The notes beneath the pieces are model-generated. The model was given only the letters and a program-made list of their open reading frames with translations. It did not search any database and was not told where the DNA came from. Below, one piece after another: positions 1 to 64,000 of a stretch of DNA of 64,000 bases. Made by a program: the position numbers and the translations under genes. The stretch comes from Burkholderiaceae bacterium 26 (lineage in GTDB: Bacteria > Pseudomonadota > Gammaproteobacteria > Burkholderiales > Burkholderiaceae). The stretch is taken from positions 728,590-792,589 of the forward strand of contig JYOB01000010.1 in the NCBI GenBank assembly GCA_000955795.1, given 5' to 3'. Positions within the stretch are counted from its first letter, which is position 1; each line of letters starts with the position of its first letter.

Positions 1-332
1 TGCCGGACGACCTCGCCCGCGCAGGTTCACACGACTTTCTGCTCACCACACGCGACACGGCTGGCCGTAAACACGCCTATCTCCTCGATTCGCGCACCGG
101 CTTGCCTGCCGATAGCGAGGGCCACACCGGACAGATACTCGTTGGCACACCGCTCATCACCACGATCGACGCGCCGCCAACTCAGACGCCGAGCGGCACA
201 ACCATACAAACCACCCGCACCACCCTGTGGCAAGCCGATGAAAGCCACATCCACCAAATGGATACCCGGATCTACTCACGCCAACTGGGCCGGCTAAGCT
301 GGCGCGAGATGACGGAAATGGGGGCGCGCTGA
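1..332 (+). CDS. pilY1: C-terminal fragment of a PilY1-like pilus tip/assembly protein (5' end outside window)
   Basis: An open frame runs in from the left edge (first full codon at base 3) and stops with TGA at 330-332. The roughly 109 visible residues contain a beta-propeller-like stretch (HDFLLTTRDTAGRKHAYLLD) and end with GRLSWREMTEMGAR, which resembles the GR-x-SWRE ending I recall for PilY1 proteins. PilY1 is a large surface and pilus-tip protein of type IV pili. The following minor pilin genes (pilE-like, fimT-like) fit the usual minor-pilin operon, and the stop overlaps the next start by one base (TGATG), which implies co-translation. Only the tail is seen, so the domain content of the protein cannot be checked. 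Confidence 0.6.
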   Translation, partial: PDDLARAGSHDFLLTTRDTAGRKHAYLLDSRTGLPADSEGHTGQILVGTPLITTIDAPPTQTPSGTTIQTTRTTLWQADESHIHQMDTRIYSRQLGRLSWREMTEMGAR

Positions 333-727
333 TGCGCCGGATGCGGGCGTTCACTCTGCTGGAGATCATGGTGGTGCTTGTCATAACGGGCACCCTGGCA
401 TTTGTCGCCCTGTCAGCATGGCCCTCGTACGTGCAGCGCTCGCGGCGTGCGGCAGCCGGCGCCGCCTTGATTGCAACCCTGGCGCAACTGGAAATGCAGC
501 ATATGCGCACGGGCAAGTACGATCCGGAGGATTCCGGCCCGCCACTAGAGGTCGATGGCTATTCCCTGCAGCCCCAGAACTGCACGCGTCTTGATCTTGT
601 GAAATTTCCCGACGACTGCGTGCAAGTAGTTGCAATGTCGACCGCCCCCAGTGACCGCGCATGCCCCGTGCTAATCCTGCGCAGCACCGGCGAGCGCGAA
701 CCGGACGACCCGGCATGCTGGCCATAA
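332..727 (+). CDS. pilE: Type IV minor pilin, PilE family
   Basis: The 131-residue protein begins MRRMRAFTLLEIMVVLVITG, a class III (prepilin) signal followed by the hydrophobic N-terminal helix, with Glu at +5 of the predicted mature protein. Mature pilins are inserted in the inner membrane, processed by PilD and assembled into the pilus. Two cysteines (in QNCTRL and DDCVQV), plus later ones in RACPV and PACWP, fit a C-terminal disulfide loop. The residue before the predicted cleavage site is Ala instead of the near-universal Gly. The start overlaps the preceding stop by one base; an in-frame ATG at 341 would shorten the leader. The next pilin gene overlaps its 3' end by 13 bases. Confidence 0.8.
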   Translation: MRRMRAFTLLEIMVVLVITGTLAFVALSAWPSYVQRSRRAAAGAALIATLAQLEMQHMRTGKYDPEDSGPPLEVDGYSLQPQNCTRLDLVKFPDDCVQVVAMSTAPSDRACPVLILRSTGEREPDDPACWP

Positions 728-1296
728 CACAACGCTTACTGCGGCTTCGCCAGGCGGGTGTCACGCTCGTCGAGCTGGTGATCGTATTGGCCATCCTTGG
801 CGTGTTGGCCGTGGCGGCGGCGCCATCGGTGGTCGATCGCTGGCAACGCGACACCGTGATCCTGCTTGCTGAGCAATTCGCCAGCGCCGCTTCCCTGGCA
901 CAGACAATGGCCCAGTATCAGCATCTTCAGACCAATCTTGTTCCGCTTGATACCCAAAAAGGCTGGGCTGGTGGTTGGAAGTTAACCACGTCGCCTGCCG
1001 CAAGCGATCCTGATAGGACAATCTCAAATCCCCAGGAAGAGACCACGTTTTCCATATCGCCGCCGATCACGCAGGCCGTGCGTATCAACTGGAGCGCTGG
1101 CGCCGGGCTTTCCTACGCACCTGTGGGATACTCACGGCGTAGCAATGGGGGGCAACTGTACGGCACGCTGGAAATATCCTGGGGCCGGCATGTGCGCCAA
1201 GTGCGGATCAACAGCGTTGGCCGCGCCCGCATCTGCAACCCGACCACGGACGGCAACAGCTGCAAACCGATGGGTGTCGACGCCCCCGATCCCTAA
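715..1296 (+). CDS. fimT: Pseudopilin, FimT/GspH family
   Basis: I start the gene at ATG 715, inside the end of pilE, giving 193 residues. This places the prepilin cleavage motif RQAG-VTLVELVIVLAILGV at residues 12-31, with Gly at -1, Glu at +5 and a hydrophobic helix after it. An upstream in-frame ATG at 661 would add 18 residues and lengthen the leader unnecessarily. The C-terminal part (GTLEISWGRHVRQVRINSVGRARIC) has the beta-rich look of GspH/FimT minor pilins, which are thought to prime or cap the pilus. The overlap with pilE and the missing spacing point to one operon with the PilY1-like gene. Confidence 0.75.
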   Translation: MLAITQRLLRLRQAGVTLVELVIVLAILGVLAVAAAPSVVDRWQRDTVILLAEQFASAASLAQTMAQYQHLQTNLVPLDTQKGWAGGWKLTTSPAASDPDRTISNPQEETTFSISPPITQAVRINWSAGAGLSYAPVGYSRRSNGGQLYGTLEISWGRHVRQVRINSVGRARICNPTTDGNSCKPMGVDAPDP

Positions 1297-1317
1297 CCCA
1301 ACCCCAGCTTCAAACCC

Positions 1318-2430
1318 ATGTTCTCCGACTTCGACCACGCCATGATGCAGCGCGCCCTGGCGCTGGCCGAGAAGGGCTTGTTCACCACGACGCCCAACCC
1401 GCGCGTCGGATGCGTGATCGTGCGTGACGACACCGTCATCGGCGAAGGCCATACGCAACCCGCCGGCCAGGACCACGCTGAAATCCAGGCGATCAAGGAT
1501 GCCCAGTCGCGCGGCCAGGACGTGCGCGGGGCCACCGCATATGTGACGCTGGAGCCCTGCAGCCACTTTGGCCGCACCCCACCCTGCGCAGATCGACTGG
1601 TCGAAGCCGGCATCGCGCGCGTGGTCGCAGCCATGGAAGACCCCAACCCCGCCGTCTCCGGACGCGGCTTGCAGAAGCTGCGCGATGCCGGAGTGGACGT
1701 GCGTTGCGGACTGCTGGAGCGGGAGGCGCGTGAGCTGAACATCGGTTTCGTTTCACGCATGACGCGCGGCACGCCGTGGGTACGCGTGAAGGTCGGCGCG
1801 TCGTTGGACGGCCGCACCGCGCTGGACAATGGCATCAGCCAGTGGATTACCGAAACCGAAGCGCGCAACGACGGCCACCGCTGGCGCGCACGCGCCTGTG
1901 CCATCCTCACCGGCATCGGCACGGTGCGCGAAGACAATCCCCGGCTGACCGTGCGCGCTGTCAATACGCCACGCCAGCCACGCCGCGTGCTGATCGACTC
2001 GGCGCTGGACGTGCCGCTCGACGCCCATATCCTCACCGCAGATGGGCACCACGAGCCGACGCTGATTTTTGCCGCCCAGCCCGAAGCCGGCCGCATGCGT
2101 GCGTTGAGCGAGCGCGGCGCGGAGGTCATCCTCCTGCCCAACGCTGATGGAAAGGTCGACCTGGCCGCAGTCCTGCGCGAACTGGGCCGCCGCGAAATCA
2201 ACGAGCTGCACGTCGAGGCCGGCTTCAAGCTCAACGGCTCGCTGCTGCGCGAAGGGCTGGTTGACGAGATCCTCGTCTACCTGGCGCCCAAGGTGCTTGG
2301 CTCGGGCCAGGGCATGTTCAATATGGGGCCGCTGCAAACGCTGGAAGGCGCGGCCGAATTCTTCTTTCACGACATCTCGCGCATCGGGGGCGACCTCCGC
2401 ATCCTCGCGCGCCGCAACCCCACGGATTGA
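1318..2430 (+). CDS. ribD: Bifunctional diaminohydroxyphosphoribosylaminopyrimidine deaminase / uracil reductase
   Basis: RibD carries out the second and third steps of riboflavin synthesis: deamination of the pyrimidine and NADPH-dependent reduction of the ribose. The N-terminal deaminase domain shows the zinc site HAE (residues 53-55) and PCSHFGRTPPC (Cys81, Cys90). The reductase domain follows from about residue 145 (RVKVGASLDGRTAL, later LHVEAGFKLNGSLL). Its length of 370 residues is normal for the fused enzyme. It begins 21 bases after fimT but belongs functionally to the rib genes downstream, and ribE starts 6 bases after its stop. Confidence 0.95.
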   Translation: MFSDFDHAMMQRALALAEKGLFTTTPNPRVGCVIVRDDTVIGEGHTQPAGQDHAEIQAIKDAQSRGQDVRGATAYVTLEPCSHFGRTPPCADRLVEAGIARVVAAMEDPNPAVSGRGLQKLRDAGVDVRCGLLEREARELNIGFVSRMTRGTPWVRVKVGASLDGRTALDNGISQWITETEARNDGHRWRARACAILTGIGTVREDNPRLTVRAVNTPRQPRRVLIDSALDVPLDAHILTADGHHEPTLIFAAQPEAGRMRALSERGAEVILLPNADGKVDLAAVLRELGRREINELHVEAGFKLNGSLLREGLVDEILVYLAPKVLGSGQGMFNMGPLQTLEGAAEFFFHDISRIGGDLRILARRNPTD

Positions 2431-2436
2431 TTGCTT

Positions 2437-3090
2437 ATGTTCACCGGAATCGTCGCCGCAGTTGGCCGCATTGAAACCGTCTCGCCGCTTGGCGACAACG
2501 CCGATGCAGGCGTGCGCCTGTCCATCGACTCGGGCGGCCTGCCCCTCGCGGACGTGGCGTTGGGCGATTCGATCGCCATCCAGGGTGCGTGCATGACGGT
2601 TGTTGCCAAAACTGACAGCCGCTTCGACGTGGATGTGTCGCGCGAATCACTGTCCAAGACAGTCGGGCTGGAACGCCCGGGCGAGGTGAATCTGGAGAAG
2701 GCCCTGCGCCTGGCTGACCACATCGGCGGGCACCTTGTATCCGGCCACGTGGACGGCCTGGGCACAGTCACGCATTTCGCGCCGGTCAACGAATCGCACG
2801 AGCTGCGTGTGCGGGCGCCGACGGAGCTGGGCAAATATCTCGCCTACAAGGGCTCCGTGGTGGTCAACGGCGTGTCGCTCACGGTCAATACCGTCCGGGA
2901 CGACGCCAACGGCTGCGAGTTCTCGATCAATTTGATCCCGCACACCGTGGCGGTCACCACGCTCAAGCACTTGAAAGCCGGCGCCCAGGTCAACCTGGAG
3001 ATCGACCTGATCGCCCGCTACGTGGAACGCATGTTGACCCACGCCGCCATCGGCCTGCCCGTGGGCACCCAACCTCTGGCCGCTGTTTGA
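2437..3090 (+). CDS. ribE: Riboflavin synthase alpha subunit
   Basis: The protein (217 residues) starts with the diagnostic MFTGIV motif. It consists of two lumazine-binding repeats, roughly residues 1-97 and 98-200; the second shows KGSVVVNGVSLTVN. It dismutates two 6,7-dimethyl-8-ribityllumazine molecules to riboflavin. The ATG at 2437 is preferred over an in-frame TTG at 2431 because MFTG is the invariant N-terminus. The gene lies 6 bases after ribD and is surely cotranscribed with it. Some nomenclatures call this gene ribC. Confidence 0.95.
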   Translation: MFTGIVAAVGRIETVSPLGDNADAGVRLSIDSGGLPLADVALGDSIAIQGACMTVVAKTDSRFDVDVSRESLSKTVGLERPGEVNLEKALRLADHIGGHLVSGHVDGLGTVTHFAPVNESHELRVRAPTELGKYLAYKGSVVVNGVSLTVNTVRDDANGCEFSINLIPHTVAVTTLKHLKAGAQVNLEIDLIARYVERMLTHAAIGLPVGTQPLAAV

Positions 3091-3095
3091 ACCGC

Positions 3096-3117
3096 TGGCC
3101 CCACTGGCTTGGGGCCA
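3096..3117 (+). other. Hairpin between ribE and ribBX
   Basis: TGGCCCC (3096-3102) and GGGGCCA (3111-3117) form a perfect 7-bp stem with an 8-base loop just after the ribE stop. No T-run follows, so it is not a textbook terminator. A -10-like TACAAT lies at 3126-3131, but I find no convincing -35 at 16-18 bases. No FMN riboswitch core is recognisable in the 127-base gap. Confidence 0.4.
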
Positions 3118-3217
3118 CCTTGACGTACAATAGCGGGCTTCCCATTTACGCAGTCGCACGGCCCCCGAAATTACGAGTTTGCGGGAGTTGGTCAGCGGCG
3201 CGCACCCCTGCTACGCC

Positions 3218-4357
3218 ATGTCGATCGCCACAGTCGAAGAAATCATTGCCGAAATCCGCGCCGGCCGGATGGTCATCCTGGTCGACGAGGAAGACCGTGA
3301 GAACGAAGGCGACCTGATCCTGGCGAGCGATTTCGTCACGCCGGAAGCCATCAACTTCATGGTCACGCACGCGCGCGGCCTGGTGTGCCTGACGCTCACC
3401 GAAGAGCATTGCGACCAGCTCGACCTGCCAATGATGGCCAGCCGCAACGGTACGCAGTTCGGCACCAATTTCACCGTATCAATCGAAGCGGCTGAAGGCG
3501 TAACCACCGGTATTTCCGCTGCCGACCGCGCACGCACCATTCAGGTGGCCGCCGCCAAGAACGCCAAACCGTCTGACCTGGTGAATCCGGGCCACATCTT
3601 CCCGCTGCGAGCCCAAAAGGGCGGCGTGCTGATGCGCGCCGGCCACACCGAAGCCGGTTGCGACCTGACCGCGATGGCTGGCCTGACACCCGCCGCTGTG
3701 ATCTGCGAGATCCTGAAGGACGACGGCACCATGGCGCGCTTGCCGGACCTCGTGGAATTCGCCAAGAAACACGGCCTGAAGATCGGCACGATTGCCGACA
3801 TGATCCAATACCGCAGCCGCACCGAGAGCATCGTCGAGCGCGTCGGTGAGCGCACGATGGAGACCCAGTTCGGCACGTTCCACGCCGTCGCCTTCCGCGA
3901 TCGGGCGGCCGGCCGCGCCCATCTGGCGCTGGTCAAGGGCACGCCGACGCCGGACACCGAAACGCTGGTGCGCGTGCATGAGCCTCTCTCGGTGCTCGAC
4001 CTGCTCGAGTGCCAGCGCACGACGCACTCGTGGAGCGTGCCCGCCGCCCTGCGTGCCGTCCAGGCTGCCCCGACCGGCGTGGTCGTGCTGCTCAATTGCG
4101 GCGATTCGGCGGACCGGCTGTTCACCCAGTTCTCCGCGCTGGACGCGCCGCATGAGCGCCCGCGCACCAAACCTGATCCGCGCATCTACGGTATCGGCGC
4201 GCAGATCCTGAAGGAGGTGGGCGTCGGCAAGATGCGTGTGCTGGCCTCGCCGCTCAAGCTGCCGAGCATGGTCGGCTACGATCTGGAAGTGACGGCGTAC
4301 CAGTCGATGGCGGATGCGCCCGACGTCACTTCCGCTTCGTCCGCCGCCACGCATTGA
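3218..4357 (+). CDS. ribBX: RibBX: 3,4-dihydroxy-2-butanone-4-phosphate synthase fused to a degenerate GTP cyclohydrolase II-like domain
   Basis: Residues 1-200 form a complete RibB domain with [10 protein letters not shown] (23-32), the [11 protein letters not shown] segment and [11 protein letters not shown] (140-150), the substrate and metal site. It converts ribulose 5-phosphate to the four-carbon riboflavin precursor. The second half (from about 215) aligns in length with GTP cyclohydrolase II but lacks its zinc cysteines. Where active enzymes have the E-C-x10-C-x-C loop, this one reads [18 protein letters not shown]. It also lacks the RQEGRG-type motif. This is the RibBX arrangement known from Proteobacteria, in which a separate RibA supplies the cyclohydrolase. 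Start ATG 3218 fits the conserved N-terminus [10 protein letters not shown]. No ribA is present in the window. Confidence 0.9.
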
Positions 4358-4363
4358 TTTTCC

Positions 4364-4400
4364 GCCGGCAGCCTGGACTGCCGCGCCGGCTTTCTTTTTT
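4364..4400 (+). terminator. Intrinsic terminator or attenuator between ribBX and ribH
   Basis: Six bases after the ribBX stop, GCCGGC (4364-4369) can pair with GCCGGC (4385-4390), followed directly by TTTCTTTTTT (4391-4400). A shorter stem GGCAG/CTGCC (4367-4371 with 4378-4382) competes for the same bases. The U-tract makes termination plausible. Since ribH and nusB continue downstream in the same direction, partial termination (attenuation) is also possible. Confidence 0.55.
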
Positions 4401-4437
4401 GACGTTGCCTAACCGGCAACCCCAACCGGAATACACC

Positions 4438-4938
4438 ATGGACCACGGCTTCTACCCGACCAATCTCAACGGCGAAGGCCTGCGCATCGGCATCGTCCAG
4501 GCGCGTTTCAACGAGCCCGTGTGCGAAGCGCTGCGCGAGGCCTGCGTCGCTGAACTCGAACAACTCGGCGTGGCCGGCGAAGACGTGCTGCTCGTGACCG
4601 TGCCGGGCGCGTTGGAAGCCCCGCTGGCGCTGCAAAAGATGGCCGAATCGGGCCAGTTCGACGCCCTGATCGCACTGGGCGCAGTCATCCGCGGCGAGAC
4701 TTACCACTTCGAGCTGGTGTCCAATGAATCGGGCGCCGGCATCACGCGCGTGGGCCTTGACTTCAATATCGCCATCGCCAACGGCATCCTGACCACCGAC
4801 ACCGACGCACAGGCCCACGCCCGCACCCGCGAGAAAGGCCGCGACTGCGCCCGTACCGCCGTCGAAATGGCCAACCTGACCAACGACCTCGACGGTCTGC
4901 AGGATCACGGCCAGGACGACGACGGCGAGAATGAATAA
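4438..4938 (+). CDS. ribH: 6,7-dimethyl-8-ribityllumazine synthase
   Basis: RibH condenses the pyrimidine with 3,4-dihydroxy-2-butanone 4-phosphate to lumazine and forms cages or pentamers. The 166-residue protein shows [20 protein letters not shown] at the N-terminus, the substrate motif [30 protein letters not shown], and the C-terminal [15 protein letters not shown] helix. Start ATG 4438 matches the family; an in-frame upstream extension to 4354 would run through the terminator region. The acidic tail ([10 protein letters not shown]) is an extension. nusB follows after 27 bases, the common ribH-nusB pairing. Confidence 0.93.
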
Positions 4939-4965
4939 GCGCTTCCTCGCGCAAAGGCTTTTCCC

Positions 4966-5433
4966 ATGACGCAAGACAATTCCCAAGCCAAGACCAAGGC
5001 GCCCGCCAAGAGCGCGCGCCGCCGTGCGCGCGAACTGGCGCTGCAAGGTCTGTATCAATGGCTGCTCAATCGCAACGACCCCGGCGTGGTCGAGGCGCAT
5101 CTGCAGGACGCGCAAGGCTTCAACAAGGCCGACCGCGCGCACTTCGACGCGCTGCTGCACGGTGCGATCCGCGAAGAAACCACGCTGACCGAGGCGTTCA
5201 CGCCGTACCTGGATCGCCCGGTTGCAGAGCTGTCCCCGGTCGAACGTGCCGCCTTGCTCGTCGGCGCGTACGAGCTGGTGCACTGCGTGGACATCCCGTA
5301 CAAGGTCGTGATCAACGAGGCGGTTGAACTGACCAAGACCTTCGGTGGCGTGGAAGGCTACAAGTACGTCAACGGCGTGCTGGACAAGCTGGCCGCTCAG
5401 GTGCGCGCTGTCGAGGTCGCTGCCCGCCGGTAA
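4966..5433 (+). CDS. nusB: Transcription antitermination factor NusB
   Basis: NusB binds boxA RNA with NusE (S10) and supports antitermination of rRNA operons. The 155-residue all-alpha protein shows [16 protein letters not shown], a central [22 protein letters not shown] and the C-terminal [17 protein letters not shown] and [10 protein letters not shown] segments. The basic, lysine/alanine-rich N-terminal tail (about residues 1-20) is longer than in E. coli. It sits 27 bases after ribH and is expected to be cotranscribed with it. Confidence 0.93.
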
Positions 5434-5476
5434 TTCGGCGTCTGCTCTTCGCTTTACTTTTTCGCTTCGCTTCAAG

Positions 5477-6661
5477 ATGGACGCCCACCGCCTGCAGACA
5501 GCCGCTCGGCTAGCCAATATCCGCGCCTTTCACGTGATGGAGCTGGCCAAGCAGGCCCGCGAGCTGGAACTGGCCGGACGCAGCATCATTCACATGGGCA
5601 TCGGCGAGCCCGACTTCACCGCCGCCGAACCGGTCGTGCAGGCCGCCGCCGATGCCATGCGGCGTGGCGTCACGCAGTACACCGGCGCCTTGGGCATTCG
5701 CCCACTGCGCCAAGCCATCGCCCGCTACTACCAGACCACTTACGGCCTCGACATTGCCCCCGAGCGCATCATCGTCACGGCGGGTGCGTCTGCAGCGCTG
5801 CTGCTGGCGTGTGCAGTGTTGGTGGAGGTTGGCGGCGAAGTCCTGATGCCCGATCCGAGCTATCCGTGCAACCGTCACTTCGTGGCCGCCTTCAATGGGG
5901 AGGCGAAGCTGGTGCCGTCGGGGCCGGAAGAGCGTTTCCAGTTGACGGCCGCACAGGTCGAAGCTCACTGGAGCGAGCGCACGCAGGGCGTGTTGCTGGC
6001 CTCTCCGTCCAACCCGACCGGCACGTCGATCCTTCCGGATGAGCTGCAGCGTATCGTGCAGACGGTACGAGCCCGCAGCGGGTTTTCGATTGTCGACGAG
6101 ATCTACCAGGGCCTGTCTTACGACCAGGCGCCGGTTTCCGCCCTGTCGTTCGGCGACGATGTCGTCACGATCAACAGCTTTTCCAAGTATTTCAACATGA
6201 CCGGCTGGCGACTCGGCTGGCTGGTGGCGCCCGCAGAATTGGTGCCCGAGTTCGAGAAAGTCGCGCAAAATCTGTTCATCTGCGCGTCAGCGGTCGCACA
6301 GTACGCCGCGCTGGCGTGCTTTGAACCGGAAGCGCTGGCGATCTACGAGGCACGCAAGGCCGAATTCCGCCGCCGCCGCGATTTCATCGTGCCGGCGCTG
6401 GAGTCGCTTGGCTTCAAGGTACCGGTCAAGCCGGACGGGGCGTTCTATGTCTACGCCGACTGCCGCGACGTGAACCACCCGCGTGCCGCCGATGCCGATG
6501 CCCTCACCCAATCGATGCTGCATGACGCTGGCGTGGTGCTGGTGCCGGGGCTGGATTTTGGTCCGCACACGGCGCAGCACTACATCCGACTGTCGTACGC
6601 GACGTCGATGGCGCATCTGGAAGAAGCGGTCGCAAGGTTGGGCAGGCTTTTCAGCCGGTAA
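5477..6661 (+). CDS. PLP-dependent class I/II aminotransferase, substrate unknown
   Basis: A fold-type I aminotransferase of 394 residues. It has the N-terminal IHMGIGEPDF segment, NPTG (179-182), the D-E-IY active-site region (SIVDEIYQGLSY) and the PLP lysine in NSFSKYFNMTGWRLGW (Lys237). The C-terminus carries the substrate-carboxylate arginine region (YIRLSYATS). It belongs to the aspartate/alanine aminotransferase group, and the amino acid specificity cannot be read from the sequence. Start ATG 5477 gives the family N-terminus; a longer frame begins inside nusB and is rejected. It lies 43 bases after nusB and ends before a strong terminator. Confidence 0.85.
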   Translation: MDAHRLQTAARLANIRAFHVMELAKQARELELAGRSIIHMGIGEPDFTAAEPVVQAAADAMRRGVTQYTGALGIRPLRQAIARYYQTTYGLDIAPERIIVTAGASAALLLACAVLVEVGGEVLMPDPSYPCNRHFVAAFNGEAKLVPSGPEERFQLTAAQVEAHWSERTQGVLLASPSNPTGTSILPDELQRIVQTVRARSGFSIVDEIYQGLSYDQAPVSALSFGDDVVTINSFSKYFNMTGWRLGWLVAPAELVPEFEKVAQNLFICASAVAQYAALACFEPEALAIYEARKAEFRRRRDFIVPALESLGFKVPVKPDGAFYVYADCRDVNHPRAADADALTQSMLHDAGVVLVPGLDFGPHTAQHYIRLSYATSMAHLEEAVARLGRLFSR

Positions 6662-6690
6662 AGCGCTCTCCGCGCCTCGCTCAAGCAAAA

Positions 6691-6716
6691 AAAGGCCGTC
6701 CAGAAGGACGGCCTTT
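6691..6716. terminator. Bidirectional intrinsic terminator
   Basis: AAAGGCCGTCC (6691-6701) and GGACGGCCTTT (6706-6716) form a perfect 11-bp stem with loop AGAA. A-run on the left and T-rich sequence on the right let it work on both strands, ending the aminotransferase gene (plus) and the lytic transglycosylase gene (minus), which converge here. Confidence 0.9.
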
Positions 6717-6743
6717 CTTATATAGAGCAGCGAAACAAGTTGA

Positions 6744-7931
6744 TCAGGCCTGGCCTTGGGACTTGTCGTCCAGCCGTGCCTCTTCCTGCTGACCCGCTGC
6801 CGGTTGCTTGTCAGCCGGCTTGGCGGCTTGCGTCTTGGCATCGGCCTGCGTCACGGGCGTTGCCGTCGCGACCGGCTTTGCCGATTCGCGCTCCGACGCC
6901 GCCGTCATCGGCGAACGGTGGCCAGTTGCCACCATGCGCAGGCGCGAACGCTCTTGCAGCACCTTGCCGCCGTAGCCGCCGTCGCCTTGTGTGACCGCAC
7001 CGACATACAGTTTCAGGCCACCTTCGATCGAACCCGCGCGCGCGATGCAATCCTTCAGCACGAGCGCACCGACCTTTATGTTGGCGTACGGGTTGAGCGC
7101 GGCACCGACGCCGCCCATCACCTCGTACTTGTCCTGGTGGACCTTGGTCATGACCTGCATCAGGCCCTGCGCACCCATACCGCTTTCGGCGAACGGGTTA
7201 AAGCTGGACTCGATGGCCATCACGCCCAGGATGAGCAGCGGATCCAGGCCGACTTCCTTGCCGGTCTGATAGGCCGCCTTCACCAACTGGCCGGTGGCTG
7301 TGGCCGCCACGCGGTACTTGCGGGCAATGTATTCCGCCACGGCAGCCTGCTCTCGCGGGGTGCCGGCGGTTGCCGACTCACGTGCGTCGCGGACGACTTG
7401 CGTGTTCGGAATCTGCGCAGCCAACTCGGCCACAGACGGCACCTTCGAGAGCGCGTCCCAACCGGCAGCCGCGACCGTGCCGCCCTGGGCCGTAGCAGGC
7501 GCGACAGCCTGAACGGCCCCGGTACCGGCGGACGGCGCAGTCGGCGCAAAGGCAACCGGCTGCACGCCAGCCGCAACCGCGGGTGACGGATTGGCCGAGG
7601 CGACACTTGTGTCGACACCCGGTGTGAAATGCAGCACGCGTTGAGCGACCGCGGCACGCCACTCGCTATTAAGCGAGAGTGCGACTGCAGCAACCACAGC
7701 CAGCACGCCGATGCTATTGAGCACGACATGCCCGCTGCGGAACACCAGCAGCACGCCAGGATGCAACTCATTGCGGGACGCGGCGGCGCCCCCTGCGTTC
7801 AACTCCATGCGCAGCTTACGAGGCAGCGCAACTTGACCTGCACGCGCGAGGCGGCGGCCAACCGGGGCTACGAGCCGGCGTTGCAGCGCCGATCCGATCC
7901 CGGAAGAATGAAGGGTTTTCCAACCGTTCAT
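6744..7931 (-). CDS. Membrane-anchored lytic transglycosylase (SLT domain)
   Basis: A 395-residue protein with a basic N-terminal region and one membrane segment (about residues 69-87, VVLNSIGVLAVVAAVALSL). A long Ala/Pro-rich linker leads to a C-terminal SLT domain in the periplasm. The SLT signature is AIESSFNPFAESGMGAQGLMQVM, with the catalytic Glu at 241, so it should cleave peptidoglycan between MurNAc and GlcNAc with anhydro-ring formation. The tail after about residue 335 is low-complexity (AKTQAAKPADKQPAAGQQ). A very good Shine-Dalgarno (GGAGGT) sits just before the ATG at 7931. Internal anchoring with a cytoplasmic N-terminus of about 68 residues is longer than in MltE-type enzymes. 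Confidence 0.85.
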   Translation of the reverse strand: MNGWKTLHSSGIGSALQRRLVAPVGRRLARAGQVALPRKLRMELNAGGAAASRNELHPGVLLVFRSGHVVLNSIGVLAVVAAVALSLNSEWRAAVAQRVLHFTPGVDTSVASANPSPAVAAGVQPVAFAPTAPSAGTGAVQAVAPATAQGGTVAAAGWDALSKVPSVAELAAQIPNTQVVRDARESATAGTPREQAAVAEYIARKYRVAATATGQLVKAAYQTGKEVGLDPLLILGVMAIESSFNPFAESGMGAQGLMQVMTKVHQDKYEVMGGVGAALNPYANIKVGALVLKDCIARAGSIEGGLKLYVGAVTQGDGGYGGKVLQERSRLRMVATGHRSPMTAASERESAKPVATATPVTQADAKTQAAKPADKQPAAGQQEEARLDDKSQGQA

Positions 7932-8469
7932 ACTTACCTCCGTCCGCTGCGCAGATCCGGTAGACGCCTTTCTTTTGCATGGCGCCGTGCGTTTCGGGTC
8001 GCAACGGTTTTTAGTAAGGATGCCGCGCTGTTGCAGTCAGCCGGCATCTGTTGGGGGCACTCCCCTAGTGCCCAGAGAAATGCGGGCCGTGTCCTTGGGG
8101 AGGCCACGTCCCGCAGCGATGCTGATGTGTTCTGGTGTCGCCCCTCATACGTCGAAGAGTTGGGCGAAGGCATTAGCCGAAAACATGTTGCGTTGCAACA
8201 ATTACCAGATCGGATTGGATTGTAGGAAGCGCGTTATTCCAAGTCAATCATAAAGAAGTACGTTTTCATATCAAAAAGTTATGAAACAACCCGCGTTGTT
8301 GGGACTGGCTGACCTGCGATGCGTTCTGTCATCAAGGGGTCGTGCGGTTTTGGCCGTACAATCGCGGCCACCCCGCCTACACCAAAAAAATGTCGCCTGG
8401 ACGACCGTTCGGGGGGCCAGCCCCTCCGCGCGATAGGCGATCCACCTTACCTTTGGTTACAAAATCTCC
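7932..8469. other. 538-bp intergenic region between divergent genes, with an A+T-rich core
   Basis: I see no supported gene here. The stretch holds the ribosome binding site of the transglycosylase gene on the minus strand and the leader of ubiD on the plus strand. Around 8230-8300 it turns A+T-rich and contains two inverted repeats: TTTCATA (8264-8270) with TATGAAA (8280-8286), and AACAAC (8285-8290) with GTTGTT (8295-8300). A -10-like TACAAT at 8357-8362 has no good -35. The short frames within it show no family features. Confidence 0.5.
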
Positions 8470-9981
8470 ATGCAATACAGGGACTTACGTGACTTTCTCG
8501 CCCAGCTCGAACGCCTGGGCGAACTGCGCCGCGTGCGCCAGCCGGTGTCGCCACGCCTGGAAATGACCGAAGTCTGTGACCGCCTGCTGCGTGCCGAAGG
8601 CCCGGCGGTGGTCTTCGAGCAGCCGGTGGACGGCGCACAGAAGTACGACATGCCGGTGCTCGCAAACCTGTTCGGCACCACGCGCCGTGTGGCGCTGGGC
8701 ATGGGTGCAGAGTCACTCGATGAACTGCGTGACGTGGGGCGCTTGCTCTCGGCGTTGAAAGAACCCGAACCGCCGCGCGGTCTGCGTGAAGCCGGCAAGC
8801 TGTGGACGATGGCCAAGGCCGTGTGGGACATGGCGCCCCGCAAGGTGTCGTCGCCAGCGTGCCAGGAGATTGTGTGGGAAGGGAATGACGTCGACCTCGC
8901 GCAAATTCCTGTACAGACATGCTGGCCAGGCGATGCGGCGCCGCTCGTCACGTGGGGGTTGGTGATTACGCGCGGGCCGCACAAGAAGCGGCAGAACCTT
9001 GGCATCTACAGGCAGCAGGTCATCAGTCGCAACCAAGTCATCATGCGTTGGCTGGCGCACCGGGGCGGCGCGCTGGACTTCCGCGAACACGCCATCGCCA
9101 ATCCGGGCCAGCCGTTTCCGATTGCGGTGGCACTGGGCGCGGACCCGGCCACTATTCTTGGCGCGGTGACGCCGGTGCCGGATACGTTATCTGAATACCA
9201 GTTTGCCGGCCTGCTGCGTGGCAGCCGGACCGAGCTTGCGACGTGCCTGACACCTTCGCTCGCGCAAGCACAATTGCAAGTGCCTGCCGGCGCCGAAATC
9301 ATCCTCGAAGGCCACATCCAGCCCGACCCGACTCACCCGAGCGGCTATCAGCACGCACTCGAAGGCCCCTTCGGCGATCACACCGGCTATTACAACGAGC
9401 AGGACTGGTTTCCGGTGTTCACGGTCGAGCGTATTACGATGCGCCGCGACCCGATCTATCACTCTACGTATACAGGCAAGCCGCCCGATGAGCCTGCGGT
9501 GCTCGGCGTGGCGCTCAATGAAGTGTTCGTGCCGCTGCTGCAGAAGCAGTTTCCTGAGATTGCCGATTTCTATCTGCCGCCCGAGGGCTGCAGCTACCGC
9601 ATGGCGCTGGTCAGCATGAAGAAGCAGTACGCCGGCCACGCCAAGCGCGTGATGTTTGGCGTGTGGAGCTTCCTGCGGCAGTTCATGTATACGAAGTTCA
9701 TCGTGGTGGTAGACGACGATGTGAACCTGCGCGACTGGAAGGAAGTGATCTGGGCAATCACCACCCGCGTGGATCCGGCGCGCGATACGGTCATGGTCGA
9801 AAACACGCCGATTGACTATCTCGACTTCGCATCCCCCGTGTCGGGCCTGGGCTCCAAAATGGGTATCGATGCCACCAACAAATGGCCGGGCGAAACCACC
9901 CGCGAATGGGGCCAGCCCATCGTCATGGATGCCGCCATCAAGGCCAAGGTCGACACCATGTGGGACACGCTCTTCCAATAA
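8470..9981 (+). CDS. ubiD: UbiD family decarboxylase (3-octaprenyl-4-hydroxybenzoate carboxy-lyase)
   Basis: UbiD removes the carboxyl group of the polyprenyl-hydroxybenzoate in ubiquinone synthesis, using prenylated FMN made by UbiX. The 503 residues match the E. coli enzyme in length. Recognisable segments are [59 protein letters not shown] and [21 protein letters not shown], which hold the cofactor and acid-base residues. The start ATG at 8470 lacks a strong Shine-Dalgarno, but the N-terminus fits the family. No ubiX lies in the window. Confidence 0.93.
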
Positions 9982-10003
9982 CCACAAGGCCTGGCGGCTC
10001 AGT

Positions 10004-10032
10004 CTGCGAGCGAACGATCGTTCGGTTATTCT
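10004..10032 (+). promoter_or_regulatory. Candidate promoter with palindromic operator before gabD
   Basis: A perfect 14-bp palindrome, CGAACGATCGTTCG (10011-10024), lies between a poor -35-like CTGCGA (10004-10009) and a -10-like TATTCT (10027-10032), spacing 17. A palindrome of this kind between promoter boxes is the classic position of a TetR- or similar repressor site. The promoter boxes are weak matches, while the palindrome itself is certain. Confidence 0.45.
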
Positions 10033-10060
10033 TAGCGAGTTAAGCGACTGCTGCATCTAA

Positions 10061-10094
10061 AAGGCGGGCCCTTTTTGTCGACTGGGTCCGCCTT
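10061..10094 (+). other. Long hairpin immediately upstream of the gabD ribosome binding site
   Basis: AAGGCGGGCCC (10061-10071) pairs with GGGTCCGCCTT (10084-10094), 11 bp with a single G-U pair and a 12-base loop. The Shine-Dalgarno GGAG of gabD starts at 10101, only six bases after the stem. It may end ubiD transcripts, although no T-run follows, or act as a leader structure of gabD. Confidence 0.5.
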
Positions 10095-10110
10095 CCTTAT
10101 GGAGAACGCC

Positions 10111-11622
10111 ATGGCCGAAGCACTCGACTCATCCCGCACCGCCGCCAATGCGCTGGAGCGCATCAAAGACCGCACCCTCGTCAAAACGCAGTCCTATGTG
10201 GACGGCGCCTGGGTTGGCGCCACCGACGGCGCGACCTTCCCCGTCCACGACCCTGCCACCAACGCACACCTGACCGACGTCGCCAACCTCGGGCATGCAG
10301 AAACGCTGCGCGCGATCGACGCGGCCAATGCGGCGTGGCCTGCGTGGCGCGAGCTGACCGGCAAGGAGCGCGCAGCGCTGATGCGCCGCTGGTTCGACCT
10401 GCTGATCGCCAATGCCGACGACCTCGCCGCGCTCATGACGGCGGAACAAGGCAAGCCGCTGGCTGAAGCCAAGGGCGAGATCGTCTATGGCGCATCGTTC
10501 ATCGAGTGGTTTGCCGAAGAGGCCAAGCGCGTCTCCGGCGACGTGATGGCCAGCACCTGGCGCGACAAGCGCATGGTCGTGCTCAAGCAACCGGTGGGCG
10601 TGTGCGCGTCCATCACGCCGTGGAACTTCCCGCTGGCGATGATCACCCGCAAAGTCGCACCAGCCATGGCGGCAGGTTGCACCATCGTCATCAAGCCGGC
10701 CGAACAGACGCCGCTTTCCGCGCTGGCGATGGCCGAACTGGCACACCGCGCGGGCATTCCCAAGGGTGTGGTCAACGTGGTGACGGGCGATGCGGACCGG
10801 TCGATCGCCATCGGTAAGGCCCTGTGCGAATCGCCGATCGTGCGGCATCTGTCGTTCACGGGCTCGACGCCGGTGGGCCGCATCCTGATGCAGCAGTGCT
10901 CGCCGACGGTGAAGAAGGTCGCGCTGGAGCTGGGCGGCCATGCGCCGTTTATCGTGTTCGACGACGCCGACATCGATGCTGCCGTGGAAGGCGCTGTGCA
11001 GTCGAAATACCGCAACGCGGGCCAGACCTGCGTGTGTACGAACCGCTTCTACGTGCATGCCTCGGTGTACGACGCATTTGTCGAAAAGCTCTCGGCCAAG
11101 GTGCGCGGCATCAAGGTCGGCAATGGCTTCGAGACCGGCGTGGTGCAAGGCCCGCTGATCGACGACCAAGCCGTGGAGAAAGTGCAGCGCCACATCAACG
11201 ACGCGACGCAGAAAGGCGCGCGCCTGACTGCCGGTGGCAAGCTGATGCAGGGCTTCGGCTCGCAGCGTTTCGTGGAGCCCACCGTGCTGGCCGACGCCAC
11301 GCCCGACATGCTGATCGCGCGCGAAGAAACCTTCGGCCCGGTCTCCGCCATCTTCAAGTTCCAGGACGAAGCGGAAGTCGTGCGCCTGGCCAACGACACC
11401 GAATTCGGCTTGGCGTCGTACTTTTTCAGCCGCGACATCGGCCGCATCTGGCGCGTGGCCGAGCAGCTTGAGTACGGCATGGTCGGCATCAACACGGGGC
11501 TCATCTCGAATGAGGTGGCGCCGTTTGGCGGCATCAAGCAATCGGGCCTGGGCCGTGAAGGTTCGGTCTACGGCATCGACGAATATCTCGAACTCAAGTA
11601 TCTGTGCATGGGCGGCATCTGA
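10111..11622 (+). CDS. gabD: NAD(P)-dependent succinate-semialdehyde dehydrogenase (aldehyde dehydrogenase family)
   Basis: The 503-residue protein has all aldehyde dehydrogenase catalytic residues: Asn172 in TPWNFPLAM, Glu273 in LELGGHAPF and the nucleophile Cys307 in NAGQTCVCTNR. The sequence as a whole looks like GabD, which oxidises succinate semialdehyde to succinate at the end of GABA degradation. Substrate assignment rests on resemblance only, and glutarate-semialdehyde activity is possible. Start ATG 10111 has GGAG at a spacing of six; upstream in-frame ATGs (10075 frame, 10099) lack this. No GABA transaminase gene is nearby. A candidate operator and a hairpin precede it. Confidence 0.85.
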   Translation: MAEALDSSRTAANALERIKDRTLVKTQSYVDGAWVGATDGATFPVHDPATNAHLTDVANLGHAETLRAIDAANAAWPAWRELTGKERAALMRRWFDLLIANADDLAALMTAEQGKPLAEAKGEIVYGASFIEWFAEEAKRVSGDVMASTWRDKRMVVLKQPVGVCASITPWNFPLAMITRKVAPAMAAGCTIVIKPAEQTPLSALAMAELAHRAGIPKGVVNVVTGDADRSIAIGKALCESPIVRHLSFTGSTPVGRILMQQCSPTVKKVALELGGHAPFIVFDDADIDAAVEGAVQSKYRNAGQTCVCTNRFYVHASVYDAFVEKLSAKVRGIKVGNGFETGVVQGPLIDDQAVEKVQRHINDATQKGARLTAGGKLMQGFGSQRFVEPTVLADATPDMLIAREETFGPVSAIFKFQDEAEVVRLANDTEFGLASYFFSRDIGRIWRVAEQLEYGMVGINTGLISNEVAPFGGIKQSGLGREGSVYGIDEYLELKYLCMGGI

Positions 11623-11638
11623 ACCGTCATCCCCTAAC

Positions 11639-11674
11639 GGCCGACCTGCCGCATCGATAGAGCGGGCGGCCTTT
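11639..11674 (+). terminator. Imperfect terminator-like hairpin after gabD
   Basis: GGCCG (11639-11643) pairs with CGGCC (11667-11671), and inner CCGC (11649-11652) with GCGG (11662-11665), followed by TTT. The T-run is short, so read-through into the acetoacetyl-CoA synthetase gene is possible. Confidence 0.4.
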
Positions 11675-11702
11675 CCCCTTGCCTGGCGGGCGGAGGAGAC
11701 AC

Positions 11703-13757
11703 ATGAGCACCATCCAGGAGGGCGCCCTGCTATGGACGCCGTCTGCTGATTTCATCGCGCGTTCGCGCCTGACCCAGTACCTCGATTGGCTTGCGCGCGA
11801 ACGCGGCCTGCGCTTCTCAGCCACCACGCCAGAGGGCTACGCCCAACTCTGGGAGTGGTCTACCACTGAACTGGAAGCATTCTGGACGTCCGTCTGGGAT
11901 TACCTCGACCTGCGCGCCTCGACACCGTTCACGCGGATGCTCGGCGAGCGCACCATGCCTGGCGCGCAGTGGCTGGTCGGCGCAAAGCTCAATTACGTCG
12001 ATCAGGTCATGCGCCATGTGGAAGAAGGCGGCAGCCCTGACCGCACGGCCATCCGCTATGCCAGCGAGACCAAACCGCTGGCCGACCTGTCATGGCGCGA
12101 ACTGCGCCAACGCGTTGCCTCGCTGGCGGATGCGCTGCGCAAGATGGGCGTGGTGCCGGGCGACCGCGTCGCCGCGTATCTGTCGAACACGCCGGACGCG
12201 ATCGTGGCGTTTCTCGCCACGGCCAGCGTCGGGGCAATCTGGTCCGTCTGCGCGCCCGACATGGGGCAAGTGGCCGTAACCGACCGTTTCCGGCAGATCG
12301 AGCCCAAGGTACTGATCGCGGTGGACGGCTATCACTATGGCGGGCGCGCTTTCGACCGCACCGACGTGGTCGCAGAGATGGTCGCCGCGTTGCCAACCGT
12401 CGAACACCTCGTCCTCGTGCCGCAACTGCTCGGCGATATCAACCGCGCGCGCTTCCCCGACGCCTGCGACTGGCGCGACCTGACGGCCAACGACGTGCCG
12501 CTGGTTATCACACCGGTCGCTGCCGATCACCCGCTGTGGATTCTGTATTCGTCCGGCACCACCGGCATGCCCAAGCCTATCGTGCACGGCCACGGCGGCC
12601 TGCTGCTGGTGCAGACGATGATGGGCGCGCTGCATCTCGACCTTGGTCCCGACGACGTTTATCACTGGTACAGCAGCACCGGCTGGGTCATGTGGAATTC
12701 GCAGGCGAGCGGCCTGCTCGGCGGCGTCACGCTCGCCATTTACGACGGCAATCCCGGCACGCCCGATCTCAATACGCTGTGGCGCTTCGCGCAGGATGCG
12801 GGCGTGACGTTCTTCGGCGCCGGGGCGGCATTCTTCGCCACTTGCCTGAAGGCCGGCATCGAGCCCGGTCGCGATTTCGACTTGTCGAAACTGCGTGCGG
12901 TCGGCTCGACCGGTTCGCCGCTCTCAGCCGAGGCGTATGACTGGATCTACCACCACGTGAAGGCCGACGTCTGGCTCAATCCGATTTCCGGCGGCACCGA
13001 CTTCGCCGGCTGCTTCGTGGGCGGCGTCGCCACGCTGCCCGTCTATGCGGGCGAGATGCAATGCCGCAACCTCGGCTCGCGTGTGGAAGCTCTGGACGAA
13101 GCTGGTCAACCGCTGATCGACGCGGTGGGCGAACTGGTCTGCACGGCACCCATCCCGTCGATGCCGCTATTCTTCTGGGGCGACACCGACGGCAGCCGCT
13201 ACCGCGACAGCTACTTCGATATGTACCCGGGCCAGTGGCGCCACGGCGACTGGATCAGGATCACCCCGCGCGGCGGCGCCATCATCTATGGCCGGTCAGA
13301 CGCCACCATCAACCGCCACGGCATCCGCATGGGCACGGCGGAGCTGTACCGCGTGGTGGAAGACCTGCCCGAAGTGCTCGACAGCCTTGTCGTCGACCTG
13401 GAATTTCTCGGCCGGGAATCGTTCATGCCGCTGTTCGTCGTGCTGCGCGAGGGCGCGACGCTCGACGACACGCTGCGCAGCACGATCAATGCGCGCATCA
13501 AGGCAGGGCTATCGGCCCGGCATGTGCCCAACGTGGTCGTACAGGCGCCCGGCGTGCCGCGCACGCTCTCGGGCAAGAAAATGGAAGTGCCGATCAAAAA
13601 GCTGCTGCTGGGTGCAACGCTCGAGCGCGTTGCCAACCCTGATGCGATGGCGAATCCAGACGTTCTGGCGTGGTATGCGAGCTACGCCCAGTCGTTGGCT
13701 CAGCACAGCGGCACCTCCGGCGAACCCGCACCAGCACTCGAATCGTGGCGGAGCTAG
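11703..13757 (+). CDS. aacS: Acetoacetyl-CoA synthetase (acetoacetate-CoA ligase)
   Basis: This 684-residue member of the ANL adenylating family activates acetoacetate with ATP and CoA, feeding ketone bodies or polyhydroxybutyrate breakdown products into acetyl-CoA metabolism. It shows the P-loop ILYSSGTTGMPKPIVHGHGG, the STGWVMWN motif, the GRSDATINRHGIRMGTAE hinge region and the C-terminal SGKKMEVPIKK with the catalytic, acetylatable lysine. The length is right for AacS, which is longer than acetyl-CoA synthetase. The start follows GGAGGAG at good spacing. It lies 80 bases after gabD in the same direction. Confidence 0.9.
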   Translation: MSTIQEGALLWTPSADFIARSRLTQYLDWLARERGLRFSATTPEGYAQLWEWSTTELEAFWTSVWDYLDLRASTPFTRMLGERTMPGAQWLVGAKLNYVDQVMRHVEEGGSPDRTAIRYASETKPLADLSWRELRQRVASLADALRKMGVVPGDRVAAYLSNTPDAIVAFLATASVGAIWSVCAPDMGQVAVTDRFRQIEPKVLIAVDGYHYGGRAFDRTDVVAEMVAALPTVEHLVLVPQLLGDINRARFPDACDWRDLTANDVPLVITPVAADHPLWILYSSGTTGMPKPIVHGHGGLLLVQTMMGALHLDLGPDDVYHWYSSTGWVMWNSQASGLLGGVTLAIYDGNPGTPDLNTLWRFAQDAGVTFFGAGAAFFATCLKAGIEPGRDFDLSKLRAVGSTGSPLSAEAYDWIYHHVKADVWLNPISGGTDFAGCFVGGVATLPVYAGEMQCRNLGSRVEALDEAGQPLIDAVGELVCTAPIPSMPLFFWGDTDGSRYRDSYFDMYPGQWRHGDWIRITPRGGAIIYGRSDATINRHGIRMGTAELYRVVEDLPEVLDSLVVDLEFLGRESFMPLFVVLREGATLDDTLRSTINARIKAGLSARHVPNVVVQAPGVPRTLSGKKMEVPIKKLLLGATLERVANPDAMANPDVLAWYASYAQSLAQHSGTSGEPAPALESWRS

Positions 13758-13886
13758 ACCAATCGTTGGCCCCTCATTTCACGATCTCCGCCAATCGAAC
13801 GATGGCACGGCCCGGATGTGATGACTAACGTACAGCTTGCACCGGCACATCAAGATGCCGGGCGAGCCGCTTAACGGGGAGTCACC

Positions 13887-14600
13887 ATGCTTGCAACGAC
13901 GAACGTCCTGGTCAAAACGGAGGACGGCCGTGAAGCCTTGGCCGAGCGCCGCCACGATATGCAGATGCGCCAGCGCCATCTGCTCATCCTCATCGACGGT
14001 GCCCGCACGGTCGGGCAACTGCATCAACTGCTGAGCGACTGGCCGGACATAGACGAACTGCTGGTGGGGCTGCAACGAGCCGGCATGGTCGACGTGCTGC
14101 CCGGGATCTCGCCTGGAAACGCGCCGGCTGCAGAACCGTTCGACCCCATCGTCCACTTCAACCGGCCGCTGCTCGACGATGAAACCGACGGCGCACCTGC
14201 CGCCCTGTCGCTCATCTACGACGAACTGCCGCCGTTGACGGGCATGACGCTCGGCCTACAAGCGGTGGCAGCCCCCATCGACGAGCCCGCCGCCAATGAC
14301 GCCAGCAAGCCGCGTGCGGCGCCAGTCCCGGCTTTTTCTCCGCCACAGGCTGCCGTTCCGCCGGAGTTGGCCGACGTACTGCCCAACGTGGTCAAGGTCG
14401 AGTTGATGCGTTTGGCTGTGCAGCACTTCGGTTCGGCTGCGGGAGCCGCAATGCCACTGCTGCGTGCCTGCAAGGAAGATCCGCAATCGCTGTGCGACGT
14501 GGTTGCTGCGTGCGCCAAGGCTGCAGCGCCAATTGCTGGCGAGCATGCCACGGCGAAGTTTGTGGATGCGGCAATGCAGGCGATGGCGTTGCGGCGCTAG
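13887..14600 (+). CDS. Protein of unknown function, 237 residues
   Basis: I do not recognise a named family. The N-terminal third (VLVKTEDGREALAERRHDMQ, then RHLLILIDGARTVGQLHQLL) looks like a small winged-helix or ParB-less regulatory fold. A Pro/Ala-rich linker (about residues 130-165) leads to an alpha-helical C-terminal domain from about 167 (ELADVLPNVVKVELMRLAVQHFG). No signal peptide or membrane segment is present, so it should be cytoplasmic. Its ribosome binding site (GGGGAG) and codon use look normal for a real gene. It stands alone, convergent with the aminotransferase gene that follows. Confidence 0.75.
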   Translation: MLATTNVLVKTEDGREALAERRHDMQMRQRHLLILIDGARTVGQLHQLLSDWPDIDELLVGLQRAGMVDVLPGISPGNAPAAEPFDPIVHFNRPLLDDETDGAPAALSLIYDELPPLTGMTLGLQAVAAPIDEPAANDASKPRAAPVPAFSPPQAAVPPELADVLPNVVKVELMRLAVQHFGSAAGAAMPLLRACKEDPQSLCDVVAACAKAAAPIAGEHATAKFVDAAMQAMALRR

Positions 14601-14720
14601 GCGACGGCACCGGGAGCACGGCATGCCGACGCGTCCGTGCCGAGGGCGGCTATTAGAAGACGCCCGCGGCGTATGCAGCGTGTTGGTTGGCTGGCCTCAG
14701 GGCGAAGTCATCGAGATCGT

Positions 14721-15926
14721 TCAGACCAGCGTACAGGCCATATCCGACGCCACCGCAACGAGCGCGCCCGCAACCCGGTCGATCTGCTCCGGTGCGAGTC
14801 CCGCAATATTGATCCGGCCGCCCTGGGTGCCATAGATGGCGTGATCTGCGCGCAAACGTTCCATGGCATCGGCATCCAACGGCAGCATGGAAAACATGCC
14901 CTTGTGCCGCGACAGATTCTGTAGCGAAACGGGGGCACCCAGACTGGCCAGCGCGTCATCCAGACGGCGCCGGTTGCCCACGATGCGCTGACGCATGTGC
15001 TCCAACTCATTACGCCAGGACGCCGTCAATGCGACATCGCCAAGGATGGCGGCCACGATGGCCGCGCCGTGGTCCGGCGGCATCGAGTAGTTGCTGCGTG
15101 TGATGCGCTCCAGCACGCCGCCAACCGGCTGCAGAGCCGCCCTGTTCTTGCCAATCACCATCGCCGCGCCGGTGCGTTCGCAGTACAGACCCATGCTCTT
15201 CGAGCAGCTTGCCGCCACCAGCACCGTATCAAGCGCATCGACGAGCAACCGCAGGCCCGCGCTGTCCTGCTCCAGACCATCGGCGAGACCCAGATAGGCC
15301 ATGTCGACCAGCGGGATCAAGCCCTGCTTCGCGCAGCGCTCCGCCACGGTTTGCCAGACCCCGACGCCCATGTCGATGCCGGTCGGGTTGTGGCAGCAAC
15401 CATGCAGCAAAACGATATCGCCAGCACGCGCAGCCCACAGGTCCGCGAACATGGCATCCGCGTCGAGCACCCCGCCTTCGGCACGCCAGCGGTAGCGGTC
15501 TACTGCAAGCCCGGCCGCTCGCATGATGGGCACGTGGTTGACGTAGCCGGGGTCAGACACCCAGACGCGCGCACCCGGCGAAGCCACGGCGATCAAGTCA
15601 GCGAGCAATCTGAGCGCGCCGGTCCCACCCACGGTCTGCATCGTGTGCTGGCGCGCCAGGCGCCCCACGTCGTTGCCGAGCAGCAGCGTCGCCAACCCGG
15701 CGTTGAAGTCGGCGTTACCGGCCAGCCCACGGTAAGCCTTGGAGGCGCCGGCGGCGGCCAAGCGCTCCTCGGCGGCCTTCACCGCGGCCATGACCGGCGT
15801 CTGCCCGGCGTCATCGCGGTAGACACCCACCACAAGATCAACCTTGTCGGGCCGAGGGTCCGCGCGAAAAGCAGCGGTCAGCCCCCACAGCGGGTCCGGG
15901 GCAACGGTGGCGAGAGTTGCGAGCAT
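14721..15926 (-). CDS. Aspartate/aromatic aminotransferase (class I, TyrB/AspC type)
   Basis: The 401-residue protein starts PDPLWGLTAAFRADPRPDKVDL, typical of the AspC/TyrB subgroup. It carries HNPTG, the PLP lysine in VAASCSKSMGLYCERTGA and the carboxylate-binding arginine in GRINIAGL. It transfers amino groups between glutamate and aspartate or aromatic amino acids, and the exact substrate is undecided. It lies 31 bases after the EamA-family exporter gene on the same strand, and that gene is divergent from an Lrp-type regulator. This suggests a small amino-acid-responsive unit. The active-site loop has Cys-Ser-Lys where AspC has Phe-Ser-Lys. Confidence 0.85.
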   Translation of the reverse strand: MLATLATVAPDPLWGLTAAFRADPRPDKVDLVVGVYRDDAGQTPVMAAVKAAEERLAAAGASKAYRGLAGNADFNAGLATLLLGNDVGRLARQHTMQTVGGTGALRLLADLIAVASPGARVWVSDPGYVNHVPIMRAAGLAVDRYRWRAEGGVLDADAMFADLWAARAGDIVLLHGCCHNPTGIDMGVGVWQTVAERCAKQGLIPLVDMAYLGLADGLEQDSAGLRLLVDALDTVLVAASCSKSMGLYCERTGAAMVIGKNRAALQPVGGVLERITRSNYSMPPDHGAAIVAAILGDVALTASWRNELEHMRQRIVGNRRRLDDALASLGAPVSLQNLSRHKGMFSMLPLDADAMERLRADHAIYGTQGGRINIAGLAPEQIDRVAGALVAVASDMACTLV

Positions 15927-15957
15927 GATGTGGTCTCCGGAAGAGCGATGCGATGGT

Positions 15958-16884
15958 CTACGCGCGGTTTGCGAGGATCACGCCAGCGGTGATCACGGCA
16001 ATGCCGCATGCAACGGTCAGGGTCAACGATTCGCCGAGCAAAGGCACCGCCCCGAGACAGGCCAGCGCGGGCGCCAGCGAGCCAATGGCGGAACAGCGCG
16101 GCGTATCCAGATGACGAATCGCCAGCGCATAGGACAGGCTTGAAATCACGCCGACCCCCAAGCCCTGGGCAAGCAGGAAAGGCATAGCGTTGGCCACAGT
16201 GAAGTGCCCGATATGGCTGTCGACCATGCCCAGGCCCACCAGCAGCGCGGTCAGCAAGAAGGACGGCACGCTCAACAGCAATGCGCAACCGATGGCATCA
16301 AGCCCCGCCCGGCGCAGCCCCAACGTGTAGCTGCCCCAGAGCAGACTCGCCAGCAACAGCAATGCGGCGCCCGCGACAAACGTGCCGTGCGACACGTGCG
16401 ATTGCGATACCAGCAAAAGCAGCACCCCTGCGAGGATGATCGCGATCGCCCGCCCACGTGCCGCAGCGATACGCTGGCGGTCGACCACATACGCGATCAG
16501 CGCCACCGACAACGGCGTCGTGCCCGCGATCAACGCAGCCACGTGGGCGGCCGATGTCACCTTGCCGCCAGCCGAAGCCATGAAGAAGAACGGCACGCCG
16601 CCGCCCATCAGGACCATCAGCGCGCTGAGCGGATTCACCCGCCGCAGCATCGGCCAGCGGGCGGGCAGGAACGGCAACAGCAACAAGGTCGGCAGGCCGA
16701 ATCGGATGAGCGCCACGTCGGCAGGTGCCAGCGGCGAAGCGCCAATCGCTCGGATCGACAGCGCGAACCCGGCCCAGATCAGCACCGTCAGCACCATCGC
16801 CGCATACCCGATCAGCGGGCTGGCCTGGAAGGTATTTCGCCCGGTCTGCGCGCCCACGCCCACCGTCAATGTCGAACCACGCAT
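15958..16884 (-). CDS. EamA/DMT family transporter, possible amino-acid exporter
   Basis: About 308 residues with roughly ten hydrophobic segments, arranged as two EamA repeats of five helices (first from AAMVLTVLIWAGFALSIRAIG, second from VAGAALLLLASLLWGSYTLGL). Members of this drug/metabolite family export amino acids or other small metabolites across the inner membrane. I start at ATG 16884 (MRGSTLTVGVG). The frame extends 35 codons upstream, but that part overlaps the divergent promoter region. The neighbours (an Lrp regulator on the other strand and an aminotransferase downstream) favour an amino acid as substrate; this is inference. Confidence 0.8.
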   Translation of the reverse strand: MRGSTLTVGVGAQTGRNTFQASPLIGYAAMVLTVLIWAGFALSIRAIGASPLAPADVALIRFGLPTLLLLPFLPARWPMLRRVNPLSALMVLMGGGVPFFFMASAGGKVTSAAHVAALIAGTTPLSVALIAYVVDRQRIAAARGRAIAIILAGVLLLLVSQSHVSHGTFVAGAALLLLASLLWGSYTLGLRRAGLDAIGCALLLSVPSFLLTALLVGLGMVDSHIGHFTVANAMPFLLAQGLGVGVISSLSYALAIRHLDTPRCSAIGSLAPALACLGAVPLLGESLTLTVACGIAVITAGVILANRA

Positions 16885-16936
16885 GCCGCCCACCCTCGAT
16901 TTCAGAATGGAGACAGAATGCCCCAGCACGAAAAGT

Positions 16937-16962
16937 AGTATCTTGCTATTTCCGCTAATACT
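16937..16962. promoter_or_regulatory. Candidate Lrp-type binding dyad between divergent genes
   Basis: AGTAT (16937-16941) and ATACT (16958-16962) form a dyad with 16 bases between, in an A+T-rich stretch in the middle of the 119-bp gap between the exporter and the regulator genes. Lrp/AsnC proteins bind A+T-rich degenerate dyads and usually control the divergent neighbour as well as themselves. Confidence 0.35.
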
Positions 16963-17003
16963 GCGCTTTTCTTTGGCAGAACCTGCCACTGTAAAAAAAT
17001 CAC

Positions 17004-17510
17004 ATGGATAAGAAAGACAGGCAGATCATTGCCGCCCTTCAGAAAGAAGGCCGCTTGACCAACCAAGAGCTGTCGGAGCGGGTCAACCTGTCGCCCTCGC
17101 CCTGCCTTCGCCGGCTGCGGTTGCTGGAAGACGCGGGCATCATCCGCGGCTACACGGCCATCGTTGATGAAGAGGCGTACGGGCTGCCGGTCACGGCATT
17201 CGTGCATATTCGTCTGCAGCAGCACTCGCGGGAGGTGGTCTCAACGTTCGAGAACCGCATTCGCGCCATCGACGCGATCCTCGATTGCTATGTGCTGACC
17301 GGAGAGGCGGATTACCTGCTGCGCGTGCTGGTAGAAAGCCTGCAGGACTACGAGCAGTTCGTGCGCGGGCAATTGCATGCCATTCCGGGCATTGCCGCCA
17401 TCGACACGAGCTTTGCGTATGGCGTGGTCAAGCGCTCGACGGTGTTCCCGGCGTGGGATGAGAACAAGAGGAGTACGGCTCGGCGGCGTGAAAAACCCTC
17501 GGGGGGGTAA
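17004..17510 (+). CDS. Lrp/AsnC family transcriptional regulator
   Basis: The 168-residue protein has an N-terminal helix-turn-helix (DKKDRQIIAALQKEGRLTNQELSERVNLSPSPCLRRLRLLEDAGII, residues 2-47). It continues with the RAM ligand-binding domain (VTAFVHIRL through DTSFAYGVVKRS). Such proteins sense amino acids and form octamers that bend DNA. It is divergent from the EamA exporter and aminotransferase genes, so control of those is likely. A basic tail (ENKRSTARRREKPSGG) extends beyond the usual length. The 248 bases after it, up to the tRNA, contain only short frames I cannot support. Confidence 0.9.
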   Translation: MDKKDRQIIAALQKEGRLTNQELSERVNLSPSPCLRRLRLLEDAGIIRGYTAIVDEEAYGLPVTAFVHIRLQQHSREVVSTFENRIRAIDAILDCYVLTGEADYLLRVLVESLQDYEQFVRGQLHAIPGIAAIDTSFAYGVVKRSTVFPAWDENKRSTARRREKPSGG

Positions 17511-17718
17511 TGCCACCGTCAAAGAATCGGGCGGTATGCCGATCAAGCCTGATATCGAGCTGCGACCGAGCTTTTCATCCGACGAGTTCCGGGGCGATGA
17601 CATGCTGGCCGTTGATTTCATCGGTGCAGCGCACGTCGTTGTTGCCCCCGACTTCAGGTGACCCACCTCGGAAAAGGCGTGTACGTCACTTCAAATTCGC
17701 TGGCCGCATTGCTCTCAC

Positions 17719-17748
17719 TTGCCCAACCACTGCAACCCCGCATAAAAT
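17719..17748 (+). promoter_or_regulatory. Promoter of tRNA-Gly
   Basis: TTGCCC (17719-17724) and TAAAAT (17743-17748), separated by 18 bases, end 10 bases before the tRNA 5' end, which is the expected geometry for a short-leader tRNA transcript. Confidence 0.6.
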
Positions 17749-17758
17749 GGCTGGCTAC

Positions 17759-17832
17759 GCGGGCGTCGTATAATGGTAATACCCTAGCTTCCCAAGCTAG
17801 AGCCGTGGGTTCGATTCCCATCGCCCGCTCCA
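17759..17832 (+). tRNA. tRNA-Gly, anticodon CCC
   Basis: A 74-base cloverleaf with CCA encoded. The acceptor stem GCGGGCG (17759-17765) pairs with CGCCCGC (17822-17828). The anticodon stem CTAGC/GCTAG encloses the loop TTCCCAA, giving anticodon CCC, which reads GGG. The T-arm contains GTGGGTTCGATTCCCAT. The discriminator base is U and the 3' CCA occupies 17830-17832. A promoter lies upstream and a terminator just downstream, so it may be a single-gene unit. Confidence 0.95.
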
Positions 17833-17844
17833 CCGAACAGTCTG

Positions 17845-17867
17845 AAGCCGCCCTCGGCGGCTTTTTT
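17845..17867 (+). terminator. Intrinsic terminator after tRNA-Gly
   Basis: AAGCCGCC (17845-17852) and GGCGGCTT (17856-17863) form an 8-bp stem with a three-base loop CTC, followed by a T-run to 17867. It ends the tRNA transcript 12 bases after the CCA. Confidence 0.9.
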
Positions 17868-17918
17868 GTTGCCTGCTCGCCCCTCGTTCCACCGACGGGC
17901 AACCGGCACGGGATCTCC

Positions 17919-18680
17919 ATGCAGCCCAACGAACAACCGGGCACCGGCCCCGACGACATCACGCCGGAATCGCAAGACACCAATACCGCAGAAGGCGCCG
18001 AAACCGGCCATCCACGCCGCATCCGCTCCTTCGTGCGCCGCGCCGGCCGCACGTCGACCGGCCAGCAGCGCGCCATCGATGAACTCGGCCCACGCTTCCA
18101 GTTGCCCTACACGGCAGAGCCGCTCGACTGGGAAGCCGCCTTCGGCCGCACCGGCGCCAAGCGTATCTTCGAGATCGGCTTCGGCATGGGCGAGACCACG
18201 GCCCACATCGCGCAATTGCGTCCGGACGACGATTTCCTCGGTGTGGAAGTGCATGAGCCGGGCGTTGGCGCTCTGCTCAAGCTGATCGGCGAACGCGAAA
18301 TCGGCAACATCCGCATCGTTTCGCACGATGCGGTGGAAGTGCTGGCGCAGATGATTCCGGAAGGCACGCTCGATGGCATCCACGTGTTCTTCCCGGACCC
18401 GTGGCACAAGAAGCGCCACAACAAGCGGCGCCTGATCCAGGGCCCGTTCGTGGCGCGTTTGGCGGCCCACCTGAAACCCGGTGGCTATCTGCATTGCGCG
18501 ACGGACTGGGAGGAATACGCCCACCAGATGCTGGAAGTGCTATCCGCCGAACCGACGCTGGAAAACACCGCCGACGGCTTCGCTCCGCGCCCCGATTACC
18601 GTCCTGTCACCAAGTTCGAAAAGCGCGGGCTGCGTCTCGGGCACGGCGTGTGGGACGTGGTCTTCCGCAAGCGGGCCTAA
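17919..18680 (+). CDS. trmB: tRNA (guanine-N7-)-methyltransferase
   Basis: TrmB methylates guanine 46 in the variable loop of tRNAs. The SAM-binding motif [14 protein letters not shown] and the family signature [19 protein letters not shown] are complete, and the CATDWEEYA segment follows. The 253 residues include an N-terminal polar extension of about 40 residues. Start ATG 17919 is chosen because the longer open frame runs through the tRNA and its terminator. It sits beside a tRNA gene, which may be coincidence. Confidence 0.93.
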
Positions 18681-18688
18681 CTACGTCC

Positions 18689-18716
18689 GCGCACGCTGGC
18701 GCCCGTCAGCGTGCGC
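18689..18716. terminator. Strong inverted repeat between convergent genes
   Basis: GCGCACGCTG (18689-18698) and CAGCGTGCGC (18707-18716) are perfect 10-bp arms with an 8-base loop, placed between trmB and the convergent oxidoreductase gene. The right arm overlaps the last codons and stop of the latter. No T-run follows on either side, so a role in 3'-end protection or Rho-assisted termination is as likely as intrinsic termination. Confidence 0.5.
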
Positions 18717-19818
18717 CGAAATGCGTATCGCCGAAGAGGTTTTTGGCGTGGCGCGGGAAAGCGCGCCAGTACTGCGGCGGGGCCTTGACCGTCGCGCCCA
18801 GTTCAGCGGCAGCAGCCCAGGCCCAGTGCGGGTTGTAGAGGAAGGCCCGGCCGACGGCAACCAAGTCCGCACGCCCTTGCGCAACGATGGCCTCCGCCTC
18901 GTGTGCTTCGTTGATGAGCCCCACGGCGATGGTGGGGATGCCCGCATCGTGGCGGATCTTCTCGGCAAACGGCACCTGATAGCCTGTCGACAGCGGAATC
19001 TGCTGCAGCGGCGACACACCGCCTGATGACGCATCGATCCAATCGCAGCCACGAGCACGCAGCGCCTGCGCAAATACCACCGAATCTTCCGGTGTCCAGC
19101 CGCCCTCCACCCAATCGGTGGCAGACACGCGCACGCCAACCGGAATGTTGTCCGGCACCACGGCGCGCACCGCGTCAAAAATCTCCAGCGGATAACGCAT
19201 GCGGTTCTCACGCGGACCGCCGTAGGCATCGGTGCGCTGATTGGCAATCGGCGACAGGAATTCGTGCAGCAGATAGCCATGTGCGGCGTGCAGCTCGATG
19301 GCCGATAGGCCAAGCCGCACAGCGCGGCGTGCGGTGTCGACAAACTGATCCCGCACGCGGGCGAGGTCCGCATCGGACATCTCGCGCGGGGCGCGCTCTT
19401 CCGGGCGCTGTGGCAACGCGGACGGACCCATCGTTTCCCAGCCGCCGGCATCGGGCGCCAACAAGGCGCCGCCCTCCCAGGGGCGGGCGCTCGAAGCCTT
19501 GCGGCCCGCGTGCGCGATCTGCATGCCGATCGGCACCAGCGCGTTCTGGCGAATGGCGGCAAGCGTGCGCTCAAGCGCGGCTTCGGTCGCGTCGTCCCAC
19601 AAACCCAGGCAGCCATTGGTGATGCGCCCTTCCGGCGACACCGCGGTCGCCTCGATCATCAGCAACCCGGCACCCGAAAGCGACAGACCGCCCAAGTGTG
19701 TGTGATGCCATGCCGTAGCCTGGCCGTTGTCGGCCGAGTACTGGCACATCGGCGAGATGACGATGCGGTTCTCAAGCGTGAGACCGCGCAAGGAGAAAGG
19801 CTGGAAGAGAGCACTCAT
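18706..19818 (-). CDS. Old yellow enzyme, YqjM-type NADH:flavin oxidoreductase
   Basis: A 370-residue FMN-dependent TIM barrel that reduces activated double bonds (enones, nitro compounds). It has the YqjM-class cysteine near the N-terminus (Cys25 in ISPMCQYSAD), HAGRK, the histidine pair in HAAHGYLLHEFLSP and the FMN phosphate region AVGLINEAHEAE. The cysteine places it in the thermophilic-like subgroup as opposed to the classical yeast type. It follows uppP on the same strand after 119 bases. Physiological substrate unknown. Confidence 0.9.
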   Translation of the reverse strand: MSALFQPFSLRGLTLENRIVISPMCQYSADNGQATAWHHTHLGGLSLSGAGLLMIEATAVSPEGRITNGCLGLWDDATEAALERTLAAIRQNALVPIGMQIAHAGRKASSARPWEGGALLAPDAGGWETMGPSALPQRPEERAPREMSDADLARVRDQFVDTARRAVRLGLSAIELHAAHGYLLHEFLSPIANQRTDAYGGPRENRMRYPLEIFDAVRAVVPDNIPVGVRVSATDWVEGGWTPEDSVVFAQALRARGCDWIDASSGGVSPLQQIPLSTGYQVPFAEKIRHDAGIPTIAVGLINEAHEAEAIVAQGRADLVAVGRAFLYNPHWAWAAAAELGATVKAPPQYWRAFPRHAKNLFGDTHFGAR

Positions 19819-19937
19819 GATCGGGAGATTCGGCAGTCAGCGGCTGACGGAAGAAACCGCCAGTGTGTCCGAATCCGCCCGATCGTGCAGACGGTGCGAA
19901 AGCCTCGCACCGAGGAAGGGAAATGCTCGCCGGTGGC

Positions 19938-20819
19938 TTAGGCTTGCCAGGCGATGAGGTGCGTATAAGCCGTCACCAGAACGATGACCCCGAAGATGAT
20001 CCGGTACCAAGCAAAGCCGCGGAAATCATGTGTGGCAATGAACTTCAGCAGCCAGCGCACACAGAAGAACGCCGAGATGAATGCGGCCACAAAACCGACC
20101 GCGAAGATGGACAGATCGTCGGCCGACAGCAGCGCGCGCGATTTGTACAGCTCGTACACCGTCGCGCCAAAAATCACAGGAATCGCCAGGAAGAACGAGA
20201 ACTCCGTGGCCACCTTGCGCGACAGCCCGAACAGCAGACCGCCGATGATGGTCGAGCCCGAACGCGACGTGCCCGGAATCAGCGCGAAGCACTGCGCGAA
20301 GCCCACCTTGATGGCATCGGAGATGCGCAGGTCATCCAGCGTTTCAATGCGTGGCGCGCCAGCCTTGGCGGCTTCGAGCAGTGCATTGGCGCGCGGGTCG
20401 TGCGTCTCGCCGCGATGACGTTCGCGCCATTCGGCCCACAGAATCACGAAGCCCCCGAGGATGAACGCCGACGCCACCACGATCGGGTTGAACAGATGCG
20501 CCTTGATCGCCTTGCCGAAGATCAGCGCAAGCGTGATCGCAGGAATCGTCGCCACGATCACGTTGATCGCAAAACGCTGCTGGCGCGGGTCATTCGGCAG
20601 CCCCTTGATCACGTCGATGATCTTGTGACGGAACTCCCAGCACACCGCCAGGATGGCGCCGAACTGGATCACGATCTCAAAGATCTTGCCCTTCTCGTCA
20701 TTGAAGTCGAGCAGTTGGCCAGCGAGGATCAGATGGCCGGTGCTGGAAATGGGGAGGAACTCGGTCAGGCCTTCGACGATGCCGAGAATCAGCGCTTTGA
20801 TGGCGAGTGCGATATCCAT
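19938..20819 (-). CDS. uppP: Undecaprenyl-diphosphatase
   Basis: UppP (BacA) dephosphorylates undecaprenyl pyrophosphate at the inner membrane, recycling the lipid carrier used for peptidoglycan and also for the O-antigen made from the cluster at 31-55 kb. The 293 residues contain the signature [17 protein letters not shown] near the N-terminus and [18 protein letters not shown] in the middle, with about eight membrane segments. Its length is normal. Overexpression of this family confers bacitracin resistance. It lies 51 bases after the DUF1439 gene and is probably in one operon with it. Confidence 0.95.
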
Positions 20820-20870
20820 GCAGTAAGCAAAGAGGGAAAAGAAAATGAAGCGCTGGGCGCGCAGCAGGAC

Positions 20871-21464
20871 TCAGGGCCGCTTGGCCTGAACGTGCACGCC
20901 TTCGGGCAAAACCGTGATTGTACCGGGCTCTACGGCAATGCCAGCCACTTTCAGCTGTTCGGGCTTGAACGTGTAGACGGCGTAGTCGCTGAGCAGTTGG
21001 CCGGCAATCAACGAACCGATCGAACTGATCTGCGGGCCGATGCCGCCGGGCACGTTCTGCAAATCGAAGCGATCGACGCTGGGCTGATCCAGGCGAATCG
21101 AATGCGTGGGCGAGTCGTAATGCATGCCGCTGGAGACGGCCAGCGGCCCCGTCAGCGGCTGGCGGAACAGACCGCTCTGCACCACAGCGTCCGCCTGGAT
21201 GGCGATGCGATTGCGCGCGGGGTCAAGCGACACCTGCGGGTTGGACAACGTCACGTCAAAGAAGCCGAGAAAGCGCCGCTGGAACGGAAACTTGCGCGCC
21301 AGGGCATCTTGCATCTGGCCGCGGGAAAAGGTGTAGCCGTCGCCGGTCCAGCCAGTCGGCATGCAAGCCACAAGCGTGACGGCAATGGCGGCTGCAACAG
21401 CGGCCGCACCCGCCCACCAGCGGACGCGGTTGGAGCGGGCAGCAGGTTTCGTGGAATCGGTCAT
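20871..21464 (-). CDS. DUF1439-family lipoprotein
   Basis: 197 residues. A positively charged N-terminus and hydrophobic stretch (WWAGAAAVAAAIAVTLVAC) end in a lipobox-like LVAC, so it is probably acylated at Cys34 and exported. The rest (GYTFSRGQMQDALARKFPFQRR, then LSNPQVSLDPARNRIAIQADA) looks like the DUF1439 beta-rich domain, which resembles lipid-binding BPI/TULIP-type folds. Function unknown. It is six bases downstream of the YeiW-type gene and upstream of uppP, which gives an envelope context. Confidence 0.75.
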   Translation of the reverse strand: MTDSTKPAARSNRVRWWAGAAAVAAAIAVTLVACMPTGWTGDGYTFSRGQMQDALARKFPFQRRFLGFFDVTLSNPQVSLDPARNRIAIQADAVVQSGLFRQPLTGPLAVSSGMHYDSPTHSIRLDQPSVDRFDLQNVPGGIGPQISSIGSLIAGQLLSDYAVYTFKPEQLKVAGIAVEPGTITVLPEGVHVQAKRP

Positions 21465-21470
21465 GACAAA

Positions 21471-21728
21471 TCAGTGCGCTGCGGTAGCGATTTCAAGTCG
21501 GGTCAAAAAGTGCATGGCGTGCGTGGCCGAGCCGCCGCACATGTCGGGCTCTGGCTGCAGGCTGCCGCACACCGCCGGACGTTCCGGCTGGCCGAAGATA
21601 CGACAACCGTTGGCCTCATCCAGTTGCGCGCAGCGCACGCCGGCCGGCTTGCCGTTCGGCATGCCAGGAATGGGGCTGGAGATGGAAGGCGCGATGCAGC
21701 ACGCGCCGCAGTGAGGTCGACAGTCCAT
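21471..21728 (-). CDS. YkgJ/YeiW-type cysteine-cluster protein (UPF0153)
   Basis: The 85-residue protein starts [20 protein letters not shown] and continues with [27 protein letters not shown] and MCGGS, giving eight cysteines in the pattern of E. coli YeiW, which also begins at the equivalent Met. Zinc or iron-sulfur binding is presumed for the family. The open frame extends 36 codons further upstream, but this overlaps a good promoter of the divergent tetR gene and lacks homologous look. It is probably cotranscribed with the DUF1439 gene. Confidence 0.8.
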
Positions 21729-21816
21729 GCTGTCCGAGTCAACGAAATCGGGGCGGAAACCGCTATTGTGCACCAGCACAATCGAGGCCCAGTCTGATTG
21801 ACAATGCCGATGCCGC

Positions 21817-21845
21817 TTGACCCACCCTTGCGGCATGCGTACATT
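21817..21845 (+). promoter_or_regulatory. Promoter of the tetR-family gene
   Basis: TTGACC (21817-21822) and TACATT (21840-21845) with exactly 17 bases between them make a good sigma-70-type promoter, 63 bases before the GTG start of the regulator. Confidence 0.65.
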
Positions 21846-21872
21846 AATGACCGGAAAGTAAGTTATCTATGA

Positions 21873-21894
21873 GTCAGTGACCGTGCGCACTGAC
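21873..21894 (+). promoter_or_regulatory. Candidate autoregulatory operator of the tetR-family gene
   Basis: GTCAGTG (21873-21879) and CACTGAC (21888-21894) are perfect inverted arms with 8 bases between (22 bp in all), located between the promoter and the start codon. TetR-family regulators commonly bind such dyads in their own leader. A binder other than this regulator is possible. Confidence 0.45.
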
Positions 21895-21908
21895 CACGCC
21901 CTACCGCC

Positions 21909-22652
21909 GTGACTGATCAAGATTCCGAGTCTTCCTCCAAACGCTGGACCCGCCGCAAAGAGGCCCGCCCCCAAGAACTGGTCGCCGCCGCGCTGAACCT
22001 GTTCGTGGCGCGCGGCTATGCGGCCACCCGGCTGGAAGACGTGGCGTCGGCCGCCGGAGTATCCAAGGGCACGGTCTACCTGTATTTCGCCAACAAGGAA
22101 GAGCTGTTCAAGGCAGTCGTGCAGGAAAACCTGGTGCCCGCGCTGGCTGAAGGCGAAGCCCTGATCGACAGCTTTGACGGCACCAGCGAAGCGCTGCTGC
22201 ACGAGATTCTGATGGGCTGGTGGGAACTGATCGGCGAATCGCCGGCGTCGGGCCTAACCAAGCTGCTGATGGCTGAATCGGGCAACTTTCCCGACTTGGC
22301 GCAGTACTACCACGAAGAAGTCATCGAGCGCTGCGACCGCCTGTTCGCGCGCATCCTCGAACGCGGCATGGCCCGCGGTGAATTCCGCGACGTCAACATC
22401 GACCTCACCACGCTGACCATGGTCGCGCCGATGATCTTCCTCATGATGTGGAAGCACTCATTCGGCCCGTGCTCGCACCGGGAGCTGGAACCCAAGGCGT
22501 TCATCGCCCATGTGGTGTCGCTGCTGCTGCACGGTGTGCTGCGCAATCCAGTGACAGGCGCAGTGATTCCGCCGCCGCCCGCACTCACCGCGCAACCGTG
22601 GCGCACATTGCCGGAGGGTCCTGGCACCCCCGATGAAGGCGCCGCGTCATGA
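21909..22652 (+). CDS. TetR/AcrR family transcriptional regulator
   Basis: 247 residues starting at GTG 21909. The N-terminal DNA-binding domain (ELVAAALNLFVARGYAATRLEDVASAAGVSKGTVYLYFANKEELFKAVV, about residues 22-70) is a textbook TetR helix-turn-helix. The C-terminal ligand domain is helical and ends in a Pro-rich tail (IPPPPALTAQPW). Ligand and targets are unknown. It precedes pcm, a rhodanese and tolC in the same direction, so control of the TolC-type exporter is plausible. A promoter and a dyad precede it. Confidence 0.9.
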   Translation: MTDQDSESSSKRWTRRKEARPQELVAAALNLFVARGYAATRLEDVASAAGVSKGTVYLYFANKEELFKAVVQENLVPALAEGEALIDSFDGTSEALLHEILMGWWELIGESPASGLTKLLMAESGNFPDLAQYYHEEVIERCDRLFARILERGMARGEFRDVNIDLTTLTMVAPMIFLMMWKHSFGPCSHRELEPKAFIAHVVSLLLHGVLRNPVTGAVIPPPPALTAQPWRTLPEGPGTPDEGAAS

Positions 22653-22692
22653 CAATGTCTGCCGGATTGTCCTCCGGACTTGCTAAAATGCC

Positions 22693-22710
22693 GGGTTTGT
22701 CGTCAAACCC
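22693..22710 (+). other. Hairpin in the pcm leader
   Basis: GGGTTTG (22693-22699) and CAAACCC (22704-22710) form a perfect 7-bp stem with a tetraloop TCGT, 37 bases before the pcm start and just downstream of a -10-like TAAAAT (22684-22689) that has no good -35. Without a T-run it looks like a 5'-leader stem, not a terminator. Confidence 0.4.
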
Positions 22711-22747
22711 TCATTTGCATCACTCGCTCCGCGTGGAAGGCATGCCC

Positions 22748-23398
22748 ATGGACATCGAAAAATCCCGGTTCAACATGATCGAGCAGCAAATCCGTCCTTG
22801 GGACGTGCTCGATACCGACGTTCTCGACCTGCTCAGCGTCGTCAAGCGCGAACACTACGTGCCGGAGGCCTACCGCGCGTTGGCCTTCGTCGACATGGAA
22901 ATCCCGCTGGCCGGCGGCCAGAACATGCTGGCTCCGCGCGTGGAAGCCCGCGTCCTGCAAGAACTGGCTGTGCGCAAGCATGAAGACGTGCTGGAAGTGG
23001 GTGCAGGCTCCGGCTACATGGCCGCCCTGTTGGCCCATCGCGGCCGCCAGGTCACCACGCTAGACATCGTGCCGGAGCTCGTCGCCTTTGCCCGCGACAA
23101 TCTTTCGCGCAATAGCGTAACCAACGTCGACGTAATCGAAGCCAGCGGCGCACAAGGCTGGGGCGATGGCCTCTATGACGTCATCTGCGTATCGGGCTCG
23201 GTGCCTGCCGTGCCGGAAGCGCTGCTCAAGCAGCTCAAGGTGGGTGGTCGCCTGTCGATCTTCGTGGGCGGTGCGCCGGTCATGGAAGCACAGCTGATCA
23301 CGCGCATCTCCAGCACCGAATATCAGACGCGCAACCTGTTCGAGACCTACGTGGCGCCGCTGGTGGGCGTTCCCGCACCGTCGCTTTTCCGCTTCTGA
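22748..23398 (+). CDS. pcm: Protein-L-isoaspartate O-methyltransferase family protein
   Basis: 216 residues beginning MDIEKSRFNMIEQQIRPWDV, with the Rossmann SAM motif DVLEVGAGSGYMAALLA and the family ASGAQGWG segment. PCMT repairs isoaspartyl residues. This short variant, found before rhodanese and tolC genes in Burkholderiales, may have another substrate. ATG 22748 is preferred over 22742 because GGAAGG (22735-22740) lies seven bases before it but only one base before the other. The frame is open further upstream without a plausible start. Confidence 0.75.
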   Translation: MDIEKSRFNMIEQQIRPWDVLDTDVLDLLSVVKREHYVPEAYRALAFVDMEIPLAGGQNMLAPRVEARVLQELAVRKHEDVLEVGAGSGYMAALLAHRGRQVTTLDIVPELVAFARDNLSRNSVTNVDVIEASGAQGWGDGLYDVICVSGSVPAVPEALLKQLKVGGRLSIFVGGAPVMEAQLITRISSTEYQTRNLFETYVAPLVGVPAPSLFRF

Positions 23399-23421
23399 TC
23401 CATCTCGGCTCCCCAATCATC

Positions 23422-23754
23422 ATGCAACAGCTCGCTCCCACCGCCCTCGCCCAATGGCTCGCCGACGCATCGCGCGCGAAGCCCGTCCTGCTCGACGTGC
23501 GCTGGACGGAGGAGTTGGAGATCTGTGCCATTCCCGGCATTACGCACATTCCGATGGACCAGATCCCGGCGCGTGCCAGCGAGCTGAATGCTGACCAAGA
23601 CATCGTCTGCATCTGCCACCACGGCGGACGCAGCGCGCAGGTTGCGCAGTATCTGATCACGCAGGGTGGCTTTGATGCCGCGCGCGTCTACAACCTGCAA
23701 GGCGGCGTCCATGCCTGGGCTAACCAGGTGGATCCGCAGATGGCGACGTACTGA
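23422..23754 (+). CDS. Rhodanese-like single-domain sulfurtransferase
   Basis: A 110-residue rhodanese domain (LLDVRWTEELEICAIPGITHIPM) with the active-site loop CHHGGRS. Cys65 would carry the persulfide, and the C-x4-R loop fits small GlpE-like enzymes. It ends with YNLQGGVHAWANQVD, the conserved rhodanese C-terminal motif. It is cytoplasmic, with no signal peptide. It lies 23 bases after pcm and is probably in one transcript with it and possibly tolC. Confidence 0.88.
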   Translation: MQQLAPTALAQWLADASRAKPVLLDVRWTEELEICAIPGITHIPMDQIPARASELNADQDIVCICHHGGRSAQVAQYLITQGGFDAARVYNLQGGVHAWANQVDPQMATY

Positions 23755-23861
23755 TTGGGGAAGCCGCCGCCGGGCAAAAACCTGTTCACCATCGACGGAC
23801 CCTGAACAGGCCCTGACGCGCCCGCGCTGCCTTCCGAACGTTTTCCTCGCTCGGGGGCTTT

Positions 23862-25328
23862 ATGACTGTTGCTCGCAGTAGCCGTACGCGGATGGCCGCG
23901 CGCGGTTCGCTTGTTGTGCTGTGCTGTTCGATGATGCCGATGTTCGCGTGGGCGCAGTCCCAACCGAACACGCCGGCTGCGACCGACCTCCTCTCCGCCT
24001 ACCGCGCCGCGCTGGCCAACGATCCGCAATTCGCGTCGGCCCGTGCGCAGTCGCTCGCGCAACGCGAGAAGCTCACGCAAGGTCGTGCCGGTTTGCTACC
24101 GCAGATTGGCGGCGCCTGGAGTTCCACGCGCATCATCTTCGATCAAACCGCTCCGGCCGAATTCAACAAGACGTTCTCGTCGACAGGCTGGACGCTGTCG
24201 CTATCGCAGCCGCTTTTCCGCTGGGACCGCTGGGAAACCTACAAGCAAGGCGAAATTGCCGCGCAGGCCGCCGAGGCCTCGCTGGCGCAAGCGCAGCTCG
24301 ATCTCATTACGCGTACGGCGCAGGCCTACTTTGACGTGCTCAACGCGCAGGACACGTTGCAGCTCGCCACCGCGCAGCGCGATGCGATCCAGCAGCAGTA
24401 CGAACAAGCGCGACGCAACTTCGATGTCGGCAACGCCAACATCACCGACGCAAACGACGCACAGGCCCGCCGCGATGCCATCGACGCCAGCGTCATCGCC
24501 GCACGCAGCGACTTTGAGATCAAGCAATCGGCGCTCAAGCAGATCATCGGGGAGCCCGTTGGCACGCTGGCCGGCGTGCGTCCGGGCGTCACGATCCCCC
24601 AGCCTGAACCGGCTTCAGCAGAGCCTTGGGTGGACCAAGCGCGCAGCAGCAACCTGCAAGTCGCACTGGCGCAGTACAACCTGCAAAGCGCAGAGCGCGA
24701 TGTGAAGAAGGCGACCGCAGGCCATCTGCCCTCGGTCGATCTGGTGGCGCAGACCGGCCACACCAATGCCAGCGGCAACCAATACCTGCCCTCGCTGCCG
24801 GGCGGTGCGCGCTTTGACAGTTCACAGATTGGCGTGCAGGTGTCGATTCCGATCTTTGCGGGCGGTGCAATCCAGTCACGCGTGCGTGAAAACATTGCGT
24901 TGGAAACCAAGGCCGCAAACGACCTCGAGTTCGCCCGCCGCTCTGCCGAGCAGGGCGCACGGCAAGCGTACATCGGCGTAATCGCAGGGCTGGCGCAGGT
25001 CAAAGCGTTGGAAGCGGCCGAGTTGTCGGCGCGCACAGCGTACGACTCCAACCAGCTCGCCTACGGGGTGGGCGTGCGCATCGGCACCGACGTGCTGAAT
25101 TCGCAGGCGCAGCTCTTTCAGGCGCGGCGTGATCTGGCACGCGCGCGTTACGACACCATCGTCAACGGGCTACGGCTGAAATCTGCCGCCGGCTCGTTGA
25201 GTGAGGCAGACGTGATCCAGGTGAACACGCTGCTCACGGCCAACGGTTCGAGCGATATCACCGCATTGCCGCCGGCAAGCGCCAAACCCGAGCTGGCGAA
25301 ACGTGCCGGCAAATCGGCCAAACGCTGA
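23862..25328 (+). CDS. tolC: TolC family outer membrane efflux/secretion protein
   Basis: 488 residues: signal peptide cleaved near residue 31 (after MFAWA), then two repeats of the long alpha-helical/beta-barrel TolC unit (LLSAYRAALANDPQF; GWTLSLSQPLFRWDRWETYKQ; later IGVQVSIPIFAGGAIQSRVRENIA). TolC forms a trimeric channel linking inner-membrane pumps and type I secretion systems to the outside. No pump or adaptor gene is next to it, so it is probably the general TolC of the cell. Its stop codon touches that of the convergent META-domain gene without any spacer. Confidence 0.92.
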   Translation: MTVARSSRTRMAARGSLVVLCCSMMPMFAWAQSQPNTPAATDLLSAYRAALANDPQFASARAQSLAQREKLTQGRAGLLPQIGGAWSSTRIIFDQTAPAEFNKTFSSTGWTLSLSQPLFRWDRWETYKQGEIAAQAAEASLAQAQLDLITRTAQAYFDVLNAQDTLQLATAQRDAIQQQYEQARRNFDVGNANITDANDAQARRDAIDASVIAARSDFEIKQSALKQIIGEPVGTLAGVRPGVTIPQPEPASAEPWVDQARSSNLQVALAQYNLQSAERDVKKATAGHLPSVDLVAQTGHTNASGNQYLPSLPGGARFDSSQIGVQVSIPIFAGGAIQSRVRENIALETKAANDLEFARRSAEQGARQAYIGVIAGLAQVKALEAAELSARTAYDSNQLAYGVGVRIGTDVLNSQAQLFQARRDLARARYDTIVNGLRLKSAAGSLSEADVIQVNTLLTANGSSDITALPPASAKPELAKRAGKSAKR

Positions 25329-26009
25329 TCAGTGTGTCTGGCCGCGCGGCGGCAGCGGCCGCTCGGCAAACTGCAGCAACGCGCCGCTCGTGGTCTTCCA
25401 GATGACTTGGCGGCCCTGCTTGCCGTTGGCCGAGGGCTGCATGCCGACGGTCGCCAGGGGCGATTTGAGCGCCTCCAGGAACGCGGTCTCCAGTTCCATA
25501 CGCGGCGGGTCGCACGCCATGCGCGTCGACACCAGGTTGCCGAAGCGCATGCCCGAAGCGAGCTTCTCGTACGGCCCCGAGAACCGATTGCAGCCCGAGT
25601 AGCCGGACACCACACCGTTGGCCGCCTCGAGGCCGCCACTGAATTCGATTGAGATCGGTTGCGTCGCCGGGTCAGCATCGTCGCCCTCGGCGGAGGGCAA
25701 TTCCTTGGGCGCGGCGCCCGACTCTTGCCAACGCACGAGCACGAAACGCGAGCGGCCTTCGCCCTGCGCTTGCGCGAGCGTCGCCTGGCCCGGATTGGGC
25801 GCTGCGCTAGCGGGTGTCTGTTTGGTTTGAGCGGCCGGCGCTGACGCGGCTACGGGGGCCGCCGCAGCGGGCGCGGATGAAGGCGTTGGCGTCATGCATC
25901 CGGCACCGATGATGGTGGCGGCGGTTACTGCGGCCAACGCCATGGCGGTCAGCACCACGCGGCGCGGCGTTTGCAGCAGGCTCGGCTTGGGACGATTCGG
26001 TTGAGACAT
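25329..26009 (-). CDS. META-domain (HslJ-like) lipoprotein
   Basis: About 226 residues. A hydrophobic leader (VVLTAMALAAVTAATIIGAGC) ends in a lipobox-like GAGC, followed by an Ala/Pro-rich linker. The C-terminal META domain contains FSGGLEAANGVVSGYSGCNRFSGPYEK and the RMACDPPRMELETAFLEAL motif, with the two cysteines typical of HslJ-type domains. It is probably an outer-membrane or periplasmic lipoprotein of unknown function. ATG 26009 is preferred because it leaves a short charged region before the leader; an upstream ATG at 26039 is possible. Confidence 0.8.
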   Translation of the reverse strand: MSQPNRPKPSLLQTPRRVVLTAMALAAVTAATIIGAGCMTPTPSSAPAAAAPVAASAPAAQTKQTPASAAPNPGQATLAQAQGEGRSRFVLVRWQESGAAPKELPSAEGDDADPATQPISIEFSGGLEAANGVVSGYSGCNRFSGPYEKLASGMRFGNLVSTRMACDPPRMELETAFLEALKSPLATVGMQPSANGKQGRQVIWKTTSGALLQFAERPLPPRGQTH

Positions 26010-26110
26010 GAACGGGTCGTAAACGATGATGGAATGCAAACCACATGAAGAGCCGTTAGTCTGCGCGGCTCGCCATGAGTTCGCACTTTTCGTGCCGAAC
26101 GTGTCCTACG

Positions 26111-27427
26111 TTACAGCGTCGGCAAGACCAGGGACGCCACCGCCTCCACCGTGCGCGCCGTTGCGCCGCCGTGTGTGGCGGCAAAGGCCAGCGCGGCGCG
26201 CGATGCGGCTTCGCGCGCATCGGCATCCGACAGCCAAGCGTCGATCACACCTATCACCGCAGCAGCGTCCTGCACCTGCTTGCAGGCACCCGCGGCCACT
26301 GCATCCCGTGTCGCCTGGGCAAAGTTGAATGTGTGCGGACCGATGACCACGGGCGTACCGACTGCGCAGGCCTCGATCAAATTCTGCCCGCCAAGCGGAA
26401 GCAAGCTGCCCCCGATAAACGCCACTTCCCCGGCCGCGTAATACAACGCCATCTCGCCCATTGAGTCCCCGAGCAGGACGTCTGCATCTGCAAGTGCATT
26501 GGCGTCCGCAACGCCAGCCGCAGACACCGACAGTGCGCTGCGACGCACGACGCGCAAACCTGCACGTTCGGCCGCCTGGGCGACTTCATCAAAACGCTGG
26601 GGATGACGCGGCACGAGAATCAGCAAGGCATGCCGGCGCCCCACATGCTGCGCGCGGTACGCTTGCCAAGCGTCTACCAGCAACGCCTCTTCGCCCTCAC
26701 GCGTGCTGGCCGCCACCCATGCCGATCGGCCACGTAGCGCATCCTGCAGCACGCGGCCGGCCATGATCTGGTCCACATGCGGCGTGATGTCGAACTTCAG
26801 ATTGCCGGTTACGCGCACGCGCGGCACGCCGAGGGAGCGGTAGCGATCAGCATCGTCAGGCGTCTGCGCCAGCACTGCGGCCAGTTGCGCGTACGTCTGG
26901 CGCGCTGCATCGCCAAGGCGTGCGGTACGCCGGTGGCTGCGGGCAGACAGGCGTCCGTTGACGAGCACCATCGGCACGCCAGCGGCATAGGCGCGTTCGA
27001 TCAGCACCGGCCAGATCTCGGTCTCCATCAGCAAGCCAAGGCGCGGCTGGAAATGGCGCAGGAACCGGTCGACCGCACTCGGCAAGTCGTACGGCAGGTA
27101 GGCCTGGATGACGCGGCCGTTGCGTTGCGCCGCAAATTCGGCGCCGGTGCGGCGGCCCGTGGGCGTCATGTGGGTCAGCAGGACCGCGTGGTGGGGAAAG
27201 CGCGCGAGCAGCGCGTCGATGAGCGGCTGCGCGGCGCGCGTCTCACCAACGGATACGGCATGAACCCACAGCAACGGACGATCCGGATTCGGGCGTGGCG
27301 GATAGAAGCCAAGCCGCTCGCCCACGTGCTGGCGATAACCGGGCTCCTTGCGGCCCCGCCACCACAGGCGCAGCAGCGCGAACGGCAGCGCGATGCGCCA
27401 CAACCAGCGATACAGAATACGCAGCAT
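26111..27427 (-). CDS. waaA: 3-deoxy-D-manno-octulosonic acid (Kdo) transferase
   Basis: WaaA adds Kdo to lipid A precursors at the inner membrane. The 438 residues start with a membrane-associated segment (YRWLWRIALPFALLRLWWRG) and the basic ERLG region. HAVSVGETRAAQPLIDALL contains the catalytic Glu, METEIWPVLI is the typical domain-boundary motif and GGQNLIEACAVGTPVVIGP is the CMP-Kdo site. Its start overlaps the stop of waaC by one base (TGATG), so both are translated together. Together with uppP and the O-antigen genes it marks this part of the chromosome as an envelope region. Confidence 0.93.
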   Translation of the reverse strand: MLRILYRWLWRIALPFALLRLWWRGRKEPGYRQHVGERLGFYPPRPNPDRPLLWVHAVSVGETRAAQPLIDALLARFPHHAVLLTHMTPTGRRTGAEFAAQRNGRVIQAYLPYDLPSAVDRFLRHFQPRLGLLMETEIWPVLIERAYAAGVPMVLVNGRLSARSHRRTARLGDAARQTYAQLAAVLAQTPDDADRYRSLGVPRVRVTGNLKFDITPHVDQIMAGRVLQDALRGRSAWVAASTREGEEALLVDAWQAYRAQHVGRRHALLILVPRHPQRFDEVAQAAERAGLRVVRRSALSVSAAGVADANALADADVLLGDSMGEMALYYAAGEVAFIGGSLLPLGGQNLIEACAVGTPVVIGPHTFNFAQATRDAVAAGACKQVQDAAAVIGVIDAWLSDADAREAASRAALAFAATHGGATARTVEAVASLVLPTL

Positions 27428-28425
27428 CAGAGCACACCCAGCGCACGCAGCGCATCAAGCGCTTGCGCGCTGGTGGGATGGGCCTCGGCGCTGCCGAGGT
27501 CGTGCACATTGGGCGTCCAATAACCGCCCGTGCGCCACGACGTGGTGAAGTTGTAGAGCGCCACCGTCGGCTTGCACAGCGCTGCAGCAATGTGTACAAG
27601 ACCGGTGTCTACACCTACCACCGCAGTCGCCTGATCAAGAAACGCCGTCACATCCGGCAGCGACATGCGCGGCGGAATCACCACGCGCCCCACCATTCCC
27701 GGCGCTGCAGCGACGATGGCTTCGCGGATGGATTCACTCGTGCGCCGCTCGGACTCGCTTCCCCACGGCAGGGCGATGGCGTAGTCACGCGCCAGCAACT
27801 CACGTGCGACATCAACCCACGCCGTCTGCGGCCACCCCTTGTCGGCACGCGAAGTCGCATGCACCAGCGCCACGTACGGACGCGGAAGTTTGAACGGCAA
27901 GTCGGCCGGCGGCTGCAAACCGAAATCGATGGTATCGGGCAGCTCGTAACCGAGTGCCTCCGCCACCATGCGGCGCGAGCGCTCAACCACGTGCACGCGC
28001 GGCTCCATCTCAACCTTGCGTTGATAGAAGAGCTTGGCGAGCGGTTCGTAACCGGCACCGTCCGTGCGATTGCCAAGTCCGGCAACAAACCCGTTCGGCG
28101 CCAATTTGGCCTGCGCGGCAATCAGCGCGGTCTTGATGAGCCCCTGCGTGTCAAGCACCGCGTCATACGACTTGGCACGCAACGCGCGACGGAACGCCGC
28201 CATCTCGGACCACGTTTTCCCGGAACCAAGCGACTTGCGCCAACGCCGCAGCGCAAACGGAATCACACCCTGCACGCCGCGCACGATGCGGACAATACCC
28301 GCGAAGCCTTCTTCAACCACCCAGTCGATCTCGGCATCCGGATAGGCCCGCAGAATATCGGCCACGACCGGCGTGCAATGCACCACATCGCCAAGCGACG
28401 ATACCTTGACGATCAGCACACGCAT
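27427..28425 (-). CDS. waaC: LPS heptosyltransferase I
   Basis: 332 residues of a GT9 heptosyltransferase: MRVLIVKVSSLGDVVHCTPVVADI at the N-terminus, DWVVEEGFAGI, then VALVHATSRADKGWPQTAWVDVARELL and the ADP-heptose site VIPPRMSLPDVTAFLDQATAVVGVDTGLVHIAAALCKPTVALY. It attaches the first heptose to Kdo in the inner core. It lies directly upstream of waaA (overlapping) and 43 bases after the mutase gene on the same strand. Confidence 0.93.
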   Translation of the reverse strand: MRVLIVKVSSLGDVVHCTPVVADILRAYPDAEIDWVVEEGFAGIVRIVRGVQGVIPFALRRWRKSLGSGKTWSEMAAFRRALRAKSYDAVLDTQGLIKTALIAAQAKLAPNGFVAGLGNRTDGAGYEPLAKLFYQRKVEMEPRVHVVERSRRMVAEALGYELPDTIDFGLQPPADLPFKLPRPYVALVHATSRADKGWPQTAWVDVARELLARDYAIALPWGSESERRTSESIREAIVAAAPGMVGRVVIPPRMSLPDVTAFLDQATAVVGVDTGLVHIAAALCKPTVALYNFTTSWRTGGYWTPNVHDLGSAEAHPTSAQALDALRALGVL

Positions 28426-28468
28426 GCCGTCACCCTTTCCCCCAACTTCATGAGCGCGGACCGTGCGA

Positions 28469-29857
28469 TCAGAACGGCAGTTGCGCGTCCGGCTTCTCGG
28501 CCAGGATCACGCGGCGGAATTCGCCCTGGATACGCGCCATCGCGGCATCGTTGTCGGCTTCGAAACGCATTACCACCACCGGCGTGGTGTTGGACGGGCG
28601 CGCCAAGCCAAAGCCATCTTCGTATTCCACGCGCACGCCATCAATGCGATTGACTTCCTTCGCGCCTGCAAACGTGGCGTTGGCCTTGATCTTGTCGAGC
28701 AGCTCAAAGGACTCACCCTCGGCACACTTCAGTTGCAGCTCAGGCGTGCAGTGCGAATTCGGCAGCGCGTTGAGCGTGGCGCTCGGATCCGCCAAGCGCG
28801 AGACGATCTCCAGCAGGCGCGCGCCCGTGTAAAGCCCATCGTCAAAGCCGTACCAGCGGTCCTTGAAGAAGATGTGACCGCTCATCTCGCCGGCCAGCGG
28901 TGCGCCCGTTTCCTTCAGCTTGGCCTTGACCAGCGAATGGCCGGTCTTCCACATCGTCGCCTTGCCGCCGTGCTCACGAATAAACGGCGCCAGCTTGCCC
29001 GTGCACTTCACATCGAAGATGATCTCGCCGCCCGGGTTGCGCGACAGGACTTCCTGCGCGAAAAGCATCAACTGGCGGTCAGGGAAGATGACTTGGCCGT
29101 CCTTGGTCACCACGCCCAAGCGGTCGCCATCGCCGTCGAAGGCGAGGCCAAGTTCGCAGTCGGTCGTTTGCAGCGTGCGCACGAGGTCCTGCAGGTTCTC
29201 GACGTGGGCCGGGTCCGGATGGTGGTTCGGGAAATGGCCATCCACCTCGCAGAACAGCTCCGTCACCTCGCAACCCATCGCGCGGAACAGCTCTGGCGCA
29301 AAAGCACCTGCCACGCCGTTACCACAGTCCACCGCAATCTTCATCGGGCGGCTCAGCTTGACGTCCGAGACGATTCGGTCGATGTACTGTTGGCGGATAT
29401 CCACTTGAACGTAGTCGCCTGCGCCCTCAGTGAAATCACTCTGCTCGATGCGCGTGCGCAGCGCTTGGATTTGGTCGCCATAGATGGCCTGGCCTGCGAG
29501 CACCATCTTGAAGCCGTTGTAGTCCGGCGGATTGTGGCTGCCCGTGACCATCACGCCCGACGTGGCGCGACGCCCGGCCAGTTCGATGTTCGTGCCGAAG
29601 TAGACCATCGGCGTGGCCACGAGGCCGAGATCGATCACATCGACGCCGCTTGCGCGCAGGCCGTCTGCCAGCGCTGCCAGCAGCTCAGGGCCGGACAGGC
29701 GACCGTCGCGGCCGATAACGACGGCGGATTCGCCCTTGGCGCGCGCTGCGGAGCCGAAGGCACGGCCGATCAGGCGTGCGATGTCAGCATCGACGGTTTT
29801 CCCGACGATGCCGCGGATGTCGTAGGCTTTGAAGATGGTGGGGTTGGTAGGTTGCAT
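28469..29857 (-). CDS. manB: Phosphomannomutase/phosphoglucomutase
   Basis: 462 residues of the AlgC/PMM-PGM type. Visible are FKAYDIRGIVG at the N-terminus, the phosphoserine loop VMVTGSHNPPDYNG (Ser107), the metal loop AFDGDGDRLG, the sugar loop GEMSGH and the C-terminal phosphate site near RFEADND. It supplies mannose 1-phosphate for ManC (GDP-D-rhamnose branch at 47-52 kb) and possibly glucose 1-phosphate for dTDP-L-rhamnose. It is the first gene of the minus-strand waaC-waaA transcript. The 201-base gap to wzz carries no gene I can support. Confidence 0.9.
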   Translation of the reverse strand: MQPTNPTIFKAYDIRGIVGKTVDADIARLIGRAFGSAARAKGESAVVIGRDGRLSGPELLAALADGLRASGVDVIDLGLVATPMVYFGTNIELAGRRATSGVMVTGSHNPPDYNGFKMVLAGQAIYGDQIQALRTRIEQSDFTEGAGDYVQVDIRQQYIDRIVSDVKLSRPMKIAVDCGNGVAGAFAPELFRAMGCEVTELFCEVDGHFPNHHPDPAHVENLQDLVRTLQTTDCELGLAFDGDGDRLGVVTKDGQVIFPDRQLMLFAQEVLSRNPGGEIIFDVKCTGKLAPFIREHGGKATMWKTGHSLVKAKLKETGAPLAGEMSGHIFFKDRWYGFDDGLYTGARLLEIVSRLADPSATLNALPNSHCTPELQLKCAEGESFELLDKIKANATFAGAKEVNRIDGVRVEYEDGFGLARPSNTTPVVVMRFEADNDAAMARIQGEFRRVILAEKPDAQLPF

Positions 29858-30058
29858 AAACCATACGGATTTAGGTCACAGCCGACATTGTAAGCGCTGG
29901 TGAAAAAGTGTCTGCCAGCGTCCCTCTGACGATAAGATCGGATGACGCAGCGACAATCACAGTACCAAGCGCCTTGGCAAGCACATCTTCCAAAAAAAGA
30001 GGGCCGCCAGACGTTACAATGTCAACTCTTGTAAATCAGTCCACCTTTTTCATCCAAC

Positions 30059-30910
30059 ATGACCGTAACGCATCTGGAAGACCAACCATCCATTGCAAAT
30101 GTGACTCGAGTGCTACGGGAATCGGCCAGATGGGTTTTGTTGATAGGTGTAGTTGGCGCAGTTGCCGGGCTAGTTGCTTCGATCATGGTTCCGCCACGAT
30201 GGACAGCCAAGGTGACAGTGCAGATCGGTCAGGTCGCCATGGCCAATGCCAATGGAACTCCTGCGAAGTTGACGCTTGAAAATCAATTGACAGCAGCTGA
30301 GCGTGTCAATCAGCCCAACTTTCGCCTTAACGTCATCAAAGCACTAGGACTTCCCGAGCCGGATACGGGCAGCAAGAAAGCTGACTTGGCCTTTGACTCC
30401 CTACGTGCGGCGGCAGAGCGTAGCCCCGATCTGGTTACGCTGCAGGCATCGAGCTACTCGAAAGAAGAGGCGCTTGAGATCGTCGACGCCGCGTTCAAGG
30501 GCCTTTCCACGACACATCGCAAACTCTTTGAACAATCGACAGAAGTCACACAGCAGGAGTTGACGCGAGCGCAGGACAACCTGTCCGCTGCGGATACCGA
30601 ATATCGCAACGCGACGAACGCACTCAAATCAGGTTTAACCGCAAATGCAGCAGGAGCACGCGATGTATTGGTTTCAAATACCGTATCGCTTCTCCGAGCA
30701 CAGGTAAGCGATCTGCGTCAACAGGTCAATGCATACAGAGACGCCCTGTCTCCTGTGCAGAGCTATCCGACACGCGCAGTCGCACCCGCCTATGTCCCAG
30801 AACGGCCCAGCACCCCCAGCAGGACTGTCTGGGTGCTGGGGGGCGTGATTATCGGCCTTCTGATTGGCGCTGCATTTGCTCTGCTGCGGGACGCGCTAAA
30901 AGGCGCTTAA
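30059..30910 (+). CDS. wzz: Wzz-type chain length determinant protein
   Basis: 283 residues with two membrane segments (about 25-45 and 256-278) around a periplasmic, partly coiled-coil domain (ELTRAQDNLSAADTEYRNATNALK). The second helix is preceded by a proline-rich stretch (PERPSTPSRT), as in polysaccharide co-polymerases. Wzz sets the modal length of O-antigen made by Wzy. It lacks a C-terminal kinase domain. It is the only plus-strand gene of the polysaccharide region, convergent with wbpM, and so has its own promoter. A TACAAT box at 30015-30020 is a weak candidate. Confidence 0.85.
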   Translation: MTVTHLEDQPSIANVTRVLRESARWVLLIGVVGAVAGLVASIMVPPRWTAKVTVQIGQVAMANANGTPAKLTLENQLTAAERVNQPNFRLNVIKALGLPEPDTGSKKADLAFDSLRAAAERSPDLVTLQASSYSKEEALEIVDAAFKGLSTTHRKLFEQSTEVTQQELTRAQDNLSAADTEYRNATNALKSGLTANAAGARDVLVSNTVSLLRAQVSDLRQQVNAYRDALSPVQSYPTRAVAPAYVPERPSTPSRTVWVLGGVIIGLLIGAAFALLRDALKGA

Positions 30911-31024
30911 AGAGGATTCGGGGCGGCCGTTGGACCCGATCTTGCATGAGTGTGGACAGGGTTCGTAATACCACGAAACGCCATTGCTGAAGCTCAGTTA
31001 ATGGCGCTTCATCCTCCGCATAAT

Positions 31025-32983
31025 TCAGGCAGCGGCTTGGCCAGATGAAATCGAAACGACCTGCGGCGTTTGCGGTCCATAACCGTGAACGTATCCACGT
31101 AGGATTTCCTTGATCAGCCTCTCATCACTTCGCATCGCTGCATCCCTCATCTGGCACAGAACGGGCGCAAAACGCGGCCACGGCACGTAATCCTCTCGTG
31201 CCTTCATGATGCGTTCATGGAACGTTCCTTCAGGGTTGTCGCCAATCAGCAGTTCCTCGTAAAGTTTTTCGCCAGGTCGCAAGCCGGTGATCTTGATAGC
31301 GATGTCGCCATTTGGATGGCTATCGTCCCGAAGGGATAGACCTGACAACTGCACCATGCGACGTGCCAAATCCATGATCCTCACGGGTTGGCCCATATCA
31401 AGTACGAACACCTCTCCGCCCTGCGCCATGGCGCCTGCCTGCAGCACCAACTGAGCAGCCTCCGGAATCGTCATGAAATAACGGGTGACTTCCGGGTGCG
31501 TTACCGTCAAAGGACCACCCTCCAGCAACTGCCGGCGAAACAACGGCACCACGCTACCACTGCTTCCAAGTACATTGCCGAAACGCACCATGGCAAACAC
31601 AGTCTTATTAGGGACAGTCGACTGTGGTGCTCCGTTCAGCAGTCCGAAATCAATCGACTCAGCCGCCGCAAGTGCTTGTAGCACGAGTTCGGCCATGCGC
31701 TTTGTGGCGCCCATGACGTTGGTGGGCCGCACAGCTTTATCCGTTGAAACCAAGACGAAATACTCAGCAGCGCTTTCCATAGCCGCACGCGCCATGTTGA
31801 GCGTGCCAAACACGTTGTTGAGCACACCTTCCGAAGGATTGCACTCCACAAGCGGCACATGTTTGTACGCCGCTGCATGATAAACGGTCGCTGGTCGATG
31901 AGCTTGGCAGATTTCCCTCAGGCGCTCCAGATTTGCCACGCTTGCCAAGAGCGGGACAATTTCCACTGAAAGTCGATTCTCAACACACAAGCCTTCCAGC
32001 TCGCGGTGAATCGAATACAGCCCAAACTCGTTGTGCTCGACCAAAACCAGCTTCCGCGGGCGCTCCAGCACAATCTGACGGCAGAGTTCACTGCCGATAC
32101 TGCCACCGGCCCCAGTAACAAGGACGGTCTTGTGGCTCAGGTTGCGAGCAAGCAACTCCTCGTCGGGCGGCACCGGCGCGCGCCCCAAGAGGTCTTCTAC
32201 ATCCAACTCTTGGAAGTCGCGCACCGTCACCTTCCCCGACGCAAGATCGACGAGCCCAGGCAGCGTGCGCACATGGACGGGAAGTTCCCGTAGCTTGGCG
32301 ATAATAGCGTTTCGACGAGCACGTCCAAGCGATGGAGCTGCCAGCAGTATGTCCGTAACGCCCATGCGCTCAACGGCCTCTGCAACCTCATCATGCCCGA
32401 TGATGTCCAGACCGTTGATGGTACGGCCAATCTTGGCAGGATCGTCATCAATGAAACCGAGCAGCACAAACTCGCGCGTCACACTCAGGGCTGACGCCGT
32501 TTGGGCTCCCGCCTCGCCTGCCCCATAGATCATCAATCGACCCATCCCGTGATAGGACTTGCCCGATTGTCCGGCAAGCCAGAACCGAGCCATTGCCCGG
32601 CTCGTACCGACGAGCAAGAGAAACAGCATCGGTTGAATCAAGCCGACACTGCGCGGCACTCCATCCCATTTAAACAGGATAATCGCCATGAAAAACAACG
32701 CCCCGTAAAGGCCCACTGCCTTTGCCGTGGTGGCCAGAGCGGCCATGCCGGTATAGCGAAAGATGGCGCGATACAACCCAAAACGTACAAACAATGGAAA
32801 TGCCAACAACGGCGCGAGCAGGTACACATACTTTTGCTGCATCTGCGGCAAGCCTGCCTGATCAATCCGCAAGTAGAAGGCAATCCATACCGCAATCAGC
32901 GACAGCAACAGGTCTAGCACGACAACCACAAAACGCTTGGTCGGTCGCGATAGCTCGAGTAGCGGGCTCATTAGCTTGTTCAC
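31025..32983 (-). CDS. wbpM: Membrane-bound UDP-GlcNAc 4,6-dehydratase, WbpM/PglF (CapD) family
   Basis: 652 residues: four N-terminal membrane segments within about residues 18-126, a first Rossmann-like domain (LMIYGAGEAGAQTA), then the catalytic extended SDR domain with TGAGGSIGSELCRQ (290-303). The usual Ser-Tyr-Lys triad is replaced by Ser413, Met424 and Lys428 with Thr-Asp-Lys at 414-416, the pattern of WbpM and PglF. It converts UDP-GlcNAc to the 4-keto-6-deoxy sugar. I use GTG 32983, which gives a four-base GTGA overlap with the aminotransferase gene; ATG 32971 is the alternative. It is the last gene of the cluster. Confidence 0.9.
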   Translation of the reverse strand: MNKLMSPLLELSRPTKRFVVVVLDLLLSLIAVWIAFYLRIDQAGLPQMQQKYVYLLAPLLAFPLFVRFGLYRAIFRYTGMAALATTAKAVGLYGALFFMAIILFKWDGVPRSVGLIQPMLFLLLVGTSRAMARFWLAGQSGKSYHGMGRLMIYGAGEAGAQTASALSVTREFVLLGFIDDDPAKIGRTINGLDIIGHDEVAEAVERMGVTDILLAAPSLGRARRNAIIAKLRELPVHVRTLPGLVDLASGKVTVRDFQELDVEDLLGRAPVPPDEELLARNLSHKTVLVTGAGGSIGSELCRQIVLERPRKLVLVEHNEFGLYSIHRELEGLCVENRLSVEIVPLLASVANLERLREICQAHRPATVYHAAAYKHVPLVECNPSEGVLNNVFGTLNMARAAMESAAEYFVLVSTDKAVRPTNVMGATKRMAELVLQALAAAESIDFGLLNGAPQSTVPNKTVFAMVRFGNVLGSSGSVVPLFRRQLLEGGPLTVTHPEVTRYFMTIPEAAQLVLQAGAMAQGGEVFVLDMGQPVRIMDLARRMVQLSGLSLRDDSHPNGDIAIKITGLRPGEKLYEELLIGDNPEGTFHERIMKAREDYVPWPRFAPVLCQMRDAAMRSDERLIKEILRGYVHGYGPQTPQVVSISSGQAAA

Positions 32984-34155
32984 CGGGCCGCCCGCTTCAG
33001 CACATCGTCCACCACCGTGCACGTCTTGGCGATCTCTGCATCCGTCAGCGTCGGATGCACTAGGAACATCACACTGGTCTCGCCCAGCGAACGTGCGACC
33101 GACAACGGAGCATCCGGACGCCACCCTGTGTTGTCGAATGCTTTTTCCAGGTACACCTCGGAACATGAGCCCTGGTAGCAAGGAACGCCTGCCGCGTTGA
33201 TCTCTTCAATAATCCGGTCGCGCGTCCAGCCTTGAGCCAAATATTTGGGTTCGACATAGACATAGCATTTGTAATGCGCATGCACATTCCCTGCCGGGAC
33301 CTCGGGCACACGTACAACAGCATGCTGTCGACAGGTGTCCCAGATGGCCTCTGCGTGTGCCGTGCGACGAGCAGTCCAATCAGACATCCGACCCAGCTGG
33401 ATGCGCCCAATAACAGCCTGCATTTCAAGCATGCGCCAATTGGTACCGAAACTTTCATGCAGCCAGCGGAAGCCAGGCGGATGCTGGCGCTCATAAACTG
33501 CTTCATAGCTCTTGCCATGGTCCTTAAATGACCACATGGCACGCCAGAGCGCCTCATCATTGGTCGTGACCATGCCGCCCTCGCCGCCCGTGGTCATGAT
33601 TTTGTCCTGACAGAAACTCCACGCGCCAACATGACCGATTGAGCCGACGCTGCGGCCGCGATACTGTGTGCCATGCGCCTGAGCACAGTCTTCAATCACC
33701 TTGAAGCCATGCTGGTCAGCTAAGGCCATGATCGGATCCATGTCGCACGGCCACCCGGCAAGATGCACGCAGACCACTGCTTTGGTACGCGGCGTTACGA
33801 CGCGGGCAATGGTCTCGGCCGACAGGTTGCCACTATCCGCCTCGATATCCGCAAATACCGGCGTCGCTCCCGCGTTGACCACAGATGAAATGCTGGCAAT
33901 AAACGTGCGGGGCGTCACAACAACTTCATCGCCGGAACCGATGTTCAGTGCCTTCAGCGCAACGTCGAGCGCGAGCGTGCCATTGGCCAATGCAACGGCA
34001 TAGCGCGTGCCTGTCCACTGCGCGAATTCTTTCTCGAACTCACGGCACTCCGTGCCCGTCCAGTAGTTGACCTTATTGGACATAAGCACACGGTGAACAG
34101 CATCGGCTTCTTCAGTGGTGAAGGATGGCCACGGAGAAAAAGGGGTATTTAGCAT
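32980..34155 (-). CDS. DegT/DnrJ/EryC1/StrS sugar aminotransferase (PglE-like)
   Basis: 391 residues of a PLP-dependent nucleotide-sugar aminotransferase: VALANGTLALDVALKALNIGSGDEV, VIEDCAQAHG (Asp156) and the PLP lysine in FCQDKIMTTGGEGGM (Lys185). Placed between WbpM and a PglD-like acetyltransferase it should aminate the 4-keto sugar, giving UDP-4-amino-4,6-dideoxy-GlcNAc in the bacillosamine route. Start ATG 34155 (MLNTPFSPWPSFT) fits the family; the frame extends 14 codons further. Its stop overlaps the wbpM start. Confidence 0.88.
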   Translation of the reverse strand: MLNTPFSPWPSFTTEEADAVHRVLMSNKVNYWTGTECREFEKEFAQWTGTRYAVALANGTLALDVALKALNIGSGDEVVVTPRTFIASISSVVNAGATPVFADIEADSGNLSAETIARVVTPRTKAVVCVHLAGWPCDMDPIMALADQHGFKVIEDCAQAHGTQYRGRSVGSIGHVGAWSFCQDKIMTTGGEGGMVTTNDEALWRAMWSFKDHGKSYEAVYERQHPPGFRWLHESFGTNWRMLEMQAVIGRIQLGRMSDWTARRTAHAEAIWDTCRQHAVVRVPEVPAGNVHAHYKCYVYVEPKYLAQGWTRDRIIEEINAAGVPCYQGSCSEVYLEKAFDNTGWRPDAPLSVARSLGETSVMFLVHPTLTDAEIAKTCTVVDDVLKRAAR

Positions 34156-34197
34156 AAGTACGTCAACAATCGATTGTTCACATAACAGGTGCGACAC

Positions 34198-34824
34198 TCA
34201 GGCGTTCGAAATCGGCTTGGCAGGACAGCCAACAACGGTCGATCCATCCACCACAGCACTTACCACGACTGCACCCGCACCCACCAGCGCGTGCGACCCA
34301 ATGCGGGTGCCCTGACGCACTGCTGCGCCCACACCCACCCAACTGAAATCGCCGACGGTCACGTTGCCCGACAGGTGGGCTCCCGGACTGATATGTACGC
34401 CTTTCCCGAGCATGCAGTCGTGGTCAATGGTTGCTCCCGTGTTGACAATAGCCGCCTCTCCAACGACAGCGTCCGCATTGACCACTGCGTTAGCCATGAC
34501 AACAGAGCCTGGACCAAGACGTGCACATGGGCTGACATAGGCACGCGGGTGCACTACCGTGGCGATGATTCCATCGGCCTCTTGCAGACTGCGCTGTTTT
34601 TGCCAACGAACCTCGCAATTCCCGATGGACACCATCACGCCATCGAACTCATGAACGCGAGCAAGCAACGCTGCCGTATCGCCGACAACGGGCCAATGGC
34701 CGTTTTGTTCAACGTTGGGCCACGCGTCATCAAAAAACTCGACTTCCTGCCAACCCGCCGCGATTGCAGCATCGGCAACAACTTTGCCATGGCCACTGGC
34801 ACCAAGTAGTGCGAGTCGCTTCAT
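34198..34824 (-). CDS. PglD/NeuD-type sugar N-acetyltransferase (left-handed beta-helix)
   Basis: 208 residues. The N-terminal Rossmann-like part (KRLALLGASGHGKVVADAA) binds the nucleotide sugar. The C-terminal hexapeptide-repeat helix (from about residue 90: VHPRAYVSPCARLGPGSVVM onward) binds acetyl-CoA. His135 in NTGATIDHDCMLG matches the catalytic His of PglD. It should N-acetylate the 4-amino sugar to UDP-N,N'-diacetylbacillosamine. It shares a four-base ATGA overlap with the sugar-phosphate transferase gene upstream. Confidence 0.88.
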   Translation of the reverse strand: MKRLALLGASGHGKVVADAAIAAGWQEVEFFDDAWPNVEQNGHWPVVGDTAALLARVHEFDGVMVSIGNCEVRWQKQRSLQEADGIIATVVHPRAYVSPCARLGPGSVVMANAVVNADAVVGEAAIVNTGATIDHDCMLGKGVHISPGAHLSGNVTVGDFSWVGVGAAVRQGTRIGSHALVGAGAVVVSAVVDGSTVVGCPAKPISNA

Positions 34825-35414
34825 GGCTTGTTTCCCGTGAACTTCGACATGGTAGCCTCTCCGTCAGCACTGATGCCTTCGCGCACAAGTACCTTTCGCA
34901 CGGTCAGCCACAGGATCTTGATGTCAAGCCACAGCGAGTTGTTGTCGACATACCAGACATCCAACCGAAATTTGTCTTCCCAGCTCAGCGCATTACGGCC
35001 GTTGACCTGAGCCCAACCCGTCACACCTGGACGAACTTCATGGCGCCTAGCCTGCTCAGCAGAGTACAGCGGCAGGTATTCCATGAGCAGAGGTCTTGGT
35101 CCTACAAGGCTCATATCACCGCGGACCACGTTCCATAGTTCGGGCAATTCATCCAGGCTCGTCGAACGCAGGAATCCACCAAACGGTGTCAACCGCTCCG
35201 CATCAGGGAGCAATTGACCATCGGCCCCACGTGCGTCCGTCATGGTGCGGAATTTCACCATCTCGAAAGGCTCGCCGTGCAGACCTGGCCGACGCTGGCG
35301 GAAAAACACCGGGCTGCCCAGCTTGCGGCGAATGGCCCAGACCAACAGCAGAAATGGAATCGACAGGGTCACCAGTGCAAGAGTGGCGAGCAGGAAATCA
35401 AAAATGCGTTTCAT
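34821..35414 (-). CDS. PglC-type monotopic phosphoglycosyl transferase (initiating sugar transferase)
   Basis: 197 residues, close to the minimal catalytic PglC size. A single N-terminal re-entrant hydrophobic helix (FDFLLATLALVTLSIPFLLLVWA) is followed by FRQRRPGLHGEPFEMVKFRTM, the catalytic Asp-Glu in TSLDELPELWNVVRGDMSLVGPRPL and the GVTGWAQVNGRN motif. It transfers a sugar phosphate, here most likely diacetylbacillosamine phosphate, to undecaprenyl phosphate. It thereby starts the repeat unit. It has none of the extra membrane helices of WbaP/WcaJ. Confidence 0.9.
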   Translation of the reverse strand: MKRIFDFLLATLALVTLSIPFLLLVWAIRRKLGSPVFFRQRRPGLHGEPFEMVKFRTMTDARGADGQLLPDAERLTPFGGFLRSTSLDELPELWNVVRGDMSLVGPRPLLMEYLPLYSAEQARRHEVRPGVTGWAQVNGRNALSWEDKFRLDVWYVDNNSLWLDIKILWLTVRKVLVREGISADGEATMSKFTGNKP

Positions 35415-35475
35415 CAGTTACGTTTGCGGTTTGTCGGGGTACAGCGTCGGTCGGACGACAATCTGCGTTCGGCAT

Positions 35476-36738
35476 TCATTCCGCTCTTGTACTTTCGTGA
35501 GATTTAAAGGCCGCGCTCCCATCGGGAGCGACAGACTCCAGGGTTTGCAGCCAGAGGTCAGCGAGTCTCGCACGATCAAAATCGCGCTCGGCCAGACCGC
35601 GCGCCCGCCGCCCCATTGCCTTCAACGTATCCCGATTATCGGCCGCCCGTTCCAGTGCATCCGCAAAAGCGCTCGCGTCGTCTGGCGGCACGGCCAAACC
35701 GCAATCCTCCGCGGCAATCATCTCAGCCAGCCAGCCAGGATAGTTATTGAGGACCGGCAGCCCTGCAGCGATGTAATCGAAGAACTTGTTTGGTGACGTG
35801 CCAAAATAAAACGCTGGAACATTGGCAAGCACCTGCAGTCCGATATCAGTCGATGCCATCAAACCAGCCAACTTGCTCTTGTTTACCGGCGCATGGAAGA
35901 CGACGTTATCGAGCCGCTCACGTCGAGCGCGCGCTTCGAGCTTCGGCTTGAGCTTACCTTGCCCGATCAGGACGATCTTGATATCGGCGCGACCTCGCTG
36001 TTTAAGCTCCGCGGCCGCGTCAAGCACGGCACCAAGACCATTGGCCATGCCATGCGTGCCCGCAAAAACCGCCATCAAATCAGTGGGCAACACACCGTGC
36101 GGACGCCAAGGCTCAACAGGAGAATCGAAAATGGCTAAGTCGCAACCATTCGGAACCATGGTGATCCGTTCCTTTGGTACACCACGGTGCCGAATTCCCT
36201 CGACGATGCCTGGCGACAGGCCAATTAGGCGGTGCGCAGAACGATAGCTTGCCCACTCAAGCACGCCCATAGCCCAGAGAACCACCGGGTTTCGAATCAC
36301 GCCCATTGCACGGGGCAACTCGGGCCACAGGTCGCGCACCTCGAATACAAACGGTTTGCTGCGCAGCCAGCGTGCAAAGATCCCCGGCAGCCCTGCCGTA
36401 AGTGGTGTTGTCGTGGCGAATATGACGTCATACGGTTCCGTCAGCGCGAAGCCGATGCTACGCAGCGCGAATTTCAGAAACGTCGCCGTACGCTTGATGA
36501 AACCATCACTATTCGAATAGGCGAGGTCGAGTTCAATAACCTCGATGCCTTCGACCATGCCTCGCCGCATGCCACGCTGGAATGGCGCGTCCAGTCCAGT
36601 GTGTCCTCCGGCGAAACTGCCGCACACCATGGTGACCGAATGGCCCGCCTCGACAAGATGCCGGGCCATCGCGTAGGAGCGAATGCCACCTGTGCCTCGC
36701 GGGGTTACAAAGTGCTGATGAAAATACAGGACCTTCAT
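35476..36738 (-). CDS. GT4-fold glycosyltransferase, WbuB-like
   Basis: 420 residues starting MKVLYFHQHFVTPRGTGGIRSYAMARHLVEAGHSVTMVCG, a two-domain GT-B enzyme. The acceptor domain includes FEVRDLWPELPRAMG, and the donor domain SPNKFFDYIAAGLPVLNNYPGW. The resemblance is to WbuB-type transferases, so a 6-deoxy-amino-sugar donor is possible, though not proven. ATG 36738 is the conserved start; ATG 36747 or GTG 36744 would overlap the heparinase-family gene. It directly follows that gene in the cluster. Confidence 0.85.
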   Translation of the reverse strand: MKVLYFHQHFVTPRGTGGIRSYAMARHLVEAGHSVTMVCGSFAGGHTGLDAPFQRGMRRGMVEGIEVIELDLAYSNSDGFIKRTATFLKFALRSIGFALTEPYDVIFATTTPLTAGLPGIFARWLRSKPFVFEVRDLWPELPRAMGVIRNPVVLWAMGVLEWASYRSAHRLIGLSPGIVEGIRHRGVPKERITMVPNGCDLAIFDSPVEPWRPHGVLPTDLMAVFAGTHGMANGLGAVLDAAAELKQRGRADIKIVLIGQGKLKPKLEARARRERLDNVVFHAPVNKSKLAGLMASTDIGLQVLANVPAFYFGTSPNKFFDYIAAGLPVLNNYPGWLAEMIAAEDCGLAVPPDDASAFADALERAADNRDTLKAMGRRARGLAERDFDRARLADLWLQTLESVAPDGSAAFKSHESTRAE

Positions 36739-36740
36739 GT

Positions 36741-38588
36741 TCACCATTCGTATTGGGAAATCAATGTACCGCCATGAGCCACTTCGAGTTCCAACACCGG
36801 TATCGCGGTTTTCTCGAGGTAGTACAAAGACTCCCACCCTTCCACAATCTCACACCGCGTGACCGGCACATCGGCAGACACACGTAGTCGCTGTCCATTG
36901 CCCATGCAAACTACGAATTCCGAACCGTGCTCATTCGACTCAAACGTCCAGTGGCCAGGAGCGAGCCGCCATCGCAACACCGCGCGTTCAACAAAGCCAC
37001 CCACGCGATCGCGTACCTCAAGGTAATTCGTATGCAATTGCATGGAGCGATGGTGGGACGCCCCTTGATCATCGGAATACGCTGCCGCCATTGTTACAGG
37101 ATCGGAGCCCGACAGCCGCTCCACAGCTTCGGCCCTAAGCCAGTTTCCGAACAGGAAACGTGACAGGCGCGGCATCTGATCACGGCCGTCAAATTGCACC
37201 GTGTTGTGGCCTTGCGTGCCGCCGAAGTAGCTCAGCCAACGTGACTCGGTGTTGTAGCTGAACGTGCCGGCATCACGCAGGCACGGTTGCCCCGCGATCC
37301 ACAGATCCACATGCAAGGCATCGGCTTGGTTTGGACGGAAGCGGAACCGCGGATAGCGCAACAATGCCATAGCCGACCCATTGCGCATAACCGCAAAGCC
37401 ACCATCATCGGCTTGCAACATGCCCGGCGCCGGTGCAGGCTCAGCAGCCTCGGGCACATCGAGCCACTTGAGCATCGCGCATGCCGACTCGGATGATGGG
37501 TATGCCATTTGTCGCCCAAACAACGCCATCGCGAGATGCACGCTAGGGCGGTAATCTCGGTACGGGGCATCCGTGAGCGGCAACAGCCGAGCACCATCAT
37601 TCGCGCCGACGTTGGGTACATCGCCGCTAGAGGATTGCGTCATCACGTGGAGCCAATGCGTCGCCACCAGCGCCCTCTCGTGCCACTCTGCGGAGAGTGG
37701 TGGTACCCCGCTGAGCCGTTGCCAGACCTCCACCCAACTGAACGTATCAAGCATCAAGCGGTGATAATTGACCGAATACTGACTGAACGTACCCTGCTTG
37801 CCAATCAATCGCGCAGCTCGATTCTCGAGCCACTTACGCCCCGTTTTCGCCCAAGCGGAACCGTTCGAATCGCCAAACATCGCCAACCATGTCCCGCCGA
37901 TGAATAAGGCAGCCGCTTCCGAGGTTCCATGGTTGTTGTCTTGCGCCATCGCGTATTGCACCGTGGGCGCAATGCGTTCCAGGTGCAATGCGATCAGTGC
38001 GCGTAACGCCGGCAACGCCTCACGAACCTGCCCGAGAATCGCTGCCGCGCAAGACAGATGCATGACGCGGATGGACGCCTCTTGTCCGCACTTCCAGTTT
38101 GGGCCCACATAAGGCGCATTTTGGCGAATCCAATCGGCCAACCATGCGTTGAGACGCGCGAGCTCCGTAGCGTCCCCTTGCCGGGCGCGTTGTGCGAACG
38201 CAAGCACCCAGTCTAGGCGCGACGCCTCCCAGATGCCTTTGATATCGCCAACCTTGGAGTCAAAATCCGGAATCTGCCACCAAGGCCGCGAGGGATTGGG
38301 GACCCGCACGCCTGTCAACGGGTTGGTGAACCAATCCGGCGGAGCGTCGCTAACCTGCACAGGCCAGCGACCAAACCAGCTTGCCTCATGGCGCCAACCG
38401 GAAACAGCGGGGGCATCAACAGCGGGCAGGTTCGTACTCGCAAAGAACGCTCCAGTCGGCACGTCAGCATGCAATCTACGTACTTTGTTGATACCCAGGC
38501 GCACGCCCGCGCGATAGCCCACCGCCCTAGCAATGTTGGGGAGTCCCAATGCCAAGGCGACCTTGATTGTGGACCAATGGCGCTTCAT
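36741..38588 (-). CDS. Heparinase II/III-family (alginate-lyase fold) protein inside the O-antigen cluster
   Basis: 615 residues: an N-terminal (alpha/alpha) toroid (about 110-330) and a C-terminal beta-sandwich (about 370-600). Residues matching the lyase catalytic set are visible: Asn219-His220 in AQDNNHGTSEAA and Tyr275 in YSVNYHRLMLD. The C-terminal domain shows FRPNQADALHVDLW and GTFSYN. Classical members cleave uronate-containing polymers by beta-elimination and are exported. I find no signal peptide here (start MKRHWSTIKVALALGLPNIA), which suggests cytoplasmic action on a precursor. Start ATG 38588 lies seven bases after the oxidoreductase stop. Confidence 0.85.
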   Translation of the reverse strand: MKRHWSTIKVALALGLPNIARAVGYRAGVRLGINKVRRLHADVPTGAFFASTNLPAVDAPAVSGWRHEASWFGRWPVQVSDAPPDWFTNPLTGVRVPNPSRPWWQIPDFDSKVGDIKGIWEASRLDWVLAFAQRARQGDATELARLNAWLADWIRQNAPYVGPNWKCGQEASIRVMHLSCAAAILGQVREALPALRALIALHLERIAPTVQYAMAQDNNHGTSEAAALFIGGTWLAMFGDSNGSAWAKTGRKWLENRAARLIGKQGTFSQYSVNYHRLMLDTFSWVEVWQRLSGVPPLSAEWHERALVATHWLHVMTQSSSGDVPNVGANDGARLLPLTDAPYRDYRPSVHLAMALFGRQMAYPSSESACAMLKWLDVPEAAEPAPAPGMLQADDGGFAVMRNGSAMALLRYPRFRFRPNQADALHVDLWIAGQPCLRDAGTFSYNTESRWLSYFGGTQGHNTVQFDGRDQMPRLSRFLFGNWLRAEAVERLSGSDPVTMAAAYSDDQGASHHRSMQLHTNYLEVRDRVGGFVERAVLRWRLAPGHWTFESNEHGSEFVVCMGNGQRLRVSADVPVTRCEIVEGWESLYYLEKTAIPVLELEVAHGGTLISQYEW

Positions 38589-38595
38589 CTTCGAT

Positions 38596-40743
38596 TTATC
38601 CCTGACTGCGCAGCAGTTCAGCGACTTCGATGGTGACTCGTGCAACCTCAAAGATCTCGTCTGCTGGAATTGCCGGCGCACCACTCTCGACGCCGGCCAA
38701 GAAAGCCGCCGCGCAGGCACTCTGCCCCTTGTCCTGGCGCCAGAGATTCATCTTGCGGAAGCCCGGCCACCCGTAGCCGGTCAACTTGCGGAAGTTGTCC
38801 AACTGCAGCACGCGACCCGCGGCAAATACCTCGACGCGCTCCTTCGGAAAGCTGGCAGCCCCATTCGCCAGATACAAGATCGTCCCAAAGGAACCATCCG
38901 CAAAGCCCAGGGTGATCGACGCCTTGTCCTCTGTTACGGTCAAGCCTGGCGTATCGCCCATGCGTCGTCCCTGCACCGAAACAATCGAGCTGCCCGCGAG
39001 GAAGCGCATGAGATCGATGAAATGGCAGGCCTCACCGATAATCCGTCCGCCACCCACCGCATTGTCCTGCGTCCAGTGATTCGGCGGAATCGCACCTGCA
39101 TTCATCGTCATGATGAATGATTTAGGTTCCTTAACCGCCGCGAGCAGCGCCTTCATCTTCTGCACCTGCGGCGAGAAGCGACGGTTAAAGCCGACCATGA
39201 TCTGCGGACCACCGGCAGGCTTACGGTTCTGCGCCTCGTCAAACACGCGTCGTACCTCGTCTAACCCAGCGTGGTCGATGGCGAGCGGCTTCTCTACGAA
39301 GACGTGCTTGCCTGCAGTCAACGCCTGTGCCACAAAACGAGCATGCGTGTCGTGGCGTGTAACGATGGCCACCGTATTGATCGCCTCGTTGGCCAGCATG
39401 CCTGAGAGATCCGTCGACGCCTGAGCAAAGCCCGCCTTCTTGCCGTGGATCACACCGTTGATACCACCGGCGGTGACAACACTGTGGAACTGGGCCCCCG
39501 CCGCCTTGAACGCGGGAATCAGCATGCGCGAGGCATAGTTGCCGGCACCTATGAATCCGAGCACGGGCCGCTGAGCATTGTAGGAAGGTGTCTGCGATGT
39601 CAGGGCAACTGTCTGCTGCGTACGGGTCTCGGGATCGGATCCGTACTGGAGAACAATGCCCAGGGCGGATTTATCGGTCGTCAGCAGATCGTACGCCTGC
39701 GTCGCGCTCTCAAAAGCAAAACGATGCGTGACAAGCGCTTTCACGTCGAGCTGGCCGCTGGCCAGCATATCCAGGACAGCCTCAAAGTTGCGCTGCTCCG
39801 TCCAGCGCACGAAGCCCAGGGGATAATCGTTACCCTTCTCTTCGTAGCCCGAATCGTAGCGCCCCGGACCGTACGAGCAGGACACCTGGAAGCTCAGTTC
39901 TTTCTCGTAGAAATCGGCGCGGTTGAGTTCGAGCCCCGTGACACCCACCAGCACGATGCGTCCGCGTTTGCGGCACATATGCGCGGCCTGGCTGACAGGA
40001 TCGCTCGATTTTGTTGAAGCTGTAATGAGCACCGCATCGACACCACGTCCATGAGAGAACGCCATGGCCGCAGCCACTGGGTCCTCCCCGGCGCCTGGGT
40101 TGCACGTTGCGGCACCGAAAGCCCGTGCCAGGGCCAACTTGCTCTCATCAAAGTCGATACCCATAACACGGCAGCCATGGGCACGCAGAAGCTGCACCGT
40201 AGCCAAGCCGATCAAGCCGAGTCCGGTCACAACAATCGATTCGCCCAACGTCGGCCGAATCAGGCGGATACCCTGAAGGCCAATGGATGCGAGCACAGTG
40301 AACGCCGCAGCCTCACTGTCGACCCCATCCGGGATCTTGGCACACAAATTTTTGCCAACGCGCACGATATCTGCGTGCGGGCCGTTCGACGCGACACGAT
40401 CGCCCACGGCAAAACCTGTAACGCCTGCGCCGACTTCAAGCACTACACCCACGTTACAGTAGCCAAGCGGCAACGGCTGATCGAGCTTGCTGCGCACTGC
40501 CTCGACCGTCGTCATTAGCCCGTCTGTCTTGACCTTGTCGAGAACCATCTTGACCTTCTCGGGCTGCTGGCGCGCCTTTTCAATGAATGAGGCCCGACCG
40601 AAATCCACCAACATCCGCTCTGTTCCGGCAGAAATCAGACTGTGCGTCGTTCGGATCAGCAGCGTACCTGCGCTCGCCCGCGGCGCTGGCGCTTCCACCA
40701 GCGAGGTTTCACCGGTGCCCATGTTCTGGAGAATCTGTTTCAT
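38596..40743 (-). CDS. Bi-domain oxidoreductase: zinc-type alcohol dehydrogenase fused to Gfo/Idh/MocA dehydrogenase
   Basis: 715 residues. The first half (1 to about 375) is a medium-chain dehydrogenase with a nucleotide fold at TGLGLIGLATVQLLRAHG. The second half (from about 388) is a Gfo/Idh/MocA enzyme with GFIGAGNYASRML, HVFVEKPLAID and the family catalytic region GEACHFIDLMRFL. The pair of redox domains suggests oxidation and reduction of the same sugar, for example an epimerisation through a keto form. Such fusions recur in polysaccharide loci beside heparinase-family genes. Reaction unknown. It lies 23 bases after asnB and seven before the heparinase-family gene. Confidence 0.85.
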   Translation of the reverse strand: MKQILQNMGTGETSLVEAPAPRASAGTLLIRTTHSLISAGTERMLVDFGRASFIEKARQQPEKVKMVLDKVKTDGLMTTVEAVRSKLDQPLPLGYCNVGVVLEVGAGVTGFAVGDRVASNGPHADIVRVGKNLCAKIPDGVDSEAAAFTVLASIGLQGIRLIRPTLGESIVVTGLGLIGLATVQLLRAHGCRVMGIDFDESKLALARAFGAATCNPGAGEDPVAAAMAFSHGRGVDAVLITASTKSSDPVSQAAHMCRKRGRIVLVGVTGLELNRADFYEKELSFQVSCSYGPGRYDSGYEEKGNDYPLGFVRWTEQRNFEAVLDMLASGQLDVKALVTHRFAFESATQAYDLLTTDKSALGIVLQYGSDPETRTQQTVALTSQTPSYNAQRPVLGFIGAGNYASRMLIPAFKAAGAQFHSVVTAGGINGVIHGKKAGFAQASTDLSGMLANEAINTVAIVTRHDTHARFVAQALTAGKHVFVEKPLAIDHAGLDEVRRVFDEAQNRKPAGGPQIMVGFNRRFSPQVQKMKALLAAVKEPKSFIMTMNAGAIPPNHWTQDNAVGGGRIIGEACHFIDLMRFLAGSSIVSVQGRRMGDTPGLTVTEDKASITLGFADGSFGTILYLANGAASFPKERVEVFAAGRVLQLDNFRKLTGYGWPGFRKMNLWRQDKGQSACAAAFLAGVESGAPAIPADEIFEVARVTIEVAELLRSQG

Positions 40744-40766
40744 TGGTTCGATCTAACGACGTTCAG

Positions 40767-42683
40767 TTATACGGGGTAGCGGCCATCAAGGTACTGCCGG
40801 CACCAGAGTTCCATGCAGACCAGCGCGAAAATCGAATACGTGCCGTCAATTCGCTGTTGCTGATCGGCTCGACGCAGCGCGTCCACTGCTGCCACATCGA
40901 AGATGCCGCGACGACGAATCGACTCCGGCGAAAGCAGATCGTCAACCAAGGGCTTGAGTCGTGTCTGCAGCCAGGAACGCAGCGGCACACCGAAGCCTGT
41001 TTTGGGACGATAAATCACGTCACGAGGCAGCATCCGCTCCATTGCGCGCTTGAAAATCCATTTTCCTTCGCGGCCACGCTGCTTGTAGTCGACCGGCAAC
41101 CGCGCAGCAAGCTCAACCAGTTCTAGGTCCAGCAACGGCACTCGCACCTCCACCCCGGCAGCCATCCCCATCTTGTCGGTGTAGTTCAGGTTATGGTCGG
41201 CCAGGAAGTGCTTGCATTCCAGGTACAGCATCTTGTTCAGATCGGCTGTCTGCTGTGGCACCTGCTCAAGCGATGTAAGCAGCGGTTGCGCCAGCGACGC
41301 CGGCGTCAGCGTTGCAGCGAAATCGCGATTCAACAAACCGAAGGCGCGCTCCGGTGCAAGCCACATGAAATAGCTGGCCAGACGCTCCGCAGGATCCTTG
41401 TCAGCGTACTGGAGCGCCTTGCTGACACGCCGCAGCAACGGCGAGGAGACCGGCAAAGCCCTGCTAGTCGCTGCGAGCAGGCTTCGCGCCGGACGCGGCA
41501 ACCATGACCAATAATGCTCCTGCTGCAATGCAAAATGTCGACGATAGCCCGTGAAGATATCGTCTCCGCCAGACCCCGAAAGCAAGACGGTAATCCCATG
41601 CTGGCGGGCAAGCTCGGAGATAAATAGCGCGTTAAGTGCCGCCGGATCTGCGGTTGGCTCGTCGAGGAAATACACCATCTGCGCGAGCCGATCGACCATC
41701 TCTGGCCCGACTTCCACGGTGTGCAGATCAACGTTGAGATGCTTGGCGACACGCTGAGCGTAGGGCAGATCGGCGGCAAATCCCTCGTCAGCAACAGAAC
41801 CATCATTCACGGCAATGGTAAAGCACTGGATATGGGTGTCTGGCAATGCTTTGCGGGCGCTTGCGACAACCGCACTAGAGTCCAACCCTCCGGACAGAAA
41901 TGCACCCACGGGCACATCTGATAGCAGTTGACGTCGCACGGCTTGCTGAACTTTCTCTGCGACGAGATCTGCAGCCTCGTCCTCAGATACATTAAGGATC
42001 GGCTTATCGTATGGCAGATCGTAGTATCGCCACTGGCGAACAATGCGTCCGTCCTTGACGATCATCGCGTGCCCGGGCTCGACCTTGCGCACCGAACGTA
42101 CAAGCGTACGTTCCCGAGGCGACCAGAGGTACCCCAGGTGACTGAGCACAGCCTGCGGGTCCAGTGCCTTATCGGCTAGCCCGGCGCGCAGCAGCACCTT
42201 CATCTCGCTCGCAAAGGCAAAGCGACCGTTGTCAGCCGTGTAGTACAGCGGTTTAACGCCGAGCTGGTCCCGTGCGACGAACAAATACTCCTTCCGCTTA
42301 TCCCAGATGGCGAGTGCGAAAATGCCATTGAGACGATTCAGCATCGCCTCTCCGTACTTCTCGTAAAGATACAGAATCACTTCGGTATCCGAGTGACCAC
42401 GGAACACCACGCCGTCAGCCTTCAGCTCGGCTGCAAGCTCGGGGGTGTTGTAGATCTCGCCGTTGTAGACGATGACAGTCGCATCGCTGCGCGTAGCCAT
42501 TGGCTGGTGCCCAGCCTCCGAAAGATCTTGAATTGCAAGGCGGCGATGTGCAAGACCGACACGATTTGCCTCGAACACCACCTGCCCTTCGTCATCCGGC
42601 CCACGATGCCCCAGTACGCTGGCAAGCGCACGCAGATTCATCGCTGCAGGCTCGTAGCCGGAGTAGCCGACAATTCCACACAT
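40767..42683 (-). CDS. asnB: AsnB-type glutamine-dependent amidotransferase
   Basis: 638 residues starting MCGIVGYSG. Cys2 is the glutaminase nucleophile after Met removal, and the GATase II domain reaches about residue 215. The synthetase domain has the ATP pyrophosphatase loop FLSGGLDSSAVVAS and later LLSGSGGDDIFTGY and NLNYTDKMGMAAGVEVRVPLLD. It could make asparagine. In an O-antigen cluster with WecB-WecC, though, amidation of a uronic acid (as proposed for WbpS-type proteins) is more likely. No signal or membrane segment is seen. Confidence 0.88.
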   Translation of the reverse strand: MCGIVGYSGYEPAAMNLRALASVLGHRGPDDEGQVVFEANRVGLAHRRLAIQDLSEAGHQPMATRSDATVIVYNGEIYNTPELAAELKADGVVFRGHSDTEVILYLYEKYGEAMLNRLNGIFALAIWDKRKEYLFVARDQLGVKPLYYTADNGRFAFASEMKVLLRAGLADKALDPQAVLSHLGYLWSPRERTLVRSVRKVEPGHAMIVKDGRIVRQWRYYDLPYDKPILNVSEDEAADLVAEKVQQAVRRQLLSDVPVGAFLSGGLDSSAVVASARKALPDTHIQCFTIAVNDGSVADEGFAADLPYAQRVAKHLNVDLHTVEVGPEMVDRLAQMVYFLDEPTADPAALNALFISELARQHGITVLLSGSGGDDIFTGYRRHFALQQEHYWSWLPRPARSLLAATSRALPVSSPLLRRVSKALQYADKDPAERLASYFMWLAPERAFGLLNRDFAATLTPASLAQPLLTSLEQVPQQTADLNKMLYLECKHFLADHNLNYTDKMGMAAGVEVRVPLLDLELVELAARLPVDYKQRGREGKWIFKRAMERMLPRDVIYRPKTGFGVPLRSWLQTRLKPLVDDLLSPESIRRRGIFDVAAVDALRRADQQQRIDGTYSIFALVCMELWCRQYLDGRYPV

Positions 42684-42725
42684 AGTTCAGATCTCTTTTC
42701 GCTTTTCAGAAACACTGCAACCGAT

Positions 42726-44012
42726 TCAGGAAGCCGTACGCGTGACAAGCAAACGCGTCCCGGACAGCTTGATCGTGAGCCAGAATGGAAGATAGATAGT
42801 TAGGAAAAGCACCGTGACAGATGCCGCCTCGCCACGGAAATAGTGCAGCAGAAGACTCACAAATAGCGCATGCCGACCAAGCGTCAAATCGCAGTCCGGC
42901 CGACTACGGACAGCACGATAGGACAGACCATACAGAAAACCGGCTGCCAGCCCTCCCGCAATTAATCCAAACCATCCAAAATTCATGTACATCTCACCGA
43001 AGAAACCCGGTGGAAGCGTGGTGCCCTCATTCAGCCAAGCCGCAGGCCAGAATGCCATGGTAAAAACGCCAGGAGCAGTCAATGGCTTTGCCGGATAAAT
43101 TGCCGAAGGTATCCAGATAAGAAAGATCATCAGCAAGGTCCGGCCGTACTCGAACTGCATCTGATTCGGCATGGCGTCCATCAGCACAGCCATCGTCTGA
43201 AGTTGCATCATGTTTCCTGTGAATTGAAGAAACAGGAATTTCATGAATGCTGACAACACCGTATCGCCATATGCTGTAAAGGCAAAATGCCCAAGCACAA
43301 GATATTCTTGCTTGATAACGTGGTAGATCATCAGCAGCACAAACAGAAGCACACCAAAAATCAAGAGCTTCCAGGCCGAGAATGAACGGACTCGATAGTG
43401 CCAGACCATCGCGAGCGCGAGGATGTAAACAAAGATTGTCGCCTTGGCACCCTGCAAAGCGATGATTGCGATGGAGACCAAAACATAGAGCGCGAAAAAC
43501 AGAACCGAAGTACGCGAAACCTGGTTTTGTCGATTGGTCAGCATGAGCGCCCATGCCAAACCAACGCTTAAGTATGCGTTCTGAAGCAAGACAATGAAAT
43601 TCATGCCGGCCGACGCTCGAGTCCGGTCACTTGCAGCGACTAACGCCTCCTCAAACCCGCCTTGCAGATGAATGGTTAACAGCAAGCCACTGGTAGCAAT
43701 AGCGCCGAGGAGGTAGAACGACAGCGGAAGACGCCTACTCTTGAAGCCTAGGCACCTTAGTATCCTGGTACGGGCGAGCGATTTTTGATTACTCCCCACG
43801 ATCCCCATATAAGCGATTGCAAAACAAAGCATCACAAGACCGTATCCAAACACGGCTTGCAACGTGGCGCTAAACCGATCTGAGAATGCAAACTGCCAGA
43901 ATTGAGTGAATCCGTCCTCTTGATTGAGAAACGGATAAACCGGTAACAACACACCCCCGACAAAAAATGCTGTCATCAAGGACAATGGCGAAAATGGATC
44001 AGTGCGACGCAT
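42726..44012 (-). CDS. wzy: O-antigen polymerase, Wzy
   Basis: 428 residues with about ten to twelve hydrophobic segments and a larger periplasmic loop in the second half (YGRTLLMIFLIWIPSAIYPAKPLT through PGFFGEMYMNFGWFG), the usual look of Wzy. It joins lipid-linked repeat units on the periplasmic side. ATG 44012 (MRRTDPFSP) overlaps wzx by 14 bases, and the frame is open 21 codons further. The stretch is A+T-rich compared with the backbone: 43201-43260 has 23 G+C of 60. Assignment rests on topology and position, since Wzy proteins share little sequence. Confidence 0.8.
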   Translation of the reverse strand: MRRTDPFSPLSLMTAFFVGGVLLPVYPFLNQEDGFTQFWQFAFSDRFSATLQAVFGYGLVMLCFAIAYMGIVGSNQKSLARTRILRCLGFKSRRLPLSFYLLGAIATSGLLLTIHLQGGFEEALVAASDRTRASAGMNFIVLLQNAYLSVGLAWALMLTNRQNQVSRTSVLFFALYVLVSIAIIALQGAKATIFVYILALAMVWHYRVRSFSAWKLLIFGVLLFVLLMIYHVIKQEYLVLGHFAFTAYGDTVLSAFMKFLFLQFTGNMMQLQTMAVLMDAMPNQMQFEYGRTLLMIFLIWIPSAIYPAKPLTAPGVFTMAFWPAAWLNEGTTLPPGFFGEMYMNFGWFGLIAGGLAAGFLYGLSYRAVRSRPDCDLTLGRHALFVSLLLHYFRGEAASVTVLFLTIYLPFWLTIKLSGTRLLVTRTAS

Positions 44013-45285
44013 TGTCTCCCCCGAGCGGCCGATGATAGCCAAGCGATGACCAAAGCCCCGACACTTTGAACGCACCTAAATGCAGCATCAACGAGACGAC
44101 AGACCCCGCAACAAATAGAGTAATCACACCATCCACTGCGAAATACCGTGCGAGAGGATACGCACATGCCCCAGTAATAATGACTTCCACAATATTGATG
44201 CATACAGAGACGCGATATTTACCCAGCGCTGTGATTGCAGTGCCCATGGAAAGCGTAATAGCGCGCAATGGCAGAGCGAAACTCATGAGGAACAGCGCAT
44301 TCATCGTCGGGGTATACGCCAACCTGAGCCATTGTCGGTTAATAAACCATGCAACAACCACCAGGAAGAAAAACAGCATCGCCATGGAAAGCATGTTTCG
44401 CATGAGCCTGCCAAATCGCTCACGAACCAGTGCAGGTGCGTGCAATTGAGCGACGAGGCGCGGCAGCTCCACCTGCATCGTCACCGCCAGAATCAGGTTA
44501 GGGGCCATTAAAACCAGCGACGCCAGACCAAAGAAACCAATCTGATCTGTTGGGATCTTGGCTGCTGCCAGTGCCAGGATCGGCAAGTTGTCGCAAAGCA
44601 GGCGCACGAACAGGGCCAAATTAGCCGTGATACCTAGCGAAATAACGCTCCAGTTAGGCAACATGTGGCGGTTAAAGCCACCACTCCCACGGAGATAGTG
44701 ACGCACGCCGAGCAACATGCCGATCAGGACTGCACTCTCACCAATGTAACGACCGACAACCCAGCCCTCCACACCGAATAACCACGACATTAAGCAAACG
44801 ATGCCGACTGCGAAAAAAGTCAGTGTTACTACACGAATGGAGAACGTAGAGGCAGTCTGGGTACCCTGTAAGAATGCGGCAATGACGCGGATGGTGTTGC
44901 TGAGCAGCGCTACGCCCGCAATCATTGAAGCATGCGTAACCATCGCTCCAGACAGAACACTGCGCATCAACAAGAGCACGATCACTACAAGGCTGCCCAC
45001 CAGTAATTCCATGCAGATGAGCCGCTTGAGCAACTGAGCTCGCTCGATATCACCCTGCAAGGCCGCAATCTCGCGAATCGCCAAAGTTGGTGCGCCAACA
45101 GAGGTGCCCAGCACAACGATCGATAAAATGCTCTCGATGGTACGAATGACACCCAACTGATTTGGTGTCAGAAAAAATGCTGAAAGGAACTGTGAAATGA
45201 GAACACCGCCTTGGATACAGGCGGTCAGAATCAAGACGCCGATCGCCGTCCGATATCGCTGAAGAAAGAGGACTATCTGTGCCAC
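43999..45285 (-). CDS. wzx: O-antigen flippase, Wzx (MOP/polysaccharide transport family)
   Basis: 428 residues with about twelve membrane helices, beginning TAIGVLILTACIQGGVLISQFLSAFFLTPNQLGVIRTIESI, typical of the polysaccharide transporter branch of the MOP superfamily. It moves undecaprenyl-linked repeat units across the inner membrane. Low G+C content and position next to wzy and a glycosyltransferase fit an exchangeable serotype-specific block. Its end overlaps the predicted wzy start. Confidence 0.87.
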   Translation of the reverse strand: MAQIVLFLQRYRTAIGVLILTACIQGGVLISQFLSAFFLTPNQLGVIRTIESILSIVVLGTSVGAPTLAIREIAALQGDIERAQLLKRLICMELLVGSLVVIVLLLMRSVLSGAMVTHASMIAGVALLSNTIRVIAAFLQGTQTASTFSIRVVTLTFFAVGIVCLMSWLFGVEGWVVGRYIGESAVLIGMLLGVRHYLRGSGGFNRHMLPNWSVISLGITANLALFVRLLCDNLPILALAAAKIPTDQIGFFGLASLVLMAPNLILAVTMQVELPRLVAQLHAPALVRERFGRLMRNMLSMAMLFFFLVVVAWFINRQWLRLAYTPTMNALFLMSFALPLRAITLSMGTAITALGKYRVSVCINIVEVIITGACAYPLARYFAVDGVITLFVAGSVVSLMLHLGAFKVSGLWSSLGYHRPLGGDNASH

Positions 45286-45311
45286 GGATTATCGTCTGTA
45301 TATGACGCCTG

Positions 45312-46343
45312 TCAGTAAGGTGACTTCATCGTGGCGAGAATTCCGGCCAGTTGTTTCGTTCGTTGCTCGATCGAAAAGTGCGCTTCGATATGGCGAAGTT
45401 GTGCAATCTGTCTGTTCGGATCACTCTCGGTATCCACCACATCCAGCATGGCCTGAGTCAACTGCGCGACGTCATTGGGCGTCACAAAGCGAGCATACGT
45501 TCCCGCAACCTCCGGCACAGCGCCGGACGGACTTGTGATGACCTGCGCCCCACATGCGATGGCTTCCCCAATAGCGTGGCCGAAGCCTTCAAACAACGTC
45601 GGTTGAACATAGGCCAGGCAGCGGCGATAGTGCTCCCTCTTCTCCTCATCGGAAATCATCCCGACGAAATCCACGCGGTTGGCCACACCAGCATGTCGCG
45701 CCAAGGCGACCAATGCATCGTAGTGGTCCCCCTTCTTTCCTGCCATAACCAGCCGCAAACCTGGCCGCGCGTGGGCAACGCGCCCAAACGCCTCAACGAT
45801 CGAATCCAAACATTTGCGCTTTGCGTTGGTAGCACTGCTCCAACTGACAGTAAAAAAGTAGTCGCCACGCTCCAACGCAACTGTGCCGGGGTTGTAATAC
45901 GCAGTGTTGATCGCCAACGGACTCAGCACAGGATTGCGCACAGGCAAATGCTTCGTGACAAGATCGTACTCACACTGCGAGATGAAGAGATTACGCGTCG
46001 CGCACTTGAGCGCGAACCTCATCAGAATCTTCTGCCAGAGCGGACGATCGAGATAGCACAGCCCGGGGATCACGCCGTGGCAGGTGTCATAGTCGAATGC
46101 GCCGGTCACGATCACAGGACGACGGCCCACAATGGATCGAAGAATGGGATAGAAGGCGTACGTCCACCACCAGCAATAGTAGACATCAGCGGACTTGTCC
46201 AAACTCTTGAAATCCCCCGCTAGCACGACCTCATGGCCGAGGCTTCGAAGAATTTCAATATCGACCTTGTAGAACTCAACCGTCTCAAACATTTCACGCC
46301 AGTTGGCGTGGTTGGTCATGTTTGCGAAAAAGCAGATGCGCAT
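45312..46343 (-). CDS. GT4-family glycosyltransferase
   Basis: 343 residues of a GT-B enzyme starting MRICFFANMTNHANWREMFE. The donor domain holds FFTVSWSSATNAKRKCLDSIVEAF and the E-x7-E motif in PTLFEGFGHAIGEAIACGAQVI, as in retaining GT4 enzymes. In a cluster with gmd and rmd next to it, a (D-)rhamnosyl or mannosyl transferase is a reasonable guess. ATG 46343 is preferred; the frame starts nine codons upstream. It lies 26 bases before wzx in the transcript. Confidence 0.82.
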   Translation of the reverse strand: MRICFFANMTNHANWREMFETVEFYKVDIEILRSLGHEVVLAGDFKSLDKSADVYYCWWWTYAFYPILRSIVGRRPVIVTGAFDYDTCHGVIPGLCYLDRPLWQKILMRFALKCATRNLFISQCEYDLVTKHLPVRNPVLSPLAINTAYYNPGTVALERGDYFFTVSWSSATNAKRKCLDSIVEAFGRVAHARPGLRLVMAGKKGDHYDALVALARHAGVANRVDFVGMISDEEKREHYRRCLAYVQPTLFEGFGHAIGEAIACGAQVITSPSGAVPEVAGTYARFVTPNDVAQLTQAMLDVVDTESDPNRQIAQLRHIEAHFSIEQRTKQLAGILATMKSPY

Positions 46344-46405
46344 GGGTATCGATTCGTACAGGGCGGTCACGATGCGGACGCCCGGCGTCCAGCTTTGCTA
46401 AGGGT

Positions 46406-47302
46406 TCAATGGGTTGCGCTGATGTACCGGTCGTACATGCGCGCAAGGATGTCGCGCAACCCGGGGGCAGGAATATCACCAACGAGCCGACGCAGTTTTG
46501 CCGGCGAGCCGTATAGTCGAACCACTTCTGCGCCGCGAACCAGACCGGGGTCGACTTCGACCTGGATGTCACGCCCCGAAATGTCCCTCATCGCATCGAG
46601 AATCTCTGCGATCGAGTAGGCGCGGCCACCGCAAATGTTCACTGTCTCGGACACCGCGTTTCCGACAAGCAGACGACGGTACGCTTCGACCAGATAACGC
46701 ACATCGCTGATGTCTCGCGACACATCGATATTACCTAGACGAATGACGGACGCACCGGAAGCGAAATGCTTGGCGATCTTAGGCACCAGAAAATTCTCTG
46801 CCTGCCCGTAGCCAGTGTAGTTAAACGGGCGCGCAATCAGCACGGGCAACTTGGCAAACCAGGTGCGACAGATCATCTCCATTGCCAGCTTGCTGTTGGC
46901 GTAGTGATTTGTCGGGGCCGGTGGAACGTCCTCGGTGATCGGTAATTGCTCTGCGTTTCCGTAGACATTGGCACTACTGGCCAACAACACCTTGGTCGGA
47001 TTCACACCCGCGGCAACAATGGCCTTGAGAAGCGACTCCGACCCAAGAACGTTGACGCGATAGAACTCAAGCGGGTCATCATGCGCGACGTACGCGATGG
47101 CTGCCAGATGGACAACATAATCGGGCCGCACGGCACCAATGATCCGGGTCAGCGAGGCGGTGTCGTTCAAGTCACAGTGCTGAACACCCTCACCAGCCCC
47201 CTGCCCTATGCCGTGCACCTCTAGACCGTCCGCAACCAAGGCGTCACGCAAGTAACGCCCCGTGAAGCCCGACAACCCCGTCACGAAGACTCGCTTGGAC
47301 AT
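46406..47302 (-). CDS. rmd: GDP-6-deoxy-D-lyxo-4-hexulose (4-keto-6-deoxy-D-mannose) reductase
   Basis: 298 residues of an extended SDR: VFVTGLSGFTGRYLRDAL at the N-terminus, SSANVYGN, and the catalytic Tyr-x3-Lys in NHYANSKLAMEMICR. Directly after gmd it should reduce the 4-keto intermediate to GDP-D-rhamnose. A GDP-fucose synthase would be longer and would epimerise first, and the sequence looks more like Rmd. ATG 47302 (MSKRVFVTG) is used; it follows the gmd stop by two bases. Its product would feed one of the glycosyltransferases in the cluster. Confidence 0.85.
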   Translation of the reverse strand: MSKRVFVTGLSGFTGRYLRDALVADGLEVHGIGQGAGEGVQHCDLNDTASLTRIIGAVRPDYVVHLAAIAYVAHDDPLEFYRVNVLGSESLLKAIVAAGVNPTKVLLASSANVYGNAEQLPITEDVPPAPTNHYANSKLAMEMICRTWFAKLPVLIARPFNYTGYGQAENFLVPKIAKHFASGASVIRLGNIDVSRDISDVRYLVEAYRRLLVGNAVSETVNICGGRAYSIAEILDAMRDISGRDIQVEVDPGLVRGAEVVRLYGSPAKLRRLVGDIPAPGLRDILARMYDRYISATH

Positions 47303-47304
47303 AA

Positions 47305-49576
<2,272 letters not shown>

Positions 49577-49577
<1 letters not shown>

Positions 49578-50698
49578 TATTCAAACTCCCTTGCAAGGAT
49601 ATCGACGATGCGGCATGCCGCCTTGCCATCGCCATATGGATTGTGGGCGTGAGACATGCTCCTGTAGATCACGGCATCATCGAGCAGGTTGACTGCTTCG
49701 CTGAGAATCTTTTGCCGGTCCGTACCCACAAGTCGTACCGTTCCTGCAGCTACCGCTTCGGGCCGCTCTGTCGTATCACGCATGACTAGAACGGGCTTAC
49801 CCAAGGACGGCGCCTCCTCTTGGATCCCACCACTATCAGTCAGGATTAGATGGCTCCGTCCCATCAAATAAACAAACGGCAGGTAGTCCTGCGGCTCGAT
49901 CAGATGAACGTTGGACAGGCCACCAAGGATGCGCGACACCGGTTCTTGAACATTTGGATTCAGGTGGACGGGATAGACGATCTGAACGTCAGGGCGGACG
50001 GCGAGATCTGCCAATGCGGCACAGATATTCTCGAAGCCCACGCCAAAGTTCTCTCGACGGTGGCCGGTCACTAGGATGAGCCGACTGTCCTCACGCAGGT
50101 AGGGGAAACGCCCTGCCAACTGGTCACGCATGGCAGCACTTTGTTCAATGCGCGCATGAACTTCGAGTAGGCTGTCGATGACAGTGTTGCCCGTAACATG
50201 GACCGTTTCCGCCGCAATACCTTCCCTCAGAAGATTCTGCCGAGCTTGTTCCGTGGGCGCGAAATGCGTTGCCGCGATCGTGCCCGCGATCTTGCGGTTC
50301 ATCTCCTCGGGCCACGGGGAGTAAATATTCCCGGTACGCAAACCCGCTTCCACGTGGCCTACCGCAATGCGATGGTAGTAAGAGGCCAGGGTCGCAGTCA
50401 TGGTAGTTGTGGTGTCGCCGTGCACCAGCACCAAATCGGGTCGCCAGTCGTCGAACACACCTCGCAGTCCAATCAGGACGCGCGCGGTCAGGTCCGTAAG
50501 ATCCTGGCCCGGTTGCATCAGATCGAGATCAAACTCGGGCGCGATATCGAAGAGCGACAGCACTTGGTCCAACATTTGGCGATGTTGAGCCGTCACACAG
50601 ACGCGGGCATCAAATCGGGGATCGGCCTTGAGGGCCTCGACGACCGGCGCCATCTTGATGGCTTCCGGGCGCGTACCAAAGACAACCAGAACTTTCAT
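49577..50698 (-). CDS. wecB: UDP-N-acetylglucosamine 2-epimerase (non-hydrolysing)
   Basis: 373 residues starting [19 protein letters not shown]. It has [52 protein letters not shown], and [30 protein letters not shown]. It interconverts UDP-GlcNAc and UDP-ManNAc. ATG 50698 is the conserved start; an upstream extension is not family-like. The 206-base gap before it (50699-50904) contains an A+T-rich patch around 50801-50840 that could hold an internal promoter, but I cannot define boxes with confidence. Confidence 0.95.
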
Positions 50699-50904
50699 AG
50701 TTCGCGTATCAACTGCGTCTCCGCTTGTACCAGCCGGCAAACAGAAAAGAAGACCGGCCGAAGTCGCCGGGCGCGGGCCCGACACAATGACCTGCCTCGT
50801 GAATATGTTTTTTTGTTAAGAAAAACCCTGCATTCTAAGCTAAACCGACCTGCGGCCGCCCCGCACCGTGTACAAGCGTCGTTCGCGACACCGAGAGCCG
50901 GGGC

Positions 50905-52344
50905 TCAAGAAGTCCGTCCATACGAGTCCTCAAAACGGACAATATCGTCCTCTCCGAGATACTCGCCACATTGGACTTCGATCATGATCAGGTCGATCAC
51001 GCCCGGGTTGATCAACCGATGCTTGTGACCCGCAGGAATGTAGGTGGATTGGTTAGGCTGCAACTGGATTGTCTGCTCGCCGTTGACGACTGTGGCGGAG
51101 CCGCTGACGACAATCCAATGCTCGCTGCGATGGTGATGCATCTGCAGCGAAAGTTGCTCGTGCGGCTTCACCACGATGCGCTTGATCTTAAAACCGTCCC
51201 CCTCCTCAAGCACCGTGTAGGTACCCCATGGGCGATGCGCGGTTCGGTGAATTCGATAGCTCTCGTGACCGGCTTTCTTCAGCTGGCCCACAATATGTTT
51301 CACGTCCTGTGTGTTGTCGCGATTGGCGACAAGAAGCGCATCCGGCGTGTCGACGATGATCAGGTTCTCAACACCGACAGCCCCGACCACACGATCATCG
51401 CTTTTGATGTAGCAGTTGCTAACTTCATGCAGTAGTGCATCGCCATAGATGCGGTTGCCCTGCGAATCGGGCGGTGTCAGTTCACTTATGGAATACCATG
51501 ACCCGATGTCGCTCCAGCCCATATTGCTGGGCACCACCGCGACACGATCGGATTTCTCCATGACCGCGTAATCGATCGAAATGTCCGGAACATGCCTAAA
51601 CTGCTCAGCGCTCAGCTCGAGTGAGCGACAGCCGCTCGAAGTCGTTTCGCTTCCAGAATCGACGCTCCGCTCACAGGCTTGCAGCAAGTCTGGCACGTAC
51701 TTAGCAAACTCCTCTGTGATGGCGCTTGCAGTAAAGCAAAACATGCCGGAGTTCCAAAGATGGATTCCGCTTGCAACAAATTCTTCAGCAACATCCAGCT
51801 TGGGCTTTTCGATAAACCGGACGACCGGATGGACACCGTCCTGCTCTTGAGCAGCATCCAACTCGATGTATCCGTAACCGGTCTCAGGTGAGGCTGGGCG
51901 AATACCAAAAGTAACGATGCGCCCCTCCAACGCGGCCGCTGCAGCCGTTTGAACGACAGCTTTGAACTGACTGAGATCATCAATCAGATGATCGGCTGGC
52001 AAAACCAGCATCACGGCGTCGGCGCCGTGGCGTTGCCGAATCCAATATGCCGCCGAGGCCACAGCACCCGCGGTGTTTCGACCAAACGGCTCCAGCACAA
52101 ATCCGAGTGGAATTTGCGAATCGTTGATTTCCTGGCATTCATCCCGCGTTAGAAAATACGTCTCGCGGTTCGTAACAATGACGACCTCGGGGACCTCCAG
52201 GAACAAAGTGGCCCGCTTGAACGTTTTCTGGAGAAGGCTTTCACCATCAGCCAGCTTGAGCAACGGCTTCGGATAGGACTCGCGCGACACTGGCCAAAGC
52301 CGCGTGCCAGCACCGCCGGAAATGATGACTGGAATAATCTTCAT
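50905..52344 (-). CDS. manC: Mannose-1-phosphate guanylyltransferase / mannose-6-phosphate isomerase
   Basis: 479 residues of the type II bifunctional enzyme. The N-terminal pyrophosphorylase shows IPVIISGGAGTRLWPVSRESYPKP and FIEKPKLDVAEEF. The C-terminal cupin isomerase domain shows RPWGTYTVLEEGDGFKIKRI, LSLQMHHHRSEHWIVVSG and YIPAGHKHRL with metal-binding histidines. It makes GDP-mannose from mannose 1-phosphate. Start ATG 52344 (MKIIPVIISGG) is certain from the family; the frame is open far upstream on the same strand without homologous sequence. Confidence 0.94.
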   Translation of the reverse strand: MKIIPVIISGGAGTRLWPVSRESYPKPLLKLADGESLLQKTFKRATLFLEVPEVVIVTNRETYFLTRDECQEINDSQIPLGFVLEPFGRNTAGAVASAAYWIRQRHGADAVMLVLPADHLIDDLSQFKAVVQTAAAAALEGRIVTFGIRPASPETGYGYIELDAAQEQDGVHPVVRFIEKPKLDVAEEFVASGIHLWNSGMFCFTASAITEEFAKYVPDLLQACERSVDSGSETTSSGCRSLELSAEQFRHVPDISIDYAVMEKSDRVAVVPSNMGWSDIGSWYSISELTPPDSQGNRIYGDALLHEVSNCYIKSDDRVVGAVGVENLIIVDTPDALLVANRDNTQDVKHIVGQLKKAGHESYRIHRTAHRPWGTYTVLEEGDGFKIKRIVVKPHEQLSLQMHHHRSEHWIVVSGSATVVNGEQTIQLQPNQSTYIPAGHKHRLINPGVIDLIMIEVQCGEYLGEDDIVRFEDSYGRTS

Positions 52345-52414
52345 TTTGAGCAATCGTGATTTAGCGCGTAATTGTAAATTATCCCTTCCACTTCCCCGCC
52401 GAATTCCGCGTTGA

Positions 52415-52978
52415 TCAGAAAGGCGGCTGCATAAAAGCTTCAGCTTCCCGCAGCGGTTGCCCCACGCGGTCCTTGGACGACAACGTCGGCGGCTCCGTGA
52501 TAGGCCACTCGATACCCACTTCAGCATCGCTCCAAAGCAAGCACCGCTCAAACTCCGGATGCCAGAATTCCGTCGTCTTGTAGAGCACTTCGGCATGCTC
52601 GGACAGCGTCAGAAAGCCATGCGCGAAACCCTCGGGAATCCAGAGTTGTCGCCGATTCTGAGCCGAAAGCGTGACGCCAATCCATTGGCCGAACGTACAG
52701 GAGCGGCGCCGCAGGTCGACCGCCACGTCAAAGACTTCACCAGCTAGCACCCGCACGAGCTTTCCTTGCGGATATTGTGTCTGGTAGTGCAAGCCGCGCA
52801 GTACGTTGCGCGCGGATCCGGAATGGTTGTCTTGGACGAACGTGCGATTCAATCCAGTGGCTGCTGCAAAATCTTGCGCGTTGAAGCTTTCATAAAAGAA
52901 CCCACGCTCGTCTCCAAACACTGTGGGCTCCAGGACCAACACACCCGCCAGCGTGGTTTGCGTCGCTGTCAGTTTCAT
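52415..52978 (-). CDS. rfbC: dTDP-4-dehydrorhamnose 3,5-epimerase
   Basis: 187 residues of RmlC: VLVLEPTVFGDERGFFYESFNAQDFA, FVQDNHSGSARNVLRGLHYQ with the catalytic His, the PQGKLVRVLAGEVFDVAVDLRR strand pair and WIPEGFAHGFLTLSEHAEVLYKTTEFW. It performs the third step to dTDP-L-rhamnose. It follows rfbD after 36 bases. In the usual order rfbA would lie between rfbD and rfbC, and no such gene fits in this gap. Confidence 0.94.
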   Translation of the reverse strand: MKLTATQTTLAGVLVLEPTVFGDERGFFYESFNAQDFAAATGLNRTFVQDNHSGSARNVLRGLHYQTQYPQGKLVRVLAGEVFDVAVDLRRRSCTFGQWIGVTLSAQNRRQLWIPEGFAHGFLTLSEHAEVLYKTTEFWHPEFERCLLWSDAEVGIEWPITEPPTLSSKDRVGQPLREAEAFMQPPF

Positions 52979-53014
52979 TGGTGTGCAACGTTCAGAACGA
53001 CTCTCGCGCTGACC

Positions 53015-53971
53015 CTATTGGACATCTCGCACCGGCGACTTCGGCAAGTGAATAATTTGGTCTAGAACACTCTGCAAGCCCACCTTCCAGTCCGGCAACC
53101 CAATGTCGAACGTCTGTCGCAGCTTGGATGTATCCAGACAAGAATATGCTGGACGTGGCGCCACCGCCGGATAGTCGGCCGCGCAAACCGGTACAACCTG
53201 TTCAGGGCCCACCTTCAACACAACGCCCCGCTTCTGCGCATGTCTTAGCACCTCCACGGCATAGTCGTGCCAGCTTGCTTGTCCCGCGGCCGCCACGTGA
53301 TAGAGCCCGAAAGGAAAACTCTGTCGATCGTCAAACCGCCAGTAGCGTGCCAACAAATCGGTGGTGACCTCCGCAATTAGCGCCGCAGTCGTAGGCCCCC
53401 CAATCCGATCCGCGATCACGTGCAGCGCCTCACGCTCGCGCCCCAATCGCAAAATGGTCTTGGCAAAATTCGTCCCGTGCACACCCGCAACCCAGCCTGT
53501 ACGAAAGACCAAGGCATGAGCGCCGCTTCGAGCAATCGCCAAGTCTCCCGCCAACTTGCTTTCGCCATACACCGACAGCGGATTAGCTGCATCGACCTCA
53601 AGGTAAGGGTTCGATTTGCGCCCATCGAAGACGTAGTCGGTGGAATAGTGCACCAGCAGGCAACCCATCGCCTTCGCCTGCTCAGCAAGCAAGCCCACTG
53701 CGAGGCTATTAATAGCAAAGGCTTGCTCAGTTTCGGCCTCTGCTCGGTCCACGTCGGTATAACCTGCCGCGTTAACGATCACATCGGGGCGCACGTCGCG
53801 CACCGCATTGTGCAAAGCCGCTGGCTGTGCAAGATCGCAAGCAACGCGATCCAGTGCAACCACACGCCCTAGGTTGACCAACCGCTGTTGCAGTTCAAAA
53901 CCGAGCTGCCCGTTGCAGCCGGTCAGCAACAGCGTTGGGCGGGTTTCAGCATCAACTTGCATGCTGCTCAT
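53015..53971 (-). CDS. rfbD: dTDP-4-dehydrorhamnose reductase
   Basis: 318 residues of RmlD: LLLTGCNGQLGFELQQRL, NAAGYTDVDRAEAETEQAFAIN, HYSTDYVFDG and the catalytic Tyr-x3-Lys in PLSVYGESKLAGD. It reduces the 4-keto sugar to dTDP-L-rhamnose. I chose ATG 53971, which has GGAA at a suitable distance and overlaps the end of rfbB by 20 bases; ATG 53962 is an alternative three codons later. Together with rfbB and rfbC it forms the promoter-proximal part of the cluster. Confidence 0.92.
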   Translation of the reverse strand: MSSMQVDAETRPTLLLTGCNGQLGFELQQRLVNLGRVVALDRVACDLAQPAALHNAVRDVRPDVIVNAAGYTDVDRAEAETEQAFAINSLAVGLLAEQAKAMGCLLVHYSTDYVFDGRKSNPYLEVDAANPLSVYGESKLAGDLAIARSGAHALVFRTGWVAGVHGTNFAKTILRLGREREALHVIADRIGGPTTAALIAEVTTDLLARYWRFDDRQSFPFGLYHVAAAGQASWHDYAVEVLRHAQKRGVVLKVGPEQVVPVCAADYPAVAPRPAYSCLDTSKLRQTFDIGLPDWKVGLQSVLDQIIHLPKSPVRDVQ

Positions 53972-55040
53972 CCGATGTTCCGGGAGATTCTTCGGCCTGA
54001 AGTGCTGCCTGTACCCAGGCTGGATTATCAAGGAACCACTGCACCGTACTGCGCAGCCCCGAATCAAACGGCACCTTGGGCTCCCAGCCCAATTCGCGGC
54101 GGATCTTGCCTGCATCGACCGCATAGCGTCGATCATGACCGGGGCGATCCTCAACAAAGCGGATCTGCTCGCGGTACGAACCTTCGTGCCTGGGCCGCAG
54201 TTCATCAAGCAGGTCGCATAAGGCGTAAGCGATCTGCAGATTCGATCGTTCGTTACCACCGCCTACGTTATAGCTCTCGCCTACGGCGCCGTTTGCAAGA
54301 ATCTCACGCAACGCCGTGCAAAGATCGCCGACGAACAACCAATCACGAACGTTGAGGCCGTCGCCATAGATCGGTAGCGGCCTTCCAGCCAACCCATTGG
54401 TAATGATCTTTGGGATCAATTTTTCGGGAAACTGATAAGGCCCGTACCCGTTTGAACAGTTCGCCGTAACAACAGGCAACCCATACGTATGATGATAGGC
54501 ACGGACGAGATGATCGGCACCTGCCTTGGACGCAGAGTAAGGGCTGTTTGGTCGGTACGGTGTGGTCTCGGAGAAGCGCGGATCGCCCGATGCAAGCGAA
54601 CCGAACACTTCGTCCGTTGAAACATGAAGAAAGCGGAATGCCGCCTTGCTCGCAGGAGCCAAGCTGCACCAGTATGTTCGAGCAACCTCCAACAGAGTGA
54701 AAGTTCCGACCAGATTGGTTTGGATGAACGCGGCTGGCCCTTGGATCGATCGGTCAACGTGACTTTCGGCTGCAAAGTGCACAAGTGCGCGGGGCCGATA
54801 CTTGCTGAAAAGCTCCTGCAATGCGGCAAAGTCGCAGATATCCACCTGGAAAAGCCGATGCCGAGGATCAAGATCGACCGTCGCGAGAGTAGCGCGGTGG
54901 CCTGCATACGTGAGCTTATCGACGTTGATGATCCCATCCGCGGCCGGATCCGATAACCAGCGCAGCACGAAGTTACCGCCGATAAACCCAGCGCCACCGG
55001 TTACGAAAATATGGGACAACTCTGTACTCCTACCTATCAT
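53952..55040 (-). CDS. rfbB: dTDP-glucose 4,6-dehydratase
   Basis: 362 residues of RmlB: IFVTGGAGFIGGNFVLRWL, HFAAESHVDRSIQGPAAFI, HVSTDEVFGSL, Tyr-x3-Lys in SPYSASKAGADHLVRAY and NCSNGYGPYQFPEKLIP. It converts dTDP-glucose to the 4-keto-6-deoxy sugar. Start ATG 55040; another in-frame ATG at 55055 is possible. It is the first gene of the minus-strand polysaccharide transcript, divergent from apaH, so the main promoter should lie in 55041-55244, although I see no clear boxes there. Confidence 0.93.
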   Translation of the reverse strand: MIGRSTELSHIFVTGGAGFIGGNFVLRWLSDPAADGIINVDKLTYAGHRATLATVDLDPRHRLFQVDICDFAALQELFSKYRPRALVHFAAESHVDRSIQGPAAFIQTNLVGTFTLLEVARTYWCSLAPASKAAFRFLHVSTDEVFGSLASGDPRFSETTPYRPNSPYSASKAGADHLVRAYHHTYGLPVVTANCSNGYGPYQFPEKLIPKIITNGLAGRPLPIYGDGLNVRDWLFVGDLCTALREILANGAVGESYNVGGGNERSNLQIAYALCDLLDELRPRHEGSYREQIRFVEDRPGHDRRYAVDAGKIRRELGWEPKVPFDSGLRSTVQWFLDNPAWVQAALQAEESPGTSDEQHAS

Positions 55041-55244
55041 CGGCCTGCCAGCCATAGCATGCTGAGGCCCACGTTGTCCCCACAACAAGGGCAGCAAAAC
55101 AGAAACCTGCCGGGAATTCCGGCAACCACCGTATTCTATCTGCCCCTCTGGACTCTCCCGAGGGGGGTGCTTAGAAATTTGTTGCACGATGTAATAATCG
55201 AGACGCACACGTCGCAAATCGGCGCCATTTCCCCTTGATCAACC

Positions 55245-56108
55245 GTGCTTAGCCCCTCTTCTGAATCAATCGCCCCGCACGCCATCGGCGACCTCCAAGG
55301 CTGCTGCTCCCCCCTCCAGACCCTGCTGGCCGCCCTCCCCGCCAACGCCCCGCTACGCTTCGTCGGTGACCTCATCAACCGTGGCCCCGACTCGCTCGCC
55401 ACGCTGCGCCACGTCATCGCCCTTTGCGAATCAGGTCGCGCACGCACCGTCCTCGGTAACCATGACATCCACCTGCTGGCCGTGGCGGCAGGTGTGCGCA
55501 GACCCGGCAAGCGCGACACCATCGCCGAGATACTCTCCGCCCCCGATAGCGACCAACTCATCACCTGGCTACGCCACCAGCCGCTGGCCATCTTCGAAAA
55601 CAGCTTTCTGATGGTACACGCCGGCGTCCTGCCCCAGTGGACAACGGGCGACGTACTAGAGCTGGCCGGCGCGGTGGAGCGCGAGCTGCGTAGCCCACAT
55701 TGGAAAACCTTCCTGGCCAATGCGTTTGGCAACCATCCGGACAAGTGGAGTAACGATCTCGTCGGCATGGATCGGCTGCGGCTGACCATCAACGCCTTGA
55801 CGCGCCTACGCTTCTGCACGCCTGATGGGACGATGGAGTTCGAGACGACTGACGCCGATGGTGCTCCGGATGGCCACATGCCGTGGTTCGACGTGCCGGG
55901 CCGCCGCACGCGAGGCACGCCCATCGTGTTCGGGCATTGGTCCACACGCGGGCTGGTGATGCGCGACGATGTGATGGGCCTGGATACCGGCTGCGTGTGG
56001 GGTGGCAAACTGACGGCGGCGAAGCTATCGCTGGCGCCGGCCGGGCGTGACGTGATCCAAGTGGATTGCGAGCAGGCGCAGGACCCGCTCGCGCACAAGA
56101 AGAAATAG
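55245..56108 (+). CDS. apaH: Symmetrical bis(5'-nucleosyl)-tetraphosphatase
   Basis: 287 residues of an ApaH phosphoesterase that splits Ap4A to two ADP and removes Np4 caps from RNA. It shows the metal motifs GDLQGC near the N-terminus, GDLINRGPDS, GNHD in VLGNHDIHLLAVA, and FGHWS near the C-terminus. The start is GTG 55245 with a weak ribosome binding site. It is divergent from the O-antigen genes and convergent with plsC, nine bases away. Confidence 0.93.
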   Translation: MLSPSSESIAPHAIGDLQGCCSPLQTLLAALPANAPLRFVGDLINRGPDSLATLRHVIALCESGRARTVLGNHDIHLLAVAAGVRRPGKRDTIAEILSAPDSDQLITWLRHQPLAIFENSFLMVHAGVLPQWTTGDVLELAGAVERELRSPHWKTFLANAFGNHPDKWSNDLVGMDRLRLTINALTRLRFCTPDGTMEFETTDADGAPDGHMPWFDVPGRRTRGTPIVFGHWSTRGLVMRDDVMGLDTGCVWGGKLTAAKLSLAPAGRDVIQVDCEQAQDPLAHKKK

Positions 56109-56117
56109 CCGAGTAGC

Positions 56118-56915
56118 CTAGCCCGCGCGGTCGATCAGCGCGGCAACAGCGTCGTGACTATGTGCGGCCAGCCCACGGCGGTCCATCTCCGGAGCTACGG
56201 CGGGGCCCACGAACACTTCCACCACCAACGGTGGCCCGTTCAGCATGGCGTTGATCGTGTCCATCATCGACAGATCGCCGATATACGCAGGAATGGTCGT
56301 CAACTCACCCGTCTCGGCAATGCGATAGCGCAGCGCCAGCGGGCGGATCGGTGCGCCAGCGCTAACAGGCGCCTGAAACAGGTTGGCGTGGAACGGCAGC
56401 AGCTGCAGCCCGTCAGACGTCGTGCCCTCGGGAAACACGCAAATGACATCGCCGGAACGCATCGCATCAGCGATGACATGCATGATGCGATGCGCATCGC
56501 GCTTGCGAGCGCGCTCGACGAACAGCACGCCGGTCTGCGCGCACAGCCAGCCAATGATTGGCCAGCTGCGAATCTCCGATTTGGCGACGAAGCGCGGTGG
56601 GTACCAGCTGTTGATCGCATAGATGTCGATCCACGAAACATGGTTGGACACCAGCATGGAGCCAGCCAGATCCTTGCCCGCGACCGGCTCGCCATGCACA
56701 ACGAGCGAGACACGGAACAGCGCGAGCAACTTGCGCGACCAGCGCTGAATCAGCCTCTGCTTGGTCTCAAGCCTGACCCACCAGAACAGCAACGCGCACG
56801 TGATCAGACCTTCTGCCAGATGCACGAGCAATCGCAGCTTGCGCAGCACATGCTTGCGCTGCGGCGTGCTCCCCTCAGCGGGCACGCCTGCCATGTCCTG
56901 ATCAATGCCCGTCAT
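56118..56915 (-). CDS. plsC: 1-acyl-sn-glycerol-3-phosphate acyltransferase (PlsC family)
   Basis: 265 residues with a membrane segment (about 31-48, VHLAEGLITCALLFWWVR), the H-x4-D catalytic motif in SNHVSWIDIYA (His92, Asp97) and the glycerol-phosphate motif VFPEGTTSDG. It acylates lysophosphatidic acid at the inner membrane. The frame continues upstream on the same strand as a shadow of pyrX; ATG 56915 is taken because it overlaps the pyrX stop by only 14 bases and starts the family-like part. It is last in the pyr operon. Confidence 0.87.
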   Translation of the reverse strand: MTGIDQDMAGVPAEGSTPQRKHVLRKLRLLVHLAEGLITCALLFWWVRLETKQRLIQRWSRKLLALFRVSLVVHGEPVAGKDLAGSMLVSNHVSWIDIYAINSWYPPRFVAKSEIRSWPIIGWLCAQTGVLFVERARKRDAHRIMHVIADAMRSGDVICVFPEGTTSDGLQLLPFHANLFQAPVSAGAPIRPLALRYRIAETGELTTIPAYIGDLSMMDTINAMLNGPPLVVEVFVGPAVAPEMDRRGLAAHSHDAVAALIDRAG

Positions 56916-58179
56916 AGGCGAGATGGCCAGCGACCATCGTGGCACGTACGCGGCCAGCCAGTTCGAAGCCCAGGTACGGCGAGTTCTTGCCTTGGCTCCG
57001 CAGAGCGCGCGGTTCAAGTTTCCAGGTCGCATCCGGATCGAACACGCACACATCGGCCATCGCCCCCACTTCCAGCGAGCCTGCATGCAGGCCCAGCACA
57101 CGAGCCGGCTCGCTGGTGATGCGCGACAGCGCCTTCGACAGCTCGACCTTGTGTTCGGTGGCCCAGCGCAGCGTGAGCGGCAGCAGGGTTTCGAGGCCGG
57201 TCGCGCCGGGTGTCGCCTCAGCAAACGGCAGCAACTTCTCGTCGTCATCCACAGGCGTGTGGTCGGAACAGATCGCGTCGATGGTGCCATCGGCCAGCGC
57301 ACGCACGATGCCGTCGCGGTCGCGCCCGGAGCGCAGCGGCGGCACAAAACGCATCTGCGAATTGAAGTAGCCGATATCGACGTCGGTCAGCGAGATATGG
57401 TGGACGTTCACGTCGCATGTGACCGGCAAACCTTCGGCTTTCGCACGGCGCACAAGCTCGATGCCCGCGGCCGATGACAAGCGGCACAGGTGCACACGGG
57501 CGCCCGTGCTGCGAATCAGCTCGAAGATGGTATGCAGGCGCACTGTCTCGGCAATGACAGGCACACCCGAGAGGCCCAGGCGTGAAGCCAGCGGGCCGCT
57601 TGCGGCCACGCCGCCCTTACCCAGATACGGGTCTTCGGGGCGCAGCCAGACTGTGAAGCCAAAGGTCTGCGCGTATTGCAGCGCACGCATCAGCACTTGC
57701 GTGTCGGCCATCGGCGCATCGGTCTGCGAGAAGCCAACGCAGCCCGACTCTGTCAATTCGGCCATCTCCGTCAGCACCGAGCCCTTCAAGCCGACAGTGA
57801 GCGCACCGAGCGGATACACATGCGCCTGGTTCAGGTTGCGCGCGCGAAACTTGAGCATCTCGACCAAGCCGGGTTCGTCCAGCACAGGATCGGTGTCCGG
57901 CGGGCACACCAGCGAGGTCACACCGCCGGCCATGGCCGCCGCCATTTCCGACTCGAGCGTGGCCTTGTATTCGAAGCCCGGCTCACGCAGGCGCGCGGAC
58001 AAGTCAATCAGGCCCGGGCAAACAACCAAGCCCGTCGCGTCGATGGTCTTGTTGGCATGGAAATCCGCCGGCGCGTGGCCAACACCGACCACCTTGCTCG
58101 CCGCGATGTACAGATCCTGTTGTGCGTCGATACCGTTGGCCGGGTCGATCAGGCGGCCGCCTTTGATATGCAGTTTCAT
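56902..58179 (-). CDS. pyrX: Dihydroorotase-like protein lacking metal ligands (PyrX/PyrC' type)
   Basis: 425 residues with the full-length amidohydrolase fold of class I dihydroorotase, beginning MKLHIKGGRLIDPANGIDA. The motif that should read D-x-H-x-H-LREPG is DLSARLREPG, so Ser61 and Arg63 replace the two ligand histidines. Arg180 (VWLRPED) and Arg233 (HLCRLSS) sit where the other histidines belong, while the aspartate in CSDHTP is kept. It should not be catalytic. In Pseudomonas a protein of this kind is needed to assemble aspartate carbamoyltransferase, and here pyrB lies just upstream. A true pyrC must be elsewhere. Confidence 0.88.
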   Translation of the reverse strand: MKLHIKGGRLIDPANGIDAQQDLYIAASKVVGVGHAPADFHANKTIDATGLVVCPGLIDLSARLREPGFEYKATLESEMAAAMAGGVTSLVCPPDTDPVLDEPGLVEMLKFRARNLNQAHVYPLGALTVGLKGSVLTEMAELTESGCVGFSQTDAPMADTQVLMRALQYAQTFGFTVWLRPEDPYLGKGGVAASGPLASRLGLSGVPVIAETVRLHTIFELIRSTGARVHLCRLSSAAGIELVRRAKAEGLPVTCDVNVHHISLTDVDIGYFNSQMRFVPPLRSGRDRDGIVRALADGTIDAICSDHTPVDDDEKLLPFAEATPGATGLETLLPLTLRWATEHKVELSKALSRITSEPARVLGLHAGSLEVGAMADVCVFDPDATWKLEPRALRSQGKNSPYLGFELAGRVRATMVAGHLAYDGH

Positions 58180-58305
58180 CGTTTCAATATTTTTGAGATT
58201 GATGCAAAACGAAGCGAAGCGGTTCTGGCGGTTCGGCGCCGACGCAGACAGTACAAAAAGTACGGCAAGTCGACGCCGGGCCGGCAGAATCGTTTTTCAT
58301 CGATC

Positions 58306-59277
58306 TCAGTCGTTGTTGCCAGCCACAATGCCCATGACCGCCATGCGCACGGCGATGCCGAACGTCACCTGATTCAGGATCACCGATTGCACGCCGTCTG
58401 CCACGGCGGAGTCGATCTCCACGCCGCGGTTCATCGGGCCGGGGTGCATGACGATGGCGTCCGGCTTGGCCAGCGCCAGGCGCTCCTGCGTGAGGCCGTA
58501 GGCCTTGAAGTATTCCTGCGCCGAGGGCAACAGCGCGCCGCTCATGCGCTCGTTCTGCAGGCGCAGCATGATCACCACATCCACGCCCTTCAGGCCTTCT
58601 TCCATGTTATGGAAGACGCGCACACCCATGTGCTCCAGCCCGCCCGGCAGCAGTGTGCGCGGGCCAATGGCGCGCACTTCGGCACAGCCCAGCGTCGTCA
58701 GCGCATGAATGTCGGAACGCGCCACGCGCGAGTGCAGGATGTCGCCAACGATCGCCACCGTCAGGTTGGAGAAATCCTTCTTGTAGTGGCGGATGGTGTA
58801 CATGTCGAGCAGCCCCTGCGTGGGGTGCGCATGGCGACCATCGCCCGCGTTGATGACGTGCACGTGCGGTGCGACGTGCTGGGCGATCAGGTACGGCGCA
58901 CCGGAACTGGCGTGCCGGACGACAAACATGTCCGCCTGCATCGCAGACAGATTGTTGATCGTGTCGAGCAGCGATTCACCCTTGCTGGTAGACGACGCGT
59001 TGATGTTCAGATTGATCACGTCCGCCGAAAGCCGCTTGGCTGCGATCTCGAACGTGGTGCGCGTGCGCGTGGAGTTCTCGAAGAACAGGTTGAACACGCT
59101 CTTGCCGCGCAGCAGCGGCACCTTCTTCACCTCGCGGTCGGAATCCGATACGGAGACGAACTGCTGCGCGGTGTCCAGCACGTGCGTGAGGATGTCGCGC
59201 GACAGCCCCTCGATCGACAGCAGGTGCTTGAGCTCGCCATTTTTCGTGAGCTGCGGGTTAGCGAAAGTCTTGGGCAT
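58306..59277 (-). CDS. pyrB: Aspartate carbamoyltransferase catalytic subunit
   Basis: 323 residues: the carbamoyl-phosphate motif [37 protein letters not shown] in the middle and the C-terminal [13 protein letters not shown]. It makes carbamoyl aspartate in pyrimidine synthesis. No pyrI follows; instead a pyrX-type partner lies 126 bases downstream, as in class A ATCases. Two nearly identical 10-base tandem repeats stand just upstream of its start (59297-59316). Confidence 0.95.
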
Positions 59278-59342
59278 GAGAAACGAAGGGCGACGAGGTC
59301 AGTACAGGTCAGTTCAAAGCGGGTGCGGCGCGGCGCGCGAAC

Positions 59343-59861
59343 TCAAGTGCCCTTGGGCTCGCGCGTAAAGATGAAGCGGGCCGAAGCGCCCTCGCCGGTT
59401 TCACTCAGCACGAGCGATTCGTTGGGCGGCAACGTGATGCGTTCACCGATGTAATCGGGGGCAACGGGCAGTTGGCGCTCACCACGGTCGACCAGCACGG
59501 CCAGCTCAACCGCCGCCGGCCGGCCGTAGTCGAACAGCTCATTGATGGCCGCGCGGATGGTGCGGCCGCTGGCCAGCACGTCGTCCACCAGCAGGATGCG
59601 GCGCTCGTTCACGTCGAACGGCAGCGTGGTGGGTTGCGCCTTGGCGTGCAGGCCTTTCTTGGCGTAGTCGTCGCGGTGCATGGCAACGTTGACGACGCCG
59701 TATTCCGGCAGGCCAAGGTCATGCGCCAGCCGCTTGGCGATCCAGGCGCCGCCGCTGACAATGCCGGCCACCGACCAGATATGGCCGTCCGCCAGCCGCG
59801 TGCGCAGTTGTGCAACGAGGCTCTGGTACAGCGCCTCGGCATCGATCTGTTGCGATGTCAT
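59343..59861 (-). CDS. pyrR: PyrR-family phosphoribosyltransferase (pyrimidine regulator / uracil PRTase)
   Basis: 172 residues with the PRPP-binding signature [38 protein letters not shown] and the PyrR-like [10 protein letters not shown] segment. In Gram-positives PyrR attenuates pyr transcripts and has uracil phosphoribosyltransferase activity; in this position in beta- and gammaproteobacteria its regulatory role is uncertain. Start ATG 59861 overlaps ruvX by four bases (ATGA). No recognisable PyrR-binding leader was identified upstream of pyrB. Confidence 0.88.
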
Positions 59862-60298
59862 GCGTGTTCGTCGAAAAACTGTTGGAGGATGATGCGCGCG
59901 GCTTCTGCGTCGAGCACATCGTCGGAGGCACCGGCGTCCTGCGCGGCGATCGATGAATAACGCTCGTCCACCCAGGTAACCGGCAGGCCATAGCGGCCGT
60001 GCAATTGATTGCCGAAGCGCTTGGCGAGCTTGATCATCGGCTGCTCTTCCCCATCGGGGTGAACAGGCATGCCGACCACGAAGCCGACTGGCTGCCATTC
60101 GCCCACAAGCCGCGTGATCTGCGCGAAACGGAAATCGACCGAGCGATTAGGAATGGTTTCCAGCGCACGCGCCGAGCGCGTAATCGAGTTACCCAGCGCC
60201 ACGCCGATGCGCTTTTCGCCGTAATCGAATGCCAGCAAGGTGCCCTCTGCGGGCACGGAAGTGGTGGCTGGACCCGTCGACGATGCGGGCTCAGGCAT
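59858..60298 (-). CDS. ruvX: Putative pre-16S rRNA nuclease (RuvX/YqgF)
   Basis: 146 residues of the YqgF RNase H-like fold: [17 protein letters not shown] with the first catalytic Asp, [16 protein letters not shown], and [15 protein letters not shown] with the second acidic site, plus [17 protein letters not shown]. The family matures 16S rRNA and was once proposed to be a Holliday junction resolvase. An N-terminal extension of about 18 residues ([19 protein letters not shown]) precedes the domain. It overlaps both neighbours: algH by eight and pyrR by four bases. Confidence 0.9.
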
Positions 60299-60863
60299 GC
60301 CCGGCCTCGCCCGACAGCATGGCGGGGTTGATGCCGAGCAGGTTCAGCGCCGCGGCAAACCGCTCTTCAGCAGGCACGTTGAAGATGATCTCGGGATCGG
60401 CGTGGACGGTCAGCCAGCCGTTGCGGCTGATTTCGTCTTCCAGTTGACCGGCGCTCCAGCCGGCATACCCGAGGGTCAGGATGAAGCGGTGCGGGCCGGC
60501 CCCCTGGGCGACGGCTTCCAGCACATCCTTGGAGGTGGTCATTTCCAGCCCGCCCGGCACCGCCAGCGACGACGAATACGCGCCCGTGGCATCGTGCAGC
60601 ACAAAGCCGCGCTCGGTCTGAACCGGGCCGCCGTAGTACACGGATTGTTCTGCGAGGGGGTGGATTTCGAGCTTGAGGTCGATCTTGTCGAACAGCGTCG
60701 CCAAGTCGATGTCGATGGGTCGGTTGATCACGAGCCCAAGCGCACCGCGCTCGTTGTGCTCGCACATGTACACGACCGTGCCCGAAAACGTGGAATCCGC
60801 CATGCCGGGCATAGCGATCAGGAACTGATTCGTGAGATTGATAAGTGCGTCAGGCGAGGCCAT
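60291..60863 (-). CDS. algH: YqgE/AlgH family protein (UPF0301)
   Basis: 190 residues beginning with the family motif [41 protein letters not shown], followed by [16 protein letters not shown] and [24 protein letters not shown]. The molecular role is unknown; AlgH was named for an effect on alginate in Pseudomonas. It is the first gene of the algH-ruvX-pyrR-pyrB-pyrX-plsC transcript. A -10-like TAAACT lies very close to the start and is not convincing. Confidence 0.92.
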
Positions 60864-60959
60864 GGGGGGAGTTTACCAAAAGCCCCCGGCCGCCGCCCCT
60901 CTCATTTGGAGGAATCGGCCCTCGGCGCAAGGTTTTTTGGGTTGGCGCATTGTGACGCT

Positions 60960-61706
60960 TCAGGCACTCGCCACAGAAACGTGCGGGGGCGTGGTGTTCA
61001 GCGCCTCCAGGTCTGCGGCTTCCAGCCAGCGCCACTCGCCCGGTGCCAGATCGCCCAGCGACAACCCACCGATGGCGCTGCGGTGCAATCCGTCCACATG
61101 GTTGCCGGCGGCGGCCACCATGCGTTTCACCTGATGGTATTTGCCCTGCGTGAGCGCCATGCGCAGGTGGTGCGTGTCCACGCGCTCCGCCCAGGCGGCG
61201 GCAACGTTTTTATTCTCGTCAGCCAGCAGCACGCCGGCGCACAACTGGGCGATCTGCGCATCGGTCACAGGCTCGGCGGTGGCGATCTCGTACACCTTGG
61301 GCACCTGGTGGCGCGGGCTGGTGATGGTGTGAACGAACTGGCCGTCGTCGGTGAGCAGCAGCAGGCCCGTGGTGTCCTGGTCGAGCCGCCCGACGCACTG
61401 GACGGCCCGCTCGCGCAGCGGCACCGGCAGCAGCGTGTACACGCTGGGATGATGTTTCGGCTTTTGCGAGCACTCCACGCCGGCCGGCTTGTTGAGCATG
61501 AGATAGGCGCGGGCGTGGTATGCCCAGCGCTCGCCGTCGACATCCAGCACCAAGCCAGCGGTATCCACGAGCGCATCAGGGCTTTCCATCTCGACCCCGT
61601 TGATGAAGACCAGCCCCGCGAGGACGAGGTCCTTGCAATAGCGGCGTGTGCCGAAGCCCTGGGATTGCAGGATGCGATACAGCGGAAGACGAGAAGAATC
61701 AGCCAT
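60960..61706 (-). CDS. rsuA: 16S rRNA pseudouridine synthase, RsuA family
   Basis: 248 residues: an N-terminal S4 RNA-binding domain (RLPLYRILQSQGFGTRRYCKDLVLAGLVFING) and the catalytic domain with Asp in VGRLDQDTTGLLLLTDDG. The region AYLMLNKPAGVECSQKP and the C-terminal GKYHQVKRMVAAAGNHV match RsuA, which modifies uridine 516 of 16S rRNA. ATG 61706 gives the right S4 start. It is divergent from the photolyase gene with 79 bases between. Confidence 0.9.
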   Translation of the reverse strand: MADSSRLPLYRILQSQGFGTRRYCKDLVLAGLVFINGVEMESPDALVDTAGLVLDVDGERWAYHARAYLMLNKPAGVECSQKPKHHPSVYTLLPVPLRERAVQCVGRLDQDTTGLLLLTDDGQFVHTITSPRHQVPKVYEIATAEPVTDAQIAQLCAGVLLADENKNVAAAWAERVDTHHLRMALTQGKYHQVKRMVAAAGNHVDGLHRSAIGGLSLGDLAPGEWRWLEAADLEALNTTPPHVSVASA

Positions 61707-61785
61707 GACAACAACGTGAACAAGACAAAAAGGGGCGATTTTTGCGATACGCTCGGCCGGTCTAAAGAGCAACCGATTCCATCCG

Positions 61786-63342
61786 ATGCCCTCCACCGCC
61801 CCAAGCCGCCAGCCGTACAACATCGGAGCGCACTTCCAGCGTGGTCTGGTGTGGTTCCGGCGCGATCTGCGGCACTTCGACCACGCGGCGCTGCATTATG
61901 CCTTGCGCCACTGCCGCGAGGTCTATTGCGCGTTCGTGTTTGACCGCGACGTCCTCGACGCGCTGCTTGGGCGCGGGCTCAAGGCCGACCGCCGTATCGA
62001 GTTCATCCGCGCGTCCATTGAGGAACTGCGCAGCGCGTTGCGCGAGGCCGGCGGCGACCTGATCGTCGTGCATGATCACCCGCGCCGGGCGATTCCCGAG
62101 ATCGCGCGCAAGCTCAACATCGAAGCCGTTTTCGCCAACCATGACGAAGAACCTTCCGCGCAGGCCCGCGATGAAGCCGTGCGCAAAGTGCTGGCCCAGC
62201 AGCCGTGCGCTTGGTTCGACTTCAAGGATCAGGTGATCTTCGAGCGCGATGAAATCCTGAACGGACAAGGCAAACCGTACGGCGTTTTCACACCGTACAA
62301 GAACGCGTGGTTGGCAGCGCTGACGCCGTTCGACCTGCGGGCGTATCCGACAGAGCCGCACTTCGGTGCGCTGGCCAAGCCGCCGCAGGCGCTTGCACAC
62401 GCCACACCTGCGCTGGAAGCGATGGGCTTTGCGCCCACCAATCTGTCGGAGATGGCCCTGCCCACCGGCATGTCGGGCGGCCAGGCTTTGCTCAACGAGT
62501 TTGAAGAGCGCATGGACGACTACCATGCGCGCCGCGACTTTCCCGCCGTGCGCGGACCCAGCTATCTTTCGACGCACCTGCGCTTCGGCACCGTGTCGAT
62601 CCGCACGCTTGCAGCGCGTGCACATGCCGCCATGCTGCGAGGGAGCCGGGGCGCCGCGACGTGGCTGTCAGAACTGGTCTGGCGTGACTTCTATTTCATG
62701 ATCCTGCATCACCGCCCGGACTTGGCCGACGGCGCCGCATTCCATCCGGAATTTGATCGCATCCGCTGGGTAGACGGCGACACCGGCGACGCGCGCTTCG
62801 AAGCGTGGAAGGCCGCACGTACCGGTTACCCGCTCGTGGACGCAGCCATGCTGCAAATTTTCCAGAGCGGCTACATGCACAACCGCCTGCGCATGGTGGC
62901 GGCGAGCTTTCTCATCAAGGACCTTGGCATCGATTGGCGACGCGGCGAGCAATATTTTGCCGACGTGCTCAACGATTTCGACTTCTCCGCCAACAACGGC
63001 GGCTGGCAGTGGGCCGCCTCCAGCGGGTGCGACGCACAACCTTGGTTCCGCATCTTCAACCCGGTCACGCAGTCGGAGAAGTTCGATCCGCAAGGCCGCT
63101 TCATCCGCAAGTACCTGCCGCAGTTGGCAAAGCTGCCTGACAAGTACATCCACGCGCCATGGACGGCGCCCGCCAATGTGCTGAAGGAAGCAGGCGTCGC
63201 GTTGGGCGAGACGTATCCCTTGCCCATCGTCGATCATGCCGCCGCGCGTGCAGCGACGCTCGACCGCTATGCCGTCACCAAGGCGCATCGCACATCAGGC
63301 GCCGAAGCGGCGGCACTCAGCAAAGCCGGTGGCGACGACTGA
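61786..63342 (+). CDS. phrB: Deoxyribodipyrimidine photolyase
   Basis: 518 residues of a class I CPD photolyase, which repairs pyrimidine dimers with light through FAD. The N-terminal antenna-binding domain starts at GLVWFRRDLRHFDHAALHYAL. The FAD domain contains GPSYLSTHLRFGTVSIRTL, LSELVWRDFYFMILHHRPDL, TGYPLVDAAMLQIFQSGYMHNRLRMV split over the conserved helices, and NNGGWQWAASSGCDAQPWFR. An N-terminal tail of about 17 residues is extra. The gene ends before a strong hairpin shared with the convergent kinase gene. Confidence 0.94.
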   Translation: MPSTAPSRQPYNIGAHFQRGLVWFRRDLRHFDHAALHYALRHCREVYCAFVFDRDVLDALLGRGLKADRRIEFIRASIEELRSALREAGGDLIVVHDHPRRAIPEIARKLNIEAVFANHDEEPSAQARDEAVRKVLAQQPCAWFDFKDQVIFERDEILNGQGKPYGVFTPYKNAWLAALTPFDLRAYPTEPHFGALAKPPQALAHATPALEAMGFAPTNLSEMALPTGMSGGQALLNEFEERMDDYHARRDFPAVRGPSYLSTHLRFGTVSIRTLAARAHAAMLRGSRGAATWLSELVWRDFYFMILHHRPDLADGAAFHPEFDRIRWVDGDTGDARFEAWKAARTGYPLVDAAMLQIFQSGYMHNRLRMVAASFLIKDLGIDWRRGEQYFADVLNDFDFSANNGGWQWAASSGCDAQPWFRIFNPVTQSEKFDPQGRFIRKYLPQLAKLPDKYIHAPWTAPANVLKEAGVALGETYPLPIVDHAAARAATLDRYAVTKAHRTSGAEAAALSKAGGDD

Positions 63343-63361
63343 AAACCGCCGCGCCAAAGAC

Positions 63362-63388
63362 AACGGGCCGGTAGAACACCGGCCCGTT
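63362..63388. terminator. Terminator hairpin between phrB and the hybrid kinase gene
   Basis: AACGGGCCGGT (63362-63372) and ACCGGCCCGTT (63378-63388) form a perfect 11-bp stem with a five-base loop, followed on the plus strand by GTTGTTTC. It lies between two convergent genes and should end phrB transcripts. Confidence 0.8.
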
Positions 63389-63410
63389 GTTGTTTCTGCG
63401 ATGCGCGTCG

Positions 63411-64000
63411 TCAGCCTGCGTTGGCCGCCGGCGCCCGCTCGCCGATGAGGTTGCGCAGATGCCGGAGCAATTCTTCTTCGTTGTACGGCTTGCCCAGGTA
63501 GACGTTCACGCCGATCTCCGCGGCGTAGCGGCGGTGTTTGTCTGCCGTACGCGAGGTGATCATGATGATCGGCGTGGCGCCGATGCGTTCGTCCGCACGC
63601 ACGTTGCGCGTAAGGTCGAAGCCGTCCATGTGCGGCATTTCGATGTCGACGAGCATCGCGTCGGGCGTGACTTCCTGCAGCTGACGCAGCGCGTCCACAC
63701 CGTCGCGTGCGAGCACGGCCTGGTAACCGGAGCGCGTGAGCAGACGCTGCGTGACCTTGCGCACCGTGAGCGAATCGTCGACAACCATGACGATTGGCTG
63801 TGTGGCCAAGCCCGGCACGGCGTCGGTGCTGCCGTCGCGGTGCAGCTCAGCCACGGCGCCCGTCGCTTCCTGGTCGGACAGGCCACGCGCGGCGGCTTCG
63901 CGCTCGAAGCGCTGCGTGAGCACCACGGGGTTGTAGATCAGCACGATCTCGCCGTCGCCCAGCGTGGTCGCACCAGCAATGCCTTCCAGACGTGCAAGGT
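63411..64000 (-). CDS. C-terminal part of a CheA/ChpA-type hybrid histidine kinase (5' end outside window)
   Basis: The frame is open to the right edge. The visible N-terminal end (ARLEGIAGATTLGDGEIVLIYNPV) is the last strand of a CheW-like domain. A linker of about 35 residues leads to a receiver domain (IVMVVDDSLTVRKVTQRLL; phospho-acceptor Asp in AMLVDIEMPHMDGF; Lys in YLGKPYNEEEL). A CheW-like domain followed by a C-terminal receiver is the end of ChpA/PilL-type kinases that control twitching motility. A chemotaxis CheA-CheY fusion is the alternative. About 196 residues are seen. Confidence 0.8.
   Translation of the reverse strand, partial: LARLEGIAGATTLGDGEIVLIYNPVVLTQRFEREAAARGLSDQEATGAVAELHRDGSTDAVPGLATQPIVMVVDDSLTVRKVTQRLLTRSGYQAVLARDGVDALRQLQEVTPDAMLVDIEMPHMDGFDLTRNVRADERIGATPIIMITSRTADKHRRYAAEIGVNVYLGKPYNEEELLRHLRNLIGERAPAANAG

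What the first reader, a model, noticed from the sequence alone, without database searches (positions are those of the whole stretch)
35476..42683. Four-gene block (GT4, signal-less heparinase-family protein, dehydrogenase fusion, AsnB-type amidotransferase) inside an O-antigen cluster
The genes are packed with gaps of 2-42 bases and transcribed together. The heparinase II/III-family protein keeps the lyase residues Asn219, His220 and Tyr275 but has no signal peptide, so it would act in the cytoplasm, not on exported polymer. Next to it are a two-domain redox enzyme suited to oxidise and reduce the same sugar, and an amidotransferase. My inference is a glycan-modifying pathway acting on a uronic acid (possibly the ManNAcA made by wecB-wecC): redox or epimerisation, elimination-type chemistry and amidation on a nucleotide- or lipid-linked sugar. 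I know of similar gene neighbourhoods in exopolysaccharide loci but of no established reaction scheme.
Basis: partly seen in the sequence, partly recalled or inferred. Interest (0 to 1): 0.72.

Follow-up and report, generated by a model that had tools for sequence, protein, structure and literature searches.

The report
O-antigen genes for L-galactosaminuronic acid
Two neighbouring genes in a bacterial surface-sugar cluster, one of them labelled "heparinase", probably build a rare mirror-image acid sugar inside the cell instead of cutting polymers, and the idea can be tested in a test tube.

Summary
Across 47 related loci the conserved part is MDR+Gfo fusion ("bidom") – heparinase-fold protein ("hep") – GT4 – PglC/D/E(/F), usually with wecB/wecC; AsnB-like genes appear in 6 of 47. 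Hep has a confident PL12-like model (pLDDT 93.5), with Asn219, His220 and Tyr275 invariant in 46 sequences and no convincing signal peptide.

Literature ties related pairs to one sugar. Pseudomonas aeruginosa PA14 has zbdP–hepP in its O-antigen cluster, and its O-antigen contains alpha-L-GalNAcA-(1-3)-QuiNAc. Vibrio vulnificus YJ016 needs VV0357/VV0358 for capsule, and its LPS polysaccharide contains alpha-L-GalNAmA-(1-3)-QuiNAc. Acinetobacter WeeE/WeeF (gnlAB) were postulated to make UDP-L-GalNAcA.

Best reading: D-ManNAcA is inverted at C5 by hep and at C3 with bidom, giving L-GalNAcA, which AsnB amidates; hep without bidom would give L-GulNAcA. The pathway link is well supported; the reaction steps, and whether the substrate is nucleotide- or lipid-linked, are inferred. 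HepP's clearing of heparin and the mild zbdP mutant stand against it.

The parts
40767..42683 (-). AsnB-type amidotransferase (638 aa, Cys2 present); optional decorating enzyme, proposed to turn the uronic acid into its amide
   Evidence: Pfam GATase_7 and Asn_synthase; TIGR01536 460.7 bits over cut-off 267.1, TIGR03108 490.8 under cut-off 816.9; AsnB-like hit in 6 of 47 hep loci and 22 of 53 bidom stretches
38596..40743 (-). bidom: MDR (zinc-type ADH fold, GHE zinc motif lost) fused to Gfo/Idh/MocA oxidoreductase (715 aa); relative of ZbdP of P. aeruginosa PA14
   Evidence: (36 homologues, 54-81% identical), AF2 pLDDT 87.3; 3 of 4 zbdP primer translations exact in the family
36741..38588 (-). 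hep: heparinase II/III-fold protein (615 aa), N219/H220/Y275 invariant; proposed C5-epimerase
   Evidence: pLDDT 93.5; best Foldseek matches PL12 heparinase III
35476..36738 (-). GT4 glycosyltransferase (GT4b), found beside or within a few kb of hep in all 47 loci; proposed to add the new uronic acid to diNAcBac-PP-lipid
   Evidence: start taken at the internal ATG
34821..35414 (-). PglC-like initiating sugar-phosphate transferase
   Evidence: PF02397 218.6 bits; in 45 of 48 loci, window included
34198..34824 (-). PglD-like acetyltransferase
   Evidence: PglD_N and Hexapep
32980..34197 (-). PglE-like DegT aminotransferase
   Evidence: PF01041 311 bits; 42 of 48 loci
31025..33181 (-). PglF/WbpM-like dehydratase (true start inside the ORF)
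   Evidence: PF02719 395.9 bits
48336..49577 (-). wecC, UDP-ManNAc 6-dehydrogenase
   Evidence: NF008286 694.5 bits over cut-off 459
49577..50701 (-). wecB, UDP-GlcNAc 2-epimerase
   Evidence: TIGR00236 525.6 bits over cut-off 210
42726..44075 (-). Wzy-like polymerase
   Evidence: TIGR04370 37.6 bits, just under cut-off 40
43999..45285 (-). Wzx-like membrane protein (inferred from position and hydrophobicity)
   Evidence: no Pfam or NCBIfam hit
45312..46370 (-). second GT4 glycosyltransferase
46406..48339 (-). rmd-like and gmd genes (GDP-D-rhamnose-type sugar)
   Evidence: TIGR01472 474.5 bits for gmd; rmd assigned by position

Best explanation
The bidom-hep pair converts the WecB/WecC product UDP-D-ManNAcA (or the same sugar on a lipid carrier) into L-GalNAcA, which differs from it only at C3 and C5. 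Hep, on a heparinase scaffold, removes H5 next to the carboxylate with His220/Tyr275 (Asn219 neutralising the carboxylate) and re-protonates the other face: an epimerase, not a lyase. Bidom oxidises and re-reduces a ring carbon so that C3 is inverted. GT4b then joins the sugar to diNAcBac-PP-undecaprenol made by PglF/E/D/C, and AsnB turns the carboxylate into an amide; in other loci WbuX-HisH-HisF turn the N-acetyl into an acetamidino group instead. Shown here: gene set, conservation, co-occurrence, predicted fold, invariant residues. Shown by others: the L-GalNAcA/L-GalNAmA structures and the need for such a pair for capsule in V. vulnificus. Inferred: every reaction, their order, and whether the carrier is UDP or lipid.
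For: (1) Conserved set in 47 loci of several phyla. (2) In a 397-genome draw, own genome excluded, bidom is in 6 of 8 hep genomes vs 14 of 388, WecC in 7 of 8 vs 59 of 388; in all 7 genomes with both, window included, they are adjacent. (3) Of 53 bidom loci drawn without regard to hep, 37 carry a hep-family gene (HMM E <= 1e-3) in the fetched stretch, all 37 on bidom's strand; 27 of 31 where bidom scores 1000 bits or more. (4) Of 14 hep genomes with no WecC match, 12 are MAGs by title; the two isolates (L023, L039), like L022 and L042, carry a divergent 2-epimerase. The L022 copy scores 312-315 bits with WbpI-type uronic-acid 2-epimerase structures, level with 4neq (317, labelled UDP-GlcNAc 2-epimerase), against 162 for E. 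coli WecB; L023 also has TviB over cut-off. A D-manno uronic acid is a plausible intermediate there too. (5) PA14: both genes in the O-antigen region PA14R38 of 12 genes (PMC1794565 passage); O-antigen -4)-a-L-GalNAcA-(1-3)-a-D-QuiNAc-(1-3)-a-L-Rha (PMC2997053); of ten published primers, 3 of 4 zbdP ones translate exactly into bidom and 1 of 6 hepP ones exactly, 3 more at 5 of 6 residues, into type B hep. (6) YJ016: deleting VV0357 or VV0358 abolishes capsule (PMC6037467 passages); its LPS polysaccharide has a-L-GalNAmA-(1-3)-a-D-QuiNAc (PMC3210612 passages). (7) WeeE/WeeF = gnlAB postulated for UDP-L-GalNAcA. (8) C3+C5 inversion of D-ManNAc3NAcA to L-GalNAc3NAcA is the scheme proposed for Bordetella, there with three SDRs (PMC2279256 passages).
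Against: rHepP cleared heparin in a plate assay (28 ug, 1 h, buffer as negative control), read by its authors as heparinase activity (PMC5732420 section 18). The PA14 zbdP transposon mutant has a mild phenotype, unlike hepP, although a 2006 screen found both attenuated. 16 of 53 bidom loci show no hep-family gene in the fetched stretch (some on short contigs). Of 9 hep loci with no bidom in the held stretch, 8 lack it genome-wide, so the pair is not obligatory. 15 of 47 hep genomes have no WecC over cut-off (one is a contig-truncated gene). HepP belongs to a second, remote subfamily (type B; profile match 99.7%). The YJ016 structure is from LPS while the mutants were scored for capsule. WeeE, WeeF, VV0357 and VV0358 sequences were not read, so those identities rest on annotation and gene order.
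Confidence: 0.6

Rival explanations
1. Oxidise-epimerise-reduce at C4: bidom makes the 4-keto sugar, hep inverts C3 and C5 of that ketone, bidom reduces C4 again; the product is still L-GalNAcA.
For: Same logic as proposed for WbmF/G/H in Bordetella (PMC2279256 passages); bidom holds two oxidoreductase domains.
Against: Of 9 hep loci without bidom in the held stretch, 8 lack it genome-wide: isolates L023, L028, L030, L039 and MAGs L018, L037, L040, L046; so hep should have a reaction that needs no ketone.
Confidence: 0.2
2. The product is L-GulNAcA or a 2,3-diamino L-uronic acid (C5 inversion only), and bidom does something else, for example at another carbon or in preparing decoration.
For: L-GulNAcA from D-ManNAcA by C5 inversion is expected in Vibrio VPS by its authors (PMC3901696 passages); divergent epimerases in four loci, one of which scores level with WbpI-type structures.
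Against: The two organisms with both a related gene pair and a solved structure have L-galacto sugars; bidom is strongly tied to hep.
Confidence: 0.18
3. Hep is a true lyase kept in the cell or exported by an unusual route, clearing misassembled polymer.
For: PL12-like fold, N/H/Y residues kept, heparin-plate clearing by rHepP, the proposal of the YJ016 authors.
Against: No convincing signal peptide (PSORTb found none in HepP); the YJ016 deletion abolishes capsule, which a clean-up lyase need not do; linkage to bidom and WecC; the His that type B and PL12 enzymes carry in the sheet domain is not matched in type A by the profile alignments.
Confidence: 0.1
4. The four genes as a block are a dedicated uronic-acid amidation pathway built around AsnB.
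For: Tight packing in the window; AsnB-like genes (28% identity or more) in 22 of 53 bidom stretches, 7 of them at 40-60%.
Against: AsnB-like genes in only 6 of 47 hep loci; WbuX-HisH-HisF clusters in 14-17 loci instead (family names from L003).
Confidence: 0.05

Closest known systems
zbdP-hepP (PA14_23420/PA14_23430), P. aeruginosa PA14 O-antigen cluster
   Same: Adjacent two-part dehydrogenase and heparinase-family protein without detected signal peptide, in an O-antigen cluster; primer translations match the bidom and type B hep families
   Different: HepP is the shorter type B (1653-bp gene); published as a heparinase and virulence factor; whether an AsnB gene is nearby was not checked
VV0357/VV0358, V. 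vulnificus YJ016 capsule region
   Same: Zinc-binding dehydrogenase annotation and a heparinase III-like protein, both needed for capsule
   Different: Sequences not read here; the residue carries an acetamidino group (L-GalNAmA), and the structure is of the LPS polysaccharide
weeE-weeF (emulsan, Acinetobacter venetianus RAG-1) = gnlA-gnlB
   Same: Postulated for UDP-L-GalNAcA; gnlB also occurs without gnlA; recalled gene order weeE-weeF-GT-initiating transferase-acetyltransferase-aminotransferase-dehydratase fits this module
   Different: Sequences not available here, so identity with bidom/hep is unproven; no chemistry assigned in the passages read
Bordetella WbmF/WbmG/WbmH (UDP-L-GalNAc3NAcA)
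   Same: Proposed C3 and C5 inversion of a D-manno uronic acid
   Different: Three SDR proteins; not a heparinase fold or an MDR-Gfo fusion
PL12 heparinase III / HepC and the wider heparinase-fold lyases
   Same: Fold, Asn-His and Tyr positions
   Different: Secreted enzymes on polymers (recalled); here apparently in the cytoplasm with precursor-making genes
Dermatan sulfate epimerase (recalled)
   Same: Believed to share this fold while epimerising C5 of a uronic acid
   Different: Acts on a polymer; not among the 50 listed structure hits, relation not tested

Membership tests
PL12 heparinase III (lyase) | alpha/alpha toroid plus beta-sheet fold | tested here: met
   AF2 pLDDT 93.5; Foldseek E 1.4e-22 to 5jmd, TM 0.56 by query length
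PL12 heparinase III (lyase) | Asn-His pair and Tyr at the catalytic positions | tested here: met
   N219, H220, Y275 invariant in 46 sequences, aligned with PL12 N-H and YH; that these are the PL12 catalytic residues is recalled
PL12 heparinase III (lyase) | catalytic His of the sheet domain (recalled) | tested here: not met
   Profile alignments put Arg/Gln at that stretch in type A; type B keeps GHAHAD; alignment-based only
PL12 heparinase III (lyase) | export signal | tested here: not met
   Crude hydropathy test on 46 N-termini
PL12 heparinase III (lyase) | eliminative cleavage of a uronic-acid polymer | not testable with these tools
   The only assay I saw is the heparin plate result for remote HepP
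L-GalNAcA pair (zbdP-hepP / weeEF) | adjacent fusion dehydrogenase and heparinase-family gene | tested here: met
   7-base gap in the window; adjacent in all 7 drawn genomes with both
L-GalNAcA pair (zbdP-hepP / weeEF) | lies in an O-antigen or capsule locus that can make UDP-D-ManNAcA | tested here: met
   wecB, wecC, wzx/wzy-like and pgl genes in the same run
L-GalNAcA pair (zbdP-hepP / weeEF) | product is L-GalNAcA | not testable with these tools
   Needs NMR or enzyme assay
Zinc-dependent alcohol dehydrogenase | catalytic zinc ligand motif GHE | tested here: not met
   The GHE position reads G94-Y95-C96 against ADH 5vm2; G94 and Y95 invariant in 37 sequences
Gfo/Idh/MocA oxidoreductase | EKP lysine and downstream His | tested here: met
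   E484-K485-P486 and H574 invariant in 37 sequences; Pfam over cut-off
XrtA/PEP-CTERM amidotransferase TIGR03108 | score over curated cut-off | tested here: not met
   490.8 vs 816.9 bits
Glutamine-hydrolysing asparagine synthase family TIGR01536 | score over curated cut-off | tested here: met
   460.7 vs 267.1 bits
WbuB L-FucNAc transferase (E. coli O26; role recalled) | close sequence kinship with GT4b | tested here: not met
   Only 33 of 48 GT4b members hit, 19-26% identity, median 50 bits

The most novel reading that the evidence does not exclude
A heparinase-fold protein has been turned from a secreted polymer lyase into a cytoplasmic C5-epimerase of a nucleotide- or lipid-linked uronic acid, paired with an MDR-Gfo fusion that inverts C3: a second, convergent route to L-galacturonic amino sugars, widespread in bacteria and hidden under the label 'heparinase'. 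Presence or absence of bidom would predict L-GalNAcA versus L-GulNAcA from sequence.
Probability: 0.5. Interest if true: 0.75.

Novelty: new variant of a known kind. Interest (0 to 1): 0.6.

Why it matters
L-GalNAcA or its amidine form occurs in surface polysaccharides of Pseudomonas, Vibrio and Acinetobacter, and in what I could read its biosynthesis is still a postulate (WeeE/WeeF, 2001). If right, this names the enzymes, gives a genome-based predictor of L-galacto versus L-gulo uronic acids, re-reads HepP and VV0358 as sugar-precursor enzymes rather than heparinases, and adds an epimerase of activated sugars to a fold known for polymer lyases.

Tried and rejected
GT4b as a WbuB-like L-FucNAc transferase: rejected, 19-26% identity and 33 of 48 hits. 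The divergent 2-epimerase as FnlC-like (which would have put C2 inversion after L-talo): rejected, the L022 copy scores 312-317 bits with WbpI-type structures and 4neq while E. coli FnlC scores 182-199 bits, 31-34%, with the four copies. An amphipathic membrane-binding N-terminus of hep: no better than shuffles (0 of 46 with z > 2). E. coli as a source of named relatives: no match for the Pseudomonas bidom-hep DNA, a divergent epimerase or a GT4b gene (DNA-level, so weak). Plasmids: 8 records, two Sphingobium at 47-49%. rmlB and rmlD queries were cut out of frame and their hits are not used. In one search three of ten scanned ORFs were not the wanted gene (L087 wrong ORF; L088, L089 a DAHP synthase). 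In one search the hep gene listed for L090 is a short distant ORF; the nearer one was seen. The structure search of the bidom model was never accepted, so its fold neighbours come from sequence only.

Papers: ten searches; others returned nothing. In these listings and the passages read I saw no paper that assigns reactions to the pair. Passages were read in PMC2997053, PMC5732420 (also its abstract and sections 17 and 18 whole), PMC9676051, PMC3901696, PMC2279256, PMC5473259, PMC10059132, PMC3210612, PMC3406104, PMC1794565, PMC4198096, PMC12616638, PMC6037467, PMC11340318 and PMC4432689. Nakar and Gutnick 2001 and Raymond 2002 were not read. On checking, the WbpI statement was weakened (4neq scores level), and the confidence lowered from 0.62 to 0.60 for that.
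Full report
What is there. The four ORFs lie where stated, all on the minus strand: AsnB-type amidotransferase 40767-42683, a 715-aa MDR+Gfo fusion ("bidom") 38596-40743, a 615-aa heparinase II/III-family protein ("hep") 36741-38588, and a GT4 glycosyltransferase (GT4b) 35476-36738. Pfam and NCBIfam agree. They sit in one same-strand run with rml, manC, wecB, wecC, gmd, rmd-like, GT, wzx-like and wzy-like genes upstream and pglC, pglD, pglE and pglF-like genes downstream. GC is 53-60% between 30 and 56 kb against 61-67% elsewhere in the window, a common pattern for O-antigen loci (general knowledge).

The natural unit. Relatives of hep were found in 47 loci of bacteria from several phyla. Clustering the ORFs of these loci with the window's (48 in all) gave: hep and GT4b in 48, PglC-like in 45, PglE-like in 42, bidom in 39, PglD-like in 36, PglF-like in 29, and WecC and WecB clusters in 28 and 26. 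Many loci end at a contig end or at 10 kb, so these are lower bounds. AsnB-like hits were seen in 6 of 47. In 14-17 of the 47 loci, by clustering, the locus instead holds WbuX, HisH and HisF2 genes; the family names come from the L003 copies.

Co-occurrence. In a draw of 397 Pseudomonadota genomes, 9 have hep and 21 have bidom (threshold 1e-100). Leaving out the window's own genome, 6 of 8 hep genomes have bidom against 14 of 388 others (Fisher p 2e-7); WecC over its curated cut-off is in 7 of 8 against 59 of 388 (p 2e-5). The draw overlaps the loci in part (equal contig lengths), and genomes are not independent by descent. Of 53 bidom loci from two draws (neighbourhoods), 37 have a heparinase-family gene (HMM E <= 1e-3) in the fetched stretch, all 37 on bidom's strand: 27 of 31 when bidom scores at least 1000 bits, 10 of 22 below. 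Two hep subfamilies appear: type A as in the window and type B of about 550 aa. Their profiles match at 99.7% probability and share the Asn-His and Tyr positions. Of ten neighbouring ORFs scanned, seven are heparinase-family by both Pfam domains, six clearly and one (L091) barely over cut-off.

The uronic acid. Of the 47 hep genomes, 32 have WecC over cut-off and one more has a contig-truncated gene. The 14 without a match are 12 MAGs and 2 isolates by their titles. Both isolates (L023, L039), and two of the MAGs (L022, L042), carry a divergent 2-epimerase only 31-34% identical to the window's WecB. Only the L022 copy was compared with structures: it scores 312-315 bits with WbpI-type 2-epimerases of a uronic acid, level with 4neq (317 bits, labelled UDP-GlcNAc 2-epimerase), and 162 with E. 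coli WecB and 174 with CapG. L023 also has a TviB-type UDP-GlcNAc 6-dehydrogenase over cut-off. A D-manno-configured amino uronic acid is thus plausible there too, but not shown.

Hep without bidom. Nine of the 47 loci show no bidom in the held stretch. Whole-genome search found it elsewhere in one (L036) and no full-length copy in eight: isolates L023, L028, L030, L039 and MAGs L018, L037, L040, L046. L018, L028 and L030 have wecB and wecC at the locus. This argues that hep has a reaction of its own and bidom adds a second one.

Fold and residues. The hep model is confident (pLDDT 93.5) and its best structural matches are PL12 heparinase III enzymes. N219, H220 and Y275 are invariant in 46 sequences. 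By profile alignment the sheet-domain His seen in PL12 and type B is not matched in type A. The N-terminus is basic, with a weak hydrophobic stretch, and does not look like a signal peptide. In bidom the GHE zinc motif is lost while the Gfo Lys485 and His574 are invariant.

Link to known structures. PA14_23420 and PA14_23430 are listed in the PA14 O-antigen region of 12 genes (PMC1794565 Table 3 passage); in the later study that named them zbdP and hepP the terms "O-antigen" and "LPS" do not occur ("lipopolysaccharide" was not searched). Of ten primers printed there, three of four for zbdP translate exactly into the bidom family (RVLAID, KRGRIV, SEDKAS) and one of six for hepP exactly into type B hep (LSPMYH), three more at 5 of 6 residues; the other three gave nothing clear. 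The PA14 O-antigen is -4)-alpha-L-GalNAcA-(1-3)-alpha-D-QuiNAc-(1-3)-alpha-L-Rha (PMC2997053), so L-GalNAcA is its only uronic acid. In V. vulnificus YJ016, deleting VV0357 (zinc-binding dehydrogenase) or VV0358 (heparinase III-like) abolishes capsule (PMC6037467); a polysaccharide from the LPS of YJ016 contains alpha-L-GalNAmA-(1-3)-alpha-D-QuiNAc (PMC3210612). WeeE/WeeF of Acinetobacter RAG-1, renamed gnlAB, were postulated for UDP-L-GalNAcA, and gnlB also occurs without gnlA (PMC9676051). I did not read the WeeE/F or VV0357/8 sequences.

Mechanism. D-Man and L-Gal configurations differ only at C3 and C5; for Bordetella the same double inversion of D-ManNAc3NAcA with three SDR proteins has been proposed (PMC2279256). 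The simplest scheme gives C5 to hep and C3 to bidom; a C4-keto scheme with hep doing both inversions is the main rival. The carrier is open: gene order next to GT4b and PglC fits both a UDP-sugar and a lipid-linked sugar.

Against. rHepP cleared heparin in a plate assay; the PA14 zbdP mutant is mild though both genes were attenuated in an earlier screen; 16 of 53 bidom loci show no hep gene; 15 of 47 hep genomes lack WecC over cut-off; type A and type B are remote from each other; GT4b is not WbuB-like.

Verdict. The module looks like an AsnB-bearing variant of a gene pair already postulated to make UDP-L-GalNAcA; the heparinase-fold epimerase reading did not appear in my ten paper searches, and it is directly testable.

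Noticed in passing
P. aeruginosa PA14_23430 (hepP), literature: Published as a heparinase virulence factor, but the gene lies in the O-antigen cluster and the terms O-antigen and LPS do not occur in that paper; its biofilm and worm-killing phenotypes may be O-antigen phenotypes.
   Followed up: partly
L003:5337-7833, L008, L016, L047 and others: WbuX-HisH-HisF2 acetamidino genes beside or near bidom-hep in 14-17 of 47 loci; predicts L-GalNAmA, as in V. vulnificus YJ016.
   Followed up: partly
L022:8898-9986, L023:11842-12987, L039:8568-9704, L042:1183-2292: Divergent 2-epimerases in place of WecB near hep; NCBIfam calls all four wecB although the L022 copy scores far better with WbpI-type structures and 4neq than with E. 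coli WecB.
   Followed up: partly
L084, L088, L089, L092-L094: Bidom relatives without any heparinase-family gene in the fetched stretch, two of them near wecB and a class II DAHP synthase gene: perhaps another product.
   Followed up: no
Vibrio cholerae VPS, literature (PMC3901696, PMC4432689): GulNAcA is present but the passages read assign no dedicated C5-epimerase; whether a heparinase-fold protein does it there was not tested.
   Followed up: no
window 31000-60100: O-antigen locus of lower GC beside what look by eye like pyrB/pyrC-type genes (56902-60098; no family scan made); rmlB, rmlC and rmlD are present but I saw no rmlA among the large ORFs listed.
   Followed up: no
window 17759-17832: A single tRNA-Gly (CCC) gene, the only tRNA found in the window.
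   Followed up: no
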